DNA of 64,000 bases, from assembly GCF_009827655.1 (NCBI RefSeq), contig NZ_WTYV01000001.1, positions 744,001 to 808,000 of the forward strand, written 5' to 3'. The position numbers and the translations under genes were made by a program. The notes under the pieces are model-generated. The model was given only the letters and a program-made list of their open reading frames with translations. It did not search any database and had not been told where the DNA came from. This document shows, in pieces, positions 1 to 64,000 of the stretch; positions within the stretch are counted from its first letter, which is position 1, and each line of letters starts with the position of its first letter. Origin of the DNA: Alteraurantiacibacter buctensis (lineage in GTDB: Bacteria > Pseudomonadota > Alphaproteobacteria > Sphingomonadales > Sphingomonadaceae).

Positions 1-1535
1 CATTCCGCGAAGTGGTCCGCCGCACCAGTGTGGGCGCGGTCATGCCCAGCTATAACGAGATCGACGGCGTTCCCAGCCATGCCAACGTGTGGCTGCTGGG
101 CCAGGTGCTGCGCGGCGAATGGGGTTTTGATGGCATCATCGCCAGCGATTACGGCGGGGTCCACGAACTGGCCACGCTGCACCACGTGGCGCGCGACCTG
201 GAGGATGCCGCGCACCAGGCGCTGCTGGCGGGGGTGGACAGCGAGCTGCCCGAAGGCATGGCCTTTGCCACGCTGGAAGCCGCCGTTACCGCCGGCCGCA
301 TACCGCAAACGCTGGTGGACCAGGCCTGCGCCCGGATGCTTACCTTCAAGATGCGCGCCGGGCTGTTCGAGAACCCCTATGGCGACTGGCGCAAGACCCG
401 CCGCCTTACCGGCAATGCGGAGGCCCGCGCGCTGGCGCTGGAAGCGGCCCGCAAGAGCCTGTGCCTGCTGACCAACAAGGACAACGCCCTGCCGCTGGAT
501 GAAGGCACCATGGGCACCGTGGCGGTGATCGGCCCCAACCACGCGATTGCGCGCCTTGGCGGCTATTCCAGCGTGCCCAAGCAGGCCATCAGCCTGATCG
601 AAGGCCTGCGCCAGGTGGCCCCGCGCGCCCGCTTCGTTACCGCGCAAGGGGTGTTCATCACCACCAGCGAGGACCGCAGCCAGGACCTGATCTACCTGGC
701 CGACCGCGAGGAGAACCTGCGCCTGATTGCCGAGGCGGTGGAGGTGGCGCGCGGCGCCGATACCATCGTGCTGGCCATCGGTGATACCGAGCAGACCAGC
801 CGCGAAGGCTTTGCCGCCAACCACCTGGGCGACCGCACCGATATCGACATCGTCGGCGAGCAGAACGAGCTGGTGGAGGCGCTGGCCGCCTTGGGCAAGC
901 CGCTGGTCGTCTGCGCCATCAACGGCCGCCCGCCAAGCTGGCCCACCGTGGTCGGCAAGGCCGATGCGATCCTGGAATGCTGGTATCCCGGTCAGGAAGG
1001 CGGCGTGGCCATGGCCGAGGCGCTGCTGGGCCGCATCAACCCCGGCGCCAAGCTGCCGGTCAGCGTGGTGCGCAACGAAGGCCAGATCCCGCTGTTCTAC
1101 AACCGCAAGCCATCAAGCCGACGCGGTTACCTGTTCGACGATGCCGCCCCGCTGTTCCCGTTCGGCCACGGCCTCAGCTACACCACCTTCGAGGTTTCCG
1201 CCCCGCAGGTGGAGCGGACCAGCTTTGCGCCCGACGAGGCGATCACCGTCTCGGTGGACGTGACAAACACCGGCACCCGCGCCGGTGACGAGGTGGTCCA
1301 GCTCTACATCACCCGGCGCGATGTCTCGGTCACCCGGCCGGTGCTGGAGCTGAAGGGCTTCCGGCGCGTGCCGCTGGAGCCGGGCGAAACCCGCCGGACC
1401 AGCTTCACCATCACGCCCGAACAACTGGCTTTCTTCGACAAGGACATGCGCGAGGTGAACGAGCCCGGCCCCGTCACCCTGTCCGCCGGAGCCAGCAGCG
1501 CCAGCCTGAAAACCACGGAGATCACGATCCGATGA
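1..1535 (+). CDS. GH3 beta-xylosidase/beta-glucosidase, 5'-truncated
   Basis: C-terminal part of a family 3 glycoside hydrolase; the reading frame runs open to the left edge, so the N-terminal part is outside the window. The GH3 nucleophile Asp lies in a SDYGG context at bases 147-149. It is followed by the second alpha/beta domain and, from about base 1240, a fibronectin-III-like C-terminal domain (VTNTGTRAGDEVVQLY). GH3 enzymes release terminal sugars from oligosaccharides. The adjacent GH10 xylanase, whose ATG overlaps this stop by 4 bases, makes exo-acting xylosidase the best guess. Beta-glucosidase activity cannot be excluded, and the signal peptide is not visible. Confidence 0.9.
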   Translation, partial: FREVVRRTSVGAVMPSYNEIDGVPSHANVWLLGQVLRGEWGFDGIIASDYGGVHELATLHHVARDLEDAAHQALLAGVDSELPEGMAFATLEAAVTAGRIPQTLVDQACARMLTFKMRAGLFENPYGDWRKTRRLTGNAEARALALEAARKSLCLLTNKDNALPLDEGTMGTVAVIGPNHAIARLGGYSSVPKQAISLIEGLRQVAPRARFVTAQGVFITTSEDRSQDLIYLADREENLRLIAEAVEVARGADTIVLAIGDTEQTSREGFAANHLGDRTDIDIVGEQNELVEALAALGKPLVVCAINGRPPSWPTVVGKADAILECWYPGQEGGVAMAEALLGRINPGAKLPVSVVRNEGQIPLFYNRKPSSRRGYLFDDAAPLFPFGHGLSYTTFEVSAPQVERTSFAPDEAITVSVDVTNTGTRAGDEVVQLYITRRDVSVTRPVLELKGFRRVPLEPGETRRTSFTITPEQLAFFDKDMREVNEPGPVTLSAGASSASLKTTEITIR

Positions 1536-2695
1536 GCGTCGACACGTTCCTGCCCCTCTCGCGCCGCGCGGCGCTGGCCGGCATGGCCGCAATGCCGGTG
1601 GCCGGGGCGCTGGCCGGTGCGGTTCCGGCCATGGCGCAGGGCACCGCCGCAGGCAGCCTCAACGCCGCGGCGCAGCGCACCGGGCGGCGCTGGGGCAGCG
1701 CGGTTGCCTCGAACGATCGCGGCGTTGGCGGATCGGTGCAGAACCCCCGCTATGCCCGGGTGGTGCTGGACGAATGCGGCATCGTGGTGCCGGAAAACGA
1801 GATGAAGTGGCAGGCCACCCGGCCCGGCCCCGAGGCGTTCGATTTCGCGCGCATGGATGCCATCGCCCGCTGGGCGATGCAGAACGGGGTGGCGCTGCGC
1901 GGCCACACCCTGCTGTGGCATCGCCCGCAGTGGTTTCCCGAATGGCTCAACACCTACGATTACGGCGCCAATCCGGTGCGGGAAGCGGAGCGGCTGCTGA
2001 CCACGCACATCCGCACCGTTACCGATCGCTATCGCGGGCAGATCACCAGCTATGACGTGGTCAACGAAGCGATCGACCACGATACCAACGGCACGCTGGC
2101 CACCAGCCTAAGCCGCGCGATGGGCAGCCCGGAGGCGGTGATCGACTTCGCCTTCCACACCGCGCGCGAGCAACTGCCCACCGGCGAGCTGGTCTATAAC
2201 GACTACATGAGCTGGGAGCCGGACCACCGCAACCACTGCAATGCCGTGCTGCGCCTGCTGGAAGGCTTCCGCCGCCGCAACGTGCCAGTCGACGCGCTGG
2301 GCATCCAGTCGCACATCGAGATGTTCGCGCTCGATCCCGCCACCGGCAGCGGTCGCTACCTGGAAGCCGAATGGCGCCGTTTCTTGGATGAGGTGGTGGC
2401 CATGGGCTACAAGCTGCTGATCACCGAGTTCGACGTGAAGGACAAGGCCCTGCCCGGCGCCATCGCCGTGCGCGACGAGCGGGTGGCCGATTATACCCGC
2501 CGCTATTTCGACGTGATGCTGGACTATCCGCAACTGACCGACGTGCTCGCCTGGGGCATGGTCGACCGCTACAACTGGCTGCAGGGCTTCGCGCCCCGCG
2601 AGGACGGGCTGGAAGTGCGCGGCACGCCCTATTCCAGTTACTACCAGGCCAAGCCCATGCGCGAGGCGATTGCCGCCGCCTTCGCCGCCGCCTGA
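1532..2695 (+). CDS. GH10 endo-1,4-beta-xylanase, Tat-exported
   Basis: 387 aa, about the normal length for a single-domain GH10 xylanase. The N-terminus has a twin-arginine signal (SRRAALAG followed by a hydrophobic stretch and AMAQ), so export through Tat to the periplasm is likely. The acid/base Glu sits in DVVNEAID (E179) and the nucleophile Glu in LITEFDVKD (E299), both typical of GH10. It hydrolyses internal beta-1,4 bonds of xylan or imported xylo-oligosaccharides. The start overlaps the GH3 stop (ATGA), so the two are translationally coupled. There is no carbohydrate-binding module. Confidence 0.95.
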   Translation: MSVDTFLPLSRRAALAGMAAMPVAGALAGAVPAMAQGTAAGSLNAAAQRTGRRWGSAVASNDRGVGGSVQNPRYARVVLDECGIVVPENEMKWQATRPGPEAFDFARMDAIARWAMQNGVALRGHTLLWHRPQWFPEWLNTYDYGANPVREAERLLTTHIRTVTDRYRGQITSYDVVNEAIDHDTNGTLATSLSRAMGSPEAVIDFAFHTAREQLPTGELVYNDYMSWEPDHRNHCNAVLRLLEGFRRRNVPVDALGIQSHIEMFALDPATGSGRYLEAEWRRFLDEVVAMGYKLLITEFDVKDKALPGAIAVRDERVADYTRRYFDVMLDYPQLTDVLAWGMVDRYNWLQGFAPREDGLEVRGTPYSSYYQAKPMREAIAAAFAAA

Positions 2696-3068
2696 TCCGC
2701 CCGTGGCCCGGCCAGCCGATGGGCTGCCGGGGTGGACGGGAGAGCTGATGACCGGCGCGGGGTTGCCGCATTCTGTGCCCGGACTCGACGACGCTTGTTG
2801 TAGGTAGAACTTACTGCATTCGCGTCGAGATTTGTTGCCGCCGGCCCGCGGCCAACCCCCAGCTTGTCATGATGCGACGGAGGGCAGCACTCGCGTGGCG
2901 GCCATGCCTGGTGCGAACGTTCGGCTACATGCCGGGACGCCCGCGCCGGTCATTTCCCTTGCACCCGAAAGCCAAGGGACGGCCCATCCGCTGCACCGGC
3001 CGGATACTGCGGACGCGAATCGGGCTGCACTAAATCACGTGCTGTAGGAAAGTGTTTTCTTTCAATAG

Positions 3069-3090
3069 CCCTCTCCCTTGAGGGAGAGGG
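3069..3090. repeat. Hairpin repeat ccctctccc/gggagaggg
   Basis: A perfect 9-bp stem (ccctctccc / gggagaggg) around TTGA, followed by ttgggtgaggg. This is a widespread type of intergenic palindromic repeat in Gram-negative bacteria. It lies between convergent genes, and with no T-run it is a weak terminator at best. Confidence 0.6.
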
Positions 3091-3148
3091 TTGGGTGAGG
3101 GTGTGCCAACGCAAACGGCGCTCACCGCTTCTCACCTGCCCCCCCCGG

Positions 3149-3168
3149 CCCCCTCCCGGCGGGAGGGG
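3149..3168. repeat. GC hairpin repeat
   Basis: Inverted repeat ccccctcccg / cgggagggg immediately before the receptor terminator. It resembles the intergenic palindromic elements common in GC-rich proteobacteria. Function unknown. Confidence 0.45.
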
Positions 3169-3185
3169 AAGAATTGCCAATCCCC

Positions 3186-3223
3186 CAAAACAAAAGGACC
3201 GCCGTGGGAGAAACGGCGGCCCT
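3186..3223 (-). terminator. Rho-independent terminator of the TonB receptor
   Basis: Read on the minus strand: gggccgccgt, a 7-base loop, acggcggtcc, then TTTTGTTTT. It starts about 20 bases after the receptor stop, a textbook intrinsic terminator. Confidence 0.85.
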
Positions 3224-3242
3224 TCTGGTTTCGGCCAGGAGC

Positions 3243-6200
3243 TTAGAACTGGCCGCGGAGAATGAACGAGAACCGGCGATCGTTCATGAAGTAGGAACGA
3301 GGCGCCAGGTCCGCCGGATCACCCGAATAGGATTGCGTGGTCCTGGTCACTTCGTTCAGCAGGTTTACGCCCTGCACACCGATGCGGATATTGCCCGGCA
3401 CGTCGAAGATCTGCGACATGTTGAGGAAGATCGATGCGTCCAGCTGGCCCGTCGGCTCGTTGAAGATCGAGTAGTACGGGAAGATCACGTCCGATGCGGT
3501 CAGCAGGAAGCGCGAGCGCCAGTTGTAGGCGGCGCGCATAGACAGCGGGCCCTGTTCGTAGAACACGGTGGCGTTGATGTTGTGCTTCGAGAGCTGTTCC
3601 AACGGCAGATTGCCCGGCGGCACCGCCGAGTTGTTGGGCACCTGGCCGCCATTCAGGAATGTGTTGGGCAGGCCGCTGCTCTGGATGAAGGTGTAGTTGG
3701 CGGAAGTGCCCAGCCCGCTGAGGAAGCCCGGCAGGAAATCGTAGGTCTGCTGGTAGGCAATCTCGAAGCCCTTGATCTTGCCGGTGCCGTCAAAGTTGGC
3801 GGGGCCGCGCACCGTCACGTTGCGGGTGGCACCCGAACCGTTGGTGATCGTCTCCTGGCGCACACTCTGGTAGAAGAAGTTGTCGATCGACTTGTAGAAG
3901 CCGTTCAGCGTCAACGAGCCGACGGTGTCGAAATACCACTCCAGCGTGGCATCGAACTGCCAGGCCGTCGCCGGGTTCAGCGTGGGATCGCCCGCCGTGC
4001 CGGTGAAATTGCCCGAGGTATCGATGCTGGAGGTGAAGTAGTTGCGGATATAGCCGTTGTCGGGCCGCGTCAGCACCTTGGACCCGGCCAGGCGCATGAT
4101 CAGGTCATCAGTCAGGCCCAGCTTGAGGTTGAGGCTCGGCAACAGGTAGTTGTAGCTGTGGCTCTGGACTACGGGGGTGAAGCTGCCGTCCACGAAGGTC
4201 TGCAGCGCCACATAGGCCGCCTCGCCGATGTTGCAGATGCCGCCGGGCCGTGCGGTGCCGCCGCCCGCCGCCGCCGGACGTGCGCGTTCCGCGCAGCGTA
4301 CGCTGAAGGGATCGGCAATTCCCAGCCCACCCCGGGTGCCGGGGCTGCGGGCGCTGGCCGATTGCACGTCGGTCCGCACCCAGCGCAGGCCGATGTTGCC
4401 ATCCAACCGCAAGCCGTCCGCGCCTTCGGGCGTGCCGAAGCGAACCATGCCGTAAGCCGCCCAGTCGCGCTGTTGCACCTGCTGGATGTCGGACGGGATG
4501 TAGTACGATCCGTCAATGGCGCCTTCGCGCTCGGACAGGGGGTTCCACGAAGGGCTGGCGCCCAGCGCGCGGGCGCGGGCCTGCACGCTCTGGAAGTAGT
4601 CGACCGACCCTGCATAGTCCGAAATCAGCTCGCCGCTGTAATAGAACGCTCCTGGGGGGCCGGGGACGCCGTTACGCCAGAAGTTGTCGAACTCGTAGCG
4701 TCCCTGCCGCCCGTCGCCGGCGGTATCGCCGAAGTTGACCGGACGGCTGCCCGACCACACTTCGCTCAGCATGCCCCAGTTGTAAGTGGAGTAGCGGACA
4801 GTCTGGTCGTTGTTCTGGTAGCGGAAGCCGGTCTTCACGCTGCGGATGAACGAATCCTCGTCGATCTCGTATTCCAGATCGGTGCGGAAAGCATACTGCG
4901 AACCGGTGCTTTCCTCGGCGTGATCCATCGCCGCGCGCCAGAACTGGAAGCGCGGGTCGGTGAAGTATTGCGCGTCGGTGGCGCCAGCCAGATCGGCGCC
5001 GGGCTGCGACCAGGTGTAACCCAGGTACTGCGGCTTGTGCGGTTCGATGATCGGCGCGTTCCCGGTCAGGTCCAGTTCCGAATCGGCAAAGATTGAACCG
5101 AACACGCTGAAGTCCAGGTTCTCCTTGCGCGAGTGCGCATAGTTCATGTCAAACGTAGCGTGCAGACGTTCGGTCATCTGGCTTTCGACGTTGAAGCTGA
5201 CATCGGTATTGGTGATCTCGTCCCGAATCTGGCGGCGGGCCAGCGAGTATTGCGAACCGCCGATCGGCACGAACGGGTTGGTCCCCGGATCACCGCGCCA
5301 GCCGTTGCTGACGTCCACGATGTAGCCGGACTGGAACAGGCCGTTATCGTCATAGGAATAGTTGGTGAAGCCACCCACCGGGCATTGCGCGCGCGGCGGA
5401 GTCTCGTCGTTTGGATCGATCACGCCGTTGCTGTCGATCACGTTCGAGCCGTTGGCGTTCTGCTGGCAGCCGATCGGGAAGGTCGAATATTCCGACAGGT
5501 CGGGCGCGGCCTCGTAGGTGTGCTCGCCCCACGCGTTGGTGGAGTGCGAGCGGATGAACTCCGCCGTCACGCGGGTGTTGCCGTCCAGCGTCTCGAACTG
5601 GGCGGACACCGCCAGGCCATCGCGCTGGCGGTTGTAATCCTGCGTGCGGAACTGGCCGCCCACCGGGGCCACCAGCGAATCGGCATAGTCGGCAAACCCG
5701 TCAGCCCCGGCGGTGCCGGTGTTGCCGCACGCGGCATTGCCAGGCGGCAGGGTGAACTGGTCGGTGTTCGACGGCAGCCGGGTGCGGCAGATCAGGCGAT
5801 CGGTGGTGTTGGCCGCCCGGGCCAGCTCACCATCACGGTTCTGGTAATTGGCGACCTGCAGGCCGTCAGCCCGGCTGAGGATCTGCGAATACGAGCCGGA
5901 AACCAGCAGGCCGAAGGTGCCGGCGCCGGTTTCCCAGGTGTTGCTGAGCAGGCCGGAAAACGAGGGCGACCACTCGCGCGCGAAATCGCCATAGTTGGCC
6001 TCCGCGCTGAAGCCCATGTGGAAGCCCAGGTTGTCCAGCGGCTTGCGGGTGACCAGGTTGACCGTGCCGGCCAGGCCGCCCTCGATCATGTCGGCGGTGG
6101 CGTTCTTGCTGATGATGACCGAGCCGAGCAGTTCGGCCGGCACGTCGGCAAAGTTCAGCGCCTGCCCGCCGACGCCGGCGGCAAAGGCGGTGCGGCCGTT

Positions 6201-6614
6201 GAATTCCGAACGCACGAAGTTGAGGCCGCGGATGACCACGCCCGAGCCTTCCACGCTGAAGTGGTCGGGATCGTTCGAACCGGCGAAGCGGTTGATGGCG
6301 ATGCCGGGCACGCGCTGGAGGGCTTCGGTCACCGAACGGTCAGGCAGGGCGCCGATGTCCTCGGCGGTGATCGCGTCGACCACGGTTTCGCTGTCGCGCT
6401 TGATGTTCTGGGCCGAGGCGAGCGACTGGCGGATGCCGGTCACCACGATCAGGTCGTCCTCGGCGGCCGCTTCCTCGTCCTGCGCCATGGCCGGAACGGA
6501 CAGCAGCAGGCCGCCCAGCACCAGCGCCGAAGCGCCCGAACGCAGCGCGCTGCGAAGTCCGCGAATATCGGTGGTTTGCGACAGATTGCGCGCAGCAGTG
6601 CCCTTGGTTACCAA
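3243..6614 (-). CDS. TonB-dependent receptor, probable xylo-oligosaccharide uptake
   Basis: 1123 aa outer-membrane receptor. The signal peptide ends near PAMA-QD (residue 44), the TonB box DLIVVTGI is at about 54-61, and a plug domain with the ALQRVPGI motif follows. A long beta-barrel ends in the terminal Phe expected of outer-membrane proteins. This large Sphingomonad/Xanthomonad type is known for carbohydrate import. The start is TTG: a strong GGGGAGGGAG site precedes it, and the nearby ATG at 6628 is out of frame. It is divergent from a halogenase operon and close to xylanase genes, so xylan fragments are the inferred cargo. A double LacI-type operator lies just upstream of the ribosome site. 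Confidence 0.93.
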   Translation of the reverse strand: MVTKGTAARNLSQTTDIRGLRSALRSGASALVLGGLLLSVPAMAQDEEAAAEDDLIVVTGIRQSLASAQNIKRDSETVVDAITAEDIGALPDRSVTEALQRVPGIAINRFAGSNDPDHFSVEGSGVVIRGLNFVRSEFNGRTAFAAGVGGQALNFADVPAELLGSVIISKNATADMIEGGLAGTVNLVTRKPLDNLGFHMGFSAEANYGDFAREWSPSFSGLLSNTWETGAGTFGLLVSGSYSQILSRADGLQVANYQNRDGELARAANTTDRLICRTRLPSNTDQFTLPPGNAACGNTGTAGADGFADYADSLVAPVGGQFRTQDYNRQRDGLAVSAQFETLDGNTRVTAEFIRSHSTNAWGEHTYEAAPDLSEYSTFPIGCQQNANGSNVIDSNGVIDPNDETPPRAQCPVGGFTNYSYDDNGLFQSGYIVDVSNGWRGDPGTNPFVPIGGSQYSLARRQIRDEITNTDVSFNVESQMTERLHATFDMNYAHSRKENLDFSVFGSIFADSELDLTGNAPIIEPHKPQYLGYTWSQPGADLAGATDAQYFTDPRFQFWRAAMDHAEESTGSQYAFRTDLEYEIDEDSFIRSVKTGFRYQNNDQTVRYSTYNWGMLSEVWSGSRPVNFGDTAGDGRQGRYEFDNFWRNGVPGPPGAFYYSGELISDYAGSVDYFQSVQARARALGASPSWNPLSEREGAIDGSYYIPSDIQQVQQRDWAAYGMVRFGTPEGADGLRLDGNIGLRWVRTDVQSASARSPGTRGGLGIADPFSVRCAERARPAAAGGGTARPGGICNIGEAAYVALQTFVDGSFTPVVQSHSYNYLLPSLNLKLGLTDDLIMRLAGSKVLTRPDNGYIRNYFTSSIDTSGNFTGTAGDPTLNPATAWQFDATLEWYFDTVGSLTLNGFYKSIDNFFYQSVRQETITNGSGATRNVTVRGPANFDGTGKIKGFEIAYQQTYDFLPGFLSGLGTSANYTFIQSSGLPNTFLNGGQVPNNSAVPPGNLPLEQLSKHNINATVFYEQGPLSMRAAYNWRSRFLLTASDVIFPYYSIFNEPTGQLDASIFLNMSQIFDVPGNIRIGVQGVNLLNEVTRTTQSYSGDPADLAPRSYFMNDRRFSFILRGQF

Positions 6615-6625
6615 AGCTCCCTCCC

Positions 6626-6660
6626 CATGTTAGCGCTACCATTCTATCGCGGTAGCGCTC
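6626..6660. promoter_or_regulatory. Paired LacI-type operators between receptor and halogenases
   Basis: CATGTTAGCGCTACC (6626-6640) and GGTAGCGCTC (6651-6660) form two sites with the core TAGCGCT in the divergent promoter region. The core with central CG matches LacI/GalR-family operators known in Caulobacter and Xanthomonas sugar loci. The first site is only 12 bases from the receptor start, inside its leader. The 15-mer at 6626-6640 recurs exactly in front of the sugar porter. Confidence 0.7.
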
Positions 6661-6762
6661 ACTTCTTTTTCTGCCCCCTGCATATATCCCGATTCCCTCC
6701 TTGGCAAGAGGGCATACATCAGCGTAGGAAAAGCGCAGAAAACAGCGCCTCGGGCGGATGGG

Positions 6763-8343
6763 ATGGTGGCGATGCCTGCAAATGGTAACGATATCACCAG
6801 CGTGGTGATCGTGGGGGGTGGCACGGCCGGGTGGATGGCTGCCGCGGCCCTGTCCAAATACCTCGCCGATGGCCGCCGCCGCTTCACCCTGGTCGAATCC
6901 GATGCCATCGGCACCGTGGGCGTGGGCGAGGCCACGATCCCCCCGATCAAGAGCTTCAACCAGATGCTGGGGATCGACGAGAACGCCTTCCTGCGCGCCA
7001 CGCGCGGCACGTTCAAGCTGGGGATCGAGTTCCGCAACTGGGGCCAGGTGGGCGACCGCTATTTCCATCCCTTCGGCGCCTACGGCCAGGACCTGCACGG
7101 CATCGCCTTCCACCAGTTGTGGCTGCGCGAGCGGGCCCGCAGCGGGGCGGCGGCGGGCGCCATAGGCGACTATTCGATGTGCACCGTGGCCGCCATGCTG
7201 GGCCGCGCCGCGCGCCCTGCCCCCACCGCCCGCTCGCTGGTGTCGCAACTGGCCTATGCCTACCATTTCGACGCCGGCCTCTATGCCACCTTCCTGCGTA
7301 CCCGCGCCGAGGAGCAGGGCACCGTACGCCGCGAGGGCACCATTGCCCGCGTCCACCGGGACGGGGAAAGCGGCGATGTGACCGCAGTGGAACTGGCAGA
7401 CGGCTCGCTGGTGGCAGGCGACCTGTTCATCGACTGCTCCGGCTTTCGCGGCCTGCTGATCGAGGAGACGCTGGGCGCCGGCTATCACGACTGGAGCCAC
7501 TGGCTGCCGATGGACCGGGCGCTGGCCGTGCCCACGGCCAACACCGGCTCGCCCGATCCCTACACCCGGTCCACCGCCCACGGCGCGGGCTGGCAGTGGC
7601 GCATCCCGTTGCAGCACCGCACCGGCAACGGTCACGTGTTTTCCAGCAGCTTCATGGAACGCGACGAGGCGACACGGATCCTGCTGGCCAACCTTGAGGG
7701 CGAGGTGCTGGCAGACCCGCGCGAACTGCGCTTCCTCACCGGCACGCGGGCCAAGACCTGGCACCACAACGTGATCGCGCTGGGCCTGGCATCGGGCTTT
7801 ATCGAGCCGCTGGAGTCCACCAGCATCCACCTCGTCCAGAACGGCATCCAGCGGCTGTTCGCGCTGTTCCCCGACAAGGCGATCAGCCCGGTGGAGCGCG
7901 ACCACTTCAACGAGGGGATGCACGCCGCCTACGAGGACGTGCGCGATTTCATCATCCTGCACTACAAGGCCACTCAGCGCGACGACACGCCGTTCTGGCG
8001 CTATGTCCGCGACATGCCCGTGCCCGATACCCTAACCCGCCGCATGGAGCTGTGGCGCCTGCACGGCCGCGTGTTCCGCGACGATGCCGAGCTGTTCGCC
8101 CTGCCGAGCTGGGTGGCCGTGATGCTGGGGCAGAACCTGTGGCCGCAGCGGCACGATCCCATCGCCGACACGCTCGATCCGGAGCGGGTGGCGGCTCACA
8201 TGGCGCAGATGCGGGCAGACTATCGCGCCACGGCGGAAGCCCTGCCCACGCAGGAGCAGTTCCTGCGCCAGGCCGGCGCCTGGGCGGAGGACGAGGCCGC
8301 GCCGCCAGCGGCCATTCCCGGCTGGAGCTTCGCCGCGCAATGA
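6763..8343 (+). CDS. Flavin-dependent tryptophan-halogenase-like protein 1
   Basis: 526 aa. FAD-binding motif GGGTAGWM is near residue 16 and GVGEATIP follows. The halogenase lysine is K85 in GTFKLGIEF. The WxWxIP family signature is W277-Q-W-R-I-P, and the glutamate region is EPLESTSIH. All residues needed for HOCl- or HOBr-type chemistry are therefore present. Family members oxidise halide with FADH2 and O2 to halogenate indoles, but homologues next to TonB receptors have no established natural substrate. It is the first gene of a tightly overlapping operon with a second halogenase and a JmjC-like protein. An in-frame ATG at 6772 is an alternative start. Function beyond family is inferred. 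Confidence 0.9.
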   Translation: MVAMPANGNDITSVVIVGGGTAGWMAAAALSKYLADGRRRFTLVESDAIGTVGVGEATIPPIKSFNQMLGIDENAFLRATRGTFKLGIEFRNWGQVGDRYFHPFGAYGQDLHGIAFHQLWLRERARSGAAAGAIGDYSMCTVAAMLGRAARPAPTARSLVSQLAYAYHFDAGLYATFLRTRAEEQGTVRREGTIARVHRDGESGDVTAVELADGSLVAGDLFIDCSGFRGLLIEETLGAGYHDWSHWLPMDRALAVPTANTGSPDPYTRSTAHGAGWQWRIPLQHRTGNGHVFSSSFMERDEATRILLANLEGEVLADPRELRFLTGTRAKTWHHNVIALGLASGFIEPLESTSIHLVQNGIQRLFALFPDKAISPVERDHFNEGMHAAYEDVRDFIILHYKATQRDDTPFWRYVRDMPVPDTLTRRMELWRLHGRVFRDDAELFALPSWVAVMLGQNLWPQRHDPIADTLDPERVAAHMAQMRADYRATAEALPTQEQFLRQAGAWAEDEAAPPAAIPGWSFAAQ

Positions 8344-9887
8344 GCGAACAAGGCCACTCCCGCCCCGTTACCCGCATCACCATCGTGGGCGGCGGCACCG
8401 CCGGGTGGATGGCCGCCGCCGCGATCTCGAAAGTGCTGCGCGGCCTGCCCGGCCTGACCATCAGGCTGGTGGAAAGCGAGGCCATCGGCACCGTGGGCGT
8501 GGGCGAGGCGACGATCCCGCAAATCGTGGGCTTCAACCAGCTCCTGGGCATCGACGAAGCCGAATTCGTGCGCGAGACGCACGCCACCTACAAGCTGGGG
8601 ATCGAGTTCGTCGACTGGACGCGACTGGGCCATCGCTACGTCCACCCGTTCGGCACCTATGGCATCGACATGCTGGGGATCGAGTTCCACCACTTCTGGC
8701 TGCGCGGCCTGGCACTGGGCGAGACGGCGGGGCTGGACGACTATTCGATTGGCGCGGTTGCGGCGCGGGCGGGCAGGTATTTCCCGCCCCAGCCCGGACA
8801 GCCCAATTCACCGCTGGCGCGCCTTGCCTATGCCTTCCAGTTCGATGCCGGCCGCTATGGCGCCTACCTGCGGCGGCTGGCCGAGGCGCAGGGCGTGGTG
8901 CGGATCGAAGGGCGCGTGGTCCAGGTCCACCAGCATCCGGAGACCGGCTTCGTCACCGCCGTGCAGATGGAAAATGGCGACATGGTGGATGGCGAGCTGT
9001 TCATCGATTGCTCGGGCTTTCGCAGCCTGCTGCTGGGGGAGGCGCTGGGCGTGCCCTTCATCGACTGGAGCAAGTGGCTGCCGTGCGACCGGGCCGTGGC
9101 CATGCCGTGCAGTTCTGCGGGGCCGGACCAGCCGATCACCCGCAGCACCGCGCGCCCCGCCGGCTGGCAGTGGCGCATCCCCCTGCAGCATCGCATCGGC
9201 AACGGCCACGTCTATGCCAGCGCCTTCCTGGACGATGACGCGGCGCTGGACCTGCTGCTGGCCAACCTTGATGGCCGGCCGCTGGCCGACCCCAACCGGA
9301 TCCGCTTCACTGGCGGCCACCGCGCGCGGTTGTGGGACAGGAACGTGGTGGCCCTGGGCCTGGCGGGCGGCTTCCTGGAGCCGCTGGAATCGACCGCCAT
9401 CCACTTGGTGCAGGCGGGCATCGCCAGGCTGATGGCCTATTTCCCCTCGCTGGACTTTACGCCGAAGGAGATCGACCGCTTCAACGTCGAAACCGCGCGC
9501 GAATACTTGGACATCCGCGATTTCCTGGTGCTGCACTACAAGGCCACGACACGGGACGACAGCGAGTTCTGGAACTATTGCCGCACGCTTGAGCCGCCCG
9601 ATGGCCTGCGCGAGAAGCTGGAGATGTTCCGCAGTTCCGGCCGGGTGATCCGCGAACACAACGAGCTGTTTACCGAGACGAGCTGGCTGTCGGTGATGGC
9701 GGGCCAGGGCATTGTCGCGGGCGGCTGGCACCCTGCGGCGGAGATCCTCGATGAGGGCGAGCTGAAGCGGCGGCTTGGCCACGTGCGCCAGGTGATCGCG
9801 CAGGCCGTGGGCCAGATGCCCACGCAGGAGCAATTCCTGCGCGAGCAGGGCAGCGCCATCGCCCCCGGCCAGCGGATCATGGCGTGA
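8340..9887 (+). CDS. Flavin-dependent tryptophan-halogenase-like protein 2
   Basis: 515 aa, starting at ATG 8340 where ATGA overlaps the stop of halogenase 1. It has GGGTAGWM, GVGEATIP, the catalytic lysine K85 in ATYKLGIEF, WQWRIP and EPLESTAIH, all intact. It is clearly paralogous to the preceding gene along its full length, so the pair probably arose by tandem duplication and then diverged. The frame stays open a further 96 codons upstream but inside halogenase 1, so the ATGA junction is preferred. Natural substrate unknown; expected cofactor partner is a flavin reductase, which is not encoded here. Confidence 0.9.
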   Translation: MSEQGHSRPVTRITIVGGGTAGWMAAAAISKVLRGLPGLTIRLVESEAIGTVGVGEATIPQIVGFNQLLGIDEAEFVRETHATYKLGIEFVDWTRLGHRYVHPFGTYGIDMLGIEFHHFWLRGLALGETAGLDDYSIGAVAARAGRYFPPQPGQPNSPLARLAYAFQFDAGRYGAYLRRLAEAQGVVRIEGRVVQVHQHPETGFVTAVQMENGDMVDGELFIDCSGFRSLLLGEALGVPFIDWSKWLPCDRAVAMPCSSAGPDQPITRSTARPAGWQWRIPLQHRIGNGHVYASAFLDDDAALDLLLANLDGRPLADPNRIRFTGGHRARLWDRNVVALGLAGGFLEPLESTAIHLVQAGIARLMAYFPSLDFTPKEIDRFNVETAREYLDIRDFLVLHYKATTRDDSEFWNYCRTLEPPDGLREKLEMFRSSGRVIREHNELFTETSWLSVMAGQGIVAGGWHPAAEILDEGELKRRLGHVRQVIAQAVGQMPTQEQFLREQGSAIAPGQRIMA

Positions 9888-10891
9888 GCGCGCTGCCCAC
9901 GCCCGCTCCCTTGCGGGAAGTGGCCGGCCCGCTCGACCTTGCCGCCCTGCGCGCCGGGGGCCAGCCGGTGGTGCTGCGCGGCCTGGCAGCGCACTGGCCG
10001 GCCGTGGTCGCCGGGCGGCAGGGGCCGGAAGCGGCGGTGAACTACCTCAAGGCGCAAGGCCCTACCCGCCCCGTCAGTGCCATCGCCGCGCACCCGGACG
10101 AAGGCGGGCGGTTCTTCTATAATGCCGATCTCACGGGCATGAACTTCCAGCGCGGCACCGGCCCGCTGGCCCTGTTCCTGGATGACCTGCTGCGCGCCGC
10201 CCCGATGGAGCACCCGCCCGCGCTGGCCGTGCAATCGGAGGTGGTGAGCGAACTGCTGCCGGCCTTTGCGGCTGAGAACCGGCTGGAGCCGCTGGCCCAC
10301 GTCCCCCCGCGCATCTGGATCGGCAATGCCATCCGCGTGGCCGCGCATTACGATGTGAAGGAGAACGTGGCCGTGTGCATGGCCGGCCGCCGCCGGTTCA
10401 CCCTGTTTCCGCCGGCGCAGATCGCCAACCTCTACCCCGGTCCGCTGGAACAGACCCCGGCGGGCACGCCCGTCTCGATGGTCGACCTCGCCGCGCCGGA
10501 CCTGGCGCGCTACCCGCGCTTTGCCGCAGCCGCCGCCACCGCGCAGGAAGCCGTGCTGGAGCCGGGAGACGCGATCTACATCCCCTATTGCTGGTGGCAC
10601 GCGGTGCAATCGCTGGGCAGCGTCAACGTGCTGGTCAACTACTGGTGGAGCGAGGGGCAGCAGCCCGGCATGGGCGGGGCCTATGATGCGCTGCTGCACG
10701 CGATCCTCTCGCTCAAACACCTGCCGGAAGACCAGCGCACAGTGTGGCGCGAGTGGTTCGATTTCTACGTGTTCGAGACGCAGGGCGATCCCGCCGCACA
10801 CCTGCCCGCCCACGCCCGCGGTGCCCTGGGCCCGCCAGACCCGGCCATGTTTGCCGAGATGCGGCGGATGCTGAAAGGGATGCTGGGTTAA
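9884..10891 (+). CDS. JmjC/cupin-8 domain protein, putative Fe(II)/2OG hydroxylase
   Basis: 335 aa, GTG start overlapping the halogenase stop (GTGA). The central cupin contains AHYDVKEN (HxD metal pair) and, about 90 residues later, YCWWHAVQ with a third candidate ligand, the usual order of JmjC-like peptidyl hydroxylases. Relatives are often found beside tryptophan-halogenase-like genes and TonB receptors in Sphingomonads, Caulobacters and Xanthomonads. It could hydroxylate a protein or peptide side chain, but no substrate is known. Its stop overlaps the convergent gene by 4 bases. Confidence 0.82.
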   Translation: MSALPTPAPLREVAGPLDLAALRAGGQPVVLRGLAAHWPAVVAGRQGPEAAVNYLKAQGPTRPVSAIAAHPDEGGRFFYNADLTGMNFQRGTGPLALFLDDLLRAAPMEHPPALAVQSEVVSELLPAFAAENRLEPLAHVPPRIWIGNAIRVAAHYDVKENVAVCMAGRRRFTLFPPAQIANLYPGPLEQTPAGTPVSMVDLAAPDLARYPRFAAAAATAQEAVLEPGDAIYIPYCWWHAVQSLGSVNVLVNYWWSEGQQPGMGGAYDALLHAILSLKHLPEDQRTVWREWFDFYVFETQGDPAAHLPAHARGALGPPDPAMFAEMRRMLKGMLG

Positions 10892-12393
10892 TACTGCAGG
10901 TCGTCCGTCACCGGGTTGCCGGTCGCCTGCGCCCCGCTGGTGATGAAATCGCGGTAGGGCGGCGCAAAAGCCAGCACCGCCTGCGCCCGCTGGTCGAATG
11001 CGCGACGGGCGGCAGCCGCTTCGGCTGCATCGTGGCTGCCCGCCTGCGCGCCCTTGCCGGCGGGATAGCCCAGCGATAGGAGCAGCGCGGCCATCTCGGC
11101 CGGGGCAAAGGGCGCTTCCTCGCGGAAGGGCACGCGGCCGCGGCGGGTAAACTGGTCAAGCATGTGGGCCACGCTTTCGGGCAGTACTTGCTGGCCGAAC
11201 ACCACCTGCGCCTGCGGAGCGGCATAGTGCAGCGCCAGCACGTCGCGCACGCCAGCCGCCATCAGCGCGGCACGGCGGTTGTATTCGGCCCGCTCCAGCG
11301 GCTCGATCGGGCGACCGGGCAGCATTTCCAGCAGCAGGGCCAACTGGCGGTGGGCCAGGTCCAGGTTCAGGTGAGCCAGCGGCTCGAACCAGGCGGCGGC
11401 ATCGCCCAGCGCGACCACGTTGCCCACCCAGCTTTCGGGGCGGCAACCGGGCGCGATCTCCACCAGCGCCTCGGGCTGCCCGGGCAGGGCGGCGCGGGCC
11501 TCGGCCTCGCCCACCTTTTCGCCATAGCCCAGCACCAGGTGCAGCCCGTCGCGCCCGGCCACGGCGCTCAGCCAGCCCTGCGGGACCAGCGTGGCACGGT
11601 CCTCCAGCGCCAGCAGTGGCTGGCCGGGGCGGGCGTGGAACAGGTGGCGCACCGGCAGGCAGGGCCGCCAGTCATGCCAGGCATCCCCTGCCACCAGCGC
11701 GATCAGCGAACCCGCCGGCCCGCTGCAATCGATGAACAGGTCGGCCTCGATCGCGCCCTGACCGGCCACGGTAATGCTTGCCAGCCCCCCCGCAGCGTCG
11801 CGCAGCGCGCCTTCCAGCGTGCCGGGCACATAGACCACCTGGCGCGCCTGCGCGGCGGCGACCAGCAGGTCACGATAGGCCGGCCCGTTCCACCTGAGGC
11901 CGAAGTCGATACCGTCAAGCGGCGTGGCCTGTCCGGCAGGCGGCACGGCAAAGCGCCCGGCATCGGCCAGCACCTCGGCCAGGGAATGCGCTGCCGAACC
12001 GGCCACACGGCCCCCCGATCCGGCATTGCGCGGCCCGCCGCCCCATTCGCGGGCAAAGCGGGTGCGCGATTGCGCGTCCAGTTCCGCGCCATAGGCCATG
12101 GTGCCCATGCTGTCCGGGGCGGCCCAGCCGAAATAGCGCTGGACCAGCCGGTGGCTGCCACCGGCGCGGGCGACGATCTGCTGCTCGTCCACCCCCAGCC
12201 GCTCGTGCAGGGCGTTGGTGAAGGGCAGCGCGGTCAGCGCCCGGTCGGCATAGGCGCCGGGATCGGCCGGCGTGCCCACCAGCACCACCTGGCAATCGGG
12301 CAGGGTGCGGCGCATGGCCACGGCGGTCAGCACCGCCACCTGGCCGCCGCCAACGATGCATACGCGGCGCAGCCGTTCGCGGGGCGCGCTCAT
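10888..12393 (-). CDS. Degenerate tryptophan-halogenase homologue, likely pseudoenzyme
   Basis: 501 aa. Length and overall layout match the neighbouring halogenases and DLFIDCSG is kept. The nucleotide motif is altered to GGGQVAVL instead of GGGTAGWM. The catalytic lysine position reads SHRLVQRY (Arg82 by eye). No WxWxIP signature can be found, and the EPLEST segment is replaced by EPLAHLN. The frame is intact and coupled to the upstream halogenase by ATGA-type overlap, so it is maintained rather than decaying. It may be a non-halogenating flavoprotein, a partner subunit, or an enzyme with changed chemistry. Confidence 0.75.
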   Translation of the reverse strand: MSAPRERLRRVCIVGGGQVAVLTAVAMRRTLPDCQVVLVGTPADPGAYADRALTALPFTNALHERLGVDEQQIVARAGGSHRLVQRYFGWAAPDSMGTMAYGAELDAQSRTRFAREWGGGPRNAGSGGRVAGSAAHSLAEVLADAGRFAVPPAGQATPLDGIDFGLRWNGPAYRDLLVAAAQARQVVYVPGTLEGALRDAAGGLASITVAGQGAIEADLFIDCSGPAGSLIALVAGDAWHDWRPCLPVRHLFHARPGQPLLALEDRATLVPQGWLSAVAGRDGLHLVLGYGEKVGEAEARAALPGQPEALVEIAPGCRPESWVGNVVALGDAAAWFEPLAHLNLDLAHRQLALLLEMLPGRPIEPLERAEYNRRAALMAAGVRDVLALHYAAPQAQVVFGQQVLPESVAHMLDQFTRRGRVPFREEAPFAPAEMAALLLSLGYPAGKGAQAGSHDAAEAAAARRAFDQRAQAVLAFAPPYRDFITSGAQATGNPVTDDLQY

Positions 12394-13913
12394 ACGGCCG
12401 TGTCCGCCAGCCGCGCGCGTTCGCTGTTGAGGTAGGCCACGTGCCCCGGCATGGCCGCCACCTGCCGCCCGATCTCGTGCCGCAGCCTGTCGAGCGCGCC
12501 CGCCACCCGCGCGGGATCGGGCAGCGCGGTGCGCCCGTCATGCGCCTGCGGCAACATCCCCTGCCCTACATAGACCGCGATCCAGCTGGCATCGTAGAAC
12601 AGGCCATCGGAGTATTTCTCGATCCGCGCGGCGCGCTGCCACAGTTCCAGCTTGCCAGCCAGGCTGTCGGGCACCTGCATGGTACGGACATGGTTCCAGA
12701 ATTCGGAATCGTCGCGCGTGGTGGCGTGATAGTGCAGGATCAGGAAATCGCGCACCCGGTCGTATTCCATGTCGACCAGCCGGTTGAATTCGGCCCTGTC
12801 TCTTGGATCGATCCGCCCACCATCGGGGAACAGCTCGATCAGGTAGGTGATCGCCATCTGCGCCAGGTAGATCGAGGTCGATTCCAGCGGCTCCAGGAAC
12901 CCGCTGGCGAGGCCCACGCCGATGACGTTGTGGCTCCACGAATGCTTGCGGCGGCCCGGGCGGAACTTGAGGATGCGCGGATCGGCCAGCGGATCGCCGT
13001 CAGCCGCCGCCACCAGCGCGCGGCAGGCCTCTTCCTCGCCCAGGTGCGCGCTGGAGAACACATAACCGTTGCCCATGCGATGCTGCAGCGGGATCTGCCA
13101 GCGCCACCCGGCGGGCATGGCCGTGGCAATGGTGTAGGGGCGCAGGTCAGCGGTGCGGTGGGTGCAAGGCATGGCGGCGGCGCGGTCGCACGGTAGCCAG
13201 TGGGTCCAGTCCTCCCAGTCCTCGTCCAGCGTCTGCCCCAGCAGGACCGAGCGGAAGCCGCTGCAATCGACGAACAGGTCACCCTCGATCCGCCTCCCGT
13301 CCTTGAGGACCAGCGCCGTCACGTTGCCACTGGCGGGATCGCGCTCCACGTCCACCACCAGCCCCTCGTGCCGCCGCACGCCCTGGCCCTTTGCATGCTC
13401 GCGCATGAAGGGGCCGAACAGCGTGGCATCGAACTGGTAGGCATAGCCATAGGTGCTGGCCAGGCTGCTATCCTGCGCCGGCGGGGCAAAGCGGTTGGCG
13501 CGCGCCGCGCACACGGCCAACGAGTATTCCCCCAGGTCCGCCGCCAGCCCCTGCCGCCGCATCTCCAGCCAGTAATGGTGGAAGCCGATGCTGCCCACTT
13601 CCTCGCCAAAGCTGCCGAAGGGGTGGATGTAGCTTTCCCCGATGCGGCCGAAATCGCGGAAGTCGATCCCCAGCTTGTAGGTGGCGTGGGTGGCCTTCAT
13701 GAAGGCCGCCTCGTCAATCCCCAGCTTCTCCACGAAGCCGCGGATGTGCGGCAGGGTGGCCTCGCCCACGCCGACGATGCCGATGTCCTCGCTCTCGATC
13801 AGGTCCACGGTGCAGCGGTGCGGCAGCAGGCCGGCCAGGCCCGCAGCCGTCATCCACCCGGCGGTGCCCCCGCCCAGCACGACCACCCGCAACCTTGCCT
13901 GCGCCTCGCCCAT
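12390..13913 (-). CDS. Flavin-dependent tryptophan-halogenase-like protein 3
   Basis: 507 aa with GGGTAGWM, GVGEATLP, the catalytic lysine K80 in ATYKLGIDF, WRWQIP and EPLESTSIY, a canonical set. It is convergent with the halogenase 1-2-JmjC operon and is followed by the degenerate homologue with a 4-base overlap. The sugar porter lies upstream on the same strand, 225 bases away, so all three may share the porter promoter and its LacI-type operator. Substrate unknown. Confidence 0.9.
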   Translation of the reverse strand: MGEAQARLRVVVLGGGTAGWMTAAGLAGLLPHRCTVDLIESEDIGIVGVGEATLPHIRGFVEKLGIDEAAFMKATHATYKLGIDFRDFGRIGESYIHPFGSFGEEVGSIGFHHYWLEMRRQGLAADLGEYSLAVCAARANRFAPPAQDSSLASTYGYAYQFDATLFGPFMREHAKGQGVRRHEGLVVDVERDPASGNVTALVLKDGRRIEGDLFVDCSGFRSVLLGQTLDEDWEDWTHWLPCDRAAAMPCTHRTADLRPYTIATAMPAGWRWQIPLQHRMGNGYVFSSAHLGEEEACRALVAAADGDPLADPRILKFRPGRRKHSWSHNVIGVGLASGFLEPLESTSIYLAQMAITYLIELFPDGGRIDPRDRAEFNRLVDMEYDRVRDFLILHYHATTRDDSEFWNHVRTMQVPDSLAGKLELWQRAARIEKYSDGLFYDASWIAVYVGQGMLPQAHDGRTALPDPARVAGALDRLRHEIGRQVAAMPGHVAYLNSERARLADTAV

Positions 13914-13934
13914 GTCGTTCCCGTGAAACGGAAG

Positions 13935-13964
13935 AGCCGGGAGCGGCGCGATCCGCTCCCGGCT
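13935..13964 (-). terminator. Strong hairpin between porter and halogenase 3
   Basis: Perfect 12-bp stem agccgggagcgg / ccgctcccggct around a 6-base loop. On the minus strand it is followed by only a weak pyrimidine stretch (cttccgttt). It could partly terminate the porter transcript or protect an mRNA end between the porter and halogenase 3. Confidence 0.5.
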
Positions 13965-14138
13965 GCCCGAAACTATTAGTTCAAATCGTGTCGCCAGACT
14001 GTATCGATTTTCAGTTCAGGGGGAGGCGAAAATGGTGACCGGCTGTGACCCGGCGCGCAGCGACCTTCAGGGTCGTGAGCACCGGAAGCGCAGACTGTCG
14101 CCATTTGCAGGCGCCCTGGGCTGAAAGGCGATGCAGTC

Positions 14139-15539
14139 TCAACCGACCATTTCCTCCAGTTCCTTGCCCTTCGTTTCCACGATGAAGCTCTTGACCAGGA
14201 ACCAGCTGATCGCCGCCGCCACGGTATAGACGGCATAGGTGGTGGCGAGGCCAAGGTTGCTGGCCATCGGCGGGAAGCTCTGCACCACCAGGTAGTTGGC
14301 GCCCCATTGCGCCAGGCCTGCCACCGCCAGCGCGGACCCGCGCATCTGGTTGGGGAACATCTCGCCCAGCATCACCCACATCACCGGGCCCCAGCTGAAG
14401 TTGAAGAAGATGACATAGAGGTTGGCCGCCACCAGCGCGATCCATCCGGCACTGTCGCTCAGCGCCAGGTTGCCCGCCGCATCGGTGCCCGCGCCGCTGA
14501 AGGCCCAGGTCATCGCCCCCAGGGTCACCGCCATGCCGGCCGAGCCGATCAGCAGCAGCGGCTTGCGGCCGATCTTGTCTATCAGCAGCAGCGCCGCGAA
14601 CACCGCCGCAATGCTGGCAAGGCCCGAGATGATGTTGCGCTCCAGCGCCACTTCCTCGGACACGCCCGCCAGCCGCCACAGCGTCTCGCCGTAATAGAAG
14701 ATGATGTTGATGCCCACGAACTGCTGGAAGGTGGCCAGCAGGATGCCGGCCCACACGATCGGGCGGAAAATGGTGCCCTTGGCGGTCACGTCGCTCAGGC
14801 TGGGGCGATGATCGGCCGAGAAGCTCGCCTGGATCTCGCCCACCTTGCGGCGCGCTTCTTCGTCACCGAAAATGCGGGTGAGGACCATGGTCGCTTCCTC
14901 GGTCCGGCCGCGGCTGACCAGGTAGCGCGGGCTTTCCGGGATGAAGAACAGCGCCACCAGGAAGACCACAGCGGGCACGGCCTGCGCCAGGTACATCCAG
15001 CGCCACGCCGTGGTGCCGCCGATCTCGCCCAGCGAATCGCCCGCCGCCTGGGCCAGGAAATAGTTGACCACGAAGGCCGCGGTGAGGCCGGAGATGATCA
15101 TCACCTGCTGCACCGTGGTCAGCCGCCCGCGGATGTTGGCCGGGGCCATTTCCGAGATGTAGAGGGGCGAAAGCACGCTGGCCGCGCCCACCGCCATGCC
15201 GCCGGCGAAACGGGCGGCCACGAACATCGTGTGGCTGTCGGTGCTGCCCTGCACCAGTGCGCCGATCACGAACAGCAGCGCGGCCAGGATCATCACCTTG
15301 CGCCGGCCCATGGCATCGGCCAGCGTGCCGGCGAAGAAGGCACCCACCGCGCAGCCGATCAGCAGCGATCCCACGGTGAAGCCGAGCGCCGCCTCGCTCA
15401 GGTTGAACTCTGCCGTCAGGCCGCCCTGCGTGCCGTTGACCGCGCCGCTATCGTACCCGAACAGCAGCCCGCCGATGGTGGCCACGGCCACGATGGCGGA
15501 AATCAGCGCCATGTTGACGCTCTTGGCAGTAGATTCCAT
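14139..15539 (-). CDS. MFS sugar:proton symporter (XylE/GalP family)
   Basis: 466 aa, twelve predicted membrane segments. Sugar-porter signatures are present: FGYDSGAVNG in helix 1, DAMGRRKVM, PESPRYL after helix 6, DKIGRKPLL, and a C-terminal VETKGKELEE. The start at 15539 (MESTAK) is preferred over an upstream in-frame ATG at 15608 because GAGGGGAAG sits at the right distance. The likely substrate is xylose or a short xyloside released by the GH3/GH10 enzymes; this is inferred from context and the shared operator. Confidence 0.9.
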   Translation of the reverse strand: MESTAKSVNMALISAIVAVATIGGLLFGYDSGAVNGTQGGLTAEFNLSEAALGFTVGSLLIGCAVGAFFAGTLADAMGRRKVMILAALLFVIGALVQGSTDSHTMFVAARFAGGMAVGAASVLSPLYISEMAPANIRGRLTTVQQVMIISGLTAAFVVNYFLAQAAGDSLGEIGGTTAWRWMYLAQAVPAVVFLVALFFIPESPRYLVSRGRTEEATMVLTRIFGDEEARRKVGEIQASFSADHRPSLSDVTAKGTIFRPIVWAGILLATFQQFVGINIIFYYGETLWRLAGVSEEVALERNIISGLASIAAVFAALLLIDKIGRKPLLLIGSAGMAVTLGAMTWAFSGAGTDAAGNLALSDSAGWIALVAANLYVIFFNFSWGPVMWVMLGEMFPNQMRGSALAVAGLAQWGANYLVVQSFPPMASNLGLATTYAVYTVAAAISWFLVKSFIVETKGKELEEMVG

Positions 15540-15605
15540 GTCTTCCCCTCTCCCGCGCGGCGCAGATGGCCGGAGCTTGTCCCGCGGGGCCTTTCCGGAC
15601 CCCGT

Positions 15606-15620
15606 CATGTTAGCGCTACC
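15606..15620. promoter_or_regulatory. LacI-type operator upstream of sugar porter
   Basis: CATGTTAGCGCTACC, identical over 15 bases to the site in front of the TonB receptor, 67 bases upstream of the porter ATG. It contains the palindromic core TAGCGCTA. The regulator itself is not in this window. Confidence 0.7.
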
Positions 15621-15713
15621 TTGGCGCGATTCCGGCCCTGGTGCAAGCGGGATTTCGAAAGAGGTAAGCCGCCGGGATTGCTGCGGTTAGCAAAGTGTTG
15701 GGGAATGCCGCTT

Positions 15714-16148
15714 ATGCCGCTGGCCAGACGCGTGGGCTGGACAGGGATTTATCGGGGGACCCGCATTGCCGTGATCAAGCATGTTGCCACATTTGCCATC
15801 GTGATGCTGGGCCTGGCCGTATTGGTGGCCGATCCCGGTGCCGAAAAGTCAGCCGAACCGGCCGTGGCAGCGTCGCAGTCCGGACAGGCTGACTTGGCCG
15901 CCGCTGCCCCTGCGCCCGCCATGCAGGCCGCCCCGGCGGAAGCGGACCCGTCATGGTACGGCGAAGACGCGGGAGAAGCGGGCCAGATGCCTGCTGCCGG
16001 TTCCGCCGCAGACGATGGCTACAACCTTGCTCCCGCCCGCCCGGTGCCCCCGGCGCGCTCTGCTGCGCCACCGGGGCCGGTAGCGGCACCGGCTGCGGCC
16101 GACTACGTGCCGCCCCCGCCCCCGCCGCAGGTGCCGCCCGGAGCCTGA
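15714..16148 (+). CDS. Small membrane-anchored Pro/Ala-rich protein, unknown
   Basis: About 144 aa. A basic N-terminus and one hydrophobic segment (HVATFAIVMLGLAVLVA) are followed by a low-complexity Ala/Pro-rich tail ending in a run of prolines (VPPPPPPQVPPGA). The likely arrangement is inner-membrane anchored with a periplasmic tail. I chose ATG 15714 for its GGGGA site 9 bases upstream; ATG 15705 and GTG 15771 are possible. No family recognised. Confidence 0.5.
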   Translation: MPLARRVGWTGIYRGTRIAVIKHVATFAIVMLGLAVLVADPGAEKSAEPAVAASQSGQADLAAAAPAPAMQAAPAEADPSWYGEDAGEAGQMPAAGSAADDGYNLAPARPVPPARSAAPPGPVAAPAAADYVPPPPPPQVPPGA

Positions 16149-16175
16149 TACGCGGGCGCGCCGTCGCGGATTTAC

Positions 16176-16193
16176 TGTATACCGGGATATACA
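16176..16193. promoter_or_regulatory. ModE-type molybdate operator
   Basis: TGTATA-CCGGGA-TATACA is a perfect 6+6 inverted repeat 19 bases before modA. The TATA-N6-TATA arrangement is that of ModE boxes. modE is encoded convergently after modC, so molybdate-dependent repression of modABC is the natural reading. Confidence 0.75.
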
Positions 16194-16212
16194 ACCCCGC
16201 TATCTGCGGGCC

Positions 16213-17013
16213 ATGGCCACGCTGTCCCGCCTTGCCCGCTGGTGCCGCCGGCTGCCGGCCCTTGTTCCCGCCCTGTTGCTGGCCGCCTGCGCACCGGCCG
16301 GGCCCGAGGCGGGCCCCATGGTGCTGGCCGCCGCCTCCATGCAGGAAGGGCTGGAACAGGCTGCCGATGCCTGGGCCGCGCAGGGCCATGCGCGCCCGGT
16401 GCTGTCCTTTGCCGCCACCTCCGCCCTCGCCCGCCAGGTAGAGGCCGGTGCCCCGGCCGGCCTGCTGGTGAGCGCGGACGAGGCATGGATGGACGAGCTG
16501 GCCGGGCAAGGCCTGATCGTGCCCGCCAGCCGCCGCATCCTGGCCCGCAACCGGCTGGTGCTGGTAGCCCCGGCGGGGCCGGCGGTTGACCTCTACCTGA
16601 CCAGCGGGGTCGACCTTGCCGGCCTGCTGGGGGCGGACGGACGACTGGCCATTGCCGAGCCGGACTCGGTGCCCGCAGGCCGCTATGGCAAGGCCGCGCT
16701 CACCGCGCTGGGTGCCTGGCCGCAGGTGGCGGACCGCCTGGCCGTGGCCGATTCCGTGCGCGGCGCGCTGGCGCTGGTGGCTCGGGGCGAGGCACCGCTG
16801 GGCCTGGTCTATGCCACCGATGCGCGGACCGAACCCCGGGTGCAGGTGGTGGGCACTTTCCCCGCCGCCAGCCACCCGCCGGTGCGCTATCCCATGGCGC
16901 AACTGGCCCGCTCCACCCATCCCGATACCGCCGCCTTTGCCGATTTCCTGGCCGCGCCGGAAGGGCAGGCGATCCTGCTGCGGCTGGGTTTTGCCCGCGC
17001 CGAGGGCCCGTGA
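16213..17013 (+). CDS. modA: Molybdate ABC transporter substrate-binding lipoprotein
   Basis: 266 aa periplasmic binding protein. A lipobox LLLAAC near residue 26 indicates a lipid-anchored form. The mature start VLAAASMQEGLEQAA is the ModA hallmark, with a serine available for oxyanion binding, and YGKAALTALG is the conserved mid-region. First gene of modABC, sitting directly behind the ModE-like box; modB begins at its stop codon. Confidence 0.92.
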   Translation: MATLSRLARWCRRLPALVPALLLAACAPAGPEAGPMVLAAASMQEGLEQAADAWAAQGHARPVLSFAATSALARQVEAGAPAGLLVSADEAWMDELAGQGLIVPASRRILARNRLVLVAPAGPAVDLYLTSGVDLAGLLGADGRLAIAEPDSVPAGRYGKAALTALGAWPQVADRLAVADSVRGALALVARGEAPLGLVYATDARTEPRVQVVGTFPAASHPPVRYPMAQLARSTHPDTAAFADFLAAPEGQAILLRLGFARAEGP

Positions 17014-17711
17014 CCGGCTGGCTGTCTCCCGCCGAATGGGCGGTGGTGGCGCTGTCCTTGAAAGTCAGCCTGCTGGCCATCGCCCTCACTCTGCCGCTGG
17101 CCTTTGCGCTGGCCTGGGTGCTGGCGCGCACCCGCCTGCCGGGCCGCGTGCTGCTGGATGCGCTGGTCCACCTGCCGCTGGTGCTGCCCCCGGTGGTGAC
17201 CGGCTGGCTGCTGCTGCTGGCATTCGGGCGCAACGGGCCGGTGGGCGGCTGGCTCGAGGCGACGTTCGGCATCAGCGTGATGTTTCGCTGGACCGGCGCC
17301 GCGCTGGCCGCCGGGATCATGGCCCTGCCGCTGATGGTACGGGCGATCCGCCTGTCGCTGGAGGCGGTGGACCGGCGGCTGGAAGGCGTGGCCCGCACGC
17401 TGGGCGCGCGGCCGTGGTGGGTTTTCACCACGATCACCCTGCCGCTGTGCCTGCCCGGCGTGCTGGCCGCCACGGTGCTGGGCCTGGCCCGCTCGCTCGG
17501 CGAGTTCGGGGCCACGATCACCTTCGTCTCCAACATTCCGGGCGAAACGCGCACCCTGCCGCTGGCGATCTACACCGCACTGCAGGTGCCCGGCGGCGAA
17601 CAGGCGGTGACGCGGCTGGCGCTGGTTTCGGTGGCGCTGTCGCTGGCCGCCCTGCTGGCCAGCGAGTGGCTGACGCGCCGCCAGCGCGGAAGGGGCAGCG
17701 ATGGCCTTTGA
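17010..17711 (+). CDS. modB: Molybdate ABC transporter permease
   Basis: 233 aa, five to six hydrophobic helices. The EAA-type coupling loop RTLGARPWWVFTTITLPLCLPGV is followed by LGEFGATITFVSNIPGETRTLPLAIY, characteristic of ModB. GTG start overlaps the modA stop (GTGA), and its end overlaps modC by 11 bases. It forms the inner-membrane channel for molybdate. Confidence 0.95.
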   Translation: MTGWLSPAEWAVVALSLKVSLLAIALTLPLAFALAWVLARTRLPGRVLLDALVHLPLVLPPVVTGWLLLLAFGRNGPVGGWLEATFGISVMFRWTGAALAAGIMALPLMVRAIRLSLEAVDRRLEGVARTLGARPWWVFTTITLPLCLPGVLAATVLGLARSLGEFGATITFVSNIPGETRTLPLAIYTALQVPGGEQAVTRLALVSVALSLAALLASEWLTRRQRGRGSDGL

Positions 17712-18324
17712 CGTGGACCTGGCCGTGGCGCGCGGGGGCCGCCAGATCGCCGTGCGTTTCGAAACGCAAGCCCGCGTGGTCTCGCTGTTCGGCCCCTCGG
17801 GCGCAGGCAAGACCAGCGTGCTCGACATGGTGGCCGGCCTGCTGCGCCCCGCTGCCGGGCACGTGCGGGTGGATGGCGAGACGCTGTTCGATGCCGCACA
17901 GGGAATCGCCCTGCCCCCCGAGCGGCGCGGCGTGGGTTACGTGCCGCAGGATGCCCGGCTGTTCCCGCACATGAACGTGCGCGACAACCTGCTGTATGGC
18001 TGGCGGCTGACCGCGCCCGCGCGGCGCTGGCTTGCGCTGGAGGAGGCGCTGGACCTGCTGGGCATCGGCCACCTGCCGGATCGCCGGCCCGCCACGCTGT
18101 CGGGCGGCGAGGCGCAGCGGGTGGCGCTGGGCCGCGCGCTGCTGGCCGGGCCACGCGTGCTGCTGCTGGACGAGCCGCTCGCCTCGCTCGACCGCGCGCG
18201 GCGCGAGGAAATCATGGCTATGCTGGAACGCATCCGGGATGACCTGAAGATCCCGATCATCCACGTCAGCCATGACCGGGCCGAGGTGGACCGGCTGGGC
18301 GGCCTGGTGGTGGAGATGGGCTAG
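17701..18324 (+). CDS. modC: Molybdate ABC transporter ATPase, short form
   Basis: 207 aa. Walker A GPSGAGKTS (residues 31-39), signature LSGGEAQR, Walker B VLLLDEP and the His-loop HVSHD are all present. ModC proteins are usually about 350 aa with a C-terminal molybdate-binding TOBE/MOP domain; here the protein stops right after the ATPase domain, so the regulatory domain is missing. Convergent with modE, sharing CTAG at the stops. Confidence 0.92.
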   Translation: MAFDVDLAVARGGRQIAVRFETQARVVSLFGPSGAGKTSVLDMVAGLLRPAAGHVRVDGETLFDAAQGIALPPERRGVGYVPQDARLFPHMNVRDNLLYGWRLTAPARRWLALEEALDLLGIGHLPDRRPATLSGGEAQRVALGRALLAGPRVLLLDEPLASLDRARREEIMAMLERIRDDLKIPIIHVSHDRAEVDRLGGLVVEMG

Positions 18325-18704
18325 GCCCGGGTGTCCGCCCGTTGCTGGCGTTCGCGCGGGGCATCCAGCAGGCCTGCTTCCAGCGCCTGCCACCCGGCCC
18401 CGCTGCCTGCCGCCACCGCCGCCTGCATGGCCCGGTAGTGTGCCAGCACCTGCGCCCCGAACTCCGTCACCGCGGCACCCGCCGCGCCGCCTTTGGCCAG
18501 CACCAGCGGCTGCGCCCAGCAGCGGTTCATCGTATCCACCAGCAGCCAGGCGCGGCGATAGGAGAAGCCCAGCGCGCGCCCCGCAGCAGAGATGGACCCG
18601 TGCGCGGCAATCGCTTCCAGCAGGTCGGCCTTGCCCGGGCCCATGGCGATTTCATCCCCGCACAGCACCTGCAGCTTGATCTTGAGCGAACGCGTCCCGG
18701 CCAT
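18321..18704 (-). CDS. modE: ModE-type regulator, N-terminal domain only
   Basis: 127 aa winged-helix protein. It contains GKADLLEAIAAHGSISAAGRALGFSYRRAW, the LysR-like HTH typical of ModE. The C-terminal di-MOP molybdate-binding region of classical ModE (about 260 aa) is absent. Likely controls modABC through the box at 16176-16193. How it would sense molybdate without MOP domains is unclear. Confidence 0.88.
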   Translation of the reverse strand: MAGTRSLKIKLQVLCGDEIAMGPGKADLLEAIAAHGSISAAGRALGFSYRRAWLLVDTMNRCWAQPLVLAKGGAAGAAVTEFGAQVLAHYRAMQAAVAAGSGAGWQALEAGLLDAPRERQQRADTRA

Positions 18705-18872
18705 ACGCCGCTTGTGCCTTTGCCCGGCTCACGCGGCAAGGGCGTTACCATCAGTCCACAGGGTGGGAAAAACCGCCGCCACGGGGTTACTCGCCACGCG
18801 TTCATGTATTAGGGGGCAGCCACCCTTTCATGGCGCGATTCAGGGAGAAGCGCGCCGCCGCAGGAGCAAGCC

Positions 18873-20069
18873 ATGTCCCAGCACGTCCTCGAGAAACTCG
18901 CCGCGACCAATCCCGAAGCCGAAATCTGGTGGGATTCCAGCCCGTTGATCTACCCGAGCTGGAAGGAAGACACGCTGGCCAAGGCACCTGAGGAAAAACA
19001 GCCCGAATGGCGCGAGCAGCTCACCCGCCTGTATGACAACGAAACGATTCATGCCCAAGGCGTGATGGGTTTCCGCGGCGTCACCACCAACCCGCCGCTG
19101 TCGCTCCAGGCGATCCAGCTCAACCCCGAGCTGTGGCGCGCAGAGATCAAGGATATCGCCCGCAAGAATCCGGGCATGAGCGTGGAGCAGGTCTACTGGA
19201 CCATGTACCTGGACCTGGTGAAGAAGGGCGCATCGGCAATCCACCGCGTCTACGAGACCAGCGGCGGCAAGTACGGCATGCTGTCCGGCCAGGTCGATCC
19301 GCGCTTCGTGACCGATGGCGAGAAGATGCTGGAACAGGGCCTGTCCATCGCCGCCATGGGCGAGAACGTGATGGTCAAGCTGCCCGGCTCCAAGGAAGGC
19401 TACGAGGTGCTGGAGGAGCTGACCGCGCGCGGCATTTCCACCAACAACACCACCAGTTTCACCGTGTCGCAGTATTCGCGCTGCATGGCTGCGGTTACCG
19501 CCGGCCTCCAGCGCGCCCGTGCGGCGGGCGTGGACCTTTCCAGGTTCCGCAGCGTCATCACCCACATGTCGGCCCGCCTGGGCCAGCTGGGTGACTGGCA
19601 GAAGGAAGCCAAGGCCCGCGGCATCGAACTTTCGATGATGGAAATCCGCGATGGCGAGGAAGCCGTGCTGAAGCGCGCCTACTGGTTCGGCAAGTCGATC
19701 AACCACCCGTCCAAGATGCTGCAGTGCTCGATGCGGGTGGAGAAGGACGACAACGGCAAGATCGTCAGCCGCCACATCGAGGACTTCGCCGGTTCGGACA
19801 TGGTCTATACCTGCCCGCCCAGCTACATCGCCCAGTGCATGGAAGCCGAGGACAGCCTGACCTTCGATCCCAAGGCGATCGAGCGCGAGGTGAACCCGAA
19901 GTCGCTCGAAAAGCTGCTCAAGCTGCCCAGCTTCCGCCAGGCTTACGAATTCGAAGGCATGAAGCCGGAAGAATTCAGCCGTTATGGCGCGTTCCAGTCC
20001 ACCGCCACCGAATTCGCCGCCGCCACCCGGCAGACGGTCGACTTCGTGCGCATGGTCGTCGAAGGCTGA
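18873..20069 (+). CDS. Transaldolase-family protein
   Basis: 398 aa TIM-barrel aldolase. The Schiff-base lysine is probably K169 in NVMVKLPGS. RGVTTNPPLSLQAI near the N-terminus matches the transaldolase TTNPS-type phosphate site, and GISTNNTTSFTVSQY follows the lysine. It is longer and more divergent than TalB or TalA (about 320 aa), with an extra C-terminal part, so the exact substrate is uncertain. Pentose phosphate flux from xylose would be a fitting role, but this is inference. Monocistronic by context. Confidence 0.75.
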   Translation: MSQHVLEKLAATNPEAEIWWDSSPLIYPSWKEDTLAKAPEEKQPEWREQLTRLYDNETIHAQGVMGFRGVTTNPPLSLQAIQLNPELWRAEIKDIARKNPGMSVEQVYWTMYLDLVKKGASAIHRVYETSGGKYGMLSGQVDPRFVTDGEKMLEQGLSIAAMGENVMVKLPGSKEGYEVLEELTARGISTNNTTSFTVSQYSRCMAAVTAGLQRARAAGVDLSRFRSVITHMSARLGQLGDWQKEAKARGIELSMMEIRDGEEAVLKRAYWFGKSINHPSKMLQCSMRVEKDDNGKIVSRHIEDFAGSDMVYTCPPSYIAQCMEAEDSLTFDPKAIEREVNPKSLEKLLKLPSFRQAYEFEGMKPEEFSRYGAFQSTATEFAAATRQTVDFVRMVVEG

Positions 20070-20105
20070 TTTCCAGCAACTGAAAGACCCCGGCACTGAT
20101 TGGTA

Positions 20106-20137
20106 ACGTGGCGCGTTGGGGCACCAATGCGCCACGT
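20106..20137 (+). terminator. Hairpin after transaldolase gene
   Basis: Inverted repeat acgtggcgc / gcgccacgt with a 14-base loop, 37 bases after the transaldolase stop. There is no T-run, so termination strength is doubtful. It overlaps the start of the small membrane ORF. Confidence 0.35.
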
Positions 20138-20309
20138 CATCGAATTCCTGGTCCAGTTGATCCTTGGCATCACCGGCGCCATCGGCATGGCACTGGTGCT
20201 GGCCGGGGCCTGGGCGCTGGCCGGCGGCTGCGCCCTGTGGGGCGGCCACTGGTGCTGGCGCTGGTGGCGAAACCGGCTTCTGGGCCGGCGGGATAAGGGT
20301 GGCGACTAG
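20127..20309 (+). CDS. Possible small membrane protein, 60 aa
   Basis: A 60-residue frame with one long hydrophobic segment (ILGITGAIGMALVLAGAWALAG) and a basic, Trp/Arg-rich C-terminus. Its stop shares CTAG with the convergent chromate transporter, like the compact junction of modC and modE. No clear ribosome site and no known family, so it may not be real. Confidence 0.35.
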   Translation: MRHVIEFLVQLILGITGAIGMALVLAGAWALAGGCALWGGHWCWRWWRNRLLGRRDKGGD

Positions 20310-21586
20310 AGCGAACCGAGGATCAATCCGCCCGCCGCGCACACGGCCAGCACGCGGATCACGCCCCATTTCGCGCCGAACACCAGCACGCCCGCCACCA
20401 CGGCCAGCAGTCCGGCCCGCCAGTCGAAACCCCAGCCGGGCACCGAGGTGTCGAACGCCGGAAACAGCACGTGCCCGGCAAACCACACGGTCAGGTTGGC
20501 GATCACCCCCACCACCGCCGCCGTCACCGCCGCCAGCCCGCCTTTAAGCCTGGTCGCCTGCGCCAGCCGGTCGATCCACGGGGCGAAGGTGAAGATCCAC
20601 CCGAAGCACGGCGCGAATGTGACCCAGGTGGTCAGCCCTGCGCCCAGCAGGCCCGCAACCAGCGGCGTGAACGGCGCGGGCGAGCGAAAGGCCGCCAGGT
20701 AACCGACGAACTGCGTCACCATGATCAGCGGCCCCGGCGTGGTTTCGGCCAGGCCCAGTCCGTCGGCCATTTCGCCCGCGCTCAGCCAGCCGAAGCCCTG
20801 CACGGCCTCCTGCGCCATGTAGGCGAGCACCGCATAGGCGCCGCCGAAAGTCACCACGGCCAGCTGGCTGAAGAAGGTGCCGATGTCCCATAGCACATGA
20901 TGGGTGCCCAGCGTGGCGGCCACCAGCACCATCGGCGCGGCCCAGACGGTTGCCCAGACGGCGGCGGCACTGATCGTGGAGCGCCATGGACGCGGACCGG
21001 CGGCAGGCGCTCCGCCCGGCTTCAGCGCCAGCCAGTGAGGCCGGGTGGCGGCCACCAGCATGCCCAGCGCACCCGCGCCCAGCACCACCAGCGGGAATGG
21101 CAGGGCCAGCATCGCCAGCGCCACGAAAGCAGCCACGGCCAGCCCCTGCTTGAACCGGGTATCCAGCGCGCGGCCCGCGATCCGCAACAGCGCCTGCACC
21201 ACGATGGCCAGCACCGCCGCCTTCACCCCCAGGAACAGCGCGGCAAACCAGCCCAGGCCCGTGGCCGCGACATAGAGCATCGACAGGCCCAGCATGATCA
21301 CCGCGCCGGGGATCACGAACAGCAGCCCCGCCGCCAGCCCGCCCCGCAGGCCATGCAGCCGCCAGCCGATCCAGGTGGCCAGTTGCTGCGCCTCGGGCCC
21401 TGGCAGCAGGTGGCAGAAGTTGAGCGCGTGGAGGAACTCCTCCTCCGCCACCCAGCGCCGCTCGTCCACCAGTTCGCGGTGCATCAGGGCAATCTGCCCG
21501 GCCGGCCCGCCAAAGCTGAGCAGCCCCACACGCCAGAACGCACGCAGCAGTTGGGAAAACGTGGGTTGAACGGGCACTTCCACCAT
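20306..21586 (-). CDS. chrA: Chromate transporter, ChrA family
   Basis: 426 aa from the chosen start at 21586 (MVEVPVQ), which has GAGGT about 8 bases upstream. Two homologous halves, each with a CHR motif: SFGGPAGQIALMH in the first and TFGGAYAVLAYM in the second. LPGPEAQQLATWIGW is typical of long-chain CHR transporters, which export chromate across the inner membrane. In-frame starts at 21601 and 21688 are possible but lack ribosome sites. Confidence 0.92.
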   Translation of the reverse strand: MVEVPVQPTFSQLLRAFWRVGLLSFGGPAGQIALMHRELVDERRWVAEEEFLHALNFCHLLPGPEAQQLATWIGWRLHGLRGGLAAGLLFVIPGAVIMLGLSMLYVAATGLGWFAALFLGVKAAVLAIVVQALLRIAGRALDTRFKQGLAVAAFVALAMLALPFPLVVLGAGALGMLVAATRPHWLALKPGGAPAAGPRPWRSTISAAAVWATVWAAPMVLVAATLGTHHVLWDIGTFFSQLAVVTFGGAYAVLAYMAQEAVQGFGWLSAGEMADGLGLAETTPGPLIMVTQFVGYLAAFRSPAPFTPLVAGLLGAGLTTWVTFAPCFGWIFTFAPWIDRLAQATRLKGGLAAVTAAVVGVIANLTVWFAGHVLFPAFDTSVPGWGFDWRAGLLAVVAGVLVFGAKWGVIRVLAVCAAGGLILGSL

Positions 21587-21763
21587 GCAGAACCTCGCCA
21601 TCGAGCAACCGCCAAAGCGGCGGTGGTACGAGGCAACGCTTGGGCAAGGGATGCCTGACCGGGGGGTTGCTTGGCCCCGATGGGGCAATACTAGCGCTCC
21701 AGGTGCGCCGGATCAATCTCGCCGATTTGGAGCGGCAAACGGATTGTCTTCCAAGGTGGGGCT

Positions 21764-22843
21764 TTACTGCGGCGAAACGCAGGACGTCTCCTTGTCCCGA
21801 TAGCAATCGCTGGCCTCGTAGGCGGCACGGTCGGCGGCCGCGTCTGCCGCGTCGCGCGCAACCGCAGCATCATGGTCGGCCTGGGCAATCGCCTGCTGCT
21901 GGCGTATCTGCGCCTCCTGCGCTGCAAACAGGGCTTGCTGATCGGCTTCGAACCGCAGCCGCTCGGCCATGCCTCCGTCAGATACGATGATCGCACCTTG
22001 CTCGGAGTCGTTGCCGTAGGAACCGCCACCCGACCCGTTGGACGATGCGGCGTTGCTGGCATAGGCGGAACTACCGCCTGACGCTGCCTGGCCGGAAAAA
22101 GCCGATTCGTATTCCGTGTCCGACCCGCCGAGGCTGCGCCCTTGGCCACCGCTTTCTGGCCCGCCACCGTAGCCGTCGGCGGCACCTGCGTCGGCGTACG
22201 AACTGCCGCCGTAGCTCGAGCTTTCGCTGCTTCTGTCGCTGCTGGCCTGCTGCTCATAGGAAGCGAGGTCTGCGTCGGAGATGATTTCACCCCGGGCGCC
22301 TACGCCGGAGCCGGTCGAGGCATAGCCACCGCTGGCGTGGATGCGCGCCAGCACCGCACTATTGAAGGCCTCCTCCTCGGCGCGCTGCTGCTGATATGCG
22401 GTGACCACTTCACCCACTCCGGCCCAGAAGCTGGTCAAACCCGTCTGATCGCGGGTGCCTACGGAAACGCCGCGTGTGCCGGGCGTGCTGCGGATTTCAT
22501 AAGTGGCACCCGAAATGCGGCCTTCGCGCGTGAATTCCAGTTGCCAGTGCACGAAGCCCTGTGAGTAATACCCCATGTACTGGTCCTGCCCCAGCGCCCG
22601 GGCGACCGAAATATAGCCGAGCTGCTGACCCAGTGCTTGCGCCAGCCGTTGCGAATTGGCGGCAACGCGCTGGGCGAAACCAGGGGTAAAGAGCGGGTGA
22701 GGCTGGCCGTTCGACAGGCTGAGCAAGGCCATCTGCACATCGGCCTGACTGGGCCTGACACCGGTTTCCTGAGCGATAGCCACCACCGGCGCGAACATCG
22801 CCAGCGGCGGCATGACGACCAGCGCGACCGCCAGCCTCAGCAT
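21764..22843 (-). CDS. Secreted Ser/Gly-rich protein, unknown
   Basis: 359 aa with a Sec signal peptide (MLRLAVALVVMPPLAMF, cleavage near AIAQ). The N-terminal 140 residues look globular. The middle is a low-complexity Ser/Gly/Tyr/Ala region, and the C-terminus is an Ala/Gln/Asp-rich helix ending with two cysteines (SDCYRDKETSCVSPQ). The ATG overlaps the stop of the upstream lipoprotein gene by 7 bases, so the three genes form one operon. No family recognised; a surface or periplasmic structural role is possible. Confidence 0.75.
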   Translation of the reverse strand: MLRLAVALVVMPPLAMFAPVVAIAQETGVRPSQADVQMALLSLSNGQPHPLFTPGFAQRVAANSQRLAQALGQQLGYISVARALGQDQYMGYYSQGFVHWQLEFTREGRISGATYEIRSTPGTRGVSVGTRDQTGLTSFWAGVGEVVTAYQQQRAEEEAFNSAVLARIHASGGYASTGSGVGARGEIISDADLASYEQQASSDRSSESSSYGGSSYADAGAADGYGGGPESGGQGRSLGGSDTEYESAFSGQAASGGSSAYASNAASSNGSGGGSYGNDSEQGAIIVSDGGMAERLRFEADQQALFAAQEAQIRQQQAIAQADHDAAVARDAADAAADRAAYEASDCYRDKETSCVSPQ

Positions 22844-23172
22844 TGCGCCACCACGTTGACGCCGGTGCCAAGACCCTTGCGGGCGGTGTAGCCCTGGCCC
22901 GGCCTCAGGTGCGCCTCGTCGGTGGTCCCGTCGCTGAAATACAGTTGCACGACTGCCAGGTGCGGGGCGTTGTTCTGCAGCGTGATCCGCTGGAAACCGG
23001 ACCCGTCTCCGCAAATCAACTGCTCACCATCGCAATAGGAGGACCACACACCTATCGTCCAGGGACCGCTCTCGCATACAACCTGGTTGCTTTCATTGGT
23101 GGTCACACAAGCCACCAGGCTTGCCGCGCAAAACGCTCCCAACGTCATCTTCATCATCGACCGGCTCAACAT
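22837..23172 (-). CDS. Small lipoprotein, copy A of a tandem pair
   Basis: 111 aa. Signal peptide with lipobox SLVAC near residue 22. Mature protein with conserved cysteines in VVCESGPW, SYCDGEQLICGDG and a C-terminal VNVVAQC. It resembles the next upstream gene in cysteine spacing and in its end, so the two are tandem duplicates. The junctions on both sides carry the same GCGCAATGCTGA-like overlap of stop and start. Function unknown. Confidence 0.75.
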   Translation of the reverse strand: MLSRSMMKMTLGAFCAASLVACVTTNESNQVVCESGPWTIGVWSSYCDGEQLICGDGSGFQRITLQNNAPHLAVVQLYFSDGTTDEAHLRPGQGYTARKGLGTGVNVVAQC

Positions 23173-23507
23173 TGCGCCACTACCTCCGCACCGGTGCCAA
23201 GCGACTTGATTACGTGATAACTGTCATGCGCCGGGATCAGCCGCTCTTCGGACGATCCGTCGCTGTAAGAGATCCTCACCGCCGCGGCCACGTCGGTCCG
23301 GTTAAGGAACAGGATGTTCTGGTGGGCGTAGTTGAGCCCATCGCACCACCGCTCCACATTGTCGCAGTAGCGCGAATTGACGAAGATATCCCCGGCCACC
23401 CCGCTTTCGCATGAAGCGCTGCGCTGCTGGTCGGTCTGGATACAGCCTGACAGCATCAGCAGGAACACCAGCCCGCCCAAGCTGGCTGTTGGTCGATTCT
23501 TCAGCAC
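23166..23507 (-). CDS. Small lipoprotein, copy B of a tandem pair
   Basis: 113 aa. Lipobox LMLSGC near residue 22, then ASCESG, SRYCDNVERWCDG and the end AEVVAQC, paralleling copy A. First gene of a three-gene operon with copy A and the Ser/Gly-rich secreted protein. The paired cysteines suggest disulfides in the periplasm. Function unknown. Confidence 0.75.
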   Translation of the reverse strand: MLKNRPTASLGGLVFLLMLSGCIQTDQQRSASCESGVAGDIFVNSRYCDNVERWCDGLNYAHQNILFLNRTDVAAAVRISYSDGSSEERLIPAHDSYHVIKSLGTGAEVVAQC

Positions 23508-23611
23508 TCTAAATTACCCCGCCCCGAGGAACCCAGGGTGCCACCTAGCCAGTGATCGTCAGCGGCTCGATCGCCTTTTGTAGGGTATCCGGCTTCCGGA
23601 TGGGTCGCCGC

Positions 23612-25569
<1,958 letters not shown>

Positions 25570-25574
25570 GGCGG

Positions 25575-26249
25575 TTACACCCACTTCAGGCCCATGTCGG
25601 TCAGCTTCTGGCGGAAGCCATACATGTCCAGGCCCAGTTCGCCGCTGGCCAGCCGCTCGCGCTTGCTGCCTTCGTTGGCTTCGCGCGCCTGCGCGGCCTT
25701 CAGCACGGTCTCGGCATCCTCGCGGCGGACTACGCACACACCGTCGTCATCGGCCACGATCACATCGCCCGGGCGGATGTAGGCACCGGCGCAGACCACG
25801 TCCACGTTCACGCTGCCGAGCGAGGCCTTGATCGTCCCTTGCGCGAAAATCCGCTTGGACCAGACGGGGAAGTTCATCTCGGTCAGGTCGCGCACGTCGC
25901 GCACGCCGGCATCGATGATCAGTCCCTTGCAGCCGCGCGCCTGGGCGCTGGTTGCCAGCAGGTCACCGAAATAGCCGTCCTCGCAGGGAGAAGTCGGCGC
26001 GATCACCAGGATGTCGCCGTCTTGGCACTGTTCGATCGCGGCGTGGACCATGTAATTGTCGCCCGGGGGCACGCTGATGGTGACCGCGCTGGCTCCCACG
26101 CGCGCGCCGGCATAGATCGGCCGCATGTAGCTGGCGAGGAGGCCCGTGCGCCCTTGCGATTCGTGGACCGTGGCCACGCCGCAGCGGCCCAGCGCCTCAA
26201 CCACTTCGCGGTCGGCCCGCTGGATGTTCTGGACAACGATACCGGACAT
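25575..26249 (-). CDS. ligK: 4-carboxy-4-hydroxy-2-oxoadipate aldolase
   Basis: 224 aa class II (divalent-metal) pyruvate aldolase of the HMG/CHA family. [12 protein letters not shown] and IIDAGVRD (R117, D118) are the substrate- and metal-binding motifs, and [13 protein letters not shown] is the conserved N-terminal segment. It cleaves CHA to pyruvate and oxaloacetate, the last step of the pathway. First gene of ligK-ligU-ligI, divergent from the ligJ operon across the palindrome at 26348-26366. Confidence 0.96.
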
Positions 26250-26347
26250 GCGCTGAGTCTCCCTTTCGCGTGATAGCCGTCGCCAAGTCCGGTGGGCCAT
26301 GCGCGGCCCTTTCGTCAAGACCGGTGGACGTTTTGGCGCGCGCAAAC

Positions 26348-26366
26348 TTGTAAGCAAGGCATACAA
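26348..26366. promoter_or_regulatory. Palindrome TTGTAAGCAAGGCATACAA, putative aromatic-regulon operator
   Basis: TTGTA-N9-TACAA in the divergent ligK / ligJ-operon promoter region. The same 19-bp design recurs at 46394-46412 and 55128-55146 and partly at 38276-38283. Size and symmetry fit a dimeric GntR- or MarR-type regulator; which one is unknown. Confidence 0.65.
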
Positions 26367-26387
26367 AGTGTAGGCCGCGCGCGGGAG

Positions 26388-27266
26388 ATGACAGACTCGC
26401 AAGACCCTCTTGGCAGCCCGCAGGTGGCAGTGATCGGCTTCGGAGAGGCCGGGTCCACCTTTGCCCGCGCCGGTGGCTGGGATGGCCACGCCCGCGCCTT
26501 CGATATCCTGCCCGCCCGCATGGCCGTGATGGAGGACTGCGGGGTGCTACCCTGCGCCACGGTGGCCGATGCCGTGGCGGGCGCGCAACTGGTGCTGTCG
26601 CTGGTCACGGCAGACCAGGCGGTGGCTGCTGCCGAGGCCGTGGCCCCGCTGCTGCCGGAAGGGGCCTTCTTCGTTGACATGAACTCGGTTGCGCCGGGCA
26701 CCAAGCAACGCGCCGCCGCCGCCATTGCCGCACACGGGGGCCGCTATAGCGATGTGGCGGTGATGGCCCCGGTCGATCCTGCTCGCCTCAACGTGCCGCT
26801 GCTGATTGCCGGGCCGGATGCACTGGAAGCGATGATGCTGGTGCGCGCACTGGGCTTTGCGAAGACGCGGGTTGTGGGCGACAATGTGGGGCAGGCAAGC
26901 GCGATCAAGCTGTGCCGCAGCGTCATGGTGAAGGGGCTGGAAGCGCTCACGGCCGAGATGGTGTTTGCCGCCAGCGAAGCCGGTGTGCTGGACGAAGTGC
27001 TGGCCAGCCTGGACGCGAGCGAGAAGCACGTGTCCTGGCGCGAGCGGGCCGACTACAACCTCGATCGCATGCTCCATCATGGGCGTCGCCGCGCCGCGGA
27101 AATGGCGGAAAGCGCCGCCATGCTGCGCGATCTTGGCATCGCCCCGCTGATGACCGACAATACCGTCCGCCGCCAGCAGCAACTGGGCGACTTGGGCCTT
27201 GCACCGCCGCCCGAAAGCCTTGAAGGCAAGCTGGCCGCAATCAAAGAGAGAGACGCCGCCAAATGA
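26388..27266 (+). CDS. NAD(P)-dependent 3-hydroxyacid dehydrogenase-like, DUF1932
   Basis: 292 aa. Rossmann motif [10 protein letters not shown] (about residues 14-23), hydroxyisobutyrate-dehydrogenase-like N-domain ([11 protein letters not shown]), and an all-helical C-terminal DUF1932 domain ([41 protein letters not shown]). The conserved Lys near AIKLCRS fits the catalytic Lys of this superfamily. First gene of the ligJ operon, with its TGA overlapping the ligJ ATG, so a role in protocatechuate or gallate breakdown is likely, but no step in the known pathway needs it. ATG 26388 was chosen for the GGGAG just before it. Confidence 0.8.
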
Positions 27267-28288
27267 CCATGATCATCGATTGCCACGGCCACTACACGGT
27301 CCTGCCCAAGGCGCATGACGCCTGGCGCGAGGAGCAGAAGGCCGCCTTCAAGGCCGGGACCGAGTGCCCGCCCTATCCGGCGATTTCCGATGACGAGATC
27401 CGCGAGACGATCGAGGCCAACCAGTTGCGCCTGATCCGCGAGCGCGGGGCCGACATGACCATCTTCAGCCCCCGCGCCAGCGCCATGGCCCCGCACGTGG
27501 GTGATCGCAGCGTGGCGATCAAGTGGGCGCAGGTGTGCAACGACCTGATCGGCCGCGTGGCCGGGCTGTATCCGGACGTGTTCGCGCCGGTCTGCATGCT
27601 GCCGCAATCGCCCGAAAGCGACATGAGCGCGCCGATTGCCGAACTGCGCCGCTGCGTGGAGGAGATGGGCTTCATCGGCTGCAACCTGAACCCCGATCCC
27701 GGCGGCGGCCACTTCAAGCACCCGCCGCTGACCGACGAGTACTGGTTCCCGTTCTACGAGACGATGTGCGAGCTGGACGTGCCGGCGATGATCCACGTGT
27801 CGGGTTCGTGCAACCCGGCGATGCACGCCACCGGCGCCTATTACATCGCGGCCGATACCATCGCCTTCATGCAACTGCTGGAAGGTGACCTGTTCAGCCG
27901 CTTCCCCACCCTGCGCTTCATCATCCCGCACGGCGGCGGCGCGGTGCCCTATCACTGGGGCCGCTATCGTGGCCTGGCTGACATGCTGAAGAAGCCGGAC
28001 CTCAGCACCCACCTGATGAACAACGTGTTCTTCGATACCTGCGTCTATCACCAGCCGGGCGTGAACCTGCTGGCCGACGTGATCGACAACAAGAACATCC
28101 TGTTCGGCAGCGAAATGGTGGGCGCGGTGCGCGGGATCGACCCCACCACCGGCTTCTACTTCGATGATACCAAGCGCTATGTCGATGCGCTGGATATCTC
28201 GGACCACGAGCGCCATATGATCTTCGAAGGCAATGCCCGCCGGGTGTTCCCGCGGCTTGACGCGCAGTTGAAGGCCCGCGGAAAGTGA
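27263..28288 (+). CDS. ligJ: 4-oxalomesaconate hydratase
   Basis: 341 aa, the same length as LigJ of Sphingobium SYK-6. Amidohydrolase-superfamily zinc enzyme: DCHGHYTV at the N-terminus gives H8 and H10, with further metal or substrate residues in MIHVSGSCNP, IIPHGGGAVPYHWGR and FGSEMVGAVRG. It hydrates the LigU product to 4-carboxy-4-hydroxy-2-oxoadipate. Translationally coupled to the genes on either side (ATGA upstream, GTGA downstream). Confidence 0.96.
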   Translation: MTMIIDCHGHYTVLPKAHDAWREEQKAAFKAGTECPPYPAISDDEIRETIEANQLRLIRERGADMTIFSPRASAMAPHVGDRSVAIKWAQVCNDLIGRVAGLYPDVFAPVCMLPQSPESDMSAPIAELRRCVEEMGFIGCNLNPDPGGGHFKHPPLTDEYWFPFYETMCELDVPAMIHVSGSCNPAMHATGAYYIAADTIAFMQLLEGDLFSRFPTLRFIIPHGGGAVPYHWGRYRGLADMLKKPDLSTHLMNNVFFDTCVYHQPGVNLLADVIDNKNILFGSEMVGAVRGIDPTTGFYFDDTKRYVDALDISDHERHMIFEGNARRVFPRLDAQLKARGK

Positions 28289-28601
28289 CGGCCAAAGAAT
28301 CTTCTGGCGGCTTCACCTCCACCGGCTTCGCGCCTTGCGAAAAGCCCGAGCGCTATATCCAGCAGCTCGTCAGCCACTGGGGGCACAAGTACGCCACGTC
28401 TTACGACGAGGGCGACGGGATGGGCGTGTTCCCCTTTTCGGAACACACCAACTGCGTGATGACCGCGCATAACGGCGGCATCGGCATCACCCTCACCACC
28501 GCAGACCAGGCGGAGAACATCCGCATGCGCGAGGTGGTGGAAAAGCATATCGACCGCTTCGCCTTCCGCGAGGCACCGCTGACCTACGAATGGAAAGACC
28601 A

Positions 28602-28605
<4 letters not shown>
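28285..28605 (+). CDS. DUF2218 protein embedded in the lig operon
   Basis: 106 aa, GTG start overlapping the ligJ stop, and its own stop overlaps the ligA start. Small alpha/beta protein with YIQQLVSHWGHK, CVMTAHNGGIGITLTT and the conserved VVEKHIDRFAFRE ending of DUF2218. The family is often linked to siderophore or metal loci but has no established biochemical function. Its place between ligJ and ligA with overlaps on both sides suggests it is made in step with the iron-dependent dioxygenase. Confidence 0.75.
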
Positions 28606-29943
<1,338 letters not shown>

Positions 29944-29955
29944 CTGGAAATTGGC

Positions 29956-30036
29956 GTCATCCCGGGCTTGACCCGGGATCGCTTTCGGCAAGGCCCGGCC
30001 TCTGCGGCAAGCGATCCCAGCTTTCGCTGGGATGAC
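29956..30036. repeat. Palindromic intergenic repeat (gtcatccc...gggatgac)
   Basis: gtcatcccgggcttgacc near the left end and gatcccagctttcgctgggatgac at the right form an imperfect inverted repeat of about 80 bases between ligB and ligC. The same gtcatcccagcgaaagctgggat unit occurs twice at 50298-50377. REP/BIME-like dispersed element; it could alter ligAB versus ligC expression. Confidence 0.7.
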
Positions 30037-30061
30037 GAGTTCTCGAAGGAGAAAATGACAT

Positions 30062-31018
30062 ATGCGTATCGCACTCGCCGGTGCCGGCGCCTTTGGCGAA
30101 AAGCACCTTGATGGCCTGAAGAACATCGACGGGGTGGAAATCACCTCGATCATCAGCCGCCGCGCCGAACAGGCCGCGGAAGTGGCCGCCAAGTACGGCG
30201 CCAAGCATTCGGGCACCGAGCTGTCCGAAGCCCTCGCCCGCGACGATGTGGACGCGGTGATCCTGTGCACCCCCACGCAGATGCACGCCGAGCAGGCGAT
30301 TGCCTGCATGGAAGCTGGCAAGCACGTGCAGGTGGAAATCCCCCTGTCCGATAGCTGGGCCGATGCCGAGGCAGTGCTGAAGAAGAGCCAAGAGACGGGC
30401 CTTGTCTGCATGGTCGGCCACACGCGCCGCTTCAATCCGTCGCACCAGTACGTGCACAACAAGATCGTGGGTGGTGAATTCAACGTCCAGCAGATGGACG
30501 TGCAGACCTATTTCTTCCGCCGCAAGAACATGAACGCCAAGGGCGAGGCGCGTTCGTGGACCGACCACCTGCTGTGGCACCACGCCGCACACACGATCGA
30601 CCTGTTCGCCTACCAGGCGGGCAAGATCGTTACCGCCAATGCCATCCAGGGGCCGAAGCACCCGGAACTGGGCATCGCCATGGACATGTCGATCCAGATG
30701 AAGAGCGAGAGCGGCGCGATCTGCACCTTGTCGCTGTCGTTCAACAACGATGGCCCGCTGGGCACCTTCTTCCGCTACATCGGCGATACCGCCACCTACA
30801 TCGCCCGCTATGACGATCTCGTCACCGGCAAGGAAGAGCCGATCGACCTGACCGGCGTGACCGTGTCGAACAACGGCATCGAACTTCAGGACCGCGAATT
30901 CATCGCCGCGATCCGCGAAGGGCGCGAGCCGAACAGCTCGGTCCAGCAGGTGCTGGATTGCTACCGCGTGATCGGCGAACTGGCCGCCAGCCTGGAAGCG
31001 CAGGACGGTTGGTCCTGA
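30062..31018 (+). CDS. ligC: 4-carboxy-2-hydroxymuconate-6-semialdehyde dehydrogenase
   Basis: 318 aa, Gfo/Idh/MocA-type Rossmann oxidoreductase, length close to LigC (315 aa). MRIALAGAGAFGEKHLDGL is the NADP-binding motif, VQVEIPLSDSWAD and MVGHTRRFNPSH are family motifs, and the C-terminal half is the substrate barrel. Oxidises the cyclised LigAB product to 2-pyrone-4,6-dicarboxylate for LigI. AAGGAGAAAATG lies in front of the ATG; a repeat of about 80 bases separates it from ligB. Confidence 0.96.
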   Translation: MRIALAGAGAFGEKHLDGLKNIDGVEITSIISRRAEQAAEVAAKYGAKHSGTELSEALARDDVDAVILCTPTQMHAEQAIACMEAGKHVQVEIPLSDSWADAEAVLKKSQETGLVCMVGHTRRFNPSHQYVHNKIVGGEFNVQQMDVQTYFFRRKNMNAKGEARSWTDHLLWHHAAHTIDLFAYQAGKIVTANAIQGPKHPELGIAMDMSIQMKSESGAICTLSLSFNNDGPLGTFFRYIGDTATYIARYDDLVTGKEEPIDLTGVTVSNNGIELQDREFIAAIREGREPNSSVQQVLDCYRVIGELAASLEAQDGWS

Positions 31019-31026
31019 TCCGAACT

Positions 31027-31059
31027 CCGGGGCGGGCGGCAACTTACCGCCCGCCCCGG
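31027..31059 (+). terminator. Hairpin ending the ligC transcript
   Basis: Perfect 13-bp stem ccggggcgggcgg / ccgcccgccccgg with a 7-base loop, 8 bases after the ligC stop. No T-run follows, so it may act as an mRNA end stabiliser or weak terminator. Confidence 0.6.
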
Positions 31060-31107
31060 CGATCGTGCCGGGCAAAGCGTTAACCATTTCCCGCTATGCT
31101 GGCGGGC

Positions 31108-31548
31108 ATGACCGACCTGTCATCCCTGATCAAGCGACCCACCGGCGCCACGCCGCAAGCCTTGGCCATGCCGGCTGCGCCTGCCGCGTCGGCGGTGGAG
31201 GCCTCGCTCGACCGGATGGAAGCGATCAACCGCGAACTGGGCGAGGCTGCCCTGCGCGGCGGCGATGGTTCCGGCGCGCAGATCGTCAGCCTGCGCTACA
31301 ATTTTACCACCGAATGCGGCACCCTGCTGCTGGCCATGTGCGAGGACGAGCGGATCTTCGGTGATCGCACGCTGTTCGTGGACATGCAGACCGCGCTGGA
31401 TGCCCTGCGCACCCGCATCACCAACCACCAGTTGCGCTGGCAAGGTGACCGGATCGAGGCCGACCCAGCCGCCTATCGCCAGGCGGCTCACGGCATCGAC
31501 CAGGCGGTGATCGCCTTCGTGGCCGACGCGCGCGCCGCGCTGGGCTGA
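31108..31548 (+). CDS. Hypothetical protein, 146 aa
   Basis: Not recognised. Ala-rich N-terminus, then a mixed alpha/beta part (ERIFGDRTLFVDMQTALDALRTRI). No signal peptide, membrane segment or catalytic motif seen. The start may be ATG 31096 instead. Stands alone between ligC and an aldo/keto reductase gene on the same strand. Confidence 0.6.
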   Translation: MTDLSSLIKRPTGATPQALAMPAAPAASAVEASLDRMEAINRELGEAALRGGDGSGAQIVSLRYNFTTECGTLLLAMCEDERIFGDRTLFVDMQTALDALRTRITNHQLRWQGDRIEADPAAYRQAAHGIDQAVIAFVADARAALG

Positions 31549-31612
31549 CAGACACCTCCAGGCCCCCCAAACCCGTTGCCAGCCGCGCCCGCGCGCGTGT
31601 AACGCTGCGCCC

Positions 31613-32611
31613 ATGTTCGCACATCGCACCATCGCCGGAACCGCCCTCAACCCTGTCGGGCTGGGCTGCATGAACCTCTCGTGGGCCTATGGCACACCGC
31701 CCGATGAAGCCTATGCCACGCGCCTGCTGAACCGCGCGCTGGACCTGGGCTGCAACCACCTGGACACAGCCAACATCTATGGTGGCGGCAAGAATGAGGA
31801 ACTGCTGCAGCGCGCCGTAGGCCACCGCCGCAGCGAATACTTCCTGGCCAGCAAGTGCGGCATCGTGGTCGACGGACCGAAGCGCGGGGTCGATTGCTCG
31901 CCCGCCACCATCACCGCCGCCGTGGATGCCACACTGCAGCGGCTGGGCACCGATCACCTTGACCTGTTCTACATGCACCGGTTCGATCCCAAGGTGCCGG
32001 TGGCCGACAGCGTGGGGGCGATGGTGCGCGCGATCGAGGCGGGCAAGATCCGCAGCTATGGCGTGTCCGAATGGTCCGCCGCCCATATCCGCGAGGCCGC
32101 CGCGATCCACGTGCCCGCTGCCGCCCAGCCGGAATACTCGCTGTGGACGCGCAACGTGGAACTGGGCGTGCGCGATACCTGCGCGGACCTGGGCATAGCC
32201 CTGGTCGCCTTCAGCCCGGTGGGGCGCGGCGCATTGGGAGGAGTATTGCGGGATCCGGCAAGCCTTGAGGAGCAGGACCTGCGCCACCAGATGCCCCGCT
32301 TCATGGCCGATAACTGGCCGCACAACCTGGCGCTGATCGACCGGTTCAACCAGCTCGCCCGCGACAACGGCCTCACGCCTGCGCAACTGGCGCTGGGCTG
32401 GGTGCTGGCGCAGGGTGAGCACTGCCACGTGATCCCCGGCACCACCAGCATTGCCCACCTGGAAGAGAACATGGCCACGCCCACGCTGGACATTGCGGCC
32501 GATGTGCTGGCCGCGGCAGGCACGCTGATCAACCAGCAGACCGTGCGCGGCCACCGCTATCACGATGCGATCAAGCCCACGATCGACACCGAGGAATTCG
32601 AGGAGGCGTAA
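31613..32611 (+). CDS. Aldo/keto reductase
   Basis: 332 aa (beta/alpha)8 NADPH oxidoreductase. The catalytic tetrad is visible as D51 and Y56 (HLDTANIYGGG), K81 (LASKCG) and H122 (YMHRFD). VIPGTTSIAHLEENM near the C-terminus binds the NADP phosphate. Substrate unknown; close to aromatic genes, so an aldehyde or quinone is possible. A gap of only 6 bases to the next gene suggests co-transcription. Confidence 0.9.
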   Translation: MFAHRTIAGTALNPVGLGCMNLSWAYGTPPDEAYATRLLNRALDLGCNHLDTANIYGGGKNEELLQRAVGHRRSEYFLASKCGIVVDGPKRGVDCSPATITAAVDATLQRLGTDHLDLFYMHRFDPKVPVADSVGAMVRAIEAGKIRSYGVSEWSAAHIREAAAIHVPAAAQPEYSLWTRNVELGVRDTCADLGIALVAFSPVGRGALGGVLRDPASLEEQDLRHQMPRFMADNWPHNLALIDRFNQLARDNGLTPAQLALGWVLAQGEHCHVIPGTTSIAHLEENMATPTLDIAADVLAAAGTLINQQTVRGHRYHDAIKPTIDTEEFEEA

Positions 32612-32617
32612 AGGCCC

Positions 32618-33421
32618 ATGCCGCAGGATGTCCGCGCCCGGATCGGCTATTCGCAGCGCACCGAGAAGCGCCCCTATTTCTATGCCAACGCGCACGAGAA
32701 GGACTTCGTCCCGCTGGCCCCGCACGAGGTGCTGATCCGCGATGCGCGCGCGGCCAGCTGCTCGCTGGAAAAGGAAGGCTTCACGCTGGTGGAGCACAGG
32801 TCGGAGGTGGCGGACCTGACCGACCTGGAGCAGGTGGCAACTGTCCACGCCGGCGAGATTGCCGAGCTTCTCACGCAGGTGTCCGGCTGCGACCATGTGG
32901 ACATCTTCAGCCGCGGCATCCTGCGCTTTTCCGAACGCGCCGGGCAGAATGACGCGCACGACAATTCGCACCCCGCGCGCTTCGTCCATGTCGACATGTC
33001 GATTGCCGCCGCCGGGGCCGCGCGCGACAGGGGCGCTCCCGCAGGGCGCACGATTGCCCGCAGCGTGCAGTACAACGTGTGGCGTGTGCTCAGCCCCCCG
33101 CCGCAGGACGTGCCGCTGGCATTGTGCGCGTTCGATTCGCTGGCGCTGGATGACCTGATCGTGTGCGATGCGATCTTCGATCCGCCCGGCGCGCCCGAAT
33201 GGTCGTTCGAGAACTACCTGCTGGAGGCAAAGCCCGGCCATCGCTGGTTCTACTACCCGGACATGCATCCGGGCGAGGCGCTGGTCTTCGTCACCAGCGA
33301 AAGCGATCCGGCGCGTCCGCTGCTGATGCCGCACGGCGCGTTCGACAACCCGCTGGCGCCGCCGGGCTGCCCGCCCCGCGTAAGCCTGGAAATGCGCGGC
33401 ACGGCCTACTGGTTCGGCTGA
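32618..33421 (+). CDS. CmcJ/NvfI-type oxygenase-like protein
   Basis: 267 aa. Resembles the CmcJ/NvfI (cephamycin methoxylation, GA4-desaturase-like) family: FVHVDMS supplies an HxD pair, MPHGAFDNP a distal His and RVSLEMRG a 2-oxoglutarate-type Arg. This suggests a non-haem Fe/2OG hydroxylase fold. Substrate unknown. Probably in an operon with the aldo/keto reductase just upstream. Confidence 0.65.
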   Translation: MPQDVRARIGYSQRTEKRPYFYANAHEKDFVPLAPHEVLIRDARAASCSLEKEGFTLVEHRSEVADLTDLEQVATVHAGEIAELLTQVSGCDHVDIFSRGILRFSERAGQNDAHDNSHPARFVHVDMSIAAAGAARDRGAPAGRTIARSVQYNVWRVLSPPPQDVPLALCAFDSLALDDLIVCDAIFDPPGAPEWSFENYLLEAKPGHRWFYYPDMHPGEALVFVTSESDPARPLLMPHGAFDNPLAPPGCPPRVSLEMRGTAYWFG

Positions 33422-33461
33422 TTTCCCGCTGGGCGGAGCGCTCTGGCCAGCCGAGCGTGCA

Positions 33462-33488
33462 ATCGTTATCCCTGTTCGGCATAACGAT
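33462..33488. promoter_or_regulatory. Inverted repeat ATCGTTAT-N11-ATAACGAT
   Basis: A perfect 8+8 inverted repeat 22 bases upstream of the secreted hydrolase ATG. TAACGAT half-sites also make up the palindrome before the aldehyde dehydrogenase (48606-48619), though in another arrangement. Likely an operator, regulator unknown. Confidence 0.45.
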
Positions 33489-33510
33489 ACCGCAATGGGA
33501 GACTTCGACG

Positions 33511-34458
33511 ATGCGAAAGCTGCTGCTGGCCACCTTGGCCTGTGCCCTGACCGCTGCCCCTGCCGTGGCGCAGGAGGAAAGTTTCGAGCAGATGATGGCG
33601 CGCATCAACCAGTTGCCCGATACCCGGGGTGACGGACCCTATCCGGCGGTCACCGAAGTGGTCGACGCCCTGCCCGATCACGTGGTCTATCGCCCGGCAG
33701 ACCTGTCTGCCTTCGGCCCCAATGGCCTTGGCGTGTTCGTGTGGGGCAATGGCGGCTGCGCGGCGGATGGCACGTCCAGCCGCTTCCACCTGGCCCAGAT
33801 CGCCAGCTATGGCTACATCGTCATCGCGCCGGGCAAGTGGCGCAGCGGCCCCAATGCACTGGCCGCACCCGAACCCCCGCGCAACGTGACACCGGGCCAA
33901 CCCAGCCCCAGCCCCACGCAGGCAATGCAGCTCACCCAGGGGCTGGACTGGGCCCTCTCCGAGAACGCCCGCGCCGGCAGCCCCTATCACGGCCTGATCG
34001 ACGAGAACGCGCTGGCCGCCGGGGGTTTCTCTTGCGGCGGGGTGCAAGCGCTGACCGTGGCGGGCGATCCGCGCCTCGATACCATCGTGGTGCAGAATTC
34101 CGGCCTGCTGCCGGATGATGGCCCGCGCCTGGGCGGCATGGAACTGCGCAAGGAAGGGCTGCTTGCCCTGCACACCCCGGTGATCTACCTCGACGGCGGG
34201 GAGACGGACATCGCCTATGCCAACGGCCTGGACGATGTGAACCGCATCACCCACGTGCCGGTGGCCTGGGTCAACACCCCCACCGGCCACGGCGGCACCT
34301 ATCACGAGCCGAACGGCGGGCGGAACGCCTTCATCGTGGTCGACTGGCTGGAATGGCAGTTGCGCGGCGACATGGCGGCGGCCCGCACCTTTACGGGCGC
34401 GAACTGCCGCCTGTGCACCGATCCCGCAGCCACCATCGAGTGGCGCAACTACCCCTGA
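33511..34458 (+). CDS. Secreted alpha/beta-hydrolase-like protein
   Basis: 315 aa. Sec signal peptide MRKLLLATLACALTAAPAVAQ. The nucleophile elbow AGGFSCGGVQAL (GxSxGG) is near the middle and HGGTYH near the C-terminus may hold the catalytic His. VFVWGNGGC and IVIAPGKW resemble dienelactone-hydrolase/PHB-depolymerase-like proteins. Probably periplasmic esterase or lipase-like; substrate unknown. Preceded by the inverted repeat at 33462-33488. Confidence 0.7.
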   Translation: MRKLLLATLACALTAAPAVAQEESFEQMMARINQLPDTRGDGPYPAVTEVVDALPDHVVYRPADLSAFGPNGLGVFVWGNGGCAADGTSSRFHLAQIASYGYIVIAPGKWRSGPNALAAPEPPRNVTPGQPSPSPTQAMQLTQGLDWALSENARAGSPYHGLIDENALAAGGFSCGGVQALTVAGDPRLDTIVVQNSGLLPDDGPRLGGMELRKEGLLALHTPVIYLDGGETDIAYANGLDDVNRITHVPVAWVNTPTGHGGTYHEPNGGRNAFIVVDWLEWQLRGDMAAARTFTGANCRLCTDPAATIEWRNYP

Positions 34459-34461
34459 GGA

Positions 34462-34977
34462 TTACTCCGCCGCTGTCGCCTCGGCAGGTGCAGCGGCTGC
34501 GGGCGCTGCCGGGGCGGTATAGGCCGAGACGATCTTCCACGTGGCCCCGGTGGCGCGGGTCCACACAGTCTCGCTACTCAGTTGCTGGGTCACCGGCTGG
34601 CCGGTGGCCGCATCGGTGGTTGTCAGGCTGACCGCCGAAGTGAGCACCGCCAGATCGCCCGATTCGGCGGCCCAGCCGTCCTGCGGTTCGATAGTGAGCT
34701 GGAAGTTCGGATCTTCCATCAGGTCGCCATAAGCTTCGGCAATCGCCTCGCCGCCCTGCAGCACGCTGCCATCGGGCCGCACCAGCCGGGCATCGTCGGT
34801 ATAGAGGCGCACGGCCCCCACCAGGTCCTTGCCGGCGATGGAATCGAGCTGCGCCTGCTCGGTCTGGCGGATGGCTTCGATCGATTCGGCCGGATCGGTC
34901 GATCCGCATGCGGCCAGCAGCAAGGCAGGTGCCAGCACCAGCGCGGCCTTGAGTGCGGTGAAACGGTTGATTTTCAT
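34462..34977 (-). CDS. SnoaL/DUF4440-like lipoprotein
   Basis: 171 aa. Lipobox LLLAAC near residue 24, then a NTF2-like fold (DLVGAVRLYTDDARLVRPDGSVLQGGEAIAEAY) and an Ala/Pro tail. Convergent with the hydrolase, 3 bases apart. The family covers unrelated functions, so no activity is assigned. ATG 34977 chosen because it starts the signal peptide. Confidence 0.75.
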   Translation of the reverse strand: MKINRFTALKAALVLAPALLLAACGSTDPAESIEAIRQTEQAQLDSIAGKDLVGAVRLYTDDARLVRPDGSVLQGGEAIAEAYGDLMEDPNFQLTIEPQDGWAAESGDLAVLTSAVSLTTTDAATGQPVTQQLSSETVWTRATGATWKIVSAYTAPAAPAAAAPAEATAAE

Positions 34978-35056
34978 GGCATGTCCCCCGGGATCGTGTC
35001 TGTCTTGCATGGGGGATAGGGTGGCCGCCGCGACACCGCCTTGACGCAGGACAAAA

Positions 35057-35701
35057 TCAACGATCGGGCGTCTGCACCCCGTCAGGGTCATATTGGGCGG
35101 TTGCCACCACCTGCACCAGGTCGTTGGCCGAACCGGCGTGCTGGCGGCTGACCACCAGTTCCATCTGCGGCACCAGCCGGTGGCGATACTGCGTGCTGAT
35201 CACGCCATCCCCCTCCTCAACCCCCGTGTTGTCCCACCGGTGCCGGAAGGCGGGCGAGACAAGGACCTGCTCCACCACTTCGCCCATCGCGTTCACCCCG
35301 CCGCCGGTGATGTGACACATGGGAACCTGATCGGACACGACGAGATAGAACCCCTCGCCCGCCGTGGCATCCACGCGGAAAAAGTGGTTGGCCCGCCGGA
35401 ATTCGGTCGGGGGCAGCGCGGCATCGATCACGCCGGGCACGGGATAGATCCGCGCGCCCAGCCCGGTCAGTTCCACCAGCGGGGCGATGCCTTCCGCGCC
35501 GCTCCAGCTTGTGGGATCGAGCACCCAGCTTTCGCAGGCCAGCAGGACGCCATCAAAGCCTGCCGCCAGCCCGGCGGGATCGGGCGCGGGCGGGGCCTGC
35601 GGGGTGGGGGCATGTTGCGCCGAAGCGGCTGACGGCAACAGCAGGAAAGCGCCGGCAAGGGCAGCCGCAAGGGCCGCCCCCGCCGGTCGCGTAGAAATCA
35701 C
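35057..35701 (-). CDS. Secreted hypothetical protein
   Basis: 214 aa with signal peptide (AGAALAAALAGAFLLLPSAASAQ). No family recognised; contains paired single cysteines (LLACESW, VPMCHIT) and an otherwise beta-rich pattern. GTG start overlaps the stop of the dienelactone-hydrolase gene (GTGA), so the two are coupled. Confidence 0.65.
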   Translation of the reverse strand: MISTRPAGAALAAALAGAFLLLPSAASAQHAPTPQAPPAPDPAGLAAGFDGVLLACESWVLDPTSWSGAEGIAPLVELTGLGARIYPVPGVIDAALPPTEFRRANHFFRVDATAGEGFYLVVSDQVPMCHITGGGVNAMGEVVEQVLVSPAFRHRWDNTGVEEGDGVISTQYRHRLVPQMELVVSRQHAGSANDLVQVVATAQYDPDGVQTPDR

Positions 35702-36579
35702 AGGGCAGCCGAATAGAGCGCCAGCAGCCGTTCCCACGCGCGGTCCGCCTCGTCCACGTCGAACGATGGGCTGTCCGGCACGGTCCAGCCGTGATCGGCG
35801 CGGTAGACCTCGATCTCCACGTTGCGGCCCGCTGCGGTGGCGGCGGCGCGCAGCGCGTCCTTGTCACCCGGGGCCTGGGCGTCATCATTGCGGGCAATGG
35901 CGATCAGCGCGCGCGCATCCTCGGCCATGTTGTCGAGCAGGTTGACGGGCGCATCCTCGGCCGCGCCCACCAGCCCGCCGCCGTGGAAGCTGGCAGCGGC
36001 CTTGATACGCGACGGCACGGCGGCGGCGGCGCGGATGGTCCAGCCGCCGGTCATGCAGTAGCCCTGCACGCCGATGCCCTTGTCGGTATCCACCTCGTCC
36101 TGCCGGTCGAGCCATTCGACCACGGCCACGTGCGTTTCGGCGATCGCGGCGGGGGTGTTGGCGGCCATCCACGGCTGCACTTCGGCCATGCCGTTGTTGC
36201 TGCGCCAGTCATCGAAATCGTCGAACTGCTGGCCTTCCACGCTGCGATAGTACGGGTTGGCGACAAGCACGGCATATCCTTCCGCCGCCAGTTGCCGGCC
36301 CATGGAGAGCGGCGCATCGCGCAAGCTGGCGATATCCGGCCACAGGATCACCGCCGGATGCTTGCCTTCGCGCGGATAGAAGAACATGCCGTCCATTGTG
36401 CCCCCGGGAGCGGGGAACTTCACTTCCTTCTCGCCCAGCCGGCCCTGCGCCAGCGCCGCCGCGCCGCTGCCCACGGCCAGCGCACCAGCCCCGGCGACAG
36501 CGCCGATGCGGGCGAATTCACGCCGGGTGACGCCCTTGGCCTTCAGCGGAACGGATGCAAACGTGTCCTGATCGCACAT
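35698..36579 (-). CDS. Dienelactone hydrolase family protein, Tat-exported
   Basis: 293 aa. Twin-arginine signal TRREFARIGAVAGAG (RR at 19-20). The DLH cysteine elbow is GYCMTGG (C175) and the catalytic His is in RADHGWT, so the Cys-Asp-His triad of dienelactone hydrolases is likely complete. Acts on lactones or esters in the periplasm; classical DLH is cytoplasmic, so the Tat signal is notable. Operon with the secreted hypothetical downstream. Confidence 0.88.
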   Translation of the reverse strand: MCDQDTFASVPLKAKGVTRREFARIGAVAGAGALAVGSGAAALAQGRLGEKEVKFPAPGGTMDGMFFYPREGKHPAVILWPDIASLRDAPLSMGRQLAAEGYAVLVANPYYRSVEGQQFDDFDDWRSNNGMAEVQPWMAANTPAAIAETHVAVVEWLDRQDEVDTDKGIGVQGYCMTGGWTIRAAAAVPSRIKAAASFHGGGLVGAAEDAPVNLLDNMAEDARALIAIARNDDAQAPGDKDALRAAATAAGRNVEIEVYRADHGWTVPDSPSFDVDEADRAWERLLALYSAAL

Positions 36580-36655
36580 GGGAAACCTCTCCTGCTAACC
36601 CCCATTTTGTGAGCGCGAAGATACCAGAGCAGGGGCGCGCGTCCAGCAGGTATGA

Positions 36656-37276
36656 TCAGTCGGTTGCCGATCCCAGCACGATCGCCAGTTGCCGCCATTG
36701 CGGCAGGTACACGCTGAACAGGTAGACGCCCCACCATTCCAGCCCCGGGCGGAAATAGTCCGAAACCTGGTCCAGTTGCGGACTGGTCCAGTCGCGGATT
36801 TCCGCCGGGGTGGCGGGCGGCAGTAGGACGGCGCGGATGGCGTCGAACATCTGCTGCCATTCCAAGGGATCGCCACCGGGGCCATGGACCGGGCGGCAGA
36901 AGGCATGGGCGAAATTGCCGCCCGCACCCGGATCGGGCCAGCCGCTGCCGCCGCTGACCACCAGCCGGCCTGCTAGCTGGCGAAAGGTGGGATCGGTCAG
37001 TTCCTGGCCATCGGCCGTGCACCAGGTGCCCCGCCGGATCAGGTCACGCCCGTCGATGCTGAGCGCATCGCCGAAGAATGTTGTCTGATCGATCACCCGG
37101 CTGCCCAGTTGCAACAGCCGCGCGCCATCGAAGCTGGCCCCGGATGGTAAGGCCTGTTGCACCGCCTCGACGATCGCCTCCGGCGTGCCATCGGCATCCT
37201 CGAACAGGGCGAACTCCAGCTCGCCCACCCGGGCATAGCGGTCGAAGGCGGCAGGCAGCAGGTCGCGGCGCAGCAT
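36656..37276 (-). CDS. Hypothetical protein, 206 aa
   Basis: Not recognised. No signal peptide. A Gly/Pro-rich middle (SGGSGWPDPGAGGNFAHAFCRPVHGPGG) and aromatic-rich C-terminus (LEWWGVYLFSVYLPQWRQL). Lies 12 bases downstream of the SDR gene on the same strand and probably shares its transcript. Confidence 0.6.
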   Translation of the reverse strand: MLRRDLLPAAFDRYARVGELEFALFEDADGTPEAIVEAVQQALPSGASFDGARLLQLGSRVIDQTTFFGDALSIDGRDLIRRGTWCTADGQELTDPTFRQLAGRLVVSGGSGWPDPGAGGNFAHAFCRPVHGPGGDPLEWQQMFDAIRAVLLPPATPAEIRDWTSPQLDQVSDYFRPGLEWWGVYLFSVYLPQWRQLAIVLGSATD

Positions 37277-37288
37277 CGGCAGGTGGCT

Positions 37289-38233
37289 TCAGGTCAGGTC
37301 ATCCATGTGGATGAACAGGCCGGCATCCGCCGCCTTGCCCGCCTCGCGCCGCAGGTGTTCGATATGGGCGCGGCCCGGCGGGCATTCTTCCACCGGCAGG
37401 GCGCGGACCTGCTTCATGTATTCCTCGGCCAGGTCCACCCCGTGCTCCGGGTGGGTCAGGATCAGGCCGTCCTGGCGGGTCATGCCGGCAAGGATCTTGC
37501 AGCCGACCACGTAGGGCTCCATCCCTTCCTCGAACGCGGTGCCGAACTGGCGCAGCGTCTCCTCGGGCACGGGCGGAAAGCCGCTTTCACCGATATCATC
37601 GGGGCGGCCCAGCGCGCTGATCCCGGCGTTGGTCTTCGTCAGCGCCGGGCACACCAGCGAGCAGCCGATCCTGTGCGGAGCCAGGTTGTAGCGCAGCGAA
37701 TCGGTGAGGCCGCGCACGGCGAATTTGCTGGCGGTATAGATGCCCGCCTGCGGCCCCGGCAGGAAAGCGGCCATGCTGGCAATGTTGGTCACGTGCCGCC
37801 GCCCGCTGGCCGCTTTGATCTTTGGCAGGAAGGCAACCAGGCCGTTCTGCACCCCACCGAAGTTGACGCCCATGATCCAGTCGTAATCGGCGTGGCTGGC
37901 CTCGTCTGTCGGGCCAAACACGCTGACCCCGGCGTTGTTCACCAGCACGTGGACCTCGCCATAATGGGCAGTCACTTCCTCGGCCACTTCGGCCCAGCGG
38001 GCGCGGTCCTGCACGTCCAGCTTCACGAACAGCGGTTCCGGGTGCCCGTTGGCAGCGAACCAGGCGGCGGCAGCGGCGCGATCGGCCTCCTTGCGATAGG
38101 ATAGTGCCAGCTTCATCCCCGCATCGGCAAAGGCCTGCGCCACGCCCAGCCCCAGCCCGCTGACCGCGCCGGTGATGAAGGCCACCCGGCCCGCCCATTG
38201 CTCGCGGTAATTCGCGCCGTTCCAGTCAGCCAC
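37289..38233 (-). CDS. Short-chain dehydrogenase/reductase
   Basis: 314 aa, GTG start. TGAVSGLGLG cofactor loop near residue 21, NNAG, and YTASK with a Ser in NIASMA upstream, so the SDR triad is complete. The C-terminal extension of about 50 residues is longer than in classical SDRs. Divergent from two SnoaL-like genes across a region with two putative operators. Substrate unknown; aromatic catabolism is inferred from the shared half-site. Confidence 0.88.
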   Translation of the reverse strand: MADWNGANYREQWAGRVAFITGAVSGLGLGVAQAFADAGMKLALSYRKEADRAAAAAWFAANGHPEPLFVKLDVQDRARWAEVAEEVTAHYGEVHVLVNNAGVSVFGPTDEASHADYDWIMGVNFGGVQNGLVAFLPKIKAASGRRHVTNIASMAAFLPGPQAGIYTASKFAVRGLTDSLRYNLAPHRIGCSLVCPALTKTNAGISALGRPDDIGESGFPPVPEETLRQFGTAFEEGMEPYVVGCKILAGMTRQDGLILTHPEHGVDLAEEYMKQVRALPVEECPPGRAHIEHLRREAGKAADAGLFIHMDDLT

Positions 38234-38257
38234 CTGCCAAATCCTCTCGCCAAGATG

Positions 38258-38283
38258 TTATCGTTCGTTAGTATTGCATACAA
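38258..38283. promoter_or_regulatory. Overlapping operator-like sites: TTATCGTTCGTTAG and GCATACAA
   Basis: The left part (38258-38271) matches 11 of 14 bases of the palindrome CTAACGATCGTTAG at 48606. The right part GCATACAA (38276-38283) is a perfect half of the TTGTATGC-N3-GCATACAA element. Both lie in the divergent SDR/SnoaL promoter and could bring two regulators together. Confidence 0.4.
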
Positions 38284-38304
38284 AGAATGTCGGGAGAGTC
38301 GAGA

Positions 38305-39000
38305 ATGAGTGAACTGGAAGGCCGTCTGGCCGAGCTTGAGCAGCGCGTTGGCATCCTGGAGGATATGGCCGCCATCCGCCGCCTGCACTGGGCCTACGGC
38401 TATTACATCGATTTCAACCGTCCGGACGAAGTGGCCGACCTGTTTGCCGAGGATGGCTGCGTGGTCTTCCTCAGCGGCGAATATGTGGGCTACGCCGGCG
38501 TGAAGCGGCTCTATGGCGACTGGATCGCCGGGCGCTTCACCGGCGGGAAGCCCGGCCCGGTCAACGGCCTGCTGCTCGACCACTTCCAGATGCAGGACAT
38601 CATCACCGTGGCGCCCGATCGCAAGACCGCCAAGGGCCGCTTCCACGGCATCCTGCTGGGCGGCTGGCACGACGATTTCCAGGACACGCGCGAGGAGATG
38701 ATGCCGCAGCAGTTCATGGAAGCGGGCATCTACGAGAACGACTATGTGCGGGTCGACGGCGTGTGGAAGATCCAGCGGCTCGACTACATGATGCAATGGC
38801 AGGGCAATTACGAGGAAGGCTGGGCCCACACCACCGCCCACCTGCAGCCGGCCACGAAGACCTTCCCCGAAGACCCGCTTGGCCCGGACCGCCTGCTGCC
38901 CGCCAGCCAGCACCGGCAGACCTGGCCCTATCGCCAGGACGTGCCGATGCACTTCGCCCACCCCAAGTTCGGGATTGCGCTGGCCAGGGATGTGAAATGA
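38305..39000 (+). CDS. SnoaL-like (NTF2-fold) protein
   Basis: 231 aa, start at 38305 supported by GGGAGAG upstream. Short coiled N-terminus (ELEGRLAELEQRVGILEDMAAIRRLHWAYGYYIDF) followed by a SnoaL_4-like cone fold (VADLFAEDGCVVF, YVRVDGVWKIQRLDYMMQWQG). Such proteins act as small-molecule isomerases, dehydratases or hydroxylases; residues are not diagnostic. Overlaps the following SnoaL-like gene by ATGA. Confidence 0.75.
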   Translation: MSELEGRLAELEQRVGILEDMAAIRRLHWAYGYYIDFNRPDEVADLFAEDGCVVFLSGEYVGYAGVKRLYGDWIAGRFTGGKPGPVNGLLLDHFQMQDIITVAPDRKTAKGRFHGILLGGWHDDFQDTREEMMPQQFMEAGIYENDYVRVDGVWKIQRLDYMMQWQGNYEEGWAHTTAHLQPATKTFPEDPLGPDRLLPASQHRQTWPYRQDVPMHFAHPKFGIALARDVK

Positions 39001-39458
39001 GGCCGGCAGAGGGTGCCCTGCCGTGGGACTGGCAGGCACCCCCCTTCGACCCGCGCGACACGGCGGGCCGCGAGGCCCTCACCACCCGCCAGGTGGCCGA
39101 GCGGTTCATCCAGCTGTTCTACGTGGACGACAATCCGGTCGATGCCTTCACCTGCTGGATGCACCCGGACTACATCCAGCATAACCCCAACGCCCCCACC
39201 GGGCGCGACGCCACGCTGGCCATGATGCAGGCGAGCATGGCCCGCCTGCCTGACCTGGGGCACGAGGTGCGCCGGGTGGTTTGGGGAGATGCGGACCTGG
39301 TGGCCGTGCACTTCCGCTTCCAGCGCGAGGCGGGCACGCGCGGCTATGCCATCATGGACCTGCTGCGGGTGGAGCGCGGCTATATCGTCGAGCATTGGGA
39401 CGTGATGCAGGAAGTGCCCGATCCGGCCGCGGCAAAGAACGCCAACGGGATGTTCTAG
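38997..39458 (+). CDS. SnoaL-like polyketide-cyclase-type protein
   Basis: 153 aa NTF2-like protein with the SnoaL pattern FIQLFYVDDNPVDAFTCWMHPDYIQHNP and a C-terminal IVEHWDVMQEVPDP. The His/Asp placement is typical of the family. Translationally coupled to the preceding SnoaL-like gene. Substrate unknown. Confidence 0.8.
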   Translation: MRPAEGALPWDWQAPPFDPRDTAGREALTTRQVAERFIQLFYVDDNPVDAFTCWMHPDYIQHNPNAPTGRDATLAMMQASMARLPDLGHEVRRVVWGDADLVAVHFRFQREAGTRGYAIMDLLRVERGYIVEHWDVMQEVPDPAAAKNANGMF

Positions 39459-39476
39459 CCCGCAGGACTGAGGGAT

Positions 39477-39516
39477 TCCGCCTGCCAGCCGTCATCCGCC
39501 ATGCGGAGCAGGCGGA
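39477..39516 (+). terminator. Hairpin after SnoaL pair
   Basis: tccgcctgc / gcaggcgga, a perfect 9-bp stem with a smaller hairpin inside the loop (tccgc / gcgga), 19 bases after the stop. No T-run. Confidence 0.4.
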
Positions 39517-39580
39517 GGTTGTCCGCATGGGTGTTGCGCCCTTGCAGCACTCTTGCTGAAAACGCTTACGCGGCAGATCG

Positions 39581-39626
39581 TTTGTCCGACAAATTTAACC
39601 GCACGGAATTGATCTTCGCTGCGGTT
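39581..39626. promoter_or_regulatory. Palindromes upstream of second TonB receptor
   Basis: TTTGTCCGACAAA (39581-39593) is a perfect 13-bp palindrome. AACCGCA-N16-TGCGGTT (39597-39626) is a second inverted repeat right after it. Both lie 68-113 bases before the receptor ATG and are good operator candidates; the regulator is unknown. Confidence 0.45.
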
Positions 39627-39693
39627 GATGTATCAACTTGTAACGGGACGGCGACAAAAAGAAGGTCGCCCTGAATAGGGAGAGGTGGGAATA

Positions 39694-42192
39694 ATGGCAT
39701 ACCGCACACCGCGCCGCGCGGCGCGCACCTGGCTTGCGCTGGGCATTTCGGCAATCGCACTCAGCAGCACCAGCGCCTGGGCGCAGGACGAAGAAGATGA
39801 CGAGCGCGGCGACACCATCGTGGTGACGGCGCAGTTCCGCGAACAGAACCTGCAGGATACCCCGCTGGCGATCACCGCCGTGACGGCCGAGATCCTGGAA
39901 GCCAAGAGCCAGACCGACCTGGCCACCATCGCCGACAGCGCACCCAACGTGCAGATCCGCCCGCAGACCGCGGCTTTCGGCCCCTCGGTCACCGCCAGCA
40001 TCCGCGGCATCGGCCAAGGTGACTTCAACCCGGCATACGAGCCGGGCGTGGGCATCTACATCGACGATATCTACTACCCCTCGCTGACCGGCGCGATCTT
40101 TGACACGCTGGACCTTGACCGGGTGGAAATCCTGCGCGGGCCGCAGGGCACCCTGTCTGGCCGCAACAGCATCGGCGGCGCGGTGAAGATGTACTCGCGC
40201 ATGCCCAACGGCGATTCCAGCGGCATGGTGGAAGGCAGCTATGGCTCGCGCGACCGCATCTCGCTGCGCGGCGCGGCGGACTTTGCGCTGACCAGCAACC
40301 TGTTCATGCGCATTTCGGGCGTGTCCAAGCGTCAGGACGGCTATGTCGACCAGCTCGATTTCGGCTGCGTCTATCCGGCCGGCGGCAGCGCCACTTTCTT
40401 CAACGGTACCACCAACGTGCCGCGCAACCCCGCCGGTGGCGAAGCTCGCCGCATCTTCACCGACAACTGCCGCGTTGCCCGCCTTGGCGGCACCAACTAC
40501 CAGGCTGGCCGCGCCATCCTGCGCTGGGAACCGTCGGACAGCTTCAATTACACCCTGATCGCCGACTATACCGACGATCACCGGACCGGTTCGGGCCAGG
40601 TGCTGATTTCCACCCGCGCCAAGACCAGCGCCAACGTGCGGACCCCGGGCGGCCTGCCGTTCGATGACCGCTTCGTTTGCGGCCGGTTCTGCAACTTCCA
40701 GGTCGACGGCCACACGGCCGGCGTGTTCAACGGCAGCCTGGCCACCAACCAGCAGCTGTCGGCCGTGAACGGCGACAACACCACCAGCTATCGCGGCTGG
40801 GGCGTTTCGGGCCAGGGCAACCTGGACCTGACCGACAACCTGCAACTGGTCTCGATCACCGGCTATCGCGAATTCGACACCCAGTTCTTTGCTGATGGCG
40901 ACATCTCGCCGGCGCAGACCGGCTATGGCATCAACAACCTCAGCAACTGGAGCTTCAGCCAGGAACTGCGGCTTAATGCTGAATTGACCGATGCGCTGTT
41001 CGTGACCCTGGGCGCCTATTACTTCGAGCAGTCCTCGGTCTACGATTCGGTGCAGGATCTGCGCTACCTGCCCACCAATGCGCTGCAGTTCCGTCAGCCG
41101 GATACGGTTGGGGCCGATGCCAAGGCGGTCTTCGCCAACGTCGGCTGGGAAATCATGCCTGACCTGAACCTCAACGCGGGCATCCGGTACACCGAGGAAA
41201 CCAAGGACCAGCACTATTTCCGGTATAACCTGGACGGCACGATCAACCGGTTCCTCGATCCGTTCGGCGCCGCATATGGCCCGGGCTTCGAAGGGCCCAA
41301 CACGCTGAACATCCCGGTAGGTCCGCAGGTTCCTGCGCAAGGCAAGGCGTTGACCGGCGCAGTAGCCAATTACCAGGGCGACAAGATCGACTGGCGCGTG
41401 GCACTGGATTATCGCTTCAGCGACGCGTTCATGGCTTATGCCTCGGTGTCCACCGGCTTCAAGGGCGGCGGTTCCAACCCGCGTCCGTTCAACGCTTTCC
41501 AGTTGCTGTCGTTCGCGCCGGAAACGCTGACCGCCTATGAAATCGGCTTCAAGTCCGACCTGTTCGACCGCCGCCTGCGGGTGAACGTCTCGGCTTTCCA
41601 GAACGAGTACGACGATATCCAGGTGGGCGTGAGCCCCTGTCCTCTGGCGGCCGGCGTGGATGCCGTTTTCGCCACCCCGTCGGCCTGCCGCATCAATGGC
41701 GGCAACGCGCGGATCAAGGGCCTGGAACTGGAAATGAACGCCGAGCCGGTCGACGGTCTGCGCCTGGACGGGTCGGTCAGCTACATCGACTTTACCTACC
41801 AGACTGTGACGCCGCCGATCCTGATCACCGACGAAGGCACCGGCATGCCGGAGTGGAAGTGGAGCATCGGCGCACAATACGAAATCGACCTGGGCGGTTC
41901 GGGCTCGCTCACCCCGCGCTTCGACGTCAACCACCAGGACGTGACCTTCACCGGTTATGACGGCACCGGCGTGAACCGCCTGGCGCAGTTCCTGCCGGCC
42001 TTCACGGTTGCCAATGCCCGCCTGACCTGGCGGAACGAGGACCGTGACCTGTCGGTGGCGCTGGAAGTGACCAACCTGTTCGACTCCTATTACTTCTACT
42101 CGGTGTTCGACCAACGCAACAACAACGGCGGCCGCATCGGCGCGCCGGCCCGTCCGCGCGAATGGGCGCTGACCGTGCGCAAGGACTTCTGA
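39694..42192 (+). CDS. TonB-dependent receptor, possible aromatic or plant-compound uptake
   Basis: 832 aa. Signal peptide ending near SAWA-QD, TonB box DTIVVTAQFRE, plug with NVQIRPQ and VEILRGPQGTLSGRNSIGGAV, barrel ending in VRKDF with terminal Phe. The latter pattern marks the FecA-like/DdvT-like receptor class common in Sphingomonads, used for siderophores and for lignin-derived aromatics. ATG 39694 is preferred over GTG 39685 because GGGAGAGGTGGG is correctly spaced. Set between aromatic genes, so an aromatic cargo is plausible but not proven. Confidence 0.92.
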   Translation: MAYRTPRRAARTWLALGISAIALSSTSAWAQDEEDDERGDTIVVTAQFREQNLQDTPLAITAVTAEILEAKSQTDLATIADSAPNVQIRPQTAAFGPSVTASIRGIGQGDFNPAYEPGVGIYIDDIYYPSLTGAIFDTLDLDRVEILRGPQGTLSGRNSIGGAVKMYSRMPNGDSSGMVEGSYGSRDRISLRGAADFALTSNLFMRISGVSKRQDGYVDQLDFGCVYPAGGSATFFNGTTNVPRNPAGGEARRIFTDNCRVARLGGTNYQAGRAILRWEPSDSFNYTLIADYTDDHRTGSGQVLISTRAKTSANVRTPGGLPFDDRFVCGRFCNFQVDGHTAGVFNGSLATNQQLSAVNGDNTTSYRGWGVSGQGNLDLTDNLQLVSITGYREFDTQFFADGDISPAQTGYGINNLSNWSFSQELRLNAELTDALFVTLGAYYFEQSSVYDSVQDLRYLPTNALQFRQPDTVGADAKAVFANVGWEIMPDLNLNAGIRYTEETKDQHYFRYNLDGTINRFLDPFGAAYGPGFEGPNTLNIPVGPQVPAQGKALTGAVANYQGDKIDWRVALDYRFSDAFMAYASVSTGFKGGGSNPRPFNAFQLLSFAPETLTAYEIGFKSDLFDRRLRVNVSAFQNEYDDIQVGVSPCPLAAGVDAVFATPSACRINGGNARIKGLELEMNAEPVDGLRLDGSVSYIDFTYQTVTPPILITDEGTGMPEWKWSIGAQYEIDLGGSGSLTPRFDVNHQDVTFTGYDGTGVNRLAQFLPAFTVANARLTWRNEDRDLSVALEVTNLFDSYYFYSVFDQRNNNGGRIGAPARPREWALTVRKDF

Positions 42193-42224
42193 TCGCCCCA
42201 CCGGCGGCAGATGCCACAAACAGG

Positions 42225-42258
42225 AAGGGGCGGCCTTGGCGGGCCGCCCCTTTCGTTT
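42225..42258 (+). terminator. Rho-independent terminator of second receptor
   Basis: aaggggcggcc / ggccgcccctt stem with a 6-base loop, followed by TTCGTTTT, about 30 bases after the stop. A clear intrinsic terminator. Confidence 0.9.
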
Positions 42259-42274
42259 TGCCTGACTGAAAAGT

Positions 42275-42550
42275 TCAGGGGGTGAGCTGGTTCACCACCA
42301 CCGGATGAATCTGGCCAAAGAAGCCGATCCCCGCGCGGTTGCCGCGCCGCCACTGCAACCGGCCGTTGATGGTGATGCGGCCATCGATCACCAGCCGCAG
42401 GAAATCGCAGTCACCGTGCCAGGGGCCGGTGGCCTCCACCTCGCAGCCATCGGTGCGCAATGCGGTGATAGCCAGCGCCACCTGTTCGCCCGCGCAATCG
42501 CACTGGGCCGTGATCTCCAACTGGGAAGGAACCTGGAACGCCGTTGCCAT
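42275..42550 (-). CDS. Small PilZ-like protein
   Basis: 91 aa beta-rich protein. GRLQWRRGNRAGIGFFGQIHPVVVNQL resembles the core of short PilZ domains (W-x-x-G-x-x-x-G-hydrophobic-F), but the RxxxR c-di-GMP motif is not evident at the N-terminus. It may therefore be a non-binding PilZ variant. Convergent with the receptor; no operon partner. Confidence 0.5.
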   Translation of the reverse strand: MATAFQVPSQLEITAQCDCAGEQVALAITALRTDGCEVEATGPWHGDCDFLRLVIDGRITINGRLQWRRGNRAGIGFFGQIHPVVVNQLTP

Positions 42551-42621
42551 GGCTTTGATCCGTTTTCGCTGTCGTCACCCGACCTTACGAAAACGTGCTT
42601 AACAAAGCCTTGTTCCCGCAT

Positions 42622-43782
42622 TCATCGGGCGTTGGCGGCAGCCAGCCGGTTGGGCACGGCCCAGGTGCCCAGCGTGCCCGCCCGCCACAACCACTCCATC
42701 GGGCCATAGCGAAAGCGGGCGAACCACCACCGCGCCGCCAGCGCCTGGAGCGCAAACAGCACCAGCCCCGCCAGCGCCATCACCGTGGGGTTGAAGGCGT
42801 CCCACAGGCCCAGCCCCCAGCCATAGAGCAGCGGGGCCATCAGCACCGACTGGCCGATATACAGCGTCAGCGTCATCCGCCCGGGTGCGGCCAGCCAGCC
42901 CAGCAGGCGCTGCACCGGCGTTTGCCAGGCAAACACGAACACCGCCGCGTGCACCGCCGTCCAGCCCAGCATAGACCACATCATGCCCGCGTTGGCCGCG
43001 TGCCGGTCTCCGGGCAGGCCGGGCAGCAGGTCAGCCACCAGCAGCGCGAGATCGCGGCCCAGCAGGCCCAGCGCCCCACCGCCCAGCAGCACCAGCCCCC
43101 AGCCCAGCCGGTGCCGGTCAGCCCGCGCCAGCCAGCCACGCCGCTGGATGACCATGCCCACCAGGAACAGGCCGACGATCTGCATCGCGCGGCCGCGCTC
43201 GATATAGAACGACCACTTGACCACGTTGCCCCGGGTCAGGTTTTCCCATGTTGCCTGCCAGAAGGTGCCGGTGGTCAGCGTTGTGAGGTCATCCGGCGGG
43301 GCGGGGAACAGCGGCATGGCGGCCCAGCCCTGCCCCAGCGCCGCGCCCACCATGCGCGCCAGCAGCGGCACCTGCAGGAAGGCCACCATGGCGACGGCCA
43401 GCAGCACCCTGTCGCTCTTCACCCGGTCGAACGGGATCATCAGCAGGCCCACCACGGCCAGCAGTTGCAGGATCTCACCCCGGAACAGGGCCACATGCAG
43501 CGTTCCGAAGCCCAGCAGCAGCACCAGCCGCCAGATGAACCGGCCGGTAAAATCGGTCCCCCGCGCGCGGGCATTGCCCATGATCGTGGCAAAGGAAAAG
43601 CCGAACAGCATGGCGAACAGGGCAAAGCTCTTGCTGCCGAAAAGCGCGAAGATGAGGCGCAGTGTATCGTCGTTCCACGGCTCCAGCCGGTAGAGCGCAA
43701 ACCGCTCTACGCAGTGGACCAGGAACAGCCCCAGCAGCGCCCAGCCGCGCAGGGCATCCACCATCGATATCCGGCCGTTCAC
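42622..43782 (-). CDS. DUF418 family membrane protein, copy 2
   Basis: 386 aa polytopic protein. SMVDALRGWALLGLFLVHCVERF opens the first helix, MLFGFSFATIMGNARARG and the C-terminal GRMTLTLYIGQS to WLWRAGTLGTW are the DUF418 signatures. Start GTG 43782 gives exactly the length of the upstream paralogue and the same VDALRGW register. Located 34 bases after copy 1 in the same operon. Relatives include E. coli YeiB; no biochemical function is established. Confidence 0.82.
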   Translation of the reverse strand: MNGRISMVDALRGWALLGLFLVHCVERFALYRLEPWNDDTLRLIFALFGSKSFALFAMLFGFSFATIMGNARARGTDFTGRFIWRLVLLLGFGTLHVALFRGEILQLLAVVGLLMIPFDRVKSDRVLLAVAMVAFLQVPLLARMVGAALGQGWAAMPLFPAPPDDLTTLTTGTFWQATWENLTRGNVVKWSFYIERGRAMQIVGLFLVGMVIQRRGWLARADRHRLGWGLVLLGGGALGLLGRDLALLVADLLPGLPGDRHAANAGMMWSMLGWTAVHAAVFVFAWQTPVQRLLGWLAAPGRMTLTLYIGQSVLMAPLLYGWGLGLWDAFNPTVMALAGLVLFALQALAARWWFARFRYGPMEWLWRAGTLGTWAVPNRLAAANAR

Positions 43783-43816
43783 CCCGCGCACCCCGTCTGT
43801 TGCAGGGTGTGCGCTA

Positions 43817-44977
43817 TCACCGCGTCGGGTCTGGCACCAGCCGCATCGGCACACTGGCCGTGCCCAGCGTGCCCGCGCGCCACAGCCATTCCAGCGGGCC
43901 ATAGCGATGGCGGGTGAACCACCAGGCAGCCAACAGCGCCTGCGCCCCCCAGGCCAGCACGCCCCAAGCCAGCGCCGCGCCGTTGCTCATGTCATCCCAC
44001 AGGCCCAGCCCATAGCCATAGAACAGCGGGGCGAAGAGGAAGGATTGCCCGCAATAGAGCGTCAGCGTCATCCGCCCGGGCGCGGCCAGCCAGGCCAGCA
44101 GCGGGCGCAGGCCCATATGCCATAGCGATACGAAGGCGCTGACGTGGAAGGCAGTGGCGGGCAGGTTGGCAGCGTGGGCCAGCAGCCAGTCGGTCGTCTG
44201 CCGCTGCGCCTCGCTTGCCGCGGGAAGCTGGCCGGGCAGCCACAACGCAGCCAGCGCCCACAGCGCGCCGCTGACCACGGCCACGCCCAGCCACAGCTTG
44301 CGGTGCTGGTCGGCCTCGGCCAGCAGGTGGCGGCGTTGCAGCACCATGCCAAGCAGGAACAGGCCCACGATCTCGGTCACGCGGCCCGTCTCGACATAGT
44401 AGGACCACTTGCCCACATTGCCCGGCCACAGGTTGTCCGCCGCCACCTGCCAGAAGCTGCCGCCGGCCAGCGTGGGCAGACTGCCCCAACTGGCATAGAG
44501 CGGCGGGGCCACGGCCCAGTCCGCGCCCTGTCCGGCGGCCCACCAGCGCCACCACAACGGCAGTTGGGCAAAGGCAAGCAGCGCCACGGCCAGCAACACC
44601 CTGTCGCTCTTCACCCGGTCGAACGGGATCAGCAGCAGGCCCATCACCGCCAGCACAGTCAGCACCTCGCCGCGATAGAACACCACGTGAATGAGGCCGA
44701 ACAGGACGAACAGCAGCACCAGCCGGCGCACGAAGCGCCAGGTAAAGTCGCCCCCCCGCGCCCGCTCGTTGGCCATGATGGTGGCGAAGGAGAAACCGAA
44801 CAGCAGGGCAAACACGGCAAAGGCCTTGCCGCCCCACAGGCCGAAGGTCAGCGTGTACCACCGGTCATAGACAGGGACGAACCAGAACAGTTCGAACCGT
44901 TCCACGCAGTGGACCAGGAACAGCCCCATCAGCGCCCAGCCGCGCAGGGCATCCACCATCGCAACGCGCTTGTCCAT
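43817..44977 (-). CDS. DUF418 family membrane protein, copy 1
   Basis: 386 aa, about ten hydrophobic helices. MVDALRGWALMGLFLVHCVERFELF, LLFGFSFATIMANERARG, GRMTLTLYCGQSFLF and WLWRAGTLGTASVPMRL match copy 2 nearly position by position, so the pair is a tandem duplication. A LacI-type operator lies 21 bases upstream, linking it to the xylan locus. Function unknown; acyltransferase-like membrane folds have been suggested for such families, but I cannot show it. Confidence 0.85.
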   Translation of the reverse strand: MDKRVAMVDALRGWALMGLFLVHCVERFELFWFVPVYDRWYTLTFGLWGGKAFAVFALLFGFSFATIMANERARGGDFTWRFVRRLVLLFVLFGLIHVVFYRGEVLTVLAVMGLLLIPFDRVKSDRVLLAVALLAFAQLPLWWRWWAAGQGADWAVAPPLYASWGSLPTLAGGSFWQVAADNLWPGNVGKWSYYVETGRVTEIVGLFLLGMVLQRRHLLAEADQHRKLWLGVAVVSGALWALAALWLPGQLPAASEAQRQTTDWLLAHAANLPATAFHVSAFVSLWHMGLRPLLAWLAAPGRMTLTLYCGQSFLFAPLFYGYGLGLWDDMSNGAALAWGVLAWGAQALLAAWWFTRHRYGPLEWLWRAGTLGTASVPMRLVPDPTR

Positions 44978-44997
44978 CGGCGCTCCCCTCTCTCGAA

Positions 44998-45010
44998 GGT
45001 AGCGCTATCA
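44998..45010. promoter_or_regulatory. LacI-type operator upstream of DUF418 pair
   Basis: GGTAGCGCTATCA, with the TAGCGCTA core shared with the sites at 6626-6660 and 15606-15620. It sits 21 bases upstream of the DUF418 start. Confidence 0.6.
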
Positions 45011-45022
45011 TCAGCGCGGCAC

Positions 45023-45058
45023 AAAAGAAAGGGCGGCAACCCCGCCGGGTGCCGCCCT
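45023..45058 (-). terminator. Rho-independent terminator of MetE-like gene
   Basis: On the minus strand agggcggca / tgccgccct with an 11-base loop, then TTTCTTTT, 25 bases after the stop. Confidence 0.85.
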
Positions 45059-45082
45059 CCCCGTTTTCAGCGGGAGTGGGGT

Positions 45083-46198
45083 TTAACCCCAGACCTCCTC
45101 GGCCACCTCGACACACAGCCGGATCTTGGCCGCCTGCTGTTCGGTGGTGATGTCATTCCCGTGGACGGTGCTGGCAAAGCCGCACTGCGGGCTCAGCGCC
45201 AGCTGGTCGATGTCGGTGAACTTCGCCGCTTCCTCGATCCGGCGCTTCACGTCATCCTTGGTTTCCAGTTCGCCCAGCTTGGTGGTGACCAGGCCCAGCA
45301 CCACGGTCTTGCCCTTGGGCAGGAACCGCAAGGGAGCAAAGTCGCCACTGCGGGGATCGTCGTATTCCAGGAAGAAGGCGTCGATATCCAGCTCGTTGAA
45401 CATGATCTCGGCCACCGGCTCATAGCCGCCCTCGGCCGCCCAGCTGCTGCGGAAGTTGCCGCGGCACAGGTGGATCGCCTTGATCATGTCGGCCGGCGCA
45501 CTGGCGAAGCTGTCGTTGATCAGCCTGGCATACTGGCGCGTGGTGGCATCAGGGTCCATCCCGCGCGCGGCGGCATGGGCGCGCTGCTCGTCATCGCACA
45601 GGTAGGCGAGGTTGGTATCGTCCATCTGGATATAGCGGCAGCCGGCAGCGGCCAGCGAATCGACCTCGGCACGATAGGCGGCGGCCACATCGGCATAGAA
45701 CTCGTCCATCGTGGGATAGATGTCCTCGGGGATGCCGCTGCGCCCGGCGCGGAAGTGCAGCATGGAGGGGCTGGGAATGGTCACCTTGGGGGTGAAGCCT
45801 TCGCCCACCTGGCTGGCCAGGTACTGGTAATCGGCCAGCTGGATCGGCCGCTGGTGAGCGATCTTGCCGGTGACGACCATCACCGGCGGGGCGAACGAGA
45901 CGTCCTTGCCGGCATCGTTCTTGAACGCCTTGGCCAGGCCCCCGCGCTCCTCCACGCCGGCCAGTTGCAGCAGGAAATCGGTGTGGAAGAAGAACCGGCG
46001 GAACTCGCCGTCGGTGATCGCCTTCAGGCCCAGGCCCTGTTGCCAGGAAACCAGCTCGGCGATGGCGGCATCTTCCACCTTGCGCAGTTCTTCGTGCGAA
46101 ATGTTCTCGGCGGTCTTGTGCTGGCGTGCTTCCAGCACTTCGCGCGGGCGAAGGAACGAGCCGACGTGATCGGCGCGTGACGGCAATTTGCAATTCAT
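45083..46198 (-). CDS. MetE C-terminal-like methyltransferase
   Basis: 371 aa, equal to the catalytic C-terminal barrel of cobalamin-independent methionine synthase with no N-terminal half. The zinc ligands appear as His and Cys in AIHLCRGNF and a later Cys in LSPQCGFAS. MDDTNLAYLCDD and LEYDDPRSGDF are family motifs. Such core proteins move methyl groups between folates, corrinoids or thiols. The divergent PQQ dehydrogenase and the palindrome shared with ligM suggest it consumes 5-methyl-THF made by aromatic demethylation; that is inference. ATG 46198 chosen with AGGAC upstream. Confidence 0.85.
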   Translation of the reverse strand: MNCKLPSRADHVGSFLRPREVLEARQHKTAENISHEELRKVEDAAIAELVSWQQGLGLKAITDGEFRRFFFHTDFLLQLAGVEERGGLAKAFKNDAGKDVSFAPPVMVVTGKIAHQRPIQLADYQYLASQVGEGFTPKVTIPSPSMLHFRAGRSGIPEDIYPTMDEFYADVAAAYRAEVDSLAAAGCRYIQMDDTNLAYLCDDEQRAHAAARGMDPDATTRQYARLINDSFASAPADMIKAIHLCRGNFRSSWAAEGGYEPVAEIMFNELDIDAFFLEYDDPRSGDFAPLRFLPKGKTVVLGLVTTKLGELETKDDVKRRIEEAAKFTDIDQLALSPQCGFASTVHGNDITTEQQAAKIRLCVEVAEEVWG

Positions 46199-46393
46199 TC
46201 TGGAATTGTCCTGTCTAAGCAATGGTTTGGCCAAAGCGTTGAAAGACCAGGGTCATAACGCGGGCTCGCGCTCGACTGGACGTGTCCACATATGCGAAGA
46301 AACCGCCGGCGCGCAAGCCCTGCTTTTTGTGCAAGTGCGAACACGGATCATCCCCCTGCCCGAAAAGACCGCTTGATCGCGCGCAAGGCCCCT

Positions 46394-46412
46394 TTGTATG
46401 CATCGCCTACAA
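46394..46412. promoter_or_regulatory. Palindrome TTGTATGCATCGCCTACAA
   Basis: TTGTA-N9-TACAA, in the divergent promoter of the MetE-like and PQQ dehydrogenase genes. Matches the elements before ligK/ligJ and ligM. Confidence 0.65.
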
Positions 46413-46465
46413 AAGAGGCGGAGAGCCGGTCTGTTACGGGCCGGGCCTTTGGGGAGAGCAAGGCG

Positions 46466-48580
46466 ATGACATTGCGAAACGGCATGCTGGCGGCATGTGC
46501 GGCGCTGCTGCTGGCGGGCTGCAATAACGGTGACGGGATCGATGCCGAGGCGCTACTGGGCGCGGGCGAGGATACGGCCAACTGGATCACCTATGGCCGC
46601 GACTATGCCGAACAGCGCTTCAGCCCGCTGGACCAGATCAATGCCGAGACGGTGGGTGACCTGGGGCTGGCCTGGTACGCCGATCTCGACACCCGGCGCG
46701 GGCAGGAAGCCACGCCGCTGGTGATTGACGGCAAGATCTACGTCACCACCGCATGGTCCAAGGTGAAGGCCTATGACGGCAAGACCGGCGCGCTGCTGTG
46801 GGAGTTTGACCCGCAGGTGCCCGGCGAGACGGCGGTGAAAGCCTGCTGCGACGTGGTCAACCGCGGCCTTGCCGCCTGGGGCGACAAGCTGTTCCTGGGC
46901 ACGCTGGACGGCCGCCTGATCGCGCTCGACCGCGAGACCGGAGCGCAGGTGTGGTCGGAAGTGACCGTGGACCAGTCAAAGGCCTACACCATTACCGGCG
47001 CCCCGCGCGTGATCGATGGCCGTGTGCTGATCGGCAACGGTGGCGCGGAATACGGCGTGCGCGGCTATGTCTCGGCCTATGACGCCGATAGCGGCGACAT
47101 GCTGTGGCGCTTCTACACCGTGCCCGGCGCACCGGACGAAGCGGCGGACGAGCCGGAATACCTCGCCCGCGCGCGCGAAACCTGGAACGGCGAGTTCTGG
47201 GACCTGGGCGGCGGCGGCACCGTGTGGGATGCGATGGCCTATGACGCCGAGCTTGACCTGCTGTACATCGGCGTGGGCAACGGCAGCCCGTGGAACCAGG
47301 CCTATCGCAGCCCCGGCGGCGGCGACAACCTGTACCTGTCCAGCATCGTCGCGCTGCGCCCGGAAACCGGCGAATACGTGTGGCACTACCAGTCCACGCC
47401 GGGCGAGACCTGGGATTTCACCGCCACCCAGCACATCATGCTGGCCGACCTGACGATCGACGGGCAGCAGCGCAAGGTGCTGATGCAGGCCCCCAAGAAC
47501 GGGTTCTTCTACGTGATCGACCGGGCCACCGGCGAACTGATCAGCGCCAACAACTATACCCAGGTCAACTGGGCCACGGGGATCGACATGGCCACCGGCC
47601 GCCCGATCGAGAACCCGGAGGCGCGGTTTGACAAGACGGGCCGTCCGTTTGTGTCGGTGCCCGGCGCGGGCGGGGCGCACAACTGGCACCCGATGGCTTT
47701 CCACCCGGATGAAGGGCTGGTCTACATCCCGGTGATCGAGGCCGGTTTCCCTTATTTCCCCGAAGCCAACTGGCAGCCCGATCGCAACCGCGGCTTCAAC
47801 GTGGGCATCGACCAGTCCGCCGGGGCCATGCCGGCAGACGAGGCCGTGCGGCGCGGCGCGGCGGCGGGCACCAGGGGGGCGCTGGTCGCCTGGGACCCGG
47901 TGACCCAGACCGAGCGCTGGCGCGTGCAATACCCCGGCCCGTGGAACGGCGGCCTGCTGGCCACCGGCGGCGGCCTGGTGTTCCAGGGCACGGCCGCGGG
48001 CATGTTCAAGGCCTATAGCGCGGCTGACGGGCGCGAGCTGTGGTCGTTCCCGGCGCAGACCGGCGTGGTGGCCCCGTCGGTCACCTATACCATCGATGGC
48101 GAGCAATATGTGGCCGTCATGGCCGGCTGGGGCGGCATCTGGGCGCTGGCACCGGGCGGCGTGCTCAACGAGACGAGCGGCCCGGTGCCCAACATCAGCC
48201 GCCTGCTGGTGTTCAAGCTGGGCGGCACGGCGCAACTGCCCCCGGCCCCGCCGCTGGCTCGCCGGCCGATCGATCCGCCGGCCTACACCGGAAACGCTGC
48301 GCAGCTTACCCGCGCCACCTATGACTTCGGCCGCTATTGCGGGGCCTGCCACGGCGATGCGGCGATCGGCTCCACCGTGCTGCCGGACCTGCGGCGCAGC
48401 GCCGTGCTGGACAATGCCCAGACCTGGCAGACCATCGTCCACGATGGCGCGCTGGCAGCCAATGGCATGGTCGGCTTTTCGCAGTCGCTAAGTGCCGAGC
48501 GGATCGAGGGCCTGCGCCAGTATGTCATCTTCCGCGCCAACCAGGACAAGGAACTGGGTGGCATTGGCAACCAGCCCTGA
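46466..48580 (+). CDS. PQQ-dependent quinohemoprotein alcohol dehydrogenase, lipoprotein
   Basis: 704 aa. Lipobox LLLAGC (Cys19). Eight-bladed PQQ propeller with the vicinal disulfide ACCD (C127-C128), DLGGGGTVWD and TPGETWDFT active-site segments. A C-terminal cytochrome c domain carries the CGACH haem motif (C625-H629), so it is a type II quinohemoprotein. It oxidises alcohols in the periplasm and passes electrons to the respiratory chain. No pqq genes are in the window. Position opposite the MetE-like gene and near ligM suggests lignin-derived alcohols such as vanillyl alcohol as substrates. Confidence 0.92.
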   Translation: MTLRNGMLAACAALLLAGCNNGDGIDAEALLGAGEDTANWITYGRDYAEQRFSPLDQINAETVGDLGLAWYADLDTRRGQEATPLVIDGKIYVTTAWSKVKAYDGKTGALLWEFDPQVPGETAVKACCDVVNRGLAAWGDKLFLGTLDGRLIALDRETGAQVWSEVTVDQSKAYTITGAPRVIDGRVLIGNGGAEYGVRGYVSAYDADSGDMLWRFYTVPGAPDEAADEPEYLARARETWNGEFWDLGGGGTVWDAMAYDAELDLLYIGVGNGSPWNQAYRSPGGGDNLYLSSIVALRPETGEYVWHYQSTPGETWDFTATQHIMLADLTIDGQQRKVLMQAPKNGFFYVIDRATGELISANNYTQVNWATGIDMATGRPIENPEARFDKTGRPFVSVPGAGGAHNWHPMAFHPDEGLVYIPVIEAGFPYFPEANWQPDRNRGFNVGIDQSAGAMPADEAVRRGAAAGTRGALVAWDPVTQTERWRVQYPGPWNGGLLATGGGLVFQGTAAGMFKAYSAADGRELWSFPAQTGVVAPSVTYTIDGEQYVAVMAGWGGIWALAPGGVLNETSGPVPNISRLLVFKLGGTAQLPPAPPLARRPIDPPAYTGNAAQLTRATYDFGRYCGACHGDAAIGSTVLPDLRRSAVLDNAQTWQTIVHDGALAANGMVGFSQSLSAERIEGLRQYVIFRANQDKELGGIGNQP

Positions 48581-48605
48581 TCCTGCCAGCGCCCCCGCGG
48601 TCATT

Positions 48606-48619
48606 CTAACGATCGTTAG
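48606..48619. promoter_or_regulatory. Perfect palindrome CTAACGATCGTTAG
   Basis: A 14-bp perfect palindrome 113 bases upstream of the aldehyde dehydrogenase ATG, with AACG-N2-CGTT symmetry as often bound by TetR-family repressors. A related site lies at 38258-38271. Confidence 0.6.
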
Positions 48620-48731
48620 CTTGATCGCGCGGGCATAGGCACTATGGATTGCGTCTGTTAGCATTTCGCCATCTGCAGGCCGGATTCGGATTCGGCCTGC
48701 CTGCCATGCCCTTGGGAGAGAGGATTTACCC

Positions 48732-50246
48732 ATGAACGAGATGACCACGATTGACCGTACCCAGCGCGAATATTCGGATGCCGTGAAGAAGGCGCTGGCC
48801 CGCAAGCCGCAGCTCTACATCAACGGCGAGTGGGTCGATTCCAGCGGCGGCACCACCATCGACGTGGAAGACCCTTCCAACGGCAAGGTGATCTCCAGCT
48901 TTGTGGAAGCCACCGACAAGGACGTTGACCGTGCCGTGGCCGCTGCCCGCGTAGCGTTTGACGATGGCCGCTGGCGCAACCTGCCGCCGGTGGTGCGCGA
49001 AAAGACCCTGCACAAGATCGCCGACCTGATCGAGGCCCATGCCGACGAGCTGGCCGAGCTGGAAGCGATCGACGTGGGCAAGCCCAAGGGCATGGCCAGC
49101 GTGGTGGACGTGCCCGGTGCCGCCAACCACTTCCGCTACATGGCGGGCTGGGCCGGCAAGATCAACGGCGATACCCTGCCGCCGTACTCGATGCCCGGCA
49201 ACATGATGTTCGCCTATACGCTGAAGGAGCCGGTGGGCGTCTGCGCGCAGATCGTGCCGTGGAACTTCCCGCTGCTGATGGCCTGCCTCAAGATTGCCCC
49301 GGCCCTGGCCGCCGGCTGCACCACGGTGCTGAAGCCTGCCGAGCAGACCAGCCTCACCGCGCTGCGCCTGGCCGACCTGATCCATGAAGCCGGCGTGCCC
49401 GCAGGCGTGGTCAACATCATCACCGGCTATGGCCACACCGCGGGTGACCGCATGGTCAAGCACCCCGATGTGGACAAGGTGGCCTTCACCGGTTCCACCG
49501 AGATCGGCAAGCTGATCAACCGCAACGCCACCGAACACCTGAAGAAGGTGACGCTGGAACTGGGCGGCAAGAGCCCCGTGGTGGTGATGCCGGACGTTGA
49601 CGTGGCCGAAACCGCGCCGGGCGTGGCGGGTGCGATCTTCTTCAACTCGGGCCAGGTCTGCGTGGCCGGTTCGCGCCTCTATGCGCACAAGAGCGTGTTC
49701 GACAAGGTGGTGGAAGGCATGGCCGCCACGGCCGACTTCTGGGCCCCGCGCCCCAGCCTTGATCCCGCCGCCCACATGGGCCCGGTGGTCAGCAAGGAAC
49801 AGCATGATCGCGTGCTGGGCTACATCGAAGCGGGCAAGCGCGATGGCGCGAGCGTGCTGATGGGCGGCGATGCCCCCTCGGCCGATGGCGGCTACTACAT
49901 CAACCCGACCATCCTGACCGACGTGAACCCGCAGATGAGCGTGGTGCGCGAGGAGATCTTCGGCCCCGTCGTCGTCGCCCAGCGGTTCGAGGACCTGAAC
50001 GACGTGGTCAAGGAAGCCAACGACACGCCTTATGGCCTGGCCGCCGGCGTGTGGACCAAGGACGCCAGCGCCGCCGTGCGCATCGCCAGCCAGCTCAAGG
50101 CCGGCACCGTGTGGGTCAACTGCCACGCGATGATCGACCCGGCGCTGCCCTTCGGCGGCTACAAGGAAAGCGGCCTGGGCCATGAACAGGGCCGCCTGGG
50201 TCTTGAGGCTTACCTTGAGACCAAGTCGGTGCTGATGAAGCTGTAA
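48732..50246 (+). CDS. NAD(P)+-dependent aldehyde dehydrogenase
   Basis: 504 aa. Catalytic Cys310 (NSGQVCVAG), general base Glu276 (LELGGKSP), PWNFPLLM and GSTEIGK NAD motifs, complete ALDH fold with the C-terminal PFGGYKESGLGHEQG. Resembles phenylacetaldehyde- and betaine-aldehyde-type dehydrogenases. Likely oxidises the aldehyde made by the adjacent PQQ dehydrogenase, for example vanillin; the substrate is not shown by sequence. Confidence 0.93.
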   Translation: MNEMTTIDRTQREYSDAVKKALARKPQLYINGEWVDSSGGTTIDVEDPSNGKVISSFVEATDKDVDRAVAAARVAFDDGRWRNLPPVVREKTLHKIADLIEAHADELAELEAIDVGKPKGMASVVDVPGAANHFRYMAGWAGKINGDTLPPYSMPGNMMFAYTLKEPVGVCAQIVPWNFPLLMACLKIAPALAAGCTTVLKPAEQTSLTALRLADLIHEAGVPAGVVNIITGYGHTAGDRMVKHPDVDKVAFTGSTEIGKLINRNATEHLKKVTLELGGKSPVVVMPDVDVAETAPGVAGAIFFNSGQVCVAGSRLYAHKSVFDKVVEGMAATADFWAPRPSLDPAAHMGPVVSKEQHDRVLGYIEAGKRDGASVLMGGDAPSADGGYYINPTILTDVNPQMSVVREEIFGPVVVAQRFEDLNDVVKEANDTPYGLAAGVWTKDASAAVRIASQLKAGTVWVNCHAMIDPALPFGGYKESGLGHEQGRLGLEAYLETKSVLMKL

Positions 50247-50256
50247 TTGATTGGTG

Positions 50257-50280
50257 CGGGGGCGGTTTAGGCCGCCCCCG
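50257..50280 (+). terminator. Hairpin terminator of aldehyde dehydrogenase
   Basis: cgggggcgg / ccgcccccg stem with a 6-base loop, 10 bases after the stop, followed by a moderately pyrimidine-rich tail (tcccgttcc). Confidence 0.65.
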
Positions 50281-50297
50281 TCCCGTTCCGCTCAACC

Positions 50298-50377
50298 GTC
50301 ATCCCAGCGAAAGCTGGGATCGCTGGCCAGCAGACTCCTGCCTTGCCGACAGCGACCCCAGCTTTCGCTGGGGTGAC
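50298..50377. repeat. Two palindromic repeat units in inverted orientation
   Basis: gtcatcccagcgaaagctgggat at the left and accccagctttcgctggggtgac at the right. Same family as 29956-30036. Each unit is itself a hairpin, and the pair forms a larger inverted repeat between the aldehyde dehydrogenase and the amidohydrolase genes. REP/BIME-like. Confidence 0.75.
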
Positions 50378-50397
50378 GATTACAACCGAGGACCACC

Positions 50398-51270
50398 ATG
50401 CCCATCGACCTCTCCAAGATCCGCGCCATCGACGTTCACGTACACGCGGAAGTCAGCTGCCACGATCCCGAAGACCCGGTGATGGGCAAGTTCTTCGATG
50501 CGGCGAGCCACTATTTCAAGGCCCCGCGCGAGCGGCCCAAGATGCCCGAGATCATCGAGCTGTACCGCGAGAGCCAGATCGCCTTCTGCATGTTCACCGT
50601 GGACTGCGAAAGCGGCATGGGCGCCAAGCGCGTATCGAACTACGAGGTGGCCGAACTGGCCAACAAGAACGACGATATCTGCATCCCGTTTGCCTCCATC
50701 GATCCGCACAAGGGCAAGTATGGCGCGCGCGAGGCGCTGGACCTGATCGAGAACCACGGCGTGAAGGGCTTCAAGTTCCACGGCATCGCCCAGAACTGCC
50801 ATCCGGCGGACCCGATGGGCTATCCCATCTACGAGGTGATCAACGAGTACAAGCTGCCCGCCATCTTCCACACCGGCCATTCCGGCATGGGCACCGGCAT
50901 GCGCGGCGGCGGCGGCATGCGCCTGAAGTATGGACAGCCGATGCTGGTGGACGACGTGGCGGTGGACTTCCCCGACATGAAGATCATCCTGGCCCACCCG
51001 AGCTGGCCGTGGGTGGACGAGAGCCTGAGCATGGCGCTGCACAAGACCAACGTGTTCATCGACCTGTCCGGCTGGAGCCCGAAGTACTTCCCCAAGCAGG
51101 TGATCCAGTACGCAAACACCCAGTTGAAGCACAAGATGCTGTTCGGCAGCGATTTTCCGCTAATCCACCCGGACAAGTGGATCAAGGTGGCGCAGGAAGT
51201 GGGCTTCAAGGAAGAAGTGATGCCCGGCATCATGAAGGACAACGCAGCCAAGGTGCTGGGGCTGGTTTGA
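50398..51270 (+). CDS. Amidohydrolase-2 family metal-dependent hydrolase
   Basis: 290 aa. DVHVHAE gives H14 and H16; GFKFHGIAQN, AIFHTGHSG, ILAHPSWPW and MLFGSDFPL are the remaining metal and catalytic segments of the ACMSD-like amidohydrolases. Relatives act as decarboxylases, hydratases, or as hydrolases of 4-hydroxyphenyl-beta-ketoacyl-CoA in CoA-dependent hydroxycinnamate breakdown. The aromatic context makes that last role attractive, but I cannot tell which applies. Confidence 0.8.
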   Translation: MPIDLSKIRAIDVHVHAEVSCHDPEDPVMGKFFDAASHYFKAPRERPKMPEIIELYRESQIAFCMFTVDCESGMGAKRVSNYEVAELANKNDDICIPFASIDPHKGKYGAREALDLIENHGVKGFKFHGIAQNCHPADPMGYPIYEVINEYKLPAIFHTGHSGMGTGMRGGGGMRLKYGQPMLVDDVAVDFPDMKIILAHPSWPWVDESLSMALHKTNVFIDLSGWSPKYFPKQVIQYANTQLKHKMLFGSDFPLIHPDKWIKVAQEVGFKEEVMPGIMKDNAAKVLGLV

Positions 51271-51295
51271 GGCCAATGGCTCAAGGTCCGTTCGG

Positions 51296-51343
51296 GTCGA
51301 GCGCAGTCGAGACCCAATGCGCGGCATCTCGACTTCGCTCGAT
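51296..51343. repeat. Inverted repeat gtcgagcgcagtcgaga / tctcgacttcgctcgat
   Basis: Imperfect inverted repeat (15 of 17 pairs) of a type scattered in Sphingomonad intergenic regions, between the amidohydrolase and the phosphatase-like gene. Unrelated in sequence to the repeats at 29956 and 50298. Confidence 0.6.
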
Positions 51344-51361
51344 GTGAACGGCGGCGGCACG

Positions 51362-51811
51362 ATGACCGACCCCGCCGACATCCGCGCCTTCCTGCGCCTC
51401 TCGCCCACCCTGACCACATCGGGCCGCCTGCAACCGGGCGATCCGGCGCGGCTGGCGGCAATGGGCGTGGCGCACGTGATCAACCTGGCCATGCCGGACC
51501 ATCCCGAGGCCCTGCCCGATGCGGCGGCTGAAATAGCGGCTGCGCGCCTTGGCTATACCCACATCCCGGTGCCCTTCGATGCGCCGACGCTGGAGCATTA
51601 CCGCGCTTTCGCCACCGCGCTGGAAGCTGCCGAAACGCCCGTCCACGTTCACTGCATCATGAACTGGCGCGTGTCTGCCTTCCTGTGCCGTTGGCACCGC
51701 GAGCGCGGCATGGCCGATGATGCGGCGCGGGCGCAGATGCAGCTTGTCTGGGACCCCGAATCATCGGATTACCCGCACGCGGATAAATGGGCGGCAATCG
51801 CGCTCGGATAA
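51362..51811 (+). CDS. Protein-tyrosine-phosphatase-like protein
   Basis: 149 aa single-domain phosphatase-like fold. It contains LTTSGRLQPGD, HVINLAMPDHPEALPDAA and the P-loop region VHVHCIMNWRVSAF. The loop reads C-x4-R, one residue shorter than the canonical C-x5-R, so activity is uncertain; similar variants exist in the family. ATG 51362 lies right after the repeat. Followed by an SDR gene with a 23-base gap. Confidence 0.7.
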   Translation: MTDPADIRAFLRLSPTLTTSGRLQPGDPARLAAMGVAHVINLAMPDHPEALPDAAAEIAAARLGYTHIPVPFDAPTLEHYRAFATALEAAETPVHVHCIMNWRVSAFLCRWHRERGMADDAARAQMQLVWDPESSDYPHADKWAAIALG

Positions 51812-51834
51812 GAGAGTCTGGGGAGAGACTGACA

Positions 51835-52584
51835 GTGGATTTCAACGGCAAGCACATCTGCGTCACCGGCGCATCTTCGGGTATCGGCCTGGTGACCGCG
51901 CGGATGCTGGTGGCACGCGGCGCACGCGTCAGCCTGCTGGCGCGGCGCAAGGAACTGCTGGACGAGGTGGTGGCCGAACTGGGCGCCAACGCGGCGGGCT
52001 TTCCGGCGGACGTGGGCGACAAGGCCAGCCTGGAAGCCGCGCTGGATGCCGCCGCCGCGCATTTCGGGCCCATCGAGGCGCTGTTCGCCAATGCCGGCCT
52101 GACGGGCGGCTTCACCCCCTTCACGGCCTTCGATCCGGAGGTCTTTGCCGAGACCATCAAGGTCAATCTCACATCCGTATTCTGGGCCGCGCAGAAGGTG
52201 CTGCCCGCGATGATCGAGGCAAAGAAGGGCGCGATCCTCGTCACCGGCAGCATGGGCTCGAAGCGCGGCATGGCGATGAACCCGGCCTATGTGTCCTCAA
52301 AGCATGGCGTGCTGGGCCTGACCCGCGCTATCGCGGTGGAAATGGCCCCGCACGGCATCCGCGCCAATTGCATCATCCCCGGCTTCATCCGGACAGAGGC
52401 CCTTGACCGTATTCCCGACCACCAGAAAGGCATGATAGCCGCCCGCGTGCCCCAGCGCCGCATGGGCGAGCCGGAGGAACTGGCCGAGGTTGCCTGTTTC
52501 CTCCTGTCCGACGCGGCCAGCCACGTCACCGGGCAGGATTGGGCGGTCGATGGCGGCGTGCTGGAAAGCATCGAGGTCGGCTGA
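51835..52584 (+). CDS. Short-chain dehydrogenase/reductase
   Basis: 249 aa, GTG start with GGGGAGAGA upstream. Classical SDR: TGASSGIG (11-18), NAG at 86-88, catalytic Ser139, Tyr152 and Lys156 (AYVSSKHG), end QDWAVDGGVLESI. Aligns best in style with FabG/3-oxoacyl reductases and plant-compound dehydrogenases. Nineteen bases separate its stop from the MDR gene, so the two are likely co-transcribed. Confidence 0.9.
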   Translation: MDFNGKHICVTGASSGIGLVTARMLVARGARVSLLARRKELLDEVVAELGANAAGFPADVGDKASLEAALDAAAAHFGPIEALFANAGLTGGFTPFTAFDPEVFAETIKVNLTSVFWAAQKVLPAMIEAKKGAILVTGSMGSKRGMAMNPAYVSSKHGVLGLTRAIAVEMAPHGIRANCIIPGFIRTEALDRIPDHQKGMIAARVPQRRMGEPEELAEVACFLLSDAASHVTGQDWAVDGGVLESIEVG

Positions 52585-52603
52585 ATTTAAGGAGAAAACT
52601 ACA

Positions 52604-53611
52604 ATGCGCGCATGGCAACTGCCCGCCGGGTCGACCGGCTTCGACAAACTCTACCAGGACACCCTGCCCGACCTGACGCCCGGCCCGGGCGAGGTGCTGA
52701 TCGCGCCGCGCGCCTGGTCGATCAACTACCGCGACTTTGCCGTCGCTGCCGGCAAGTATTTCGGCGGCGCGCTGACCGAGCCGGCCGTGCCGCTGAGCGA
52801 CGGGGCGGGCGAGGTGCTGGCCGTAGGCGAAGGGGTGACCGACTTCGCCCCCGGCGACCGCGTGCAGGGCAGCTTCTTCCTCGACTGGGCAGACGGGCCA
52901 CAGGTGATGGGCCGCGCGCTGGGTGACGGCAAGGCCCCCGGTATGCTGGCCGAGCAGGTGGTGTTGCCCGCGCAAGGGGTGGTGAAAGTAGCGGACAGCC
53001 TGAGCTGGGCCGAAGCCGCCTGCATGCCCTGCGCCGGCGTCACCGCGTGGAACGCGCTGTTCGAAGGCGGCCGCCCGATTGGCAAGGGCTCCCGCGTGCT
53101 GGTGCTGGGCAGCGGCGGCGTGTCACTGATCGCGCTGCAACTGGCGAAAGCCGCCGGGGCCGAGGTGATCGCCACCAGCTCGTCCGACGAGAAGCTGGCC
53201 CGCGTGCTGGCCATGGGGGCCGCGCACGGCGTGAATTACAAGGCCGTGCCCGATTGGGGCGCGCATGTCGCCCGCGAGTTCGGTGGGGCGCACAAGGTGG
53301 TCGAGGTTGGCGGCGTGGGCACGCTGCAGCAGAGCATGAACGCGCTGGCATCGGAAGGCGAAATTGCCCTGATCGGCGTGCTGGCTGATGGCGATCCGCC
53401 CCACCCGCGCCAGTTGATGATGATGGGCGGCAGCATTCGCGGCATCTTCGTTGGCAGCGTGGCCATGGCGAAGAAGCTCAACAAGTTCGTCGACGCGCAC
53501 CAGATCAAGCCGCCGATCGGGGCCACCTTCGGCTTTGATGAAGCGCCCGCCGCCTATGCCCATGCCTGGGGGCCGGACAGCTTCGGCAAGACGGTGATCG
53601 TGCGCGACTGA
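52604..53611 (+). CDS. MDR-family NAD(P)H quinone oxidoreductase-like protein
   Basis: 335 aa medium-chain reductase without the structural or catalytic zinc cysteines. WSINYRDFAVAAGKYFG, LSDGAGEVLAVGEGV, cofactor motif VLGSGGVSLIALQLAKAAGAEV and the C-terminal FGFDEAPAAYAHAW are typical of quinone reductase/crotonyl reductase-like proteins. AAGGAG is 11 bases upstream. Substrate unknown; together with the SDR it could process a lignin side-chain ketone. Confidence 0.88.
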   Translation: MRAWQLPAGSTGFDKLYQDTLPDLTPGPGEVLIAPRAWSINYRDFAVAAGKYFGGALTEPAVPLSDGAGEVLAVGEGVTDFAPGDRVQGSFFLDWADGPQVMGRALGDGKAPGMLAEQVVLPAQGVVKVADSLSWAEAACMPCAGVTAWNALFEGGRPIGKGSRVLVLGSGGVSLIALQLAKAAGAEVIATSSSDEKLARVLAMGAAHGVNYKAVPDWGAHVAREFGGAHKVVEVGGVGTLQQSMNALASEGEIALIGVLADGDPPHPRQLMMMGGSIRGIFVGSVAMAKKLNKFVDAHQIKPPIGATFGFDEAPAAYAHAWGPDSFGKTVIVRD

Positions 53612-53714
53612 ACTTGACGCCGATCATGGTGCGCCGTGCCCGCGCGTGGCATGGCGCACCGGTCTTGCAAATGCGCCGGCGAGAGCGCATGCTTTTGGTT
53701 GAGGAGTCAACACT

Positions 53715-54614
53715 ATGTGGCAGGTCCGCGTCGCCCCCTGCGGCGATTTCGATAACCGACCGTTCGAATCGGCCCACTTTACCTGCGTGCCGTTGGCCGC
53801 CGCGATGGGCGCGGAAGTGCGCGGCGTGCGCCTGCCGGACTTGTCCGATGAGGGCGTGGAAGACCTGAAGCGCGCGCTGTGGAAGCACAAGATGCTCTAC
53901 CTGGCGGACCAGCACCTCAGCCACGCCGAACACGCCGCCTTCTCGCGCCGCCTTGGGCCCTTCGCGGTGGACGCCTACACGCAAGGCGTGCCCGAGGAGC
54001 GCGACGTGCACCCGATCATCAAGGAAGCCGACGAGGTGACCCCCAGCCTGTTCGGCGGCGGCTGGCACACCGACAGCCCCTTCCTGGAAGAGCCGCCCTC
54101 CATCACCTTCCTGCGCCAGGTGGAAGGCCCGCCCTGGGGCGGTGACACCACCTGGACCAACTGCGCCCTTGCCTTCAAGATGCTCAGCAAGACCTACCAG
54201 GACATGCTGCGCCCGCTGAAGGTGTGGATGAGCGCGCGCAACAACTTTGCCACGCAGGCCTTCCTGCGCGGTGAGCCGATCGGCTTTGGTGACGCGGAAA
54301 AGCAGGCGCAGGGACTGAAGGGCTCCATTCACCCGCTGGTCCGCACCCACCCGCACACGGGCGAGCCATCTCTCTACATCTGCGACACCTATGCCGCCGG
54401 GATCGACGGCATGACTACGCATGAGGCGAAGCCGCTGATCGATTTCCTGGTGCAGCACACGATCCAGCACGCCTTCACTTGCCGCCTGCGCTGGCAGCCG
54501 GGCATGGTGTGCATGTGGGACAATGCCGCGACGATGCACCTGGGCCCGAACGACTACGACGGCTTCCGGCGCGAGATGTACCGCACCACGATTGCGGGCG
54601 GGGTGCCGAGATAA
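53715..54614 (+). CDS. TauD/TfdA family Fe(II)/2OG dioxygenase
   Basis: 299 aa. The 2-His-1-carboxylate triad is visible as H118 and D120 (WHTDSPF) and H275 (ATMHLGPND), with an FRREMYR arginine for 2-oxoglutarate. The family hydroxylates taurine, 2,4-D, alkylsulfates and related molecules, often releasing sulfite or a phenol by ether cleavage. An aryl-ether substrate would fit this neighbourhood, but it is not established. Confidence 0.9.
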   Translation: MWQVRVAPCGDFDNRPFESAHFTCVPLAAAMGAEVRGVRLPDLSDEGVEDLKRALWKHKMLYLADQHLSHAEHAAFSRRLGPFAVDAYTQGVPEERDVHPIIKEADEVTPSLFGGGWHTDSPFLEEPPSITFLRQVEGPPWGGDTTWTNCALAFKMLSKTYQDMLRPLKVWMSARNNFATQAFLRGEPIGFGDAEKQAQGLKGSIHPLVRTHPHTGEPSLYICDTYAAGIDGMTTHEAKPLIDFLVQHTIQHAFTCRLRWQPGMVCMWDNAATMHLGPNDYDGFRREMYRTTIAGGVPR

Positions 54615-54638
54615 AGGCTGGTTCAGGAGGGGGATCAA

Positions 54639-55040
54639 TCACTCCCCGAAGAAGTTCAGCTCCAGCAGCACGTTGTTGGGATCGGCGGTGAAGATTTGCC
54701 GCAGGCCGATGGCGGCCACGAAGTTCTCCTGGAAATCGGCTCCGCGCGCTTTCAGCCGCTCCAGCGTTTCTTCGTAGCCGCTCAGTCGCAGCGCAATGTG
54801 GTGCAGCGCGCCGGTCAGGTCGCCCGGAGTAATCTCGCGGTCGTAGGTCCGCACGCAGTCGAGCGAGTTGATGTGGATGATCGCGCGGCCTGCATCGTCA
54901 TACATCCACTGCGCCGTCTCAGGGGTCAGCGGCGGGGGGCCGTCGCGCCGCTCCAGTCCCAGCAGTTCCTCGTAAAACCGGGCGCTGCCATCCAGGTCGC
55001 CGGTGATGATATTCACGTGATCGAGGGCTTCGACTTTCAT
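54639..55040 (-). CDS. VOC (glyoxalase/extradiol) family protein
   Basis: 133 aa single vicinal-oxygen-chelate module pair. LDHVNIITGDLDGSARFYEELLGL at the N-terminus and LHHIALRLSGYEETLERLKARG plus NNVLLELNFF give His and Glu metal candidates. Divergent from ligM across the 55128 palindrome, so likely co-regulated with demethylation. Could be an isomerase, lyase or dioxygenase; unknown. Confidence 0.8.
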   Translation of the reverse strand: MKVEALDHVNIITGDLDGSARFYEELLGLERRDGPPPLTPETAQWMYDDAGRAIIHINSLDCVRTYDREITPGDLTGALHHIALRLSGYEETLERLKARGADFQENFVAAIGLRQIFTADPNNVLLELNFFGE

Positions 55041-55127
55041 GGCTCTCTCCCTGCCGATTTGCGGTGTCGATTTTGGCCGATTTGTGGTGGCGCAAAGCGC
55101 CTTATCGCTTGCACCCTTAGCGCAACA

Positions 55128-55146
55128 TTGTATGTGACGCATACAA
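55128..55146. promoter_or_regulatory. Palindrome TTGTATGTGACGCATACAA upstream of ligM
   Basis: The best-matching copy of TTGTATGC-N3-GCATACAA, 46 bases before the ligM ATG and in the divergent VOC promoter region. A further GCGTATGTG half-like sequence follows at 55151. Confidence 0.7.
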
Positions 55147-55185
55147 TTTCGCGTATGTGATTCCTTCACAAACATGGAGAGGTGA

Positions 55186-56595
<1,410 letters not shown>

Positions 56596-56627
56596 GCGTT
56601 CCAGGGTTTCTCTGGACGGGAAAAGAG

Positions 56628-56660
56628 GGGCGGTGCCGCAAGGCGCCGCCCTTTTTCTTT
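56628..56660 (+). terminator. Rho-independent terminator of ligM
   Basis: gggcggtgcc / ggcgccgccc (one G-T wobble) around GCAA, then TTTTTCTTT. Confidence 0.9.
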
Positions 56661-56702
56661 GCGCGCAATGCGCTAGGCTGCGCGGCGAAGAGGGAGAACC
56701 CA

Positions 56703-58205
56703 ATGGTCGATTTCAGCGGTGATCCGTCCGCCCGGGGCTTCTACGCCCCGTTGCGGTTCGAGGCGGACCTGCACGATTGCCAGGTGGAAGGCACGCTGCC
56801 CGCCGCGCTGGACGGCACGTTCTATCGTAGCTGCGTGGACCGGCGCTATCCCCCGCGCGTGGCGAACGACATACCCTATAACGCCGATGGCGCGATCGAC
56901 ATGTTCCGCTTCCGCGATGGCCACGTGGACTTCCGCAGCCGCTATGTCCGTACGCCCCGCTATGTGGCGGAACGGCGCGAGCGGCGGGCACTGTTCGGGG
57001 CCTATCGCAACAAATACACGAATGATCCGCTGGCCACCGACCTCTCGATGAACACGGCCAACACCACGCCCATCGTCCATGCCGGCAAGCTGTTCGCGAT
57101 GAAGGAATCCAGCCCGCCGATGCTGCTGGACCCGCACACGCTGCGGACCATCGAGGAGCACGATTTCGGCGGCCGGCTGGGCGCCACCAGCTTCACCGCC
57201 CACCCCAAGATCGACCCGACGACGGGCGAGATGATCGCCTTTTCCTATGAAGCGAAGGGCGACCTGAGCGATGACCTGGCGGTCCACTTCTTCACCCCCG
57301 ACGGCACGCTGACCCGCTCGGTCTGGCTGAAATGCCCGGTGGTCAGCATGATGCATGACTTCATGATCACCCAGACCCACGTGATCCTGCCCACCACCGG
57401 CATGGTCACCAGCGAGGCCCGGCTGCTGGCGGGCGAGAATCACTGGGCCTATGACCCTGCCGTGCCCGGATACGTGGGGATCCTGCCGCGCGATGGCACG
57501 ACGCAGGACGTGCGCTGGTTCCAGGGCCCGCCGGACCGCGCCATGCTGATCCACGCCACCAATGCCCGCACAGAGGGCAACAAGGTGATCCTCGATGCCC
57601 CGGTGGCGCGCGGCAACTTCAACCCGCAGTTCCCCAATGCGGACGGCTCCCCCTTCGACCACGAAGCACGCAAGAACACCGTTCGCCGCTGGACCTTCGA
57701 CCTTGCCACCGGCGCCTGGGACGAGGAGATCCTGTTCCCCGGCGTCACCCCCACCAGCTTCACGCGGATGGACGACCGCTTCATCACGAAAGCGTTCCGC
57801 TGGAGCTTCAACCTGCTGACCGATACCGCCCTGCCGTGGGATGAAGCGCGCGCCGGTCCGCTGGGATCGCAGTGGAACGCCTGGTATCGTTTCGACCACC
57901 TGCACGGCACATACGAGAAGTGCTCCGCCGGCCCCACCCACACCCTGCTGGAACCGCAGTTCGTGCCCCGCGGCGCCGATGCGCCGGAGGGGGACGGCTA
58001 TGTGATTGGCGTGGCCAACAACCTTGCCACCATGGCCAGCGAACTGGTGGTGGTGGACGCGGTTGACTTTGCCGCCGGCCCCATCGCACGGGTGAAGCTG
58101 CCGTTCCGCCTGCACATGCAGGTCCACGGCTGGTGGGTTTCGTCAGCGGACCTGCCGTTCGATTTCGGCCGTGATTACGACTACGACGGCCCGCAGTACC
58201 TTTAG
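56703..58205 (+). CDS. Carotenoid-cleavage-oxygenase family, lignostilbene dioxygenase-like
   Basis: 500 aa seven-bladed propeller. The four iron-binding histidines fall at H167 (TAHPKID), H218 (MMHDFM), H284 (LIHATN) and H475 (QVHGWW), the family spacing. Members from Sphingomonads split the central double bond of lignostilbene to vanillin and a second aldehyde, and SYK-6 has such a gene beside ligI. Next to ligM this role is the most natural reading. Alternative: cleavage of another stilbenoid. Confidence 0.88.
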   Translation: MVDFSGDPSARGFYAPLRFEADLHDCQVEGTLPAALDGTFYRSCVDRRYPPRVANDIPYNADGAIDMFRFRDGHVDFRSRYVRTPRYVAERRERRALFGAYRNKYTNDPLATDLSMNTANTTPIVHAGKLFAMKESSPPMLLDPHTLRTIEEHDFGGRLGATSFTAHPKIDPTTGEMIAFSYEAKGDLSDDLAVHFFTPDGTLTRSVWLKCPVVSMMHDFMITQTHVILPTTGMVTSEARLLAGENHWAYDPAVPGYVGILPRDGTTQDVRWFQGPPDRAMLIHATNARTEGNKVILDAPVARGNFNPQFPNADGSPFDHEARKNTVRRWTFDLATGAWDEEILFPGVTPTSFTRMDDRFITKAFRWSFNLLTDTALPWDEARAGPLGSQWNAWYRFDHLHGTYEKCSAGPTHTLLEPQFVPRGADAPEGDGYVIGVANNLATMASELVVVDAVDFAAGPIARVKLPFRLHMQVHGWWVSSADLPFDFGRDYDYDGPQYL

Positions 58206-58223
58206 GAGAGGATCAAGACCCGC

Positions 58224-58904
58224 ATGACCAACTACGTTCTCGTCCACGGGGCCTGGGGCGGCCACCACACCTATGGCCAGGTGCCCGCGCGGCTGGAGGC
58301 AGAGGGCCACAAGGTGCTCAACTGCACGCTGCCGGGCCTGGGGAGCCGGCAGGCCGAGCTGCACCCCGGCATCACGCTGACCGACCATATCGATGCCGTA
58401 TGCCAGCAGATCGAAGAAGCGGGGTTCGACCGTTTCGTGCTGGCGGGCCACTCCTATGGCGGCATGGTCATCACCGGGGTGGCGGGCCGGCTGGGCAAGC
58501 GGGTCGATGCCATCTGCTACATCGACGCCTTCCTGCCCGACAACGGCCAGAGCCTGTACGACATCACCGGCGCCTATGAGCACGCCTGGTACATCGACAG
58601 CCAGAAGTTCCGCCCCGGCCTGGTGGAACCGATCGGTTCGATCGACTTCAAGATGGTGCCCGGCGTGGTCGGCTATCATCCCCTGCTGACGCTGGTGGAG
58701 GCGGTGCAGCTTTCGGGCGACGAGCAGGCGATCCCCAGGAAGGCCTACATCTTCGCCAATGCCTACAACCCCACCCCCTTCCCCCGCTTTGCCGAAAAGG
58801 CGAAGGCGGCCGGCTGGGACTATCACGAGGTGGCCACCGACCATTTCGTGATGCAGAACGATCCCGATACCACGGTGAAGGTGCTGCTGGGCCTGGCGGA
58901 GTAG
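58224..58904 (+). CDS. Alpha/beta hydrolase (salicylate-esterase/EstC-like)
   Basis: 226 aa. Oxyanion motif YVLVHGAWGG at the N-terminus, nucleophile elbow AGHSYGGM (S77), and a C-terminal ATDHFVMQNDP His. This is the plant methylesterase/pyrethroid-hydrolase-like subgroup that cleaves aryl esters. Eighteen bases after the dioxygenase stop, so the pair is probably co-transcribed; a phenolic ester is a reasonable substrate. Confidence 0.85.
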   Translation: MTNYVLVHGAWGGHHTYGQVPARLEAEGHKVLNCTLPGLGSRQAELHPGITLTDHIDAVCQQIEEAGFDRFVLAGHSYGGMVITGVAGRLGKRVDAICYIDAFLPDNGQSLYDITGAYEHAWYIDSQKFRPGLVEPIGSIDFKMVPGVVGYHPLLTLVEAVQLSGDEQAIPRKAYIFANAYNPTPFPRFAEKAKAAGWDYHEVATDHFVMQNDPDTTVKVLLGLAE

Positions 58905-58905
58905 G

Positions 58906-59316
58906 ATGGGGGACCAGCCCCTCGTCGCGGGTCGTGATTGCGGACCCTGCGCCATGTGCTGCGAGGTGCTGCGGATCGAGGCGCTGGACAAGCCCGAGCT
59001 GACCCCCTGCGCGCACCAGCAGGGCGGCTGCGCAATCTATCCCGACCGGCCGCCCGCCTGCCGCGAGTTCTACTGCGGCTGGCGGGCGCTGCCCTTCGTG
59101 GGCGCGCACTGGTATCCGCCGGACAGCGGGATGATGGTATTTCCGCTGGCGAGCGAAAAGCGCCTGACCGTCCACGTCGATCCGGCGCGGGCTGATGCGT
59201 GGCGGCAGGAGCCCTATGCCACGGACCTCGCCAACTGGGCGCAAGCCGCGCGGCGCATGGGGATGCGGCTGGCGGTGGTCGTTGGCCGGCAGGAAGTGGC
59301 CGTGCTGGCGGAGTGA
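58906..59316 (+). CDS. YkgJ-type cysteine cluster protein
   Basis: 136 aa. Eight cysteines in the pattern CGPCAMCC, then CAHQQGGCAIYPDRPPAC and YC. This matches YkgJ/zinc- or iron-chelating cluster proteins (CxxCC, CxxY, RPxxC). Function unknown. One base separates it from the esterase stop, so it shares the transcript. Confidence 0.82.
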   Translation: MGDQPLVAGRDCGPCAMCCEVLRIEALDKPELTPCAHQQGGCAIYPDRPPACREFYCGWRALPFVGAHWYPPDSGMMVFPLASEKRLTVHVDPARADAWRQEPYATDLANWAQAARRMGMRLAVVVGRQEVAVLAE

Positions 59317-59341
59317 ACCCGGCGGGGCAAATGCCGCCGGG

Positions 59342-59797
59342 TCAGGCTGCCATCAGCAGCTCGTCCATCTTGGCAAAGCCCTTGCGGGTAATCCCGATCA
59401 ATGCGCGGCGCCCGTCCGCCGGATCCTCCATCCGTTCGGCCAGGCCGCCATCGATCAGCATGGCGATATAGCGGCCGGCAGTGGTCGCCGGCGCGCCCGA
59501 GGCAATGGCCAGGCTCTTGATCGACAGGCGGCGGCTCTCCATCCGCGCGCGATAGAGTTCCAGCAGCATGTCCCATCCCGGCTCTCCGAACAGGTCCGCG
59601 CCAAACAGCGCGTTGCGCCGCGCGCGCAGGTCCGCCAGCAGGTCGGCGGGGACAGTCCCGCCGTACTGCAGCCGTGGCGTGGCATAGGGCTTGCGCACCG
59701 GTTGCTGCGCGGCAAACCCTTCCTCCACGATCTGCGCCAGCCGCCGCAATTGCGGGCACATTTCGAACTGCTGCTCGGGAAAATCCACGTAACCCAT
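59342..59797 (-). CDS. MarR-like winged-helix regulator
   Basis: 151 aa. SIKSLAIASGAPATTAGRYIAMLIDGGLAERMEDPADGRRALIGITRKGFAKMDELL is the winged helix-turn-helix with the wing DPxDGRR typical of MarR proteins. N-terminal 60 residues not recognised. In SYK-6 a MarR-type repressor (DesR) controls ligM and desA, so this is a candidate for the shared palindrome, but distance and gene context are weak evidence. Confidence 0.72.
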   Translation of the reverse strand: MGYVDFPEQQFEMCPQLRRLAQIVEEGFAAQQPVRKPYATPRLQYGGTVPADLLADLRARRNALFGADLFGEPGWDMLLELYRARMESRRLSIKSLAIASGAPATTAGRYIAMLIDGGLAERMEDPADGRRALIGITRKGFAKMDELLMAA

Positions 59798-59928
59798 TAA
59801 CGACCCCTAGCTTCACGCGCAGGCTCATTTTTCCCGCGTCGTGCCCGTCATCCAACCCCTTTGCCGACCGGCGCAGCGCCCCGCCAAGGCACGGTCACAT
59901 CAGGGTTAATACTGAATCGGACATTCTA

Positions 59929-59944
59929 GACTCTTTGCAAAGTC
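59929..59944. promoter_or_regulatory. Near-palindrome GACTCTTTGCAAAGTC
   Basis: Inverted repeat with core CTTTGCAAAG, 132 bases upstream of the MarR-like gene and 54 bases past the LuxR stop. Could be an operator of the regulator gene. Apart from this, the 200-base gap 59798-59997 holds nothing I can identify. Confidence 0.3.
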
Positions 59945-59997
59945 CACTGGTTACGTGTCACGCGACTACGTGATGGCCAATGGTCGCGGGCCTGGCG

Positions 59998-60717
59998 TCA
60001 GGCGATCAGGCCCAGGCTGATCGCGCGGATGGCCGCCGTGGTGCGATCGGATACCGAAAGCTTGCCGAAGGCCCGCCGCAGGTGCGTATCAACCGTGTTG
60101 GCCGAACAATTGAGCATCTCGGCAATGACCGAATTGCTCTTGCCCAGGGCCACCCACTGGAGGATTTCCCGCTCACGCGGCGAGAGCAGGACTTCGGGCG
60201 GGTTCTGGAGCACCGCCTCGCAGAGCCGCATGTGGCCGGCCTGGACCACCGCCTGGACCATCCGCCGCTCCTGCGCTGAAAACGCGCGGCCCTGATCAGC
60301 CGGAACCAGCGTGGCGAAGGCATTGCTCTGGCGCGGACCATAGCCGGGCACGGCCAGGCCATCGAGCGTATCCTCCGCGGCGCCCAGGCGGGCCAGCATC
60401 TGCTGGCGAAACTGCTGCTCGGCAGCGGCGATGGGCGCGCTGCTCCAGGCCTCGGTCCAGGTCATCACCCGCCCGCTGGCCAGGGTGCGGCGGGGAACCA
60501 CGTCCAGCCGATCGAACTCGGTATCGGTATAGGCATCGATGAAGCGGCGCGGGAAGCCGAAGGTCAGCGGACGCAGGCTTCCGGAGACCTGCGCGCCCTT
60601 CACGAAGAAGTAGGAGCCGGCCACGAAACCCTGGGCGCGCAGCGAGCGGACCAGGCCCTTCCACAGGCGGACGGGATCATCGCTTCGCGCGATTTCCTGC
60701 AAGCAATCGAGGAGCAT
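59998..60717 (-). CDS. LuxR-type quorum-sensing regulator, solo
   Basis: 239 aa. N-terminal autoinducer-binding-like domain (FPRRFIDAYTDTEFDRLDVV, MTWTEAW) and C-terminal GerE HTH (LSPREREILQWVALGKSNSVIAEMLNCSANTVDTHLRRAFGKLSV). By eye, the conserved Trp57 of TraR is Phe and the Pro of Asp-Pro is Val, while Tyr61, Asp70 and Trp85 counterparts remain. No luxI neighbour is present, so it is a solo receptor that may bind a non-standard or host-derived ligand. Confidence 0.82.
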   Translation of the reverse strand: MLLDCLQEIARSDDPVRLWKGLVRSLRAQGFVAGSYFFVKGAQVSGSLRPLTFGFPRRFIDAYTDTEFDRLDVVPRRTLASGRVMTWTEAWSSAPIAAAEQQFRQQMLARLGAAEDTLDGLAVPGYGPRQSNAFATLVPADQGRAFSAQERRMVQAVVQAGHMRLCEAVLQNPPEVLLSPREREILQWVALGKSNSVIAEMLNCSANTVDTHLRRAFGKLSVSDRTTAAIRAISLGLIA

Positions 60718-60855
60718 CTGCCTCTCTCAACACAACCTCCCGCGGGTGAAGTGTAGGCAGGGATGGATTGAGAAACAACAGCTTAAATTGTCGTCAGGGC
60801 CAATTCGGCTGGCGGCGAAAGGCGCGCCGGGACCAGGGCCCCGGCCCTCGCCCCG

Positions 60856-62298
60856 TCAGGCAGCGCGGCTGTACTGGCGGCGCTGCGGTGCCTGCACGTC
60901 CACCCCTTCCAGCCGGAACCCGTCCGACAGCTCCTGCAGGCGGCGGGATTCCTCGGCCAGGCTGCGGGCGGCGGCGCTGGCTTCCTCCACCAGGGCGGCG
61001 TTCTGCTGCGTGGCGTGGTCCATCTCGTTAAGCGCGGTATTGATCGTGTCGAGCGAGACCGATTGTGCGCCGGTCACTTCGGCAACCGAAGCGGACAGTT
61101 CGGCCAGTTCGCCGATCAGTCCGGCAATGCCATCGAAGGCCACGCCTGACTGTGCGACCAGTTGCGCGCCGCGTTCCACGTTCTCCACGCTCTGGATGAT
61201 CAGCGACTTGATCTCGCTGGCGGCATCGGCGCTGCGCTGGGCCAGCAGGCGCACCTCGCTGGCGACCACGGCAAAGCCCTTGCCGGCCTCGCCCGCCCTG
61301 GCGGCTTCCACCCCGGCGTTCAGTGCCAGCAGGTTGGTCTGGAAGGCGATGCCGTCGATCAGGTCGATAATCGCGCGGATCTGGTTAGCCGACTTTTCGG
61401 AGGCTTCCATCGCGTCGACCGCCTCGCTCACCACCTTGCGCCCGTCGGCGACCGACTGCTGCGAAGTCGCGGCGCGGTCGGACATGGACTTGGCCCCGTC
61501 GGCCGTGCGGCGCACGCCCCTGGTCAGTTCGTGCAGCGCGGCGCTGGTTTCCTCCAGGGTGGCGGCATCGTTCTGCGTGCGGATGGCCAGGTCATCCGCC
61601 GCCTGGCGGATCTCGGTGGCCCCGTGCGAAACGCTGCGTGCGGCATTGGCCACATCGGTCAGCGCACCGGCAACGGACTTGCGCATCCGCTCGAAATCTT
61701 CCGTGATGCGCGCATACTCGGGCGGCAGGGTGCTCAGCGAGCTGGTAAAATCGCTGTCGGCCAGCGCCGCCAAGGCCACGCCGATGGCTTCGATCGCTTC
61801 CAGCCGGCTGCATTCCTCGGCCTTGAAATAGGCAGAAAGGGCCACCTCCATGTCCAGCAGCGCAACTTTGACCAGCGTTGCCACCTCGCCTGCGGTGCGC
61901 CCGCCGTCCAGCATGCCGCCGAGCGATCCCTTCACCGCACGTTCGACCACTTCGGACAGGACGCGCGAATAGCCGCCGATGTACCAGGTGGGATCGAGGC
62001 CGATGCGGGCGTGGACATTGCCGATCCGCTCCGCCCGCTCAAGGTAGGCGGCGCCGGGGCGCTGCGAGAACAGTTCGGCCCAGTGTTCGATCTGCTTCGA
62101 TCGCGCCAGGTCCATCTGCGGCTGGCCGGAGAACTTGGCCGCCAGCGCCGGCACCGTGCGCACCTTGGCATAGAAGCGGTCCAGTGCGGGGGGAGCCAGC
62201 CGCGCCATGCGGCGGGCAATGCGGGGGAAACGGGCAATGTCATTCTGGTCGATGCCGAAAAAGTCGAGACGGTCTTCAACCGTGGTATCGTGGGCCAT
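60856..62298 (-). CDS. Globin-coupled methyl-accepting chemotaxis protein (HemAT-like)
   Basis: 480 aa soluble sensor. Protoglobin domain to about residue 165, proximal His H96 in [20 protein letters not shown]. The linker is followed by a cytoplasmic signalling domain with the chemoreceptor tip [33 protein letters not shown] and methylation-type helices ([28 protein letters not shown]). No membrane helices. Expected to bind O2 through haem and report to the CheA pathway for aerotaxis. No che genes are in the window. Confidence 0.93.
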
Positions 62299-62354
62299 AG
62301 CGGGTAAGCCTTGTAGTAGCAGACTACCCGGCTATATTAGAATCGCACTTCGGA

Positions 62355-62376
62355 TACGTACGGAAGTCCGTACGTA
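62355..62376. promoter_or_regulatory. 22-bp palindrome TACGTACGGA-AG-TCCGTACGTA
   Basis: A nearly perfect palindrome 57 bases upstream of the globin-coupled receptor and 17 bases after the nitronate monooxygenase stop. Could be the chemoreceptor operator or a hairpin at the end of the upstream transcript. No T-run. Confidence 0.5.
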
Positions 62377-62392
62377 ACTTCCCTTGGTCGTG

Positions 62393-63403
62393 TTACCGCC
62401 CGGCCAACGCTGCCTCGCACTCGGTCATCAGCGTCTGGATGATCTGGGCGGCGGGTTCCTCGGCCTTGACCATGCCGACGGACTGGCCGGCCATCACGCT
62501 GCCGTTCTCCACGTCACCATCGATCACCGCGCGGCGCAGGGCCCCGGCCCAGAAGCGTTCGATGCGCAGTTGCGCCTCGCCCATGTCGATGCTGCCCTGA
62601 TCCAGCAGCAGGGCCACCTCGCGCTGCTTGGCGGCGAATTCCTCGGTGCCCTTGTTTTCCAGTGCCCGCACCGGGATCACCGGCAGGCGCGGATCGATCT
62701 GCACCGACGCCACCGCGTTGCGGGCGCTGGCGCGGAAGAACATCTTCTTGAAATCGGGGTGGGCAATGCTTTCGGTGGCGCAGGCAAAGCGGGTGCCAAG
62801 TTGCACGCCGCAGGCTCCCATCTGCAGGTAGCGCGCGATCATCTCGCCGGTGCCGATGCCGCCGGCGACGAACACCAGGTTGTCCTGCGCCAGTTCGGGC
62901 AGGATTTCCTGCGCCAGCACGCTGGTGGATACCGGGCCGATGTGGCCGCCCGCCTCGCTGCCCTCGATCACCAGCGCGTCCGCGCCTGAACGCAGCAGCT
63001 TCTTGCCCAGCGCCAGCGTGGGGGCAAAGCAGATGACCTTGGCGCCGGTTTCCTTGATCGCTTCCACGCTGCCCTTGGGCGGCAGGCCGCCCGCCAGCAC
63101 CACGTGGCCCACCTGGTGCTTCGCGCAGACCGCAATCAGCGCGAACAGGTCCGGGTGCATGGTGATCAGGTTCACGCCGAAGGGCCTGGCGGTCAGCGCC
63201 CTGGTGGCGGCGATCTCGGTATCGAGCAGCTCGGGCGTCATCGCCCCGCAGGCAATCACGCCAAAGCCGCCGCCGTTGCTGATCGCGGCCACCAGGTTGC
63301 GCTCGGAAACCCAGCTCATCGCGCCGCACATGATGGCGGTTTCGGTGCCCAGGAAAGCGGCCCCGCGCGCCATCAGCGCGTCGGTGCGGGGAAACGCGGT
63401 CAA
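62393..63403 (-). CDS. Nitronate monooxygenase / 2-nitropropane dioxygenase-like flavoprotein
   Basis: 336 aa TIM-barrel FMN protein. Catalytic His H154 in EGSEAGGHIG, FMN-phosphate region VFVAGGIGTGEMIARYLQMGACGVQLGTRF, N-terminal IMCGAMSWVSERNLVAAISNGGGFGVI. Family members oxidise nitronates or reduce enoyl substrates. TTG start at 63403 overlaps the lysC stop (TTGA) with GGAG upstream; ATG 63373 is an alternative. Confidence 0.85.
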   Translation of the reverse strand: MTAFPRTDALMARGAAFLGTETAIMCGAMSWVSERNLVAAISNGGGFGVIACGAMTPELLDTEIAATRALTARPFGVNLITMHPDLFALIAVCAKHQVGHVVLAGGLPPKGSVEAIKETGAKVICFAPTLALGKKLLRSGADALVIEGSEAGGHIGPVSTSVLAQEILPELAQDNLVFVAGGIGTGEMIARYLQMGACGVQLGTRFACATESIAHPDFKKMFFRASARNAVASVQIDPRLPVIPVRALENKGTEEFAAKQREVALLLDQGSIDMGEAQLRIERFWAGALRRAVIDGDVENGSVMAGQSVGMVKAEEPAAQIIQTLMTECEAALAGR

Positions 63404-64000
63404 GCGGCGGTCTCCACCGCGTCCAGACCATAGGCGGTGTGCAGCACGCGCACGGCCAGCTCGGTCTCGTCCTCGTCGATCAGCACGGAGATCTTGATCT
63501 CGCTGGTGGAGATCGCGTCCACGTTGATGCCGCGATCGGCCAGGGCCTTGAACATCGTGCTGGCCACGCCTGCGTGGCTGCGCATACCCACGCCCACGAC
63601 GCTGATCTTGGCCACCTTGTCGTCGCTGATCAGGCGGTAGAAACCGATCTGCTCCTTGCGCTCTTCCAGCATGGTCTGGGTGCGCAGCAGGTCGGACTTG
63701 GGCACGGTGAAGGTGACGTCGGTCTCGCCCTTGTCCTTGGCGATGTTCTGGATGATCATGTCCACGTTGATGCTGGCATCGGCCAGCGGACCGAAGATGT
63801 TGGCCACCGCGCCGGGCCGGTCGGGCACGCGGGTGAGGGTGATCTTGGCCTCGTTCTTGTCGGCGGCGATGCCGGTGATCAACTGGCGTTCCATGTCGGT
63901 TCCTTCCACTTCCTCGTCGCTGACGATCATCGTGCCCGGCAGGCTGTCGGCCGGCGGGGCGCCTTCCTCGATGAACGAGGAGAGCACCTGCACGCGCACC
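63400..64000 (-). CDS. lysC: Aspartate kinase, C-terminal ACT domains (partial)
   Basis: Runs off the right edge. The visible 199 aa contain two ACT domains (LITGIAADKNEAKITLTRVPDRPGAVANIF and KISVVGVGMRSHAGVASTMFKAL to EIKISVLIDEDETELAVRVLHTAYGLD), the lysine/threonine feedback region of aspartokinase. The kinase domain is outside the window. Coupled to the flavoprotein gene. Confidence 0.92.
   Translation of the reverse strand, partial: VRVQVLSSFIEEGAPPADSLPGTMIVSDEEVEGTDMERQLITGIAADKNEAKITLTRVPDRPGAVANIFGPLADASINVDMIIQNIAKDKGETDVTFTVPKSDLLRTQTMLEERKEQIGFYRLISDDKVAKISVVGVGMRSHAGVASTMFKALADRGINVDAISTSEIKISVLIDEDETELAVRVLHTAYGLDAVETAA

Follow-up and report, generated by a model that had tools for sequence, protein, structure and literature searches.

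What are flavin-dependent halogenases doing between a TonB-dependent receptor and a sugar porter, and on what would they act? The question is raised by positions 3243-15608 of a 64,000-nt stretch of Alteraurantiacibacter buctensis contig NZ_WTYV01000001.1 (the window, to which all coordinates refer), where a xylan locus includes a receptor, three halogenases with one degenerate homologue, a Cupin_8 oxygenase and a sugar porter. Sugar regulons described in Xanthomonas, Caulobacter and Alteromonadales include SapC-, JmjC- and halogenase-like genes. In the window, the genes of the halogenase/JmjC cassette were found between receptor and porter, as the initial annotation had placed them:

12..1535, plus strand: GH3 glycosidase, its 5' part outside the window
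1532..2695, plus strand: GH10 family gene (xylanase family)
3243..6614, minus strand: TonB-dependent receptor, TonB-Xanth-Caul, 1123 aa (TIGR01782, 630.7 bits)
6627..6663, unstranded: LacI-type operator sites in the gap separating the divergent receptor and H1 genes (exact at 6628, two mismatches at 6651)
6763..8343, plus strand: H1, flavin-dependent halogenase, array class 3 (Pfam Trp_halogenase, 642 bits)
8337..9887, plus strand: H2, flavin-dependent halogenase, array class 4 (Pfam Trp_halogenase, 614.7 bits)
9884..10891, plus strand: Cupin_8/JmjC putative Fe(II)/2-oxoglutarate oxygenase (Cupin_8 218 bits, JmjC_2 27.8)
10888..12393, minus strand: pseudo-halogenase (Lys-less paralogue), array class 2 (Pfam Trp_halogenase, 171.3 bits)
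12390..13913, minus strand: H3, flavin-dependent halogenase, array class 1 (Pfam Trp_halogenase, 596.2 bits)
14139..15608, minus strand: sugar porter, MFS (TIGR00879, 354.2 bits, above cut-off)
15606..15623, unstranded: LacI-type operator ahead of the porter (exact at 15608)

The region thus has the parts of a carbohydrate utilisation (CUT) locus, namely a TonB receptor, glycosidases, a transporter for sugars and a regulator; the upstream LacI-type regulator is split across two frames in the assembly used. Against the XylE model the porter scores 364.7 bits, below the cut-off of 608. The start of H2 overlaps the stop of H1, the start of the Cupin_8 gene the stop of H2, and the stop of H3 the start of the pseudo-halogenase. 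The window also contains genes for subunits of protocatechuate 4,5-dioxygenase (28605-29940).

The claim of a common LacI-type operator at both promoters was confirmed, since TGTTAGCGCTACC matches exactly at 6628 and 15608 and is in excess over shuffles. At up to two mismatches the window has five matches where 0.77 would be expected (one shuffle in 100 reaches this number), and L009, upstream, has six where 0.20 would be expected (0 of 200 shuffles equally high); because the operator is nearly palindromic, one match pair in the window and two in L009 are single sites read from either strand. Taken by itself, the 12-base core GTTAGCGCTANC is no rarity in the genome, with five matches and five for the reversed control. 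Immediately upstream of 13913, the start of H3, no operator site was found. The porter lies upstream of H3 and the pseudo-halogenase, all on the same strand, and from this gene order both are presumably transcribed from the porter promoter.

In the alignment all three halogenases keep the catalytic Lys and the Glu, the residues that the initial annotation had proposed to check: H1 and H2 have WQWRIP and EPLES, and H3 has WRWQIP and EPLES. The combination of Lys, WxWx[IV]P and the EPLES Glu-Ser is shared by H1-H3 and, among the 82 homologues aligned, by all 62 that score above 560 bits. H1 is nearer to the BrvH/Xcc4156 type (BrvH 490.7 bits, Xcc4156 497.1, Pseudoalteromonas enzyme 9luq 517.4; 491-517 overall) than to free-Trp halogenases, which reach at most 308 bits among those listed. 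Profile NF049967 of QhpG, a flavoprotein that dihydroxylates peptidyl Trp (PMC7876137), gives 21.6 bits with H2 and 32.4 bits with H3, far under its cut-off of 240 bits, and no match at E below 0.001 with H1 or the Lys-less gene; the LodB profile matches H1 weakly, also far under cut-off. No signal peptides were evident by eye in the cassette proteins. In a tree, the intact genes sort into separate orthologous classes, and each of the three spans Sphingomonadales and Caulobacterales/Hyphomonadaceae. Judged by their sequences, H1-H3 are therefore predicted to be catalytically intact BrvH/Xcc4156-type halogenases (PF04820) of separate orthologous classes.

The gene at 10888-12393 differs. Its catalytic Lys is aligned to Arg, WxWxIP is gone and EPLES reads EPLAH, so it is not classed as a halogenase; it retains GGG, DCSG and a GD motif, and its predicted structure is confident and halogenase-like. 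The initial annotation called it degenerate, which is right as to the lost catalytic residues but too weak as a label, since a scan aimed at the Lys-less homologue found it in 57 of 79 loci, from Erythrobacteraceae to Hyphomonadaceae. Exactly three intact halogenases accompany it in 53 of these 57 loci, and the Lys is replaced by R in 44, A in 7, S in 4, Q in 1 and H in 1. Wherever the contig extends far enough, a TonB receptor adjoins the array. Alteraurantiacibacter aquimixticola SSKS-13 has the array of the window as well (L113). dN/dS values of 0.30-0.50, against 0.10-0.29 for H1-H3 in the same four comparisons, place the gene under purifying selection. It is thus a conserved cassette component, a finding new here, and a halogenase homologue without catalytic residues yet retained across orders is unusual in itself.

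Such a protein might be no pseudoenzyme but a working flavin monooxygenase, a QhpG-like hydroxylase, and GD in place of the halogenase GL in 14 of 24 Lys-less copies, the widely retained DCSG-type motif and the confident model of the window's protein all fit this. However, GD is missing in the other 10 of 24, the glycine motif is broken in several copies, the gene evolves fast and it has no match in NCBIfam, QhpG included, at E below 0.001. We regard a working monooxygenase as somewhat unlikely.

The best solved relatives of the Cupin_8 protein are FIH (E 1.7e-18), JMJD5 and JMJD7. The alignment to FIH covers only ~110 residues, with AHYD and WWH aligned at what we take to be the positions of the FIH HxD...H iron ligands; by this alignment the protein has the HxD...H set. 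Because it also matches JMJD5 and JMJD7, its likeness to FIH says little on its substrate. Cupin_8 was labelled in 48 of the 57 loci with the Lys-less homologue, and in 0 of 14 starch-like and 0 of 7 GH16-like labelled loci. Hence the JmjC/Cupin_8 partner is not obligatory to halogenase loci. Multi-step modification, which the initial annotation had argued from both the multiple copies and the JmjC partner, is supported in that three separate classes common across orders point to more than one non-redundant step.

To see what the halogenases travel with, we turn to their neighbours in other genomes. A TIGR01782 receptor lies within 2.5 kb of 40 of 51 halogenase clusters from 24 genomes, compared with 0.64 expected under uniform placement, so the supposed co-occurrence of halogenases and TonB receptors holds. 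For four of the other 11 clusters Pfam shows a receptor-like gene of a different kind no more than 2 kb away, and for seven of the 51 no receptor was found within 2.5 kb. The first receptor profile gave no receptors in ten stretches with unlinked halogenases, and Pfam gave receptor domains in four large frames there; because Pfam found domains that the profile missed, the profile overlooks other receptor subfamilies, and 40 of 51 is therefore a lower bound. Two of the receptor-less clusters belong to this genus and have like surroundings, two are in sugar loci whose nearest listed receptor is 17.6-17.7 kb away, and the remaining three involve LacI-/oxygenase-type neighbours, a poorly called stretch and a stretch not fetched.

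In a tree of 81 receptors the linkage label changes 4 times versus 27.3 in shuffles, and linked receptors form few clades; of 26 receptors listed for genomes that have no halogenase, 20 were compared, and none of these 20 belongs to any of the three main linked clades. For 42 of 82 receptors of the subfamily there is no halogenase within 2.5 kb, and one starch locus is without any halogenase, a natural comparison case. The same halogenase type adjoins starch (GH13/GH97) and GH16/GH3 receptors, with family labels checked on representatives. In four genomes of the class's other families, labelled with our own references and the receptor profile, the halogenase was the only gene labelled in three stretches, and in the fourth it is surrounded by sugar genes. 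The neighbour that varies least between starch, GH16/GH3 and xylan loci is the receptor. That the same set recurs next to these receptors in related bacteria points to the receptor, or to something travelling with it, as what is modified.

Our best explanation, which we hold tentatively, is thus a cytosolic oxidative tailoring unit in which three non-redundant halogenases and a non-halogenating subunit of flavoprotein fold act on a protein of the uptake system. The cassette would be an ancient unit that assists TonB-dependent sugar uptake and has been retained by vertical descent, with its proteins working in the cytosol. Using FADH2, O2 and bromide or chloride, the halogenases would halogenate electron-rich indole groups, the three of them at different sites; the Cupin_8 protein would carry out Fe(II)/2-oxoglutarate hydroxylation, and the pseudo-halogenase, instead of halogenating, may be a subunit for docking or regulation or may act as a hydroxylase. 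The substrate would most likely be a protein accompanying the receptor, the receptor precursor, modified before export, being the first choice. A receptor or a peptide, both named in the initial annotation, is a possible target. For a protein target we counted the peptide proposal for Xcc4156/BrvH, the QhpG matches, the FIH relative and another 2OG-Fe(II) oxygenase (PF13759) between halogenase and receptor in locus L101; counted against were the lack of a universal Trp in linked receptors, the 42 of 82 unlinked receptors, the halogenase-less starch locus and the seven of 51 receptor-less clusters.

If the linkage to receptors reflected co-regulation only, the enzymes could instead make halogenated indole or a similar diffusible signal or deterrent during feeding. 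BrvH from Brevundimonas BAL3 brominates free indole in vitro (PMC5945002), the cassette promoters share the sugar-locus operator and there are clusters within sugar loci that have no receptor nearby. However, the BrvH authors themselves doubt indole as the natural substrate because the activity on it is low (PMC5945002), and three conserved classes, a Lys-less member and tight receptor linkage exceed the needs of one indole halogenation, which makes a diffusible product unlikely.

Within the tailoring of an uptake protein, the most specific version is receptor maturation, where Br or Cl would be placed on a loop Trp of the receptor precursor before export and the Lys-less paralogue would be a receptor-specific adaptor; the sites would be Trp613 and Trp620 in the window and a Trp-Gly site in the starch type. 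The receptor model, which is moderately confident (pLDDT 73.7), places Trp613 and Trp620 at the beginning of a long stretch (609-709) that separates two of its barrel strands, and both Trp are present in 54 of 54 receptors beside three or more halogenase homologues. No single diagnostic Trp of linked receptors was found in the aligned core of 63 receptors. The fraction of invariant Trp is 0.46 in linked GH16-type and 0.41 in linked xylan-type receptors, 0.11 in the starch type and 0 to 0.17 in unlinked groups whose identity is lower; an unlinked clade with comparable identity reaches 0.58, and extra Trp conservation in linked clades is thus not supported. The motif [ND].?WG occurs in 59% of linked versus 23% of other receptors (n=83), with only four independent contrasts on starred branches. 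The halogenase-less starch receptor L211 is without the one Trp that 15 or more of the 16 linked starch receptors share, which is weak because 41 of 154 columns conserved to that degree differ there too. The receptor fold search returned generic TonB receptors (TMq 0.39-0.44 among the 50 matches listed), and the receptor sequence had no match in the PDB. We consider receptor maturation in this form quite unlikely; if true, it would mean a halogenated outer-membrane transporter and supply the substrate of TonB-linked halogenases.

Another candidate substrate of the halogenases is a small aromatic compound imported or set free together with the glycan, such as the feruloyl or coumaroyl groups of arabinoxylan that the initial annotation had proposed. 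The protocatechuate 4,5-dioxygenase genes of the window and the in vitro activity of BrvH on free indole agree with this, but the same halogenase type also adjoins starch and GH16/GH3 receptors, which disfavours a ferulate or xylan-specific target; to our knowledge the glycans of those loci carry no ferulate, and among the genes labelled in the cassette none stood out as a feruloyl esterase. We rejected ferulate as the main reading on this ground, and a small aromatic substrate is very unlikely. Decay of the Lys-less gene as a functionless duplicate is highly improbable: its dN/dS is higher than for H1-H3, by a factor of 1.5 to 3, forms shortened to 455 and 377 aa occur in two genomes and the copy in L142 is split into two pieces, but the open frame is retained next to three intact halogenases in several families, with Lys replacements that differ between loci.

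The recurring three-class array with its inactive member and an oxygenase by the receptor narrows the substrate search to few proteins in culturable bacteria. A halogenase array that is linked to TonB and includes a degenerate member was found nowhere in the literature searched, most subscription journals lying outside its scope; such an array is undescribed in the parts covered of PMC5945002, PMC7336383, PMC8269204, PMC7876137, PMC6644159, PMC7313196, PMC1790865, PMC9123166 and PMC7142613. CUT loci of Xanthomonas campestris combine TonB receptor, sugar transporter, degradative enzyme and LacI-type regulator (PMC1790865), and words beginning with halogen, SapC or tryptophan are absent from the main text of that paper. 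Sponge-associated Hyphomonadaceae carry sets of 2-4 tandem halogenases, for which BrvH is the nearest characterised enzyme (PMC7313196); TonB is absent from the main text there, and a degenerate member is unmentioned in the passages covered.

At the level of single proteins, the Cupin_8 oxygenase resembles FIH, JMJD5 and JMJD7 in the aligned HYD...WWH and differs in that only ~110 residues align to FIH. QhpG, which acts on protein-bound Trp (PMC7876137), shares weak profile similarity with H2 and H3; the difference is that both fall far below its cut-off and that the halogenation motifs of H1-H3 are intact. Also among the closest systems are BrvH and Xcc4156 of Xanthomonas campestris, which have the same motifs as H1-H3 and are among the best solved relatives of H1. 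Their natural substrates are called unknown (PMC5945002, PMC7336383), the active site of both has been proposed to be open and peptides to be possible substrates (PMC7336383), and brvH adjoins a second halogenase gene (PMC5945002); TonB is absent from the main text of these two papers. Unlike them, the array in the window combines three intact classes, a Lys-less member and an oxygenase beside a receptor.

The genes of the cassette were found at the places where the initial annotation had put them, in the following layout:

3243-6614, divergent from H1: TonB receptor, a TIGR01782 member
6763-8343, + strand: H1, an intact flavin halogenase gene, whose end overlaps H2
8337-9887, + strand: H2, a second intact halogenase gene, whose ends overlap H1 and the Cupin_8 gene
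9884-10891, + strand: Cupin_8 gene, overlapping the end of H2
10888-12393, - strand: degenerate homologue without the catalytic Lys, overlapping H3, behind the sugar porter
12390-13913, - strand: H3, a third intact halogenase gene, overlapping the degenerate homologue, behind the sugar porter
14139-15608: sugar porter

GH3 and GH10 genes lie on the far side of the receptor within the window, and the stretch upstream on the contig (L009) carries a GH67 gene as well as a second receptor, which is accompanied by SapC, Cupin_8 and one further halogenase. Together these genes make up a locus for xylan utilisation that contains two groups of receptor and halogenase. Upstream of it, the LacI-type regulator is split at L009:5462-6584 (G000:C10:730462-731584), with DNA-binding and sugar-binding domains in two overlapping frames; either a sequencing error or a genuine frameshift could account for this. 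At the porter end, 16213-18704 holds a ModA gene, which passes the cut-off, together with ModC- and ModE-like genes, which do not, and about 15 kb from the cassette (28605-29940) are genes for protocatechuate 4,5-dioxygenase alpha and a class III extradiol dioxygenase beta.

Linkage was examined in 39 genomes of the family, of which 26 had a match over the Trp_halogenase cut-off; two of these (G001 and G005) had weak matches only, so that 24 genomes were used for linkage counts and 15 were counted as without a true halogenase. The co-occurrence of TonB receptor and halogenase proposed initially held: a TIGR01782 receptor lay within 2.5 kb of 40 of the 51 halogenase clusters, against 0.64 expected under uniform placement, and 73 of the 84 halogenase homologues entered had at least one of 82 such receptors over the cut-off within 10 kb. 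Four of the other 11 clusters (L098, L101, L104 and L105) have a gene with a TonB-receptor or outer-membrane barrel domain within 2 kb, which the receptor profile missed. Among the remaining seven, two are in sugar loci with the nearest listed receptor 17.6-17.7 kb away, one has LacI- and oxygenase-type neighbours, one lies in a stretch that is poorly called, and one was not fetched; two belong to this genus and have like surroundings (G000:C22:51378-52754 and G012:C1:238042-239433), with no receptor seen by the receptor profile in the fetched stretch.

Viewed from the receptor, a halogenase was within 2.5 kb of 40 of the 82, and on a tree of 81 receptors linkage required 4 changes versus 27.3 in shuffles. 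The loci are of starch (GH13, GH97), GH16/GH3, xylan (three or four homologues) and SapC/Cupin_8 types; GH13, GH97, GH16, GH3 and LacI labels were first assigned by eye and confirmed with Pfam on representatives. SapC itself is present in 24/24 genomes, and 5 of its 30 matches are no more than 5 kb away from one of the listed halogenase homologues. Ten of the 15 halogenase-less genomes carry 26 TIGR01782 receptors (E below 1e-90), and none of the 20 fetched fell inside the three main linked clades (FastTree, 83 rows); thus, halogenase presence marks particular receptor lineages. One of these genomes has a locus with GH97, GH13, receptor, LacI and transporter labels and no halogenase (L211, G001:C4:568500-588000), so starch loci can exist without one; its receptor is placed next to the linked starch clade but not in it. 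At forks with support below 95, another row from the halogenase-less genomes (L200) groups with one linked receptor on a long branch, and a receptor that is unlinked in a genome with halogenase (G025 C22) forms a pair with a linked receptor.

Among 82 aligned homologues, Lys, WxWx[IV]P and Glu-Ser were kept in 62/62 above 560 bits, and Lys, both Trp and Glu in 12/12 at 383-441 bits, while the eight low-scoring ones had Arg for Lys (six), a gap there (one) or were a fragment (one). The 383-441-bit class includes a second divergent halogenase (L011:17264-18769 and counterparts) lying 7-8 kb from a receptor in seven genomes, mostly with EPLEA instead of EPLES. A species-genome collection was scanned with a profile of five Lys-less proteins, which confirmed at least 544 relatives; the best 80 gave 79 loci, to which the following counts refer. 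A Lys-less homologue was present in 57 of the 79, by a scan design that favours this protein; in place of Lys these carry Arg (44 loci), Ala (7), Ser (4), Gln (1) or His (1). Exactly three intact halogenases accompanied it in 53 of the 57 loci, and a labelled receptor in 54; over all loci, the receptor profile found a receptor in 66, and 3 of the 13 without were contigs under 8 kb. Hosts among the matches listed include Erythrobacteraceae, Sphingomonas, Caulobacterales and Hyphomonadaceae.

In a tree of 106 homologues, the intact genes fell into classes containing H1 (20 rows, support 97), H2 (26 rows, support 97) and H3 (26 rows, support 100), and every class included Caulobacterales or Hyphomonadaceae; the genes occupying the H1 position in L160, L162, L165 and L167 branched immediately outside the class of H1. 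Lys-less genes had long branches and formed three or more groups, so array position is the main argument for a single origin. The gene at the Lys-less place in L162 and L167 retains Lys and WRWRIP or WLWRIP and has lost EPLES, which looks like an intermediate state. By simple counts with partly saturated dS, dN/dS of the Lys-less gene between the window and four relatives was 0.34, 0.50, 0.43 and 0.30, i.e. 1.5 to 3 times the H1-H3 values in the same comparisons.

The shared LacI-type operator of the initial annotation was right: exact copies of TGTTAGCGCTACC lie in the gap separating the receptor from H1 and ahead of the porter, and sites nearly identical to it surround the second receptor and precede the LacI-type gene of L009. 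The core alone is not rare genome-wide (5 matches versus 5 for a reversed control), and a further operator-like match with one mismatch lies far from the cassette at 44998-45010. No own operator site was found for H3 and the degenerate gene, which probably belong to the porter transcript; in the loci of the best 80 relatives, a porter was labelled in 35 of the 57 with a Lys-less homologue, and where the porter arrangement occurs the order is porter-halogenase-Lys-less gene.

H1-H3 would form hypohalous acid from FADH2, O2 and halide, as is established for the flavin halogenase family, and their division into three classes favours three steps that are not redundant with one another. The JmjC partner is not an obligatory one, Cupin_8 being labelled in 48 of the 57 Lys-less loci (best 80 of at least 544 relatives) and in 0/14 starch-like and 0/7 GH16-like loci. 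L101:9932-11539, placed between halogenase and receptor, encodes a protein that combines TPR repeats with a 2OG-Fe(II) oxygenase domain (PF13759), and its cluster mates are found in L103 and L105; since this family differs from Cupin_8, halogenase-oxygenase pairing arose more than once.

That the enzymes act on the receptor is an inference, and it would explain the linkage most simply. Trp613 and Trp620 of the window receptor are present in 54/54 receptors beside three or more homologues, and in a model of moderate confidence they lie at the beginning of a long stretch between two strands (609-709), which by our reading of strand order would be extracellular. Such conservation would also be expected if these residues only bind sugar, and tests of receptor Trp conservation did not favour modification.

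In the open-access literature we found no description of a receptor-linked array with a conserved inactive member, which is not proof of absence; earlier papers already cover this halogenase type, the fact that its substrate is unknown and its occurrence in tandem copies (PMC5945002, PMC7336383 and PMC7313196). BrvH and Xcc4156 are nearest to the model of the Lys-less protein (pLDDT 87.6), and the best solved relatives of H1-H3 are a Pseudoalteromonas enzyme, Xcc4156 and BrvH. For Xcc4156, an open site is described and peptides are suggested as substrates in PMC7336383. QhpG and LodB are weak matches of H1-H3, a sequence likeness that may point the same way as the peptide suggestion, without proving it.
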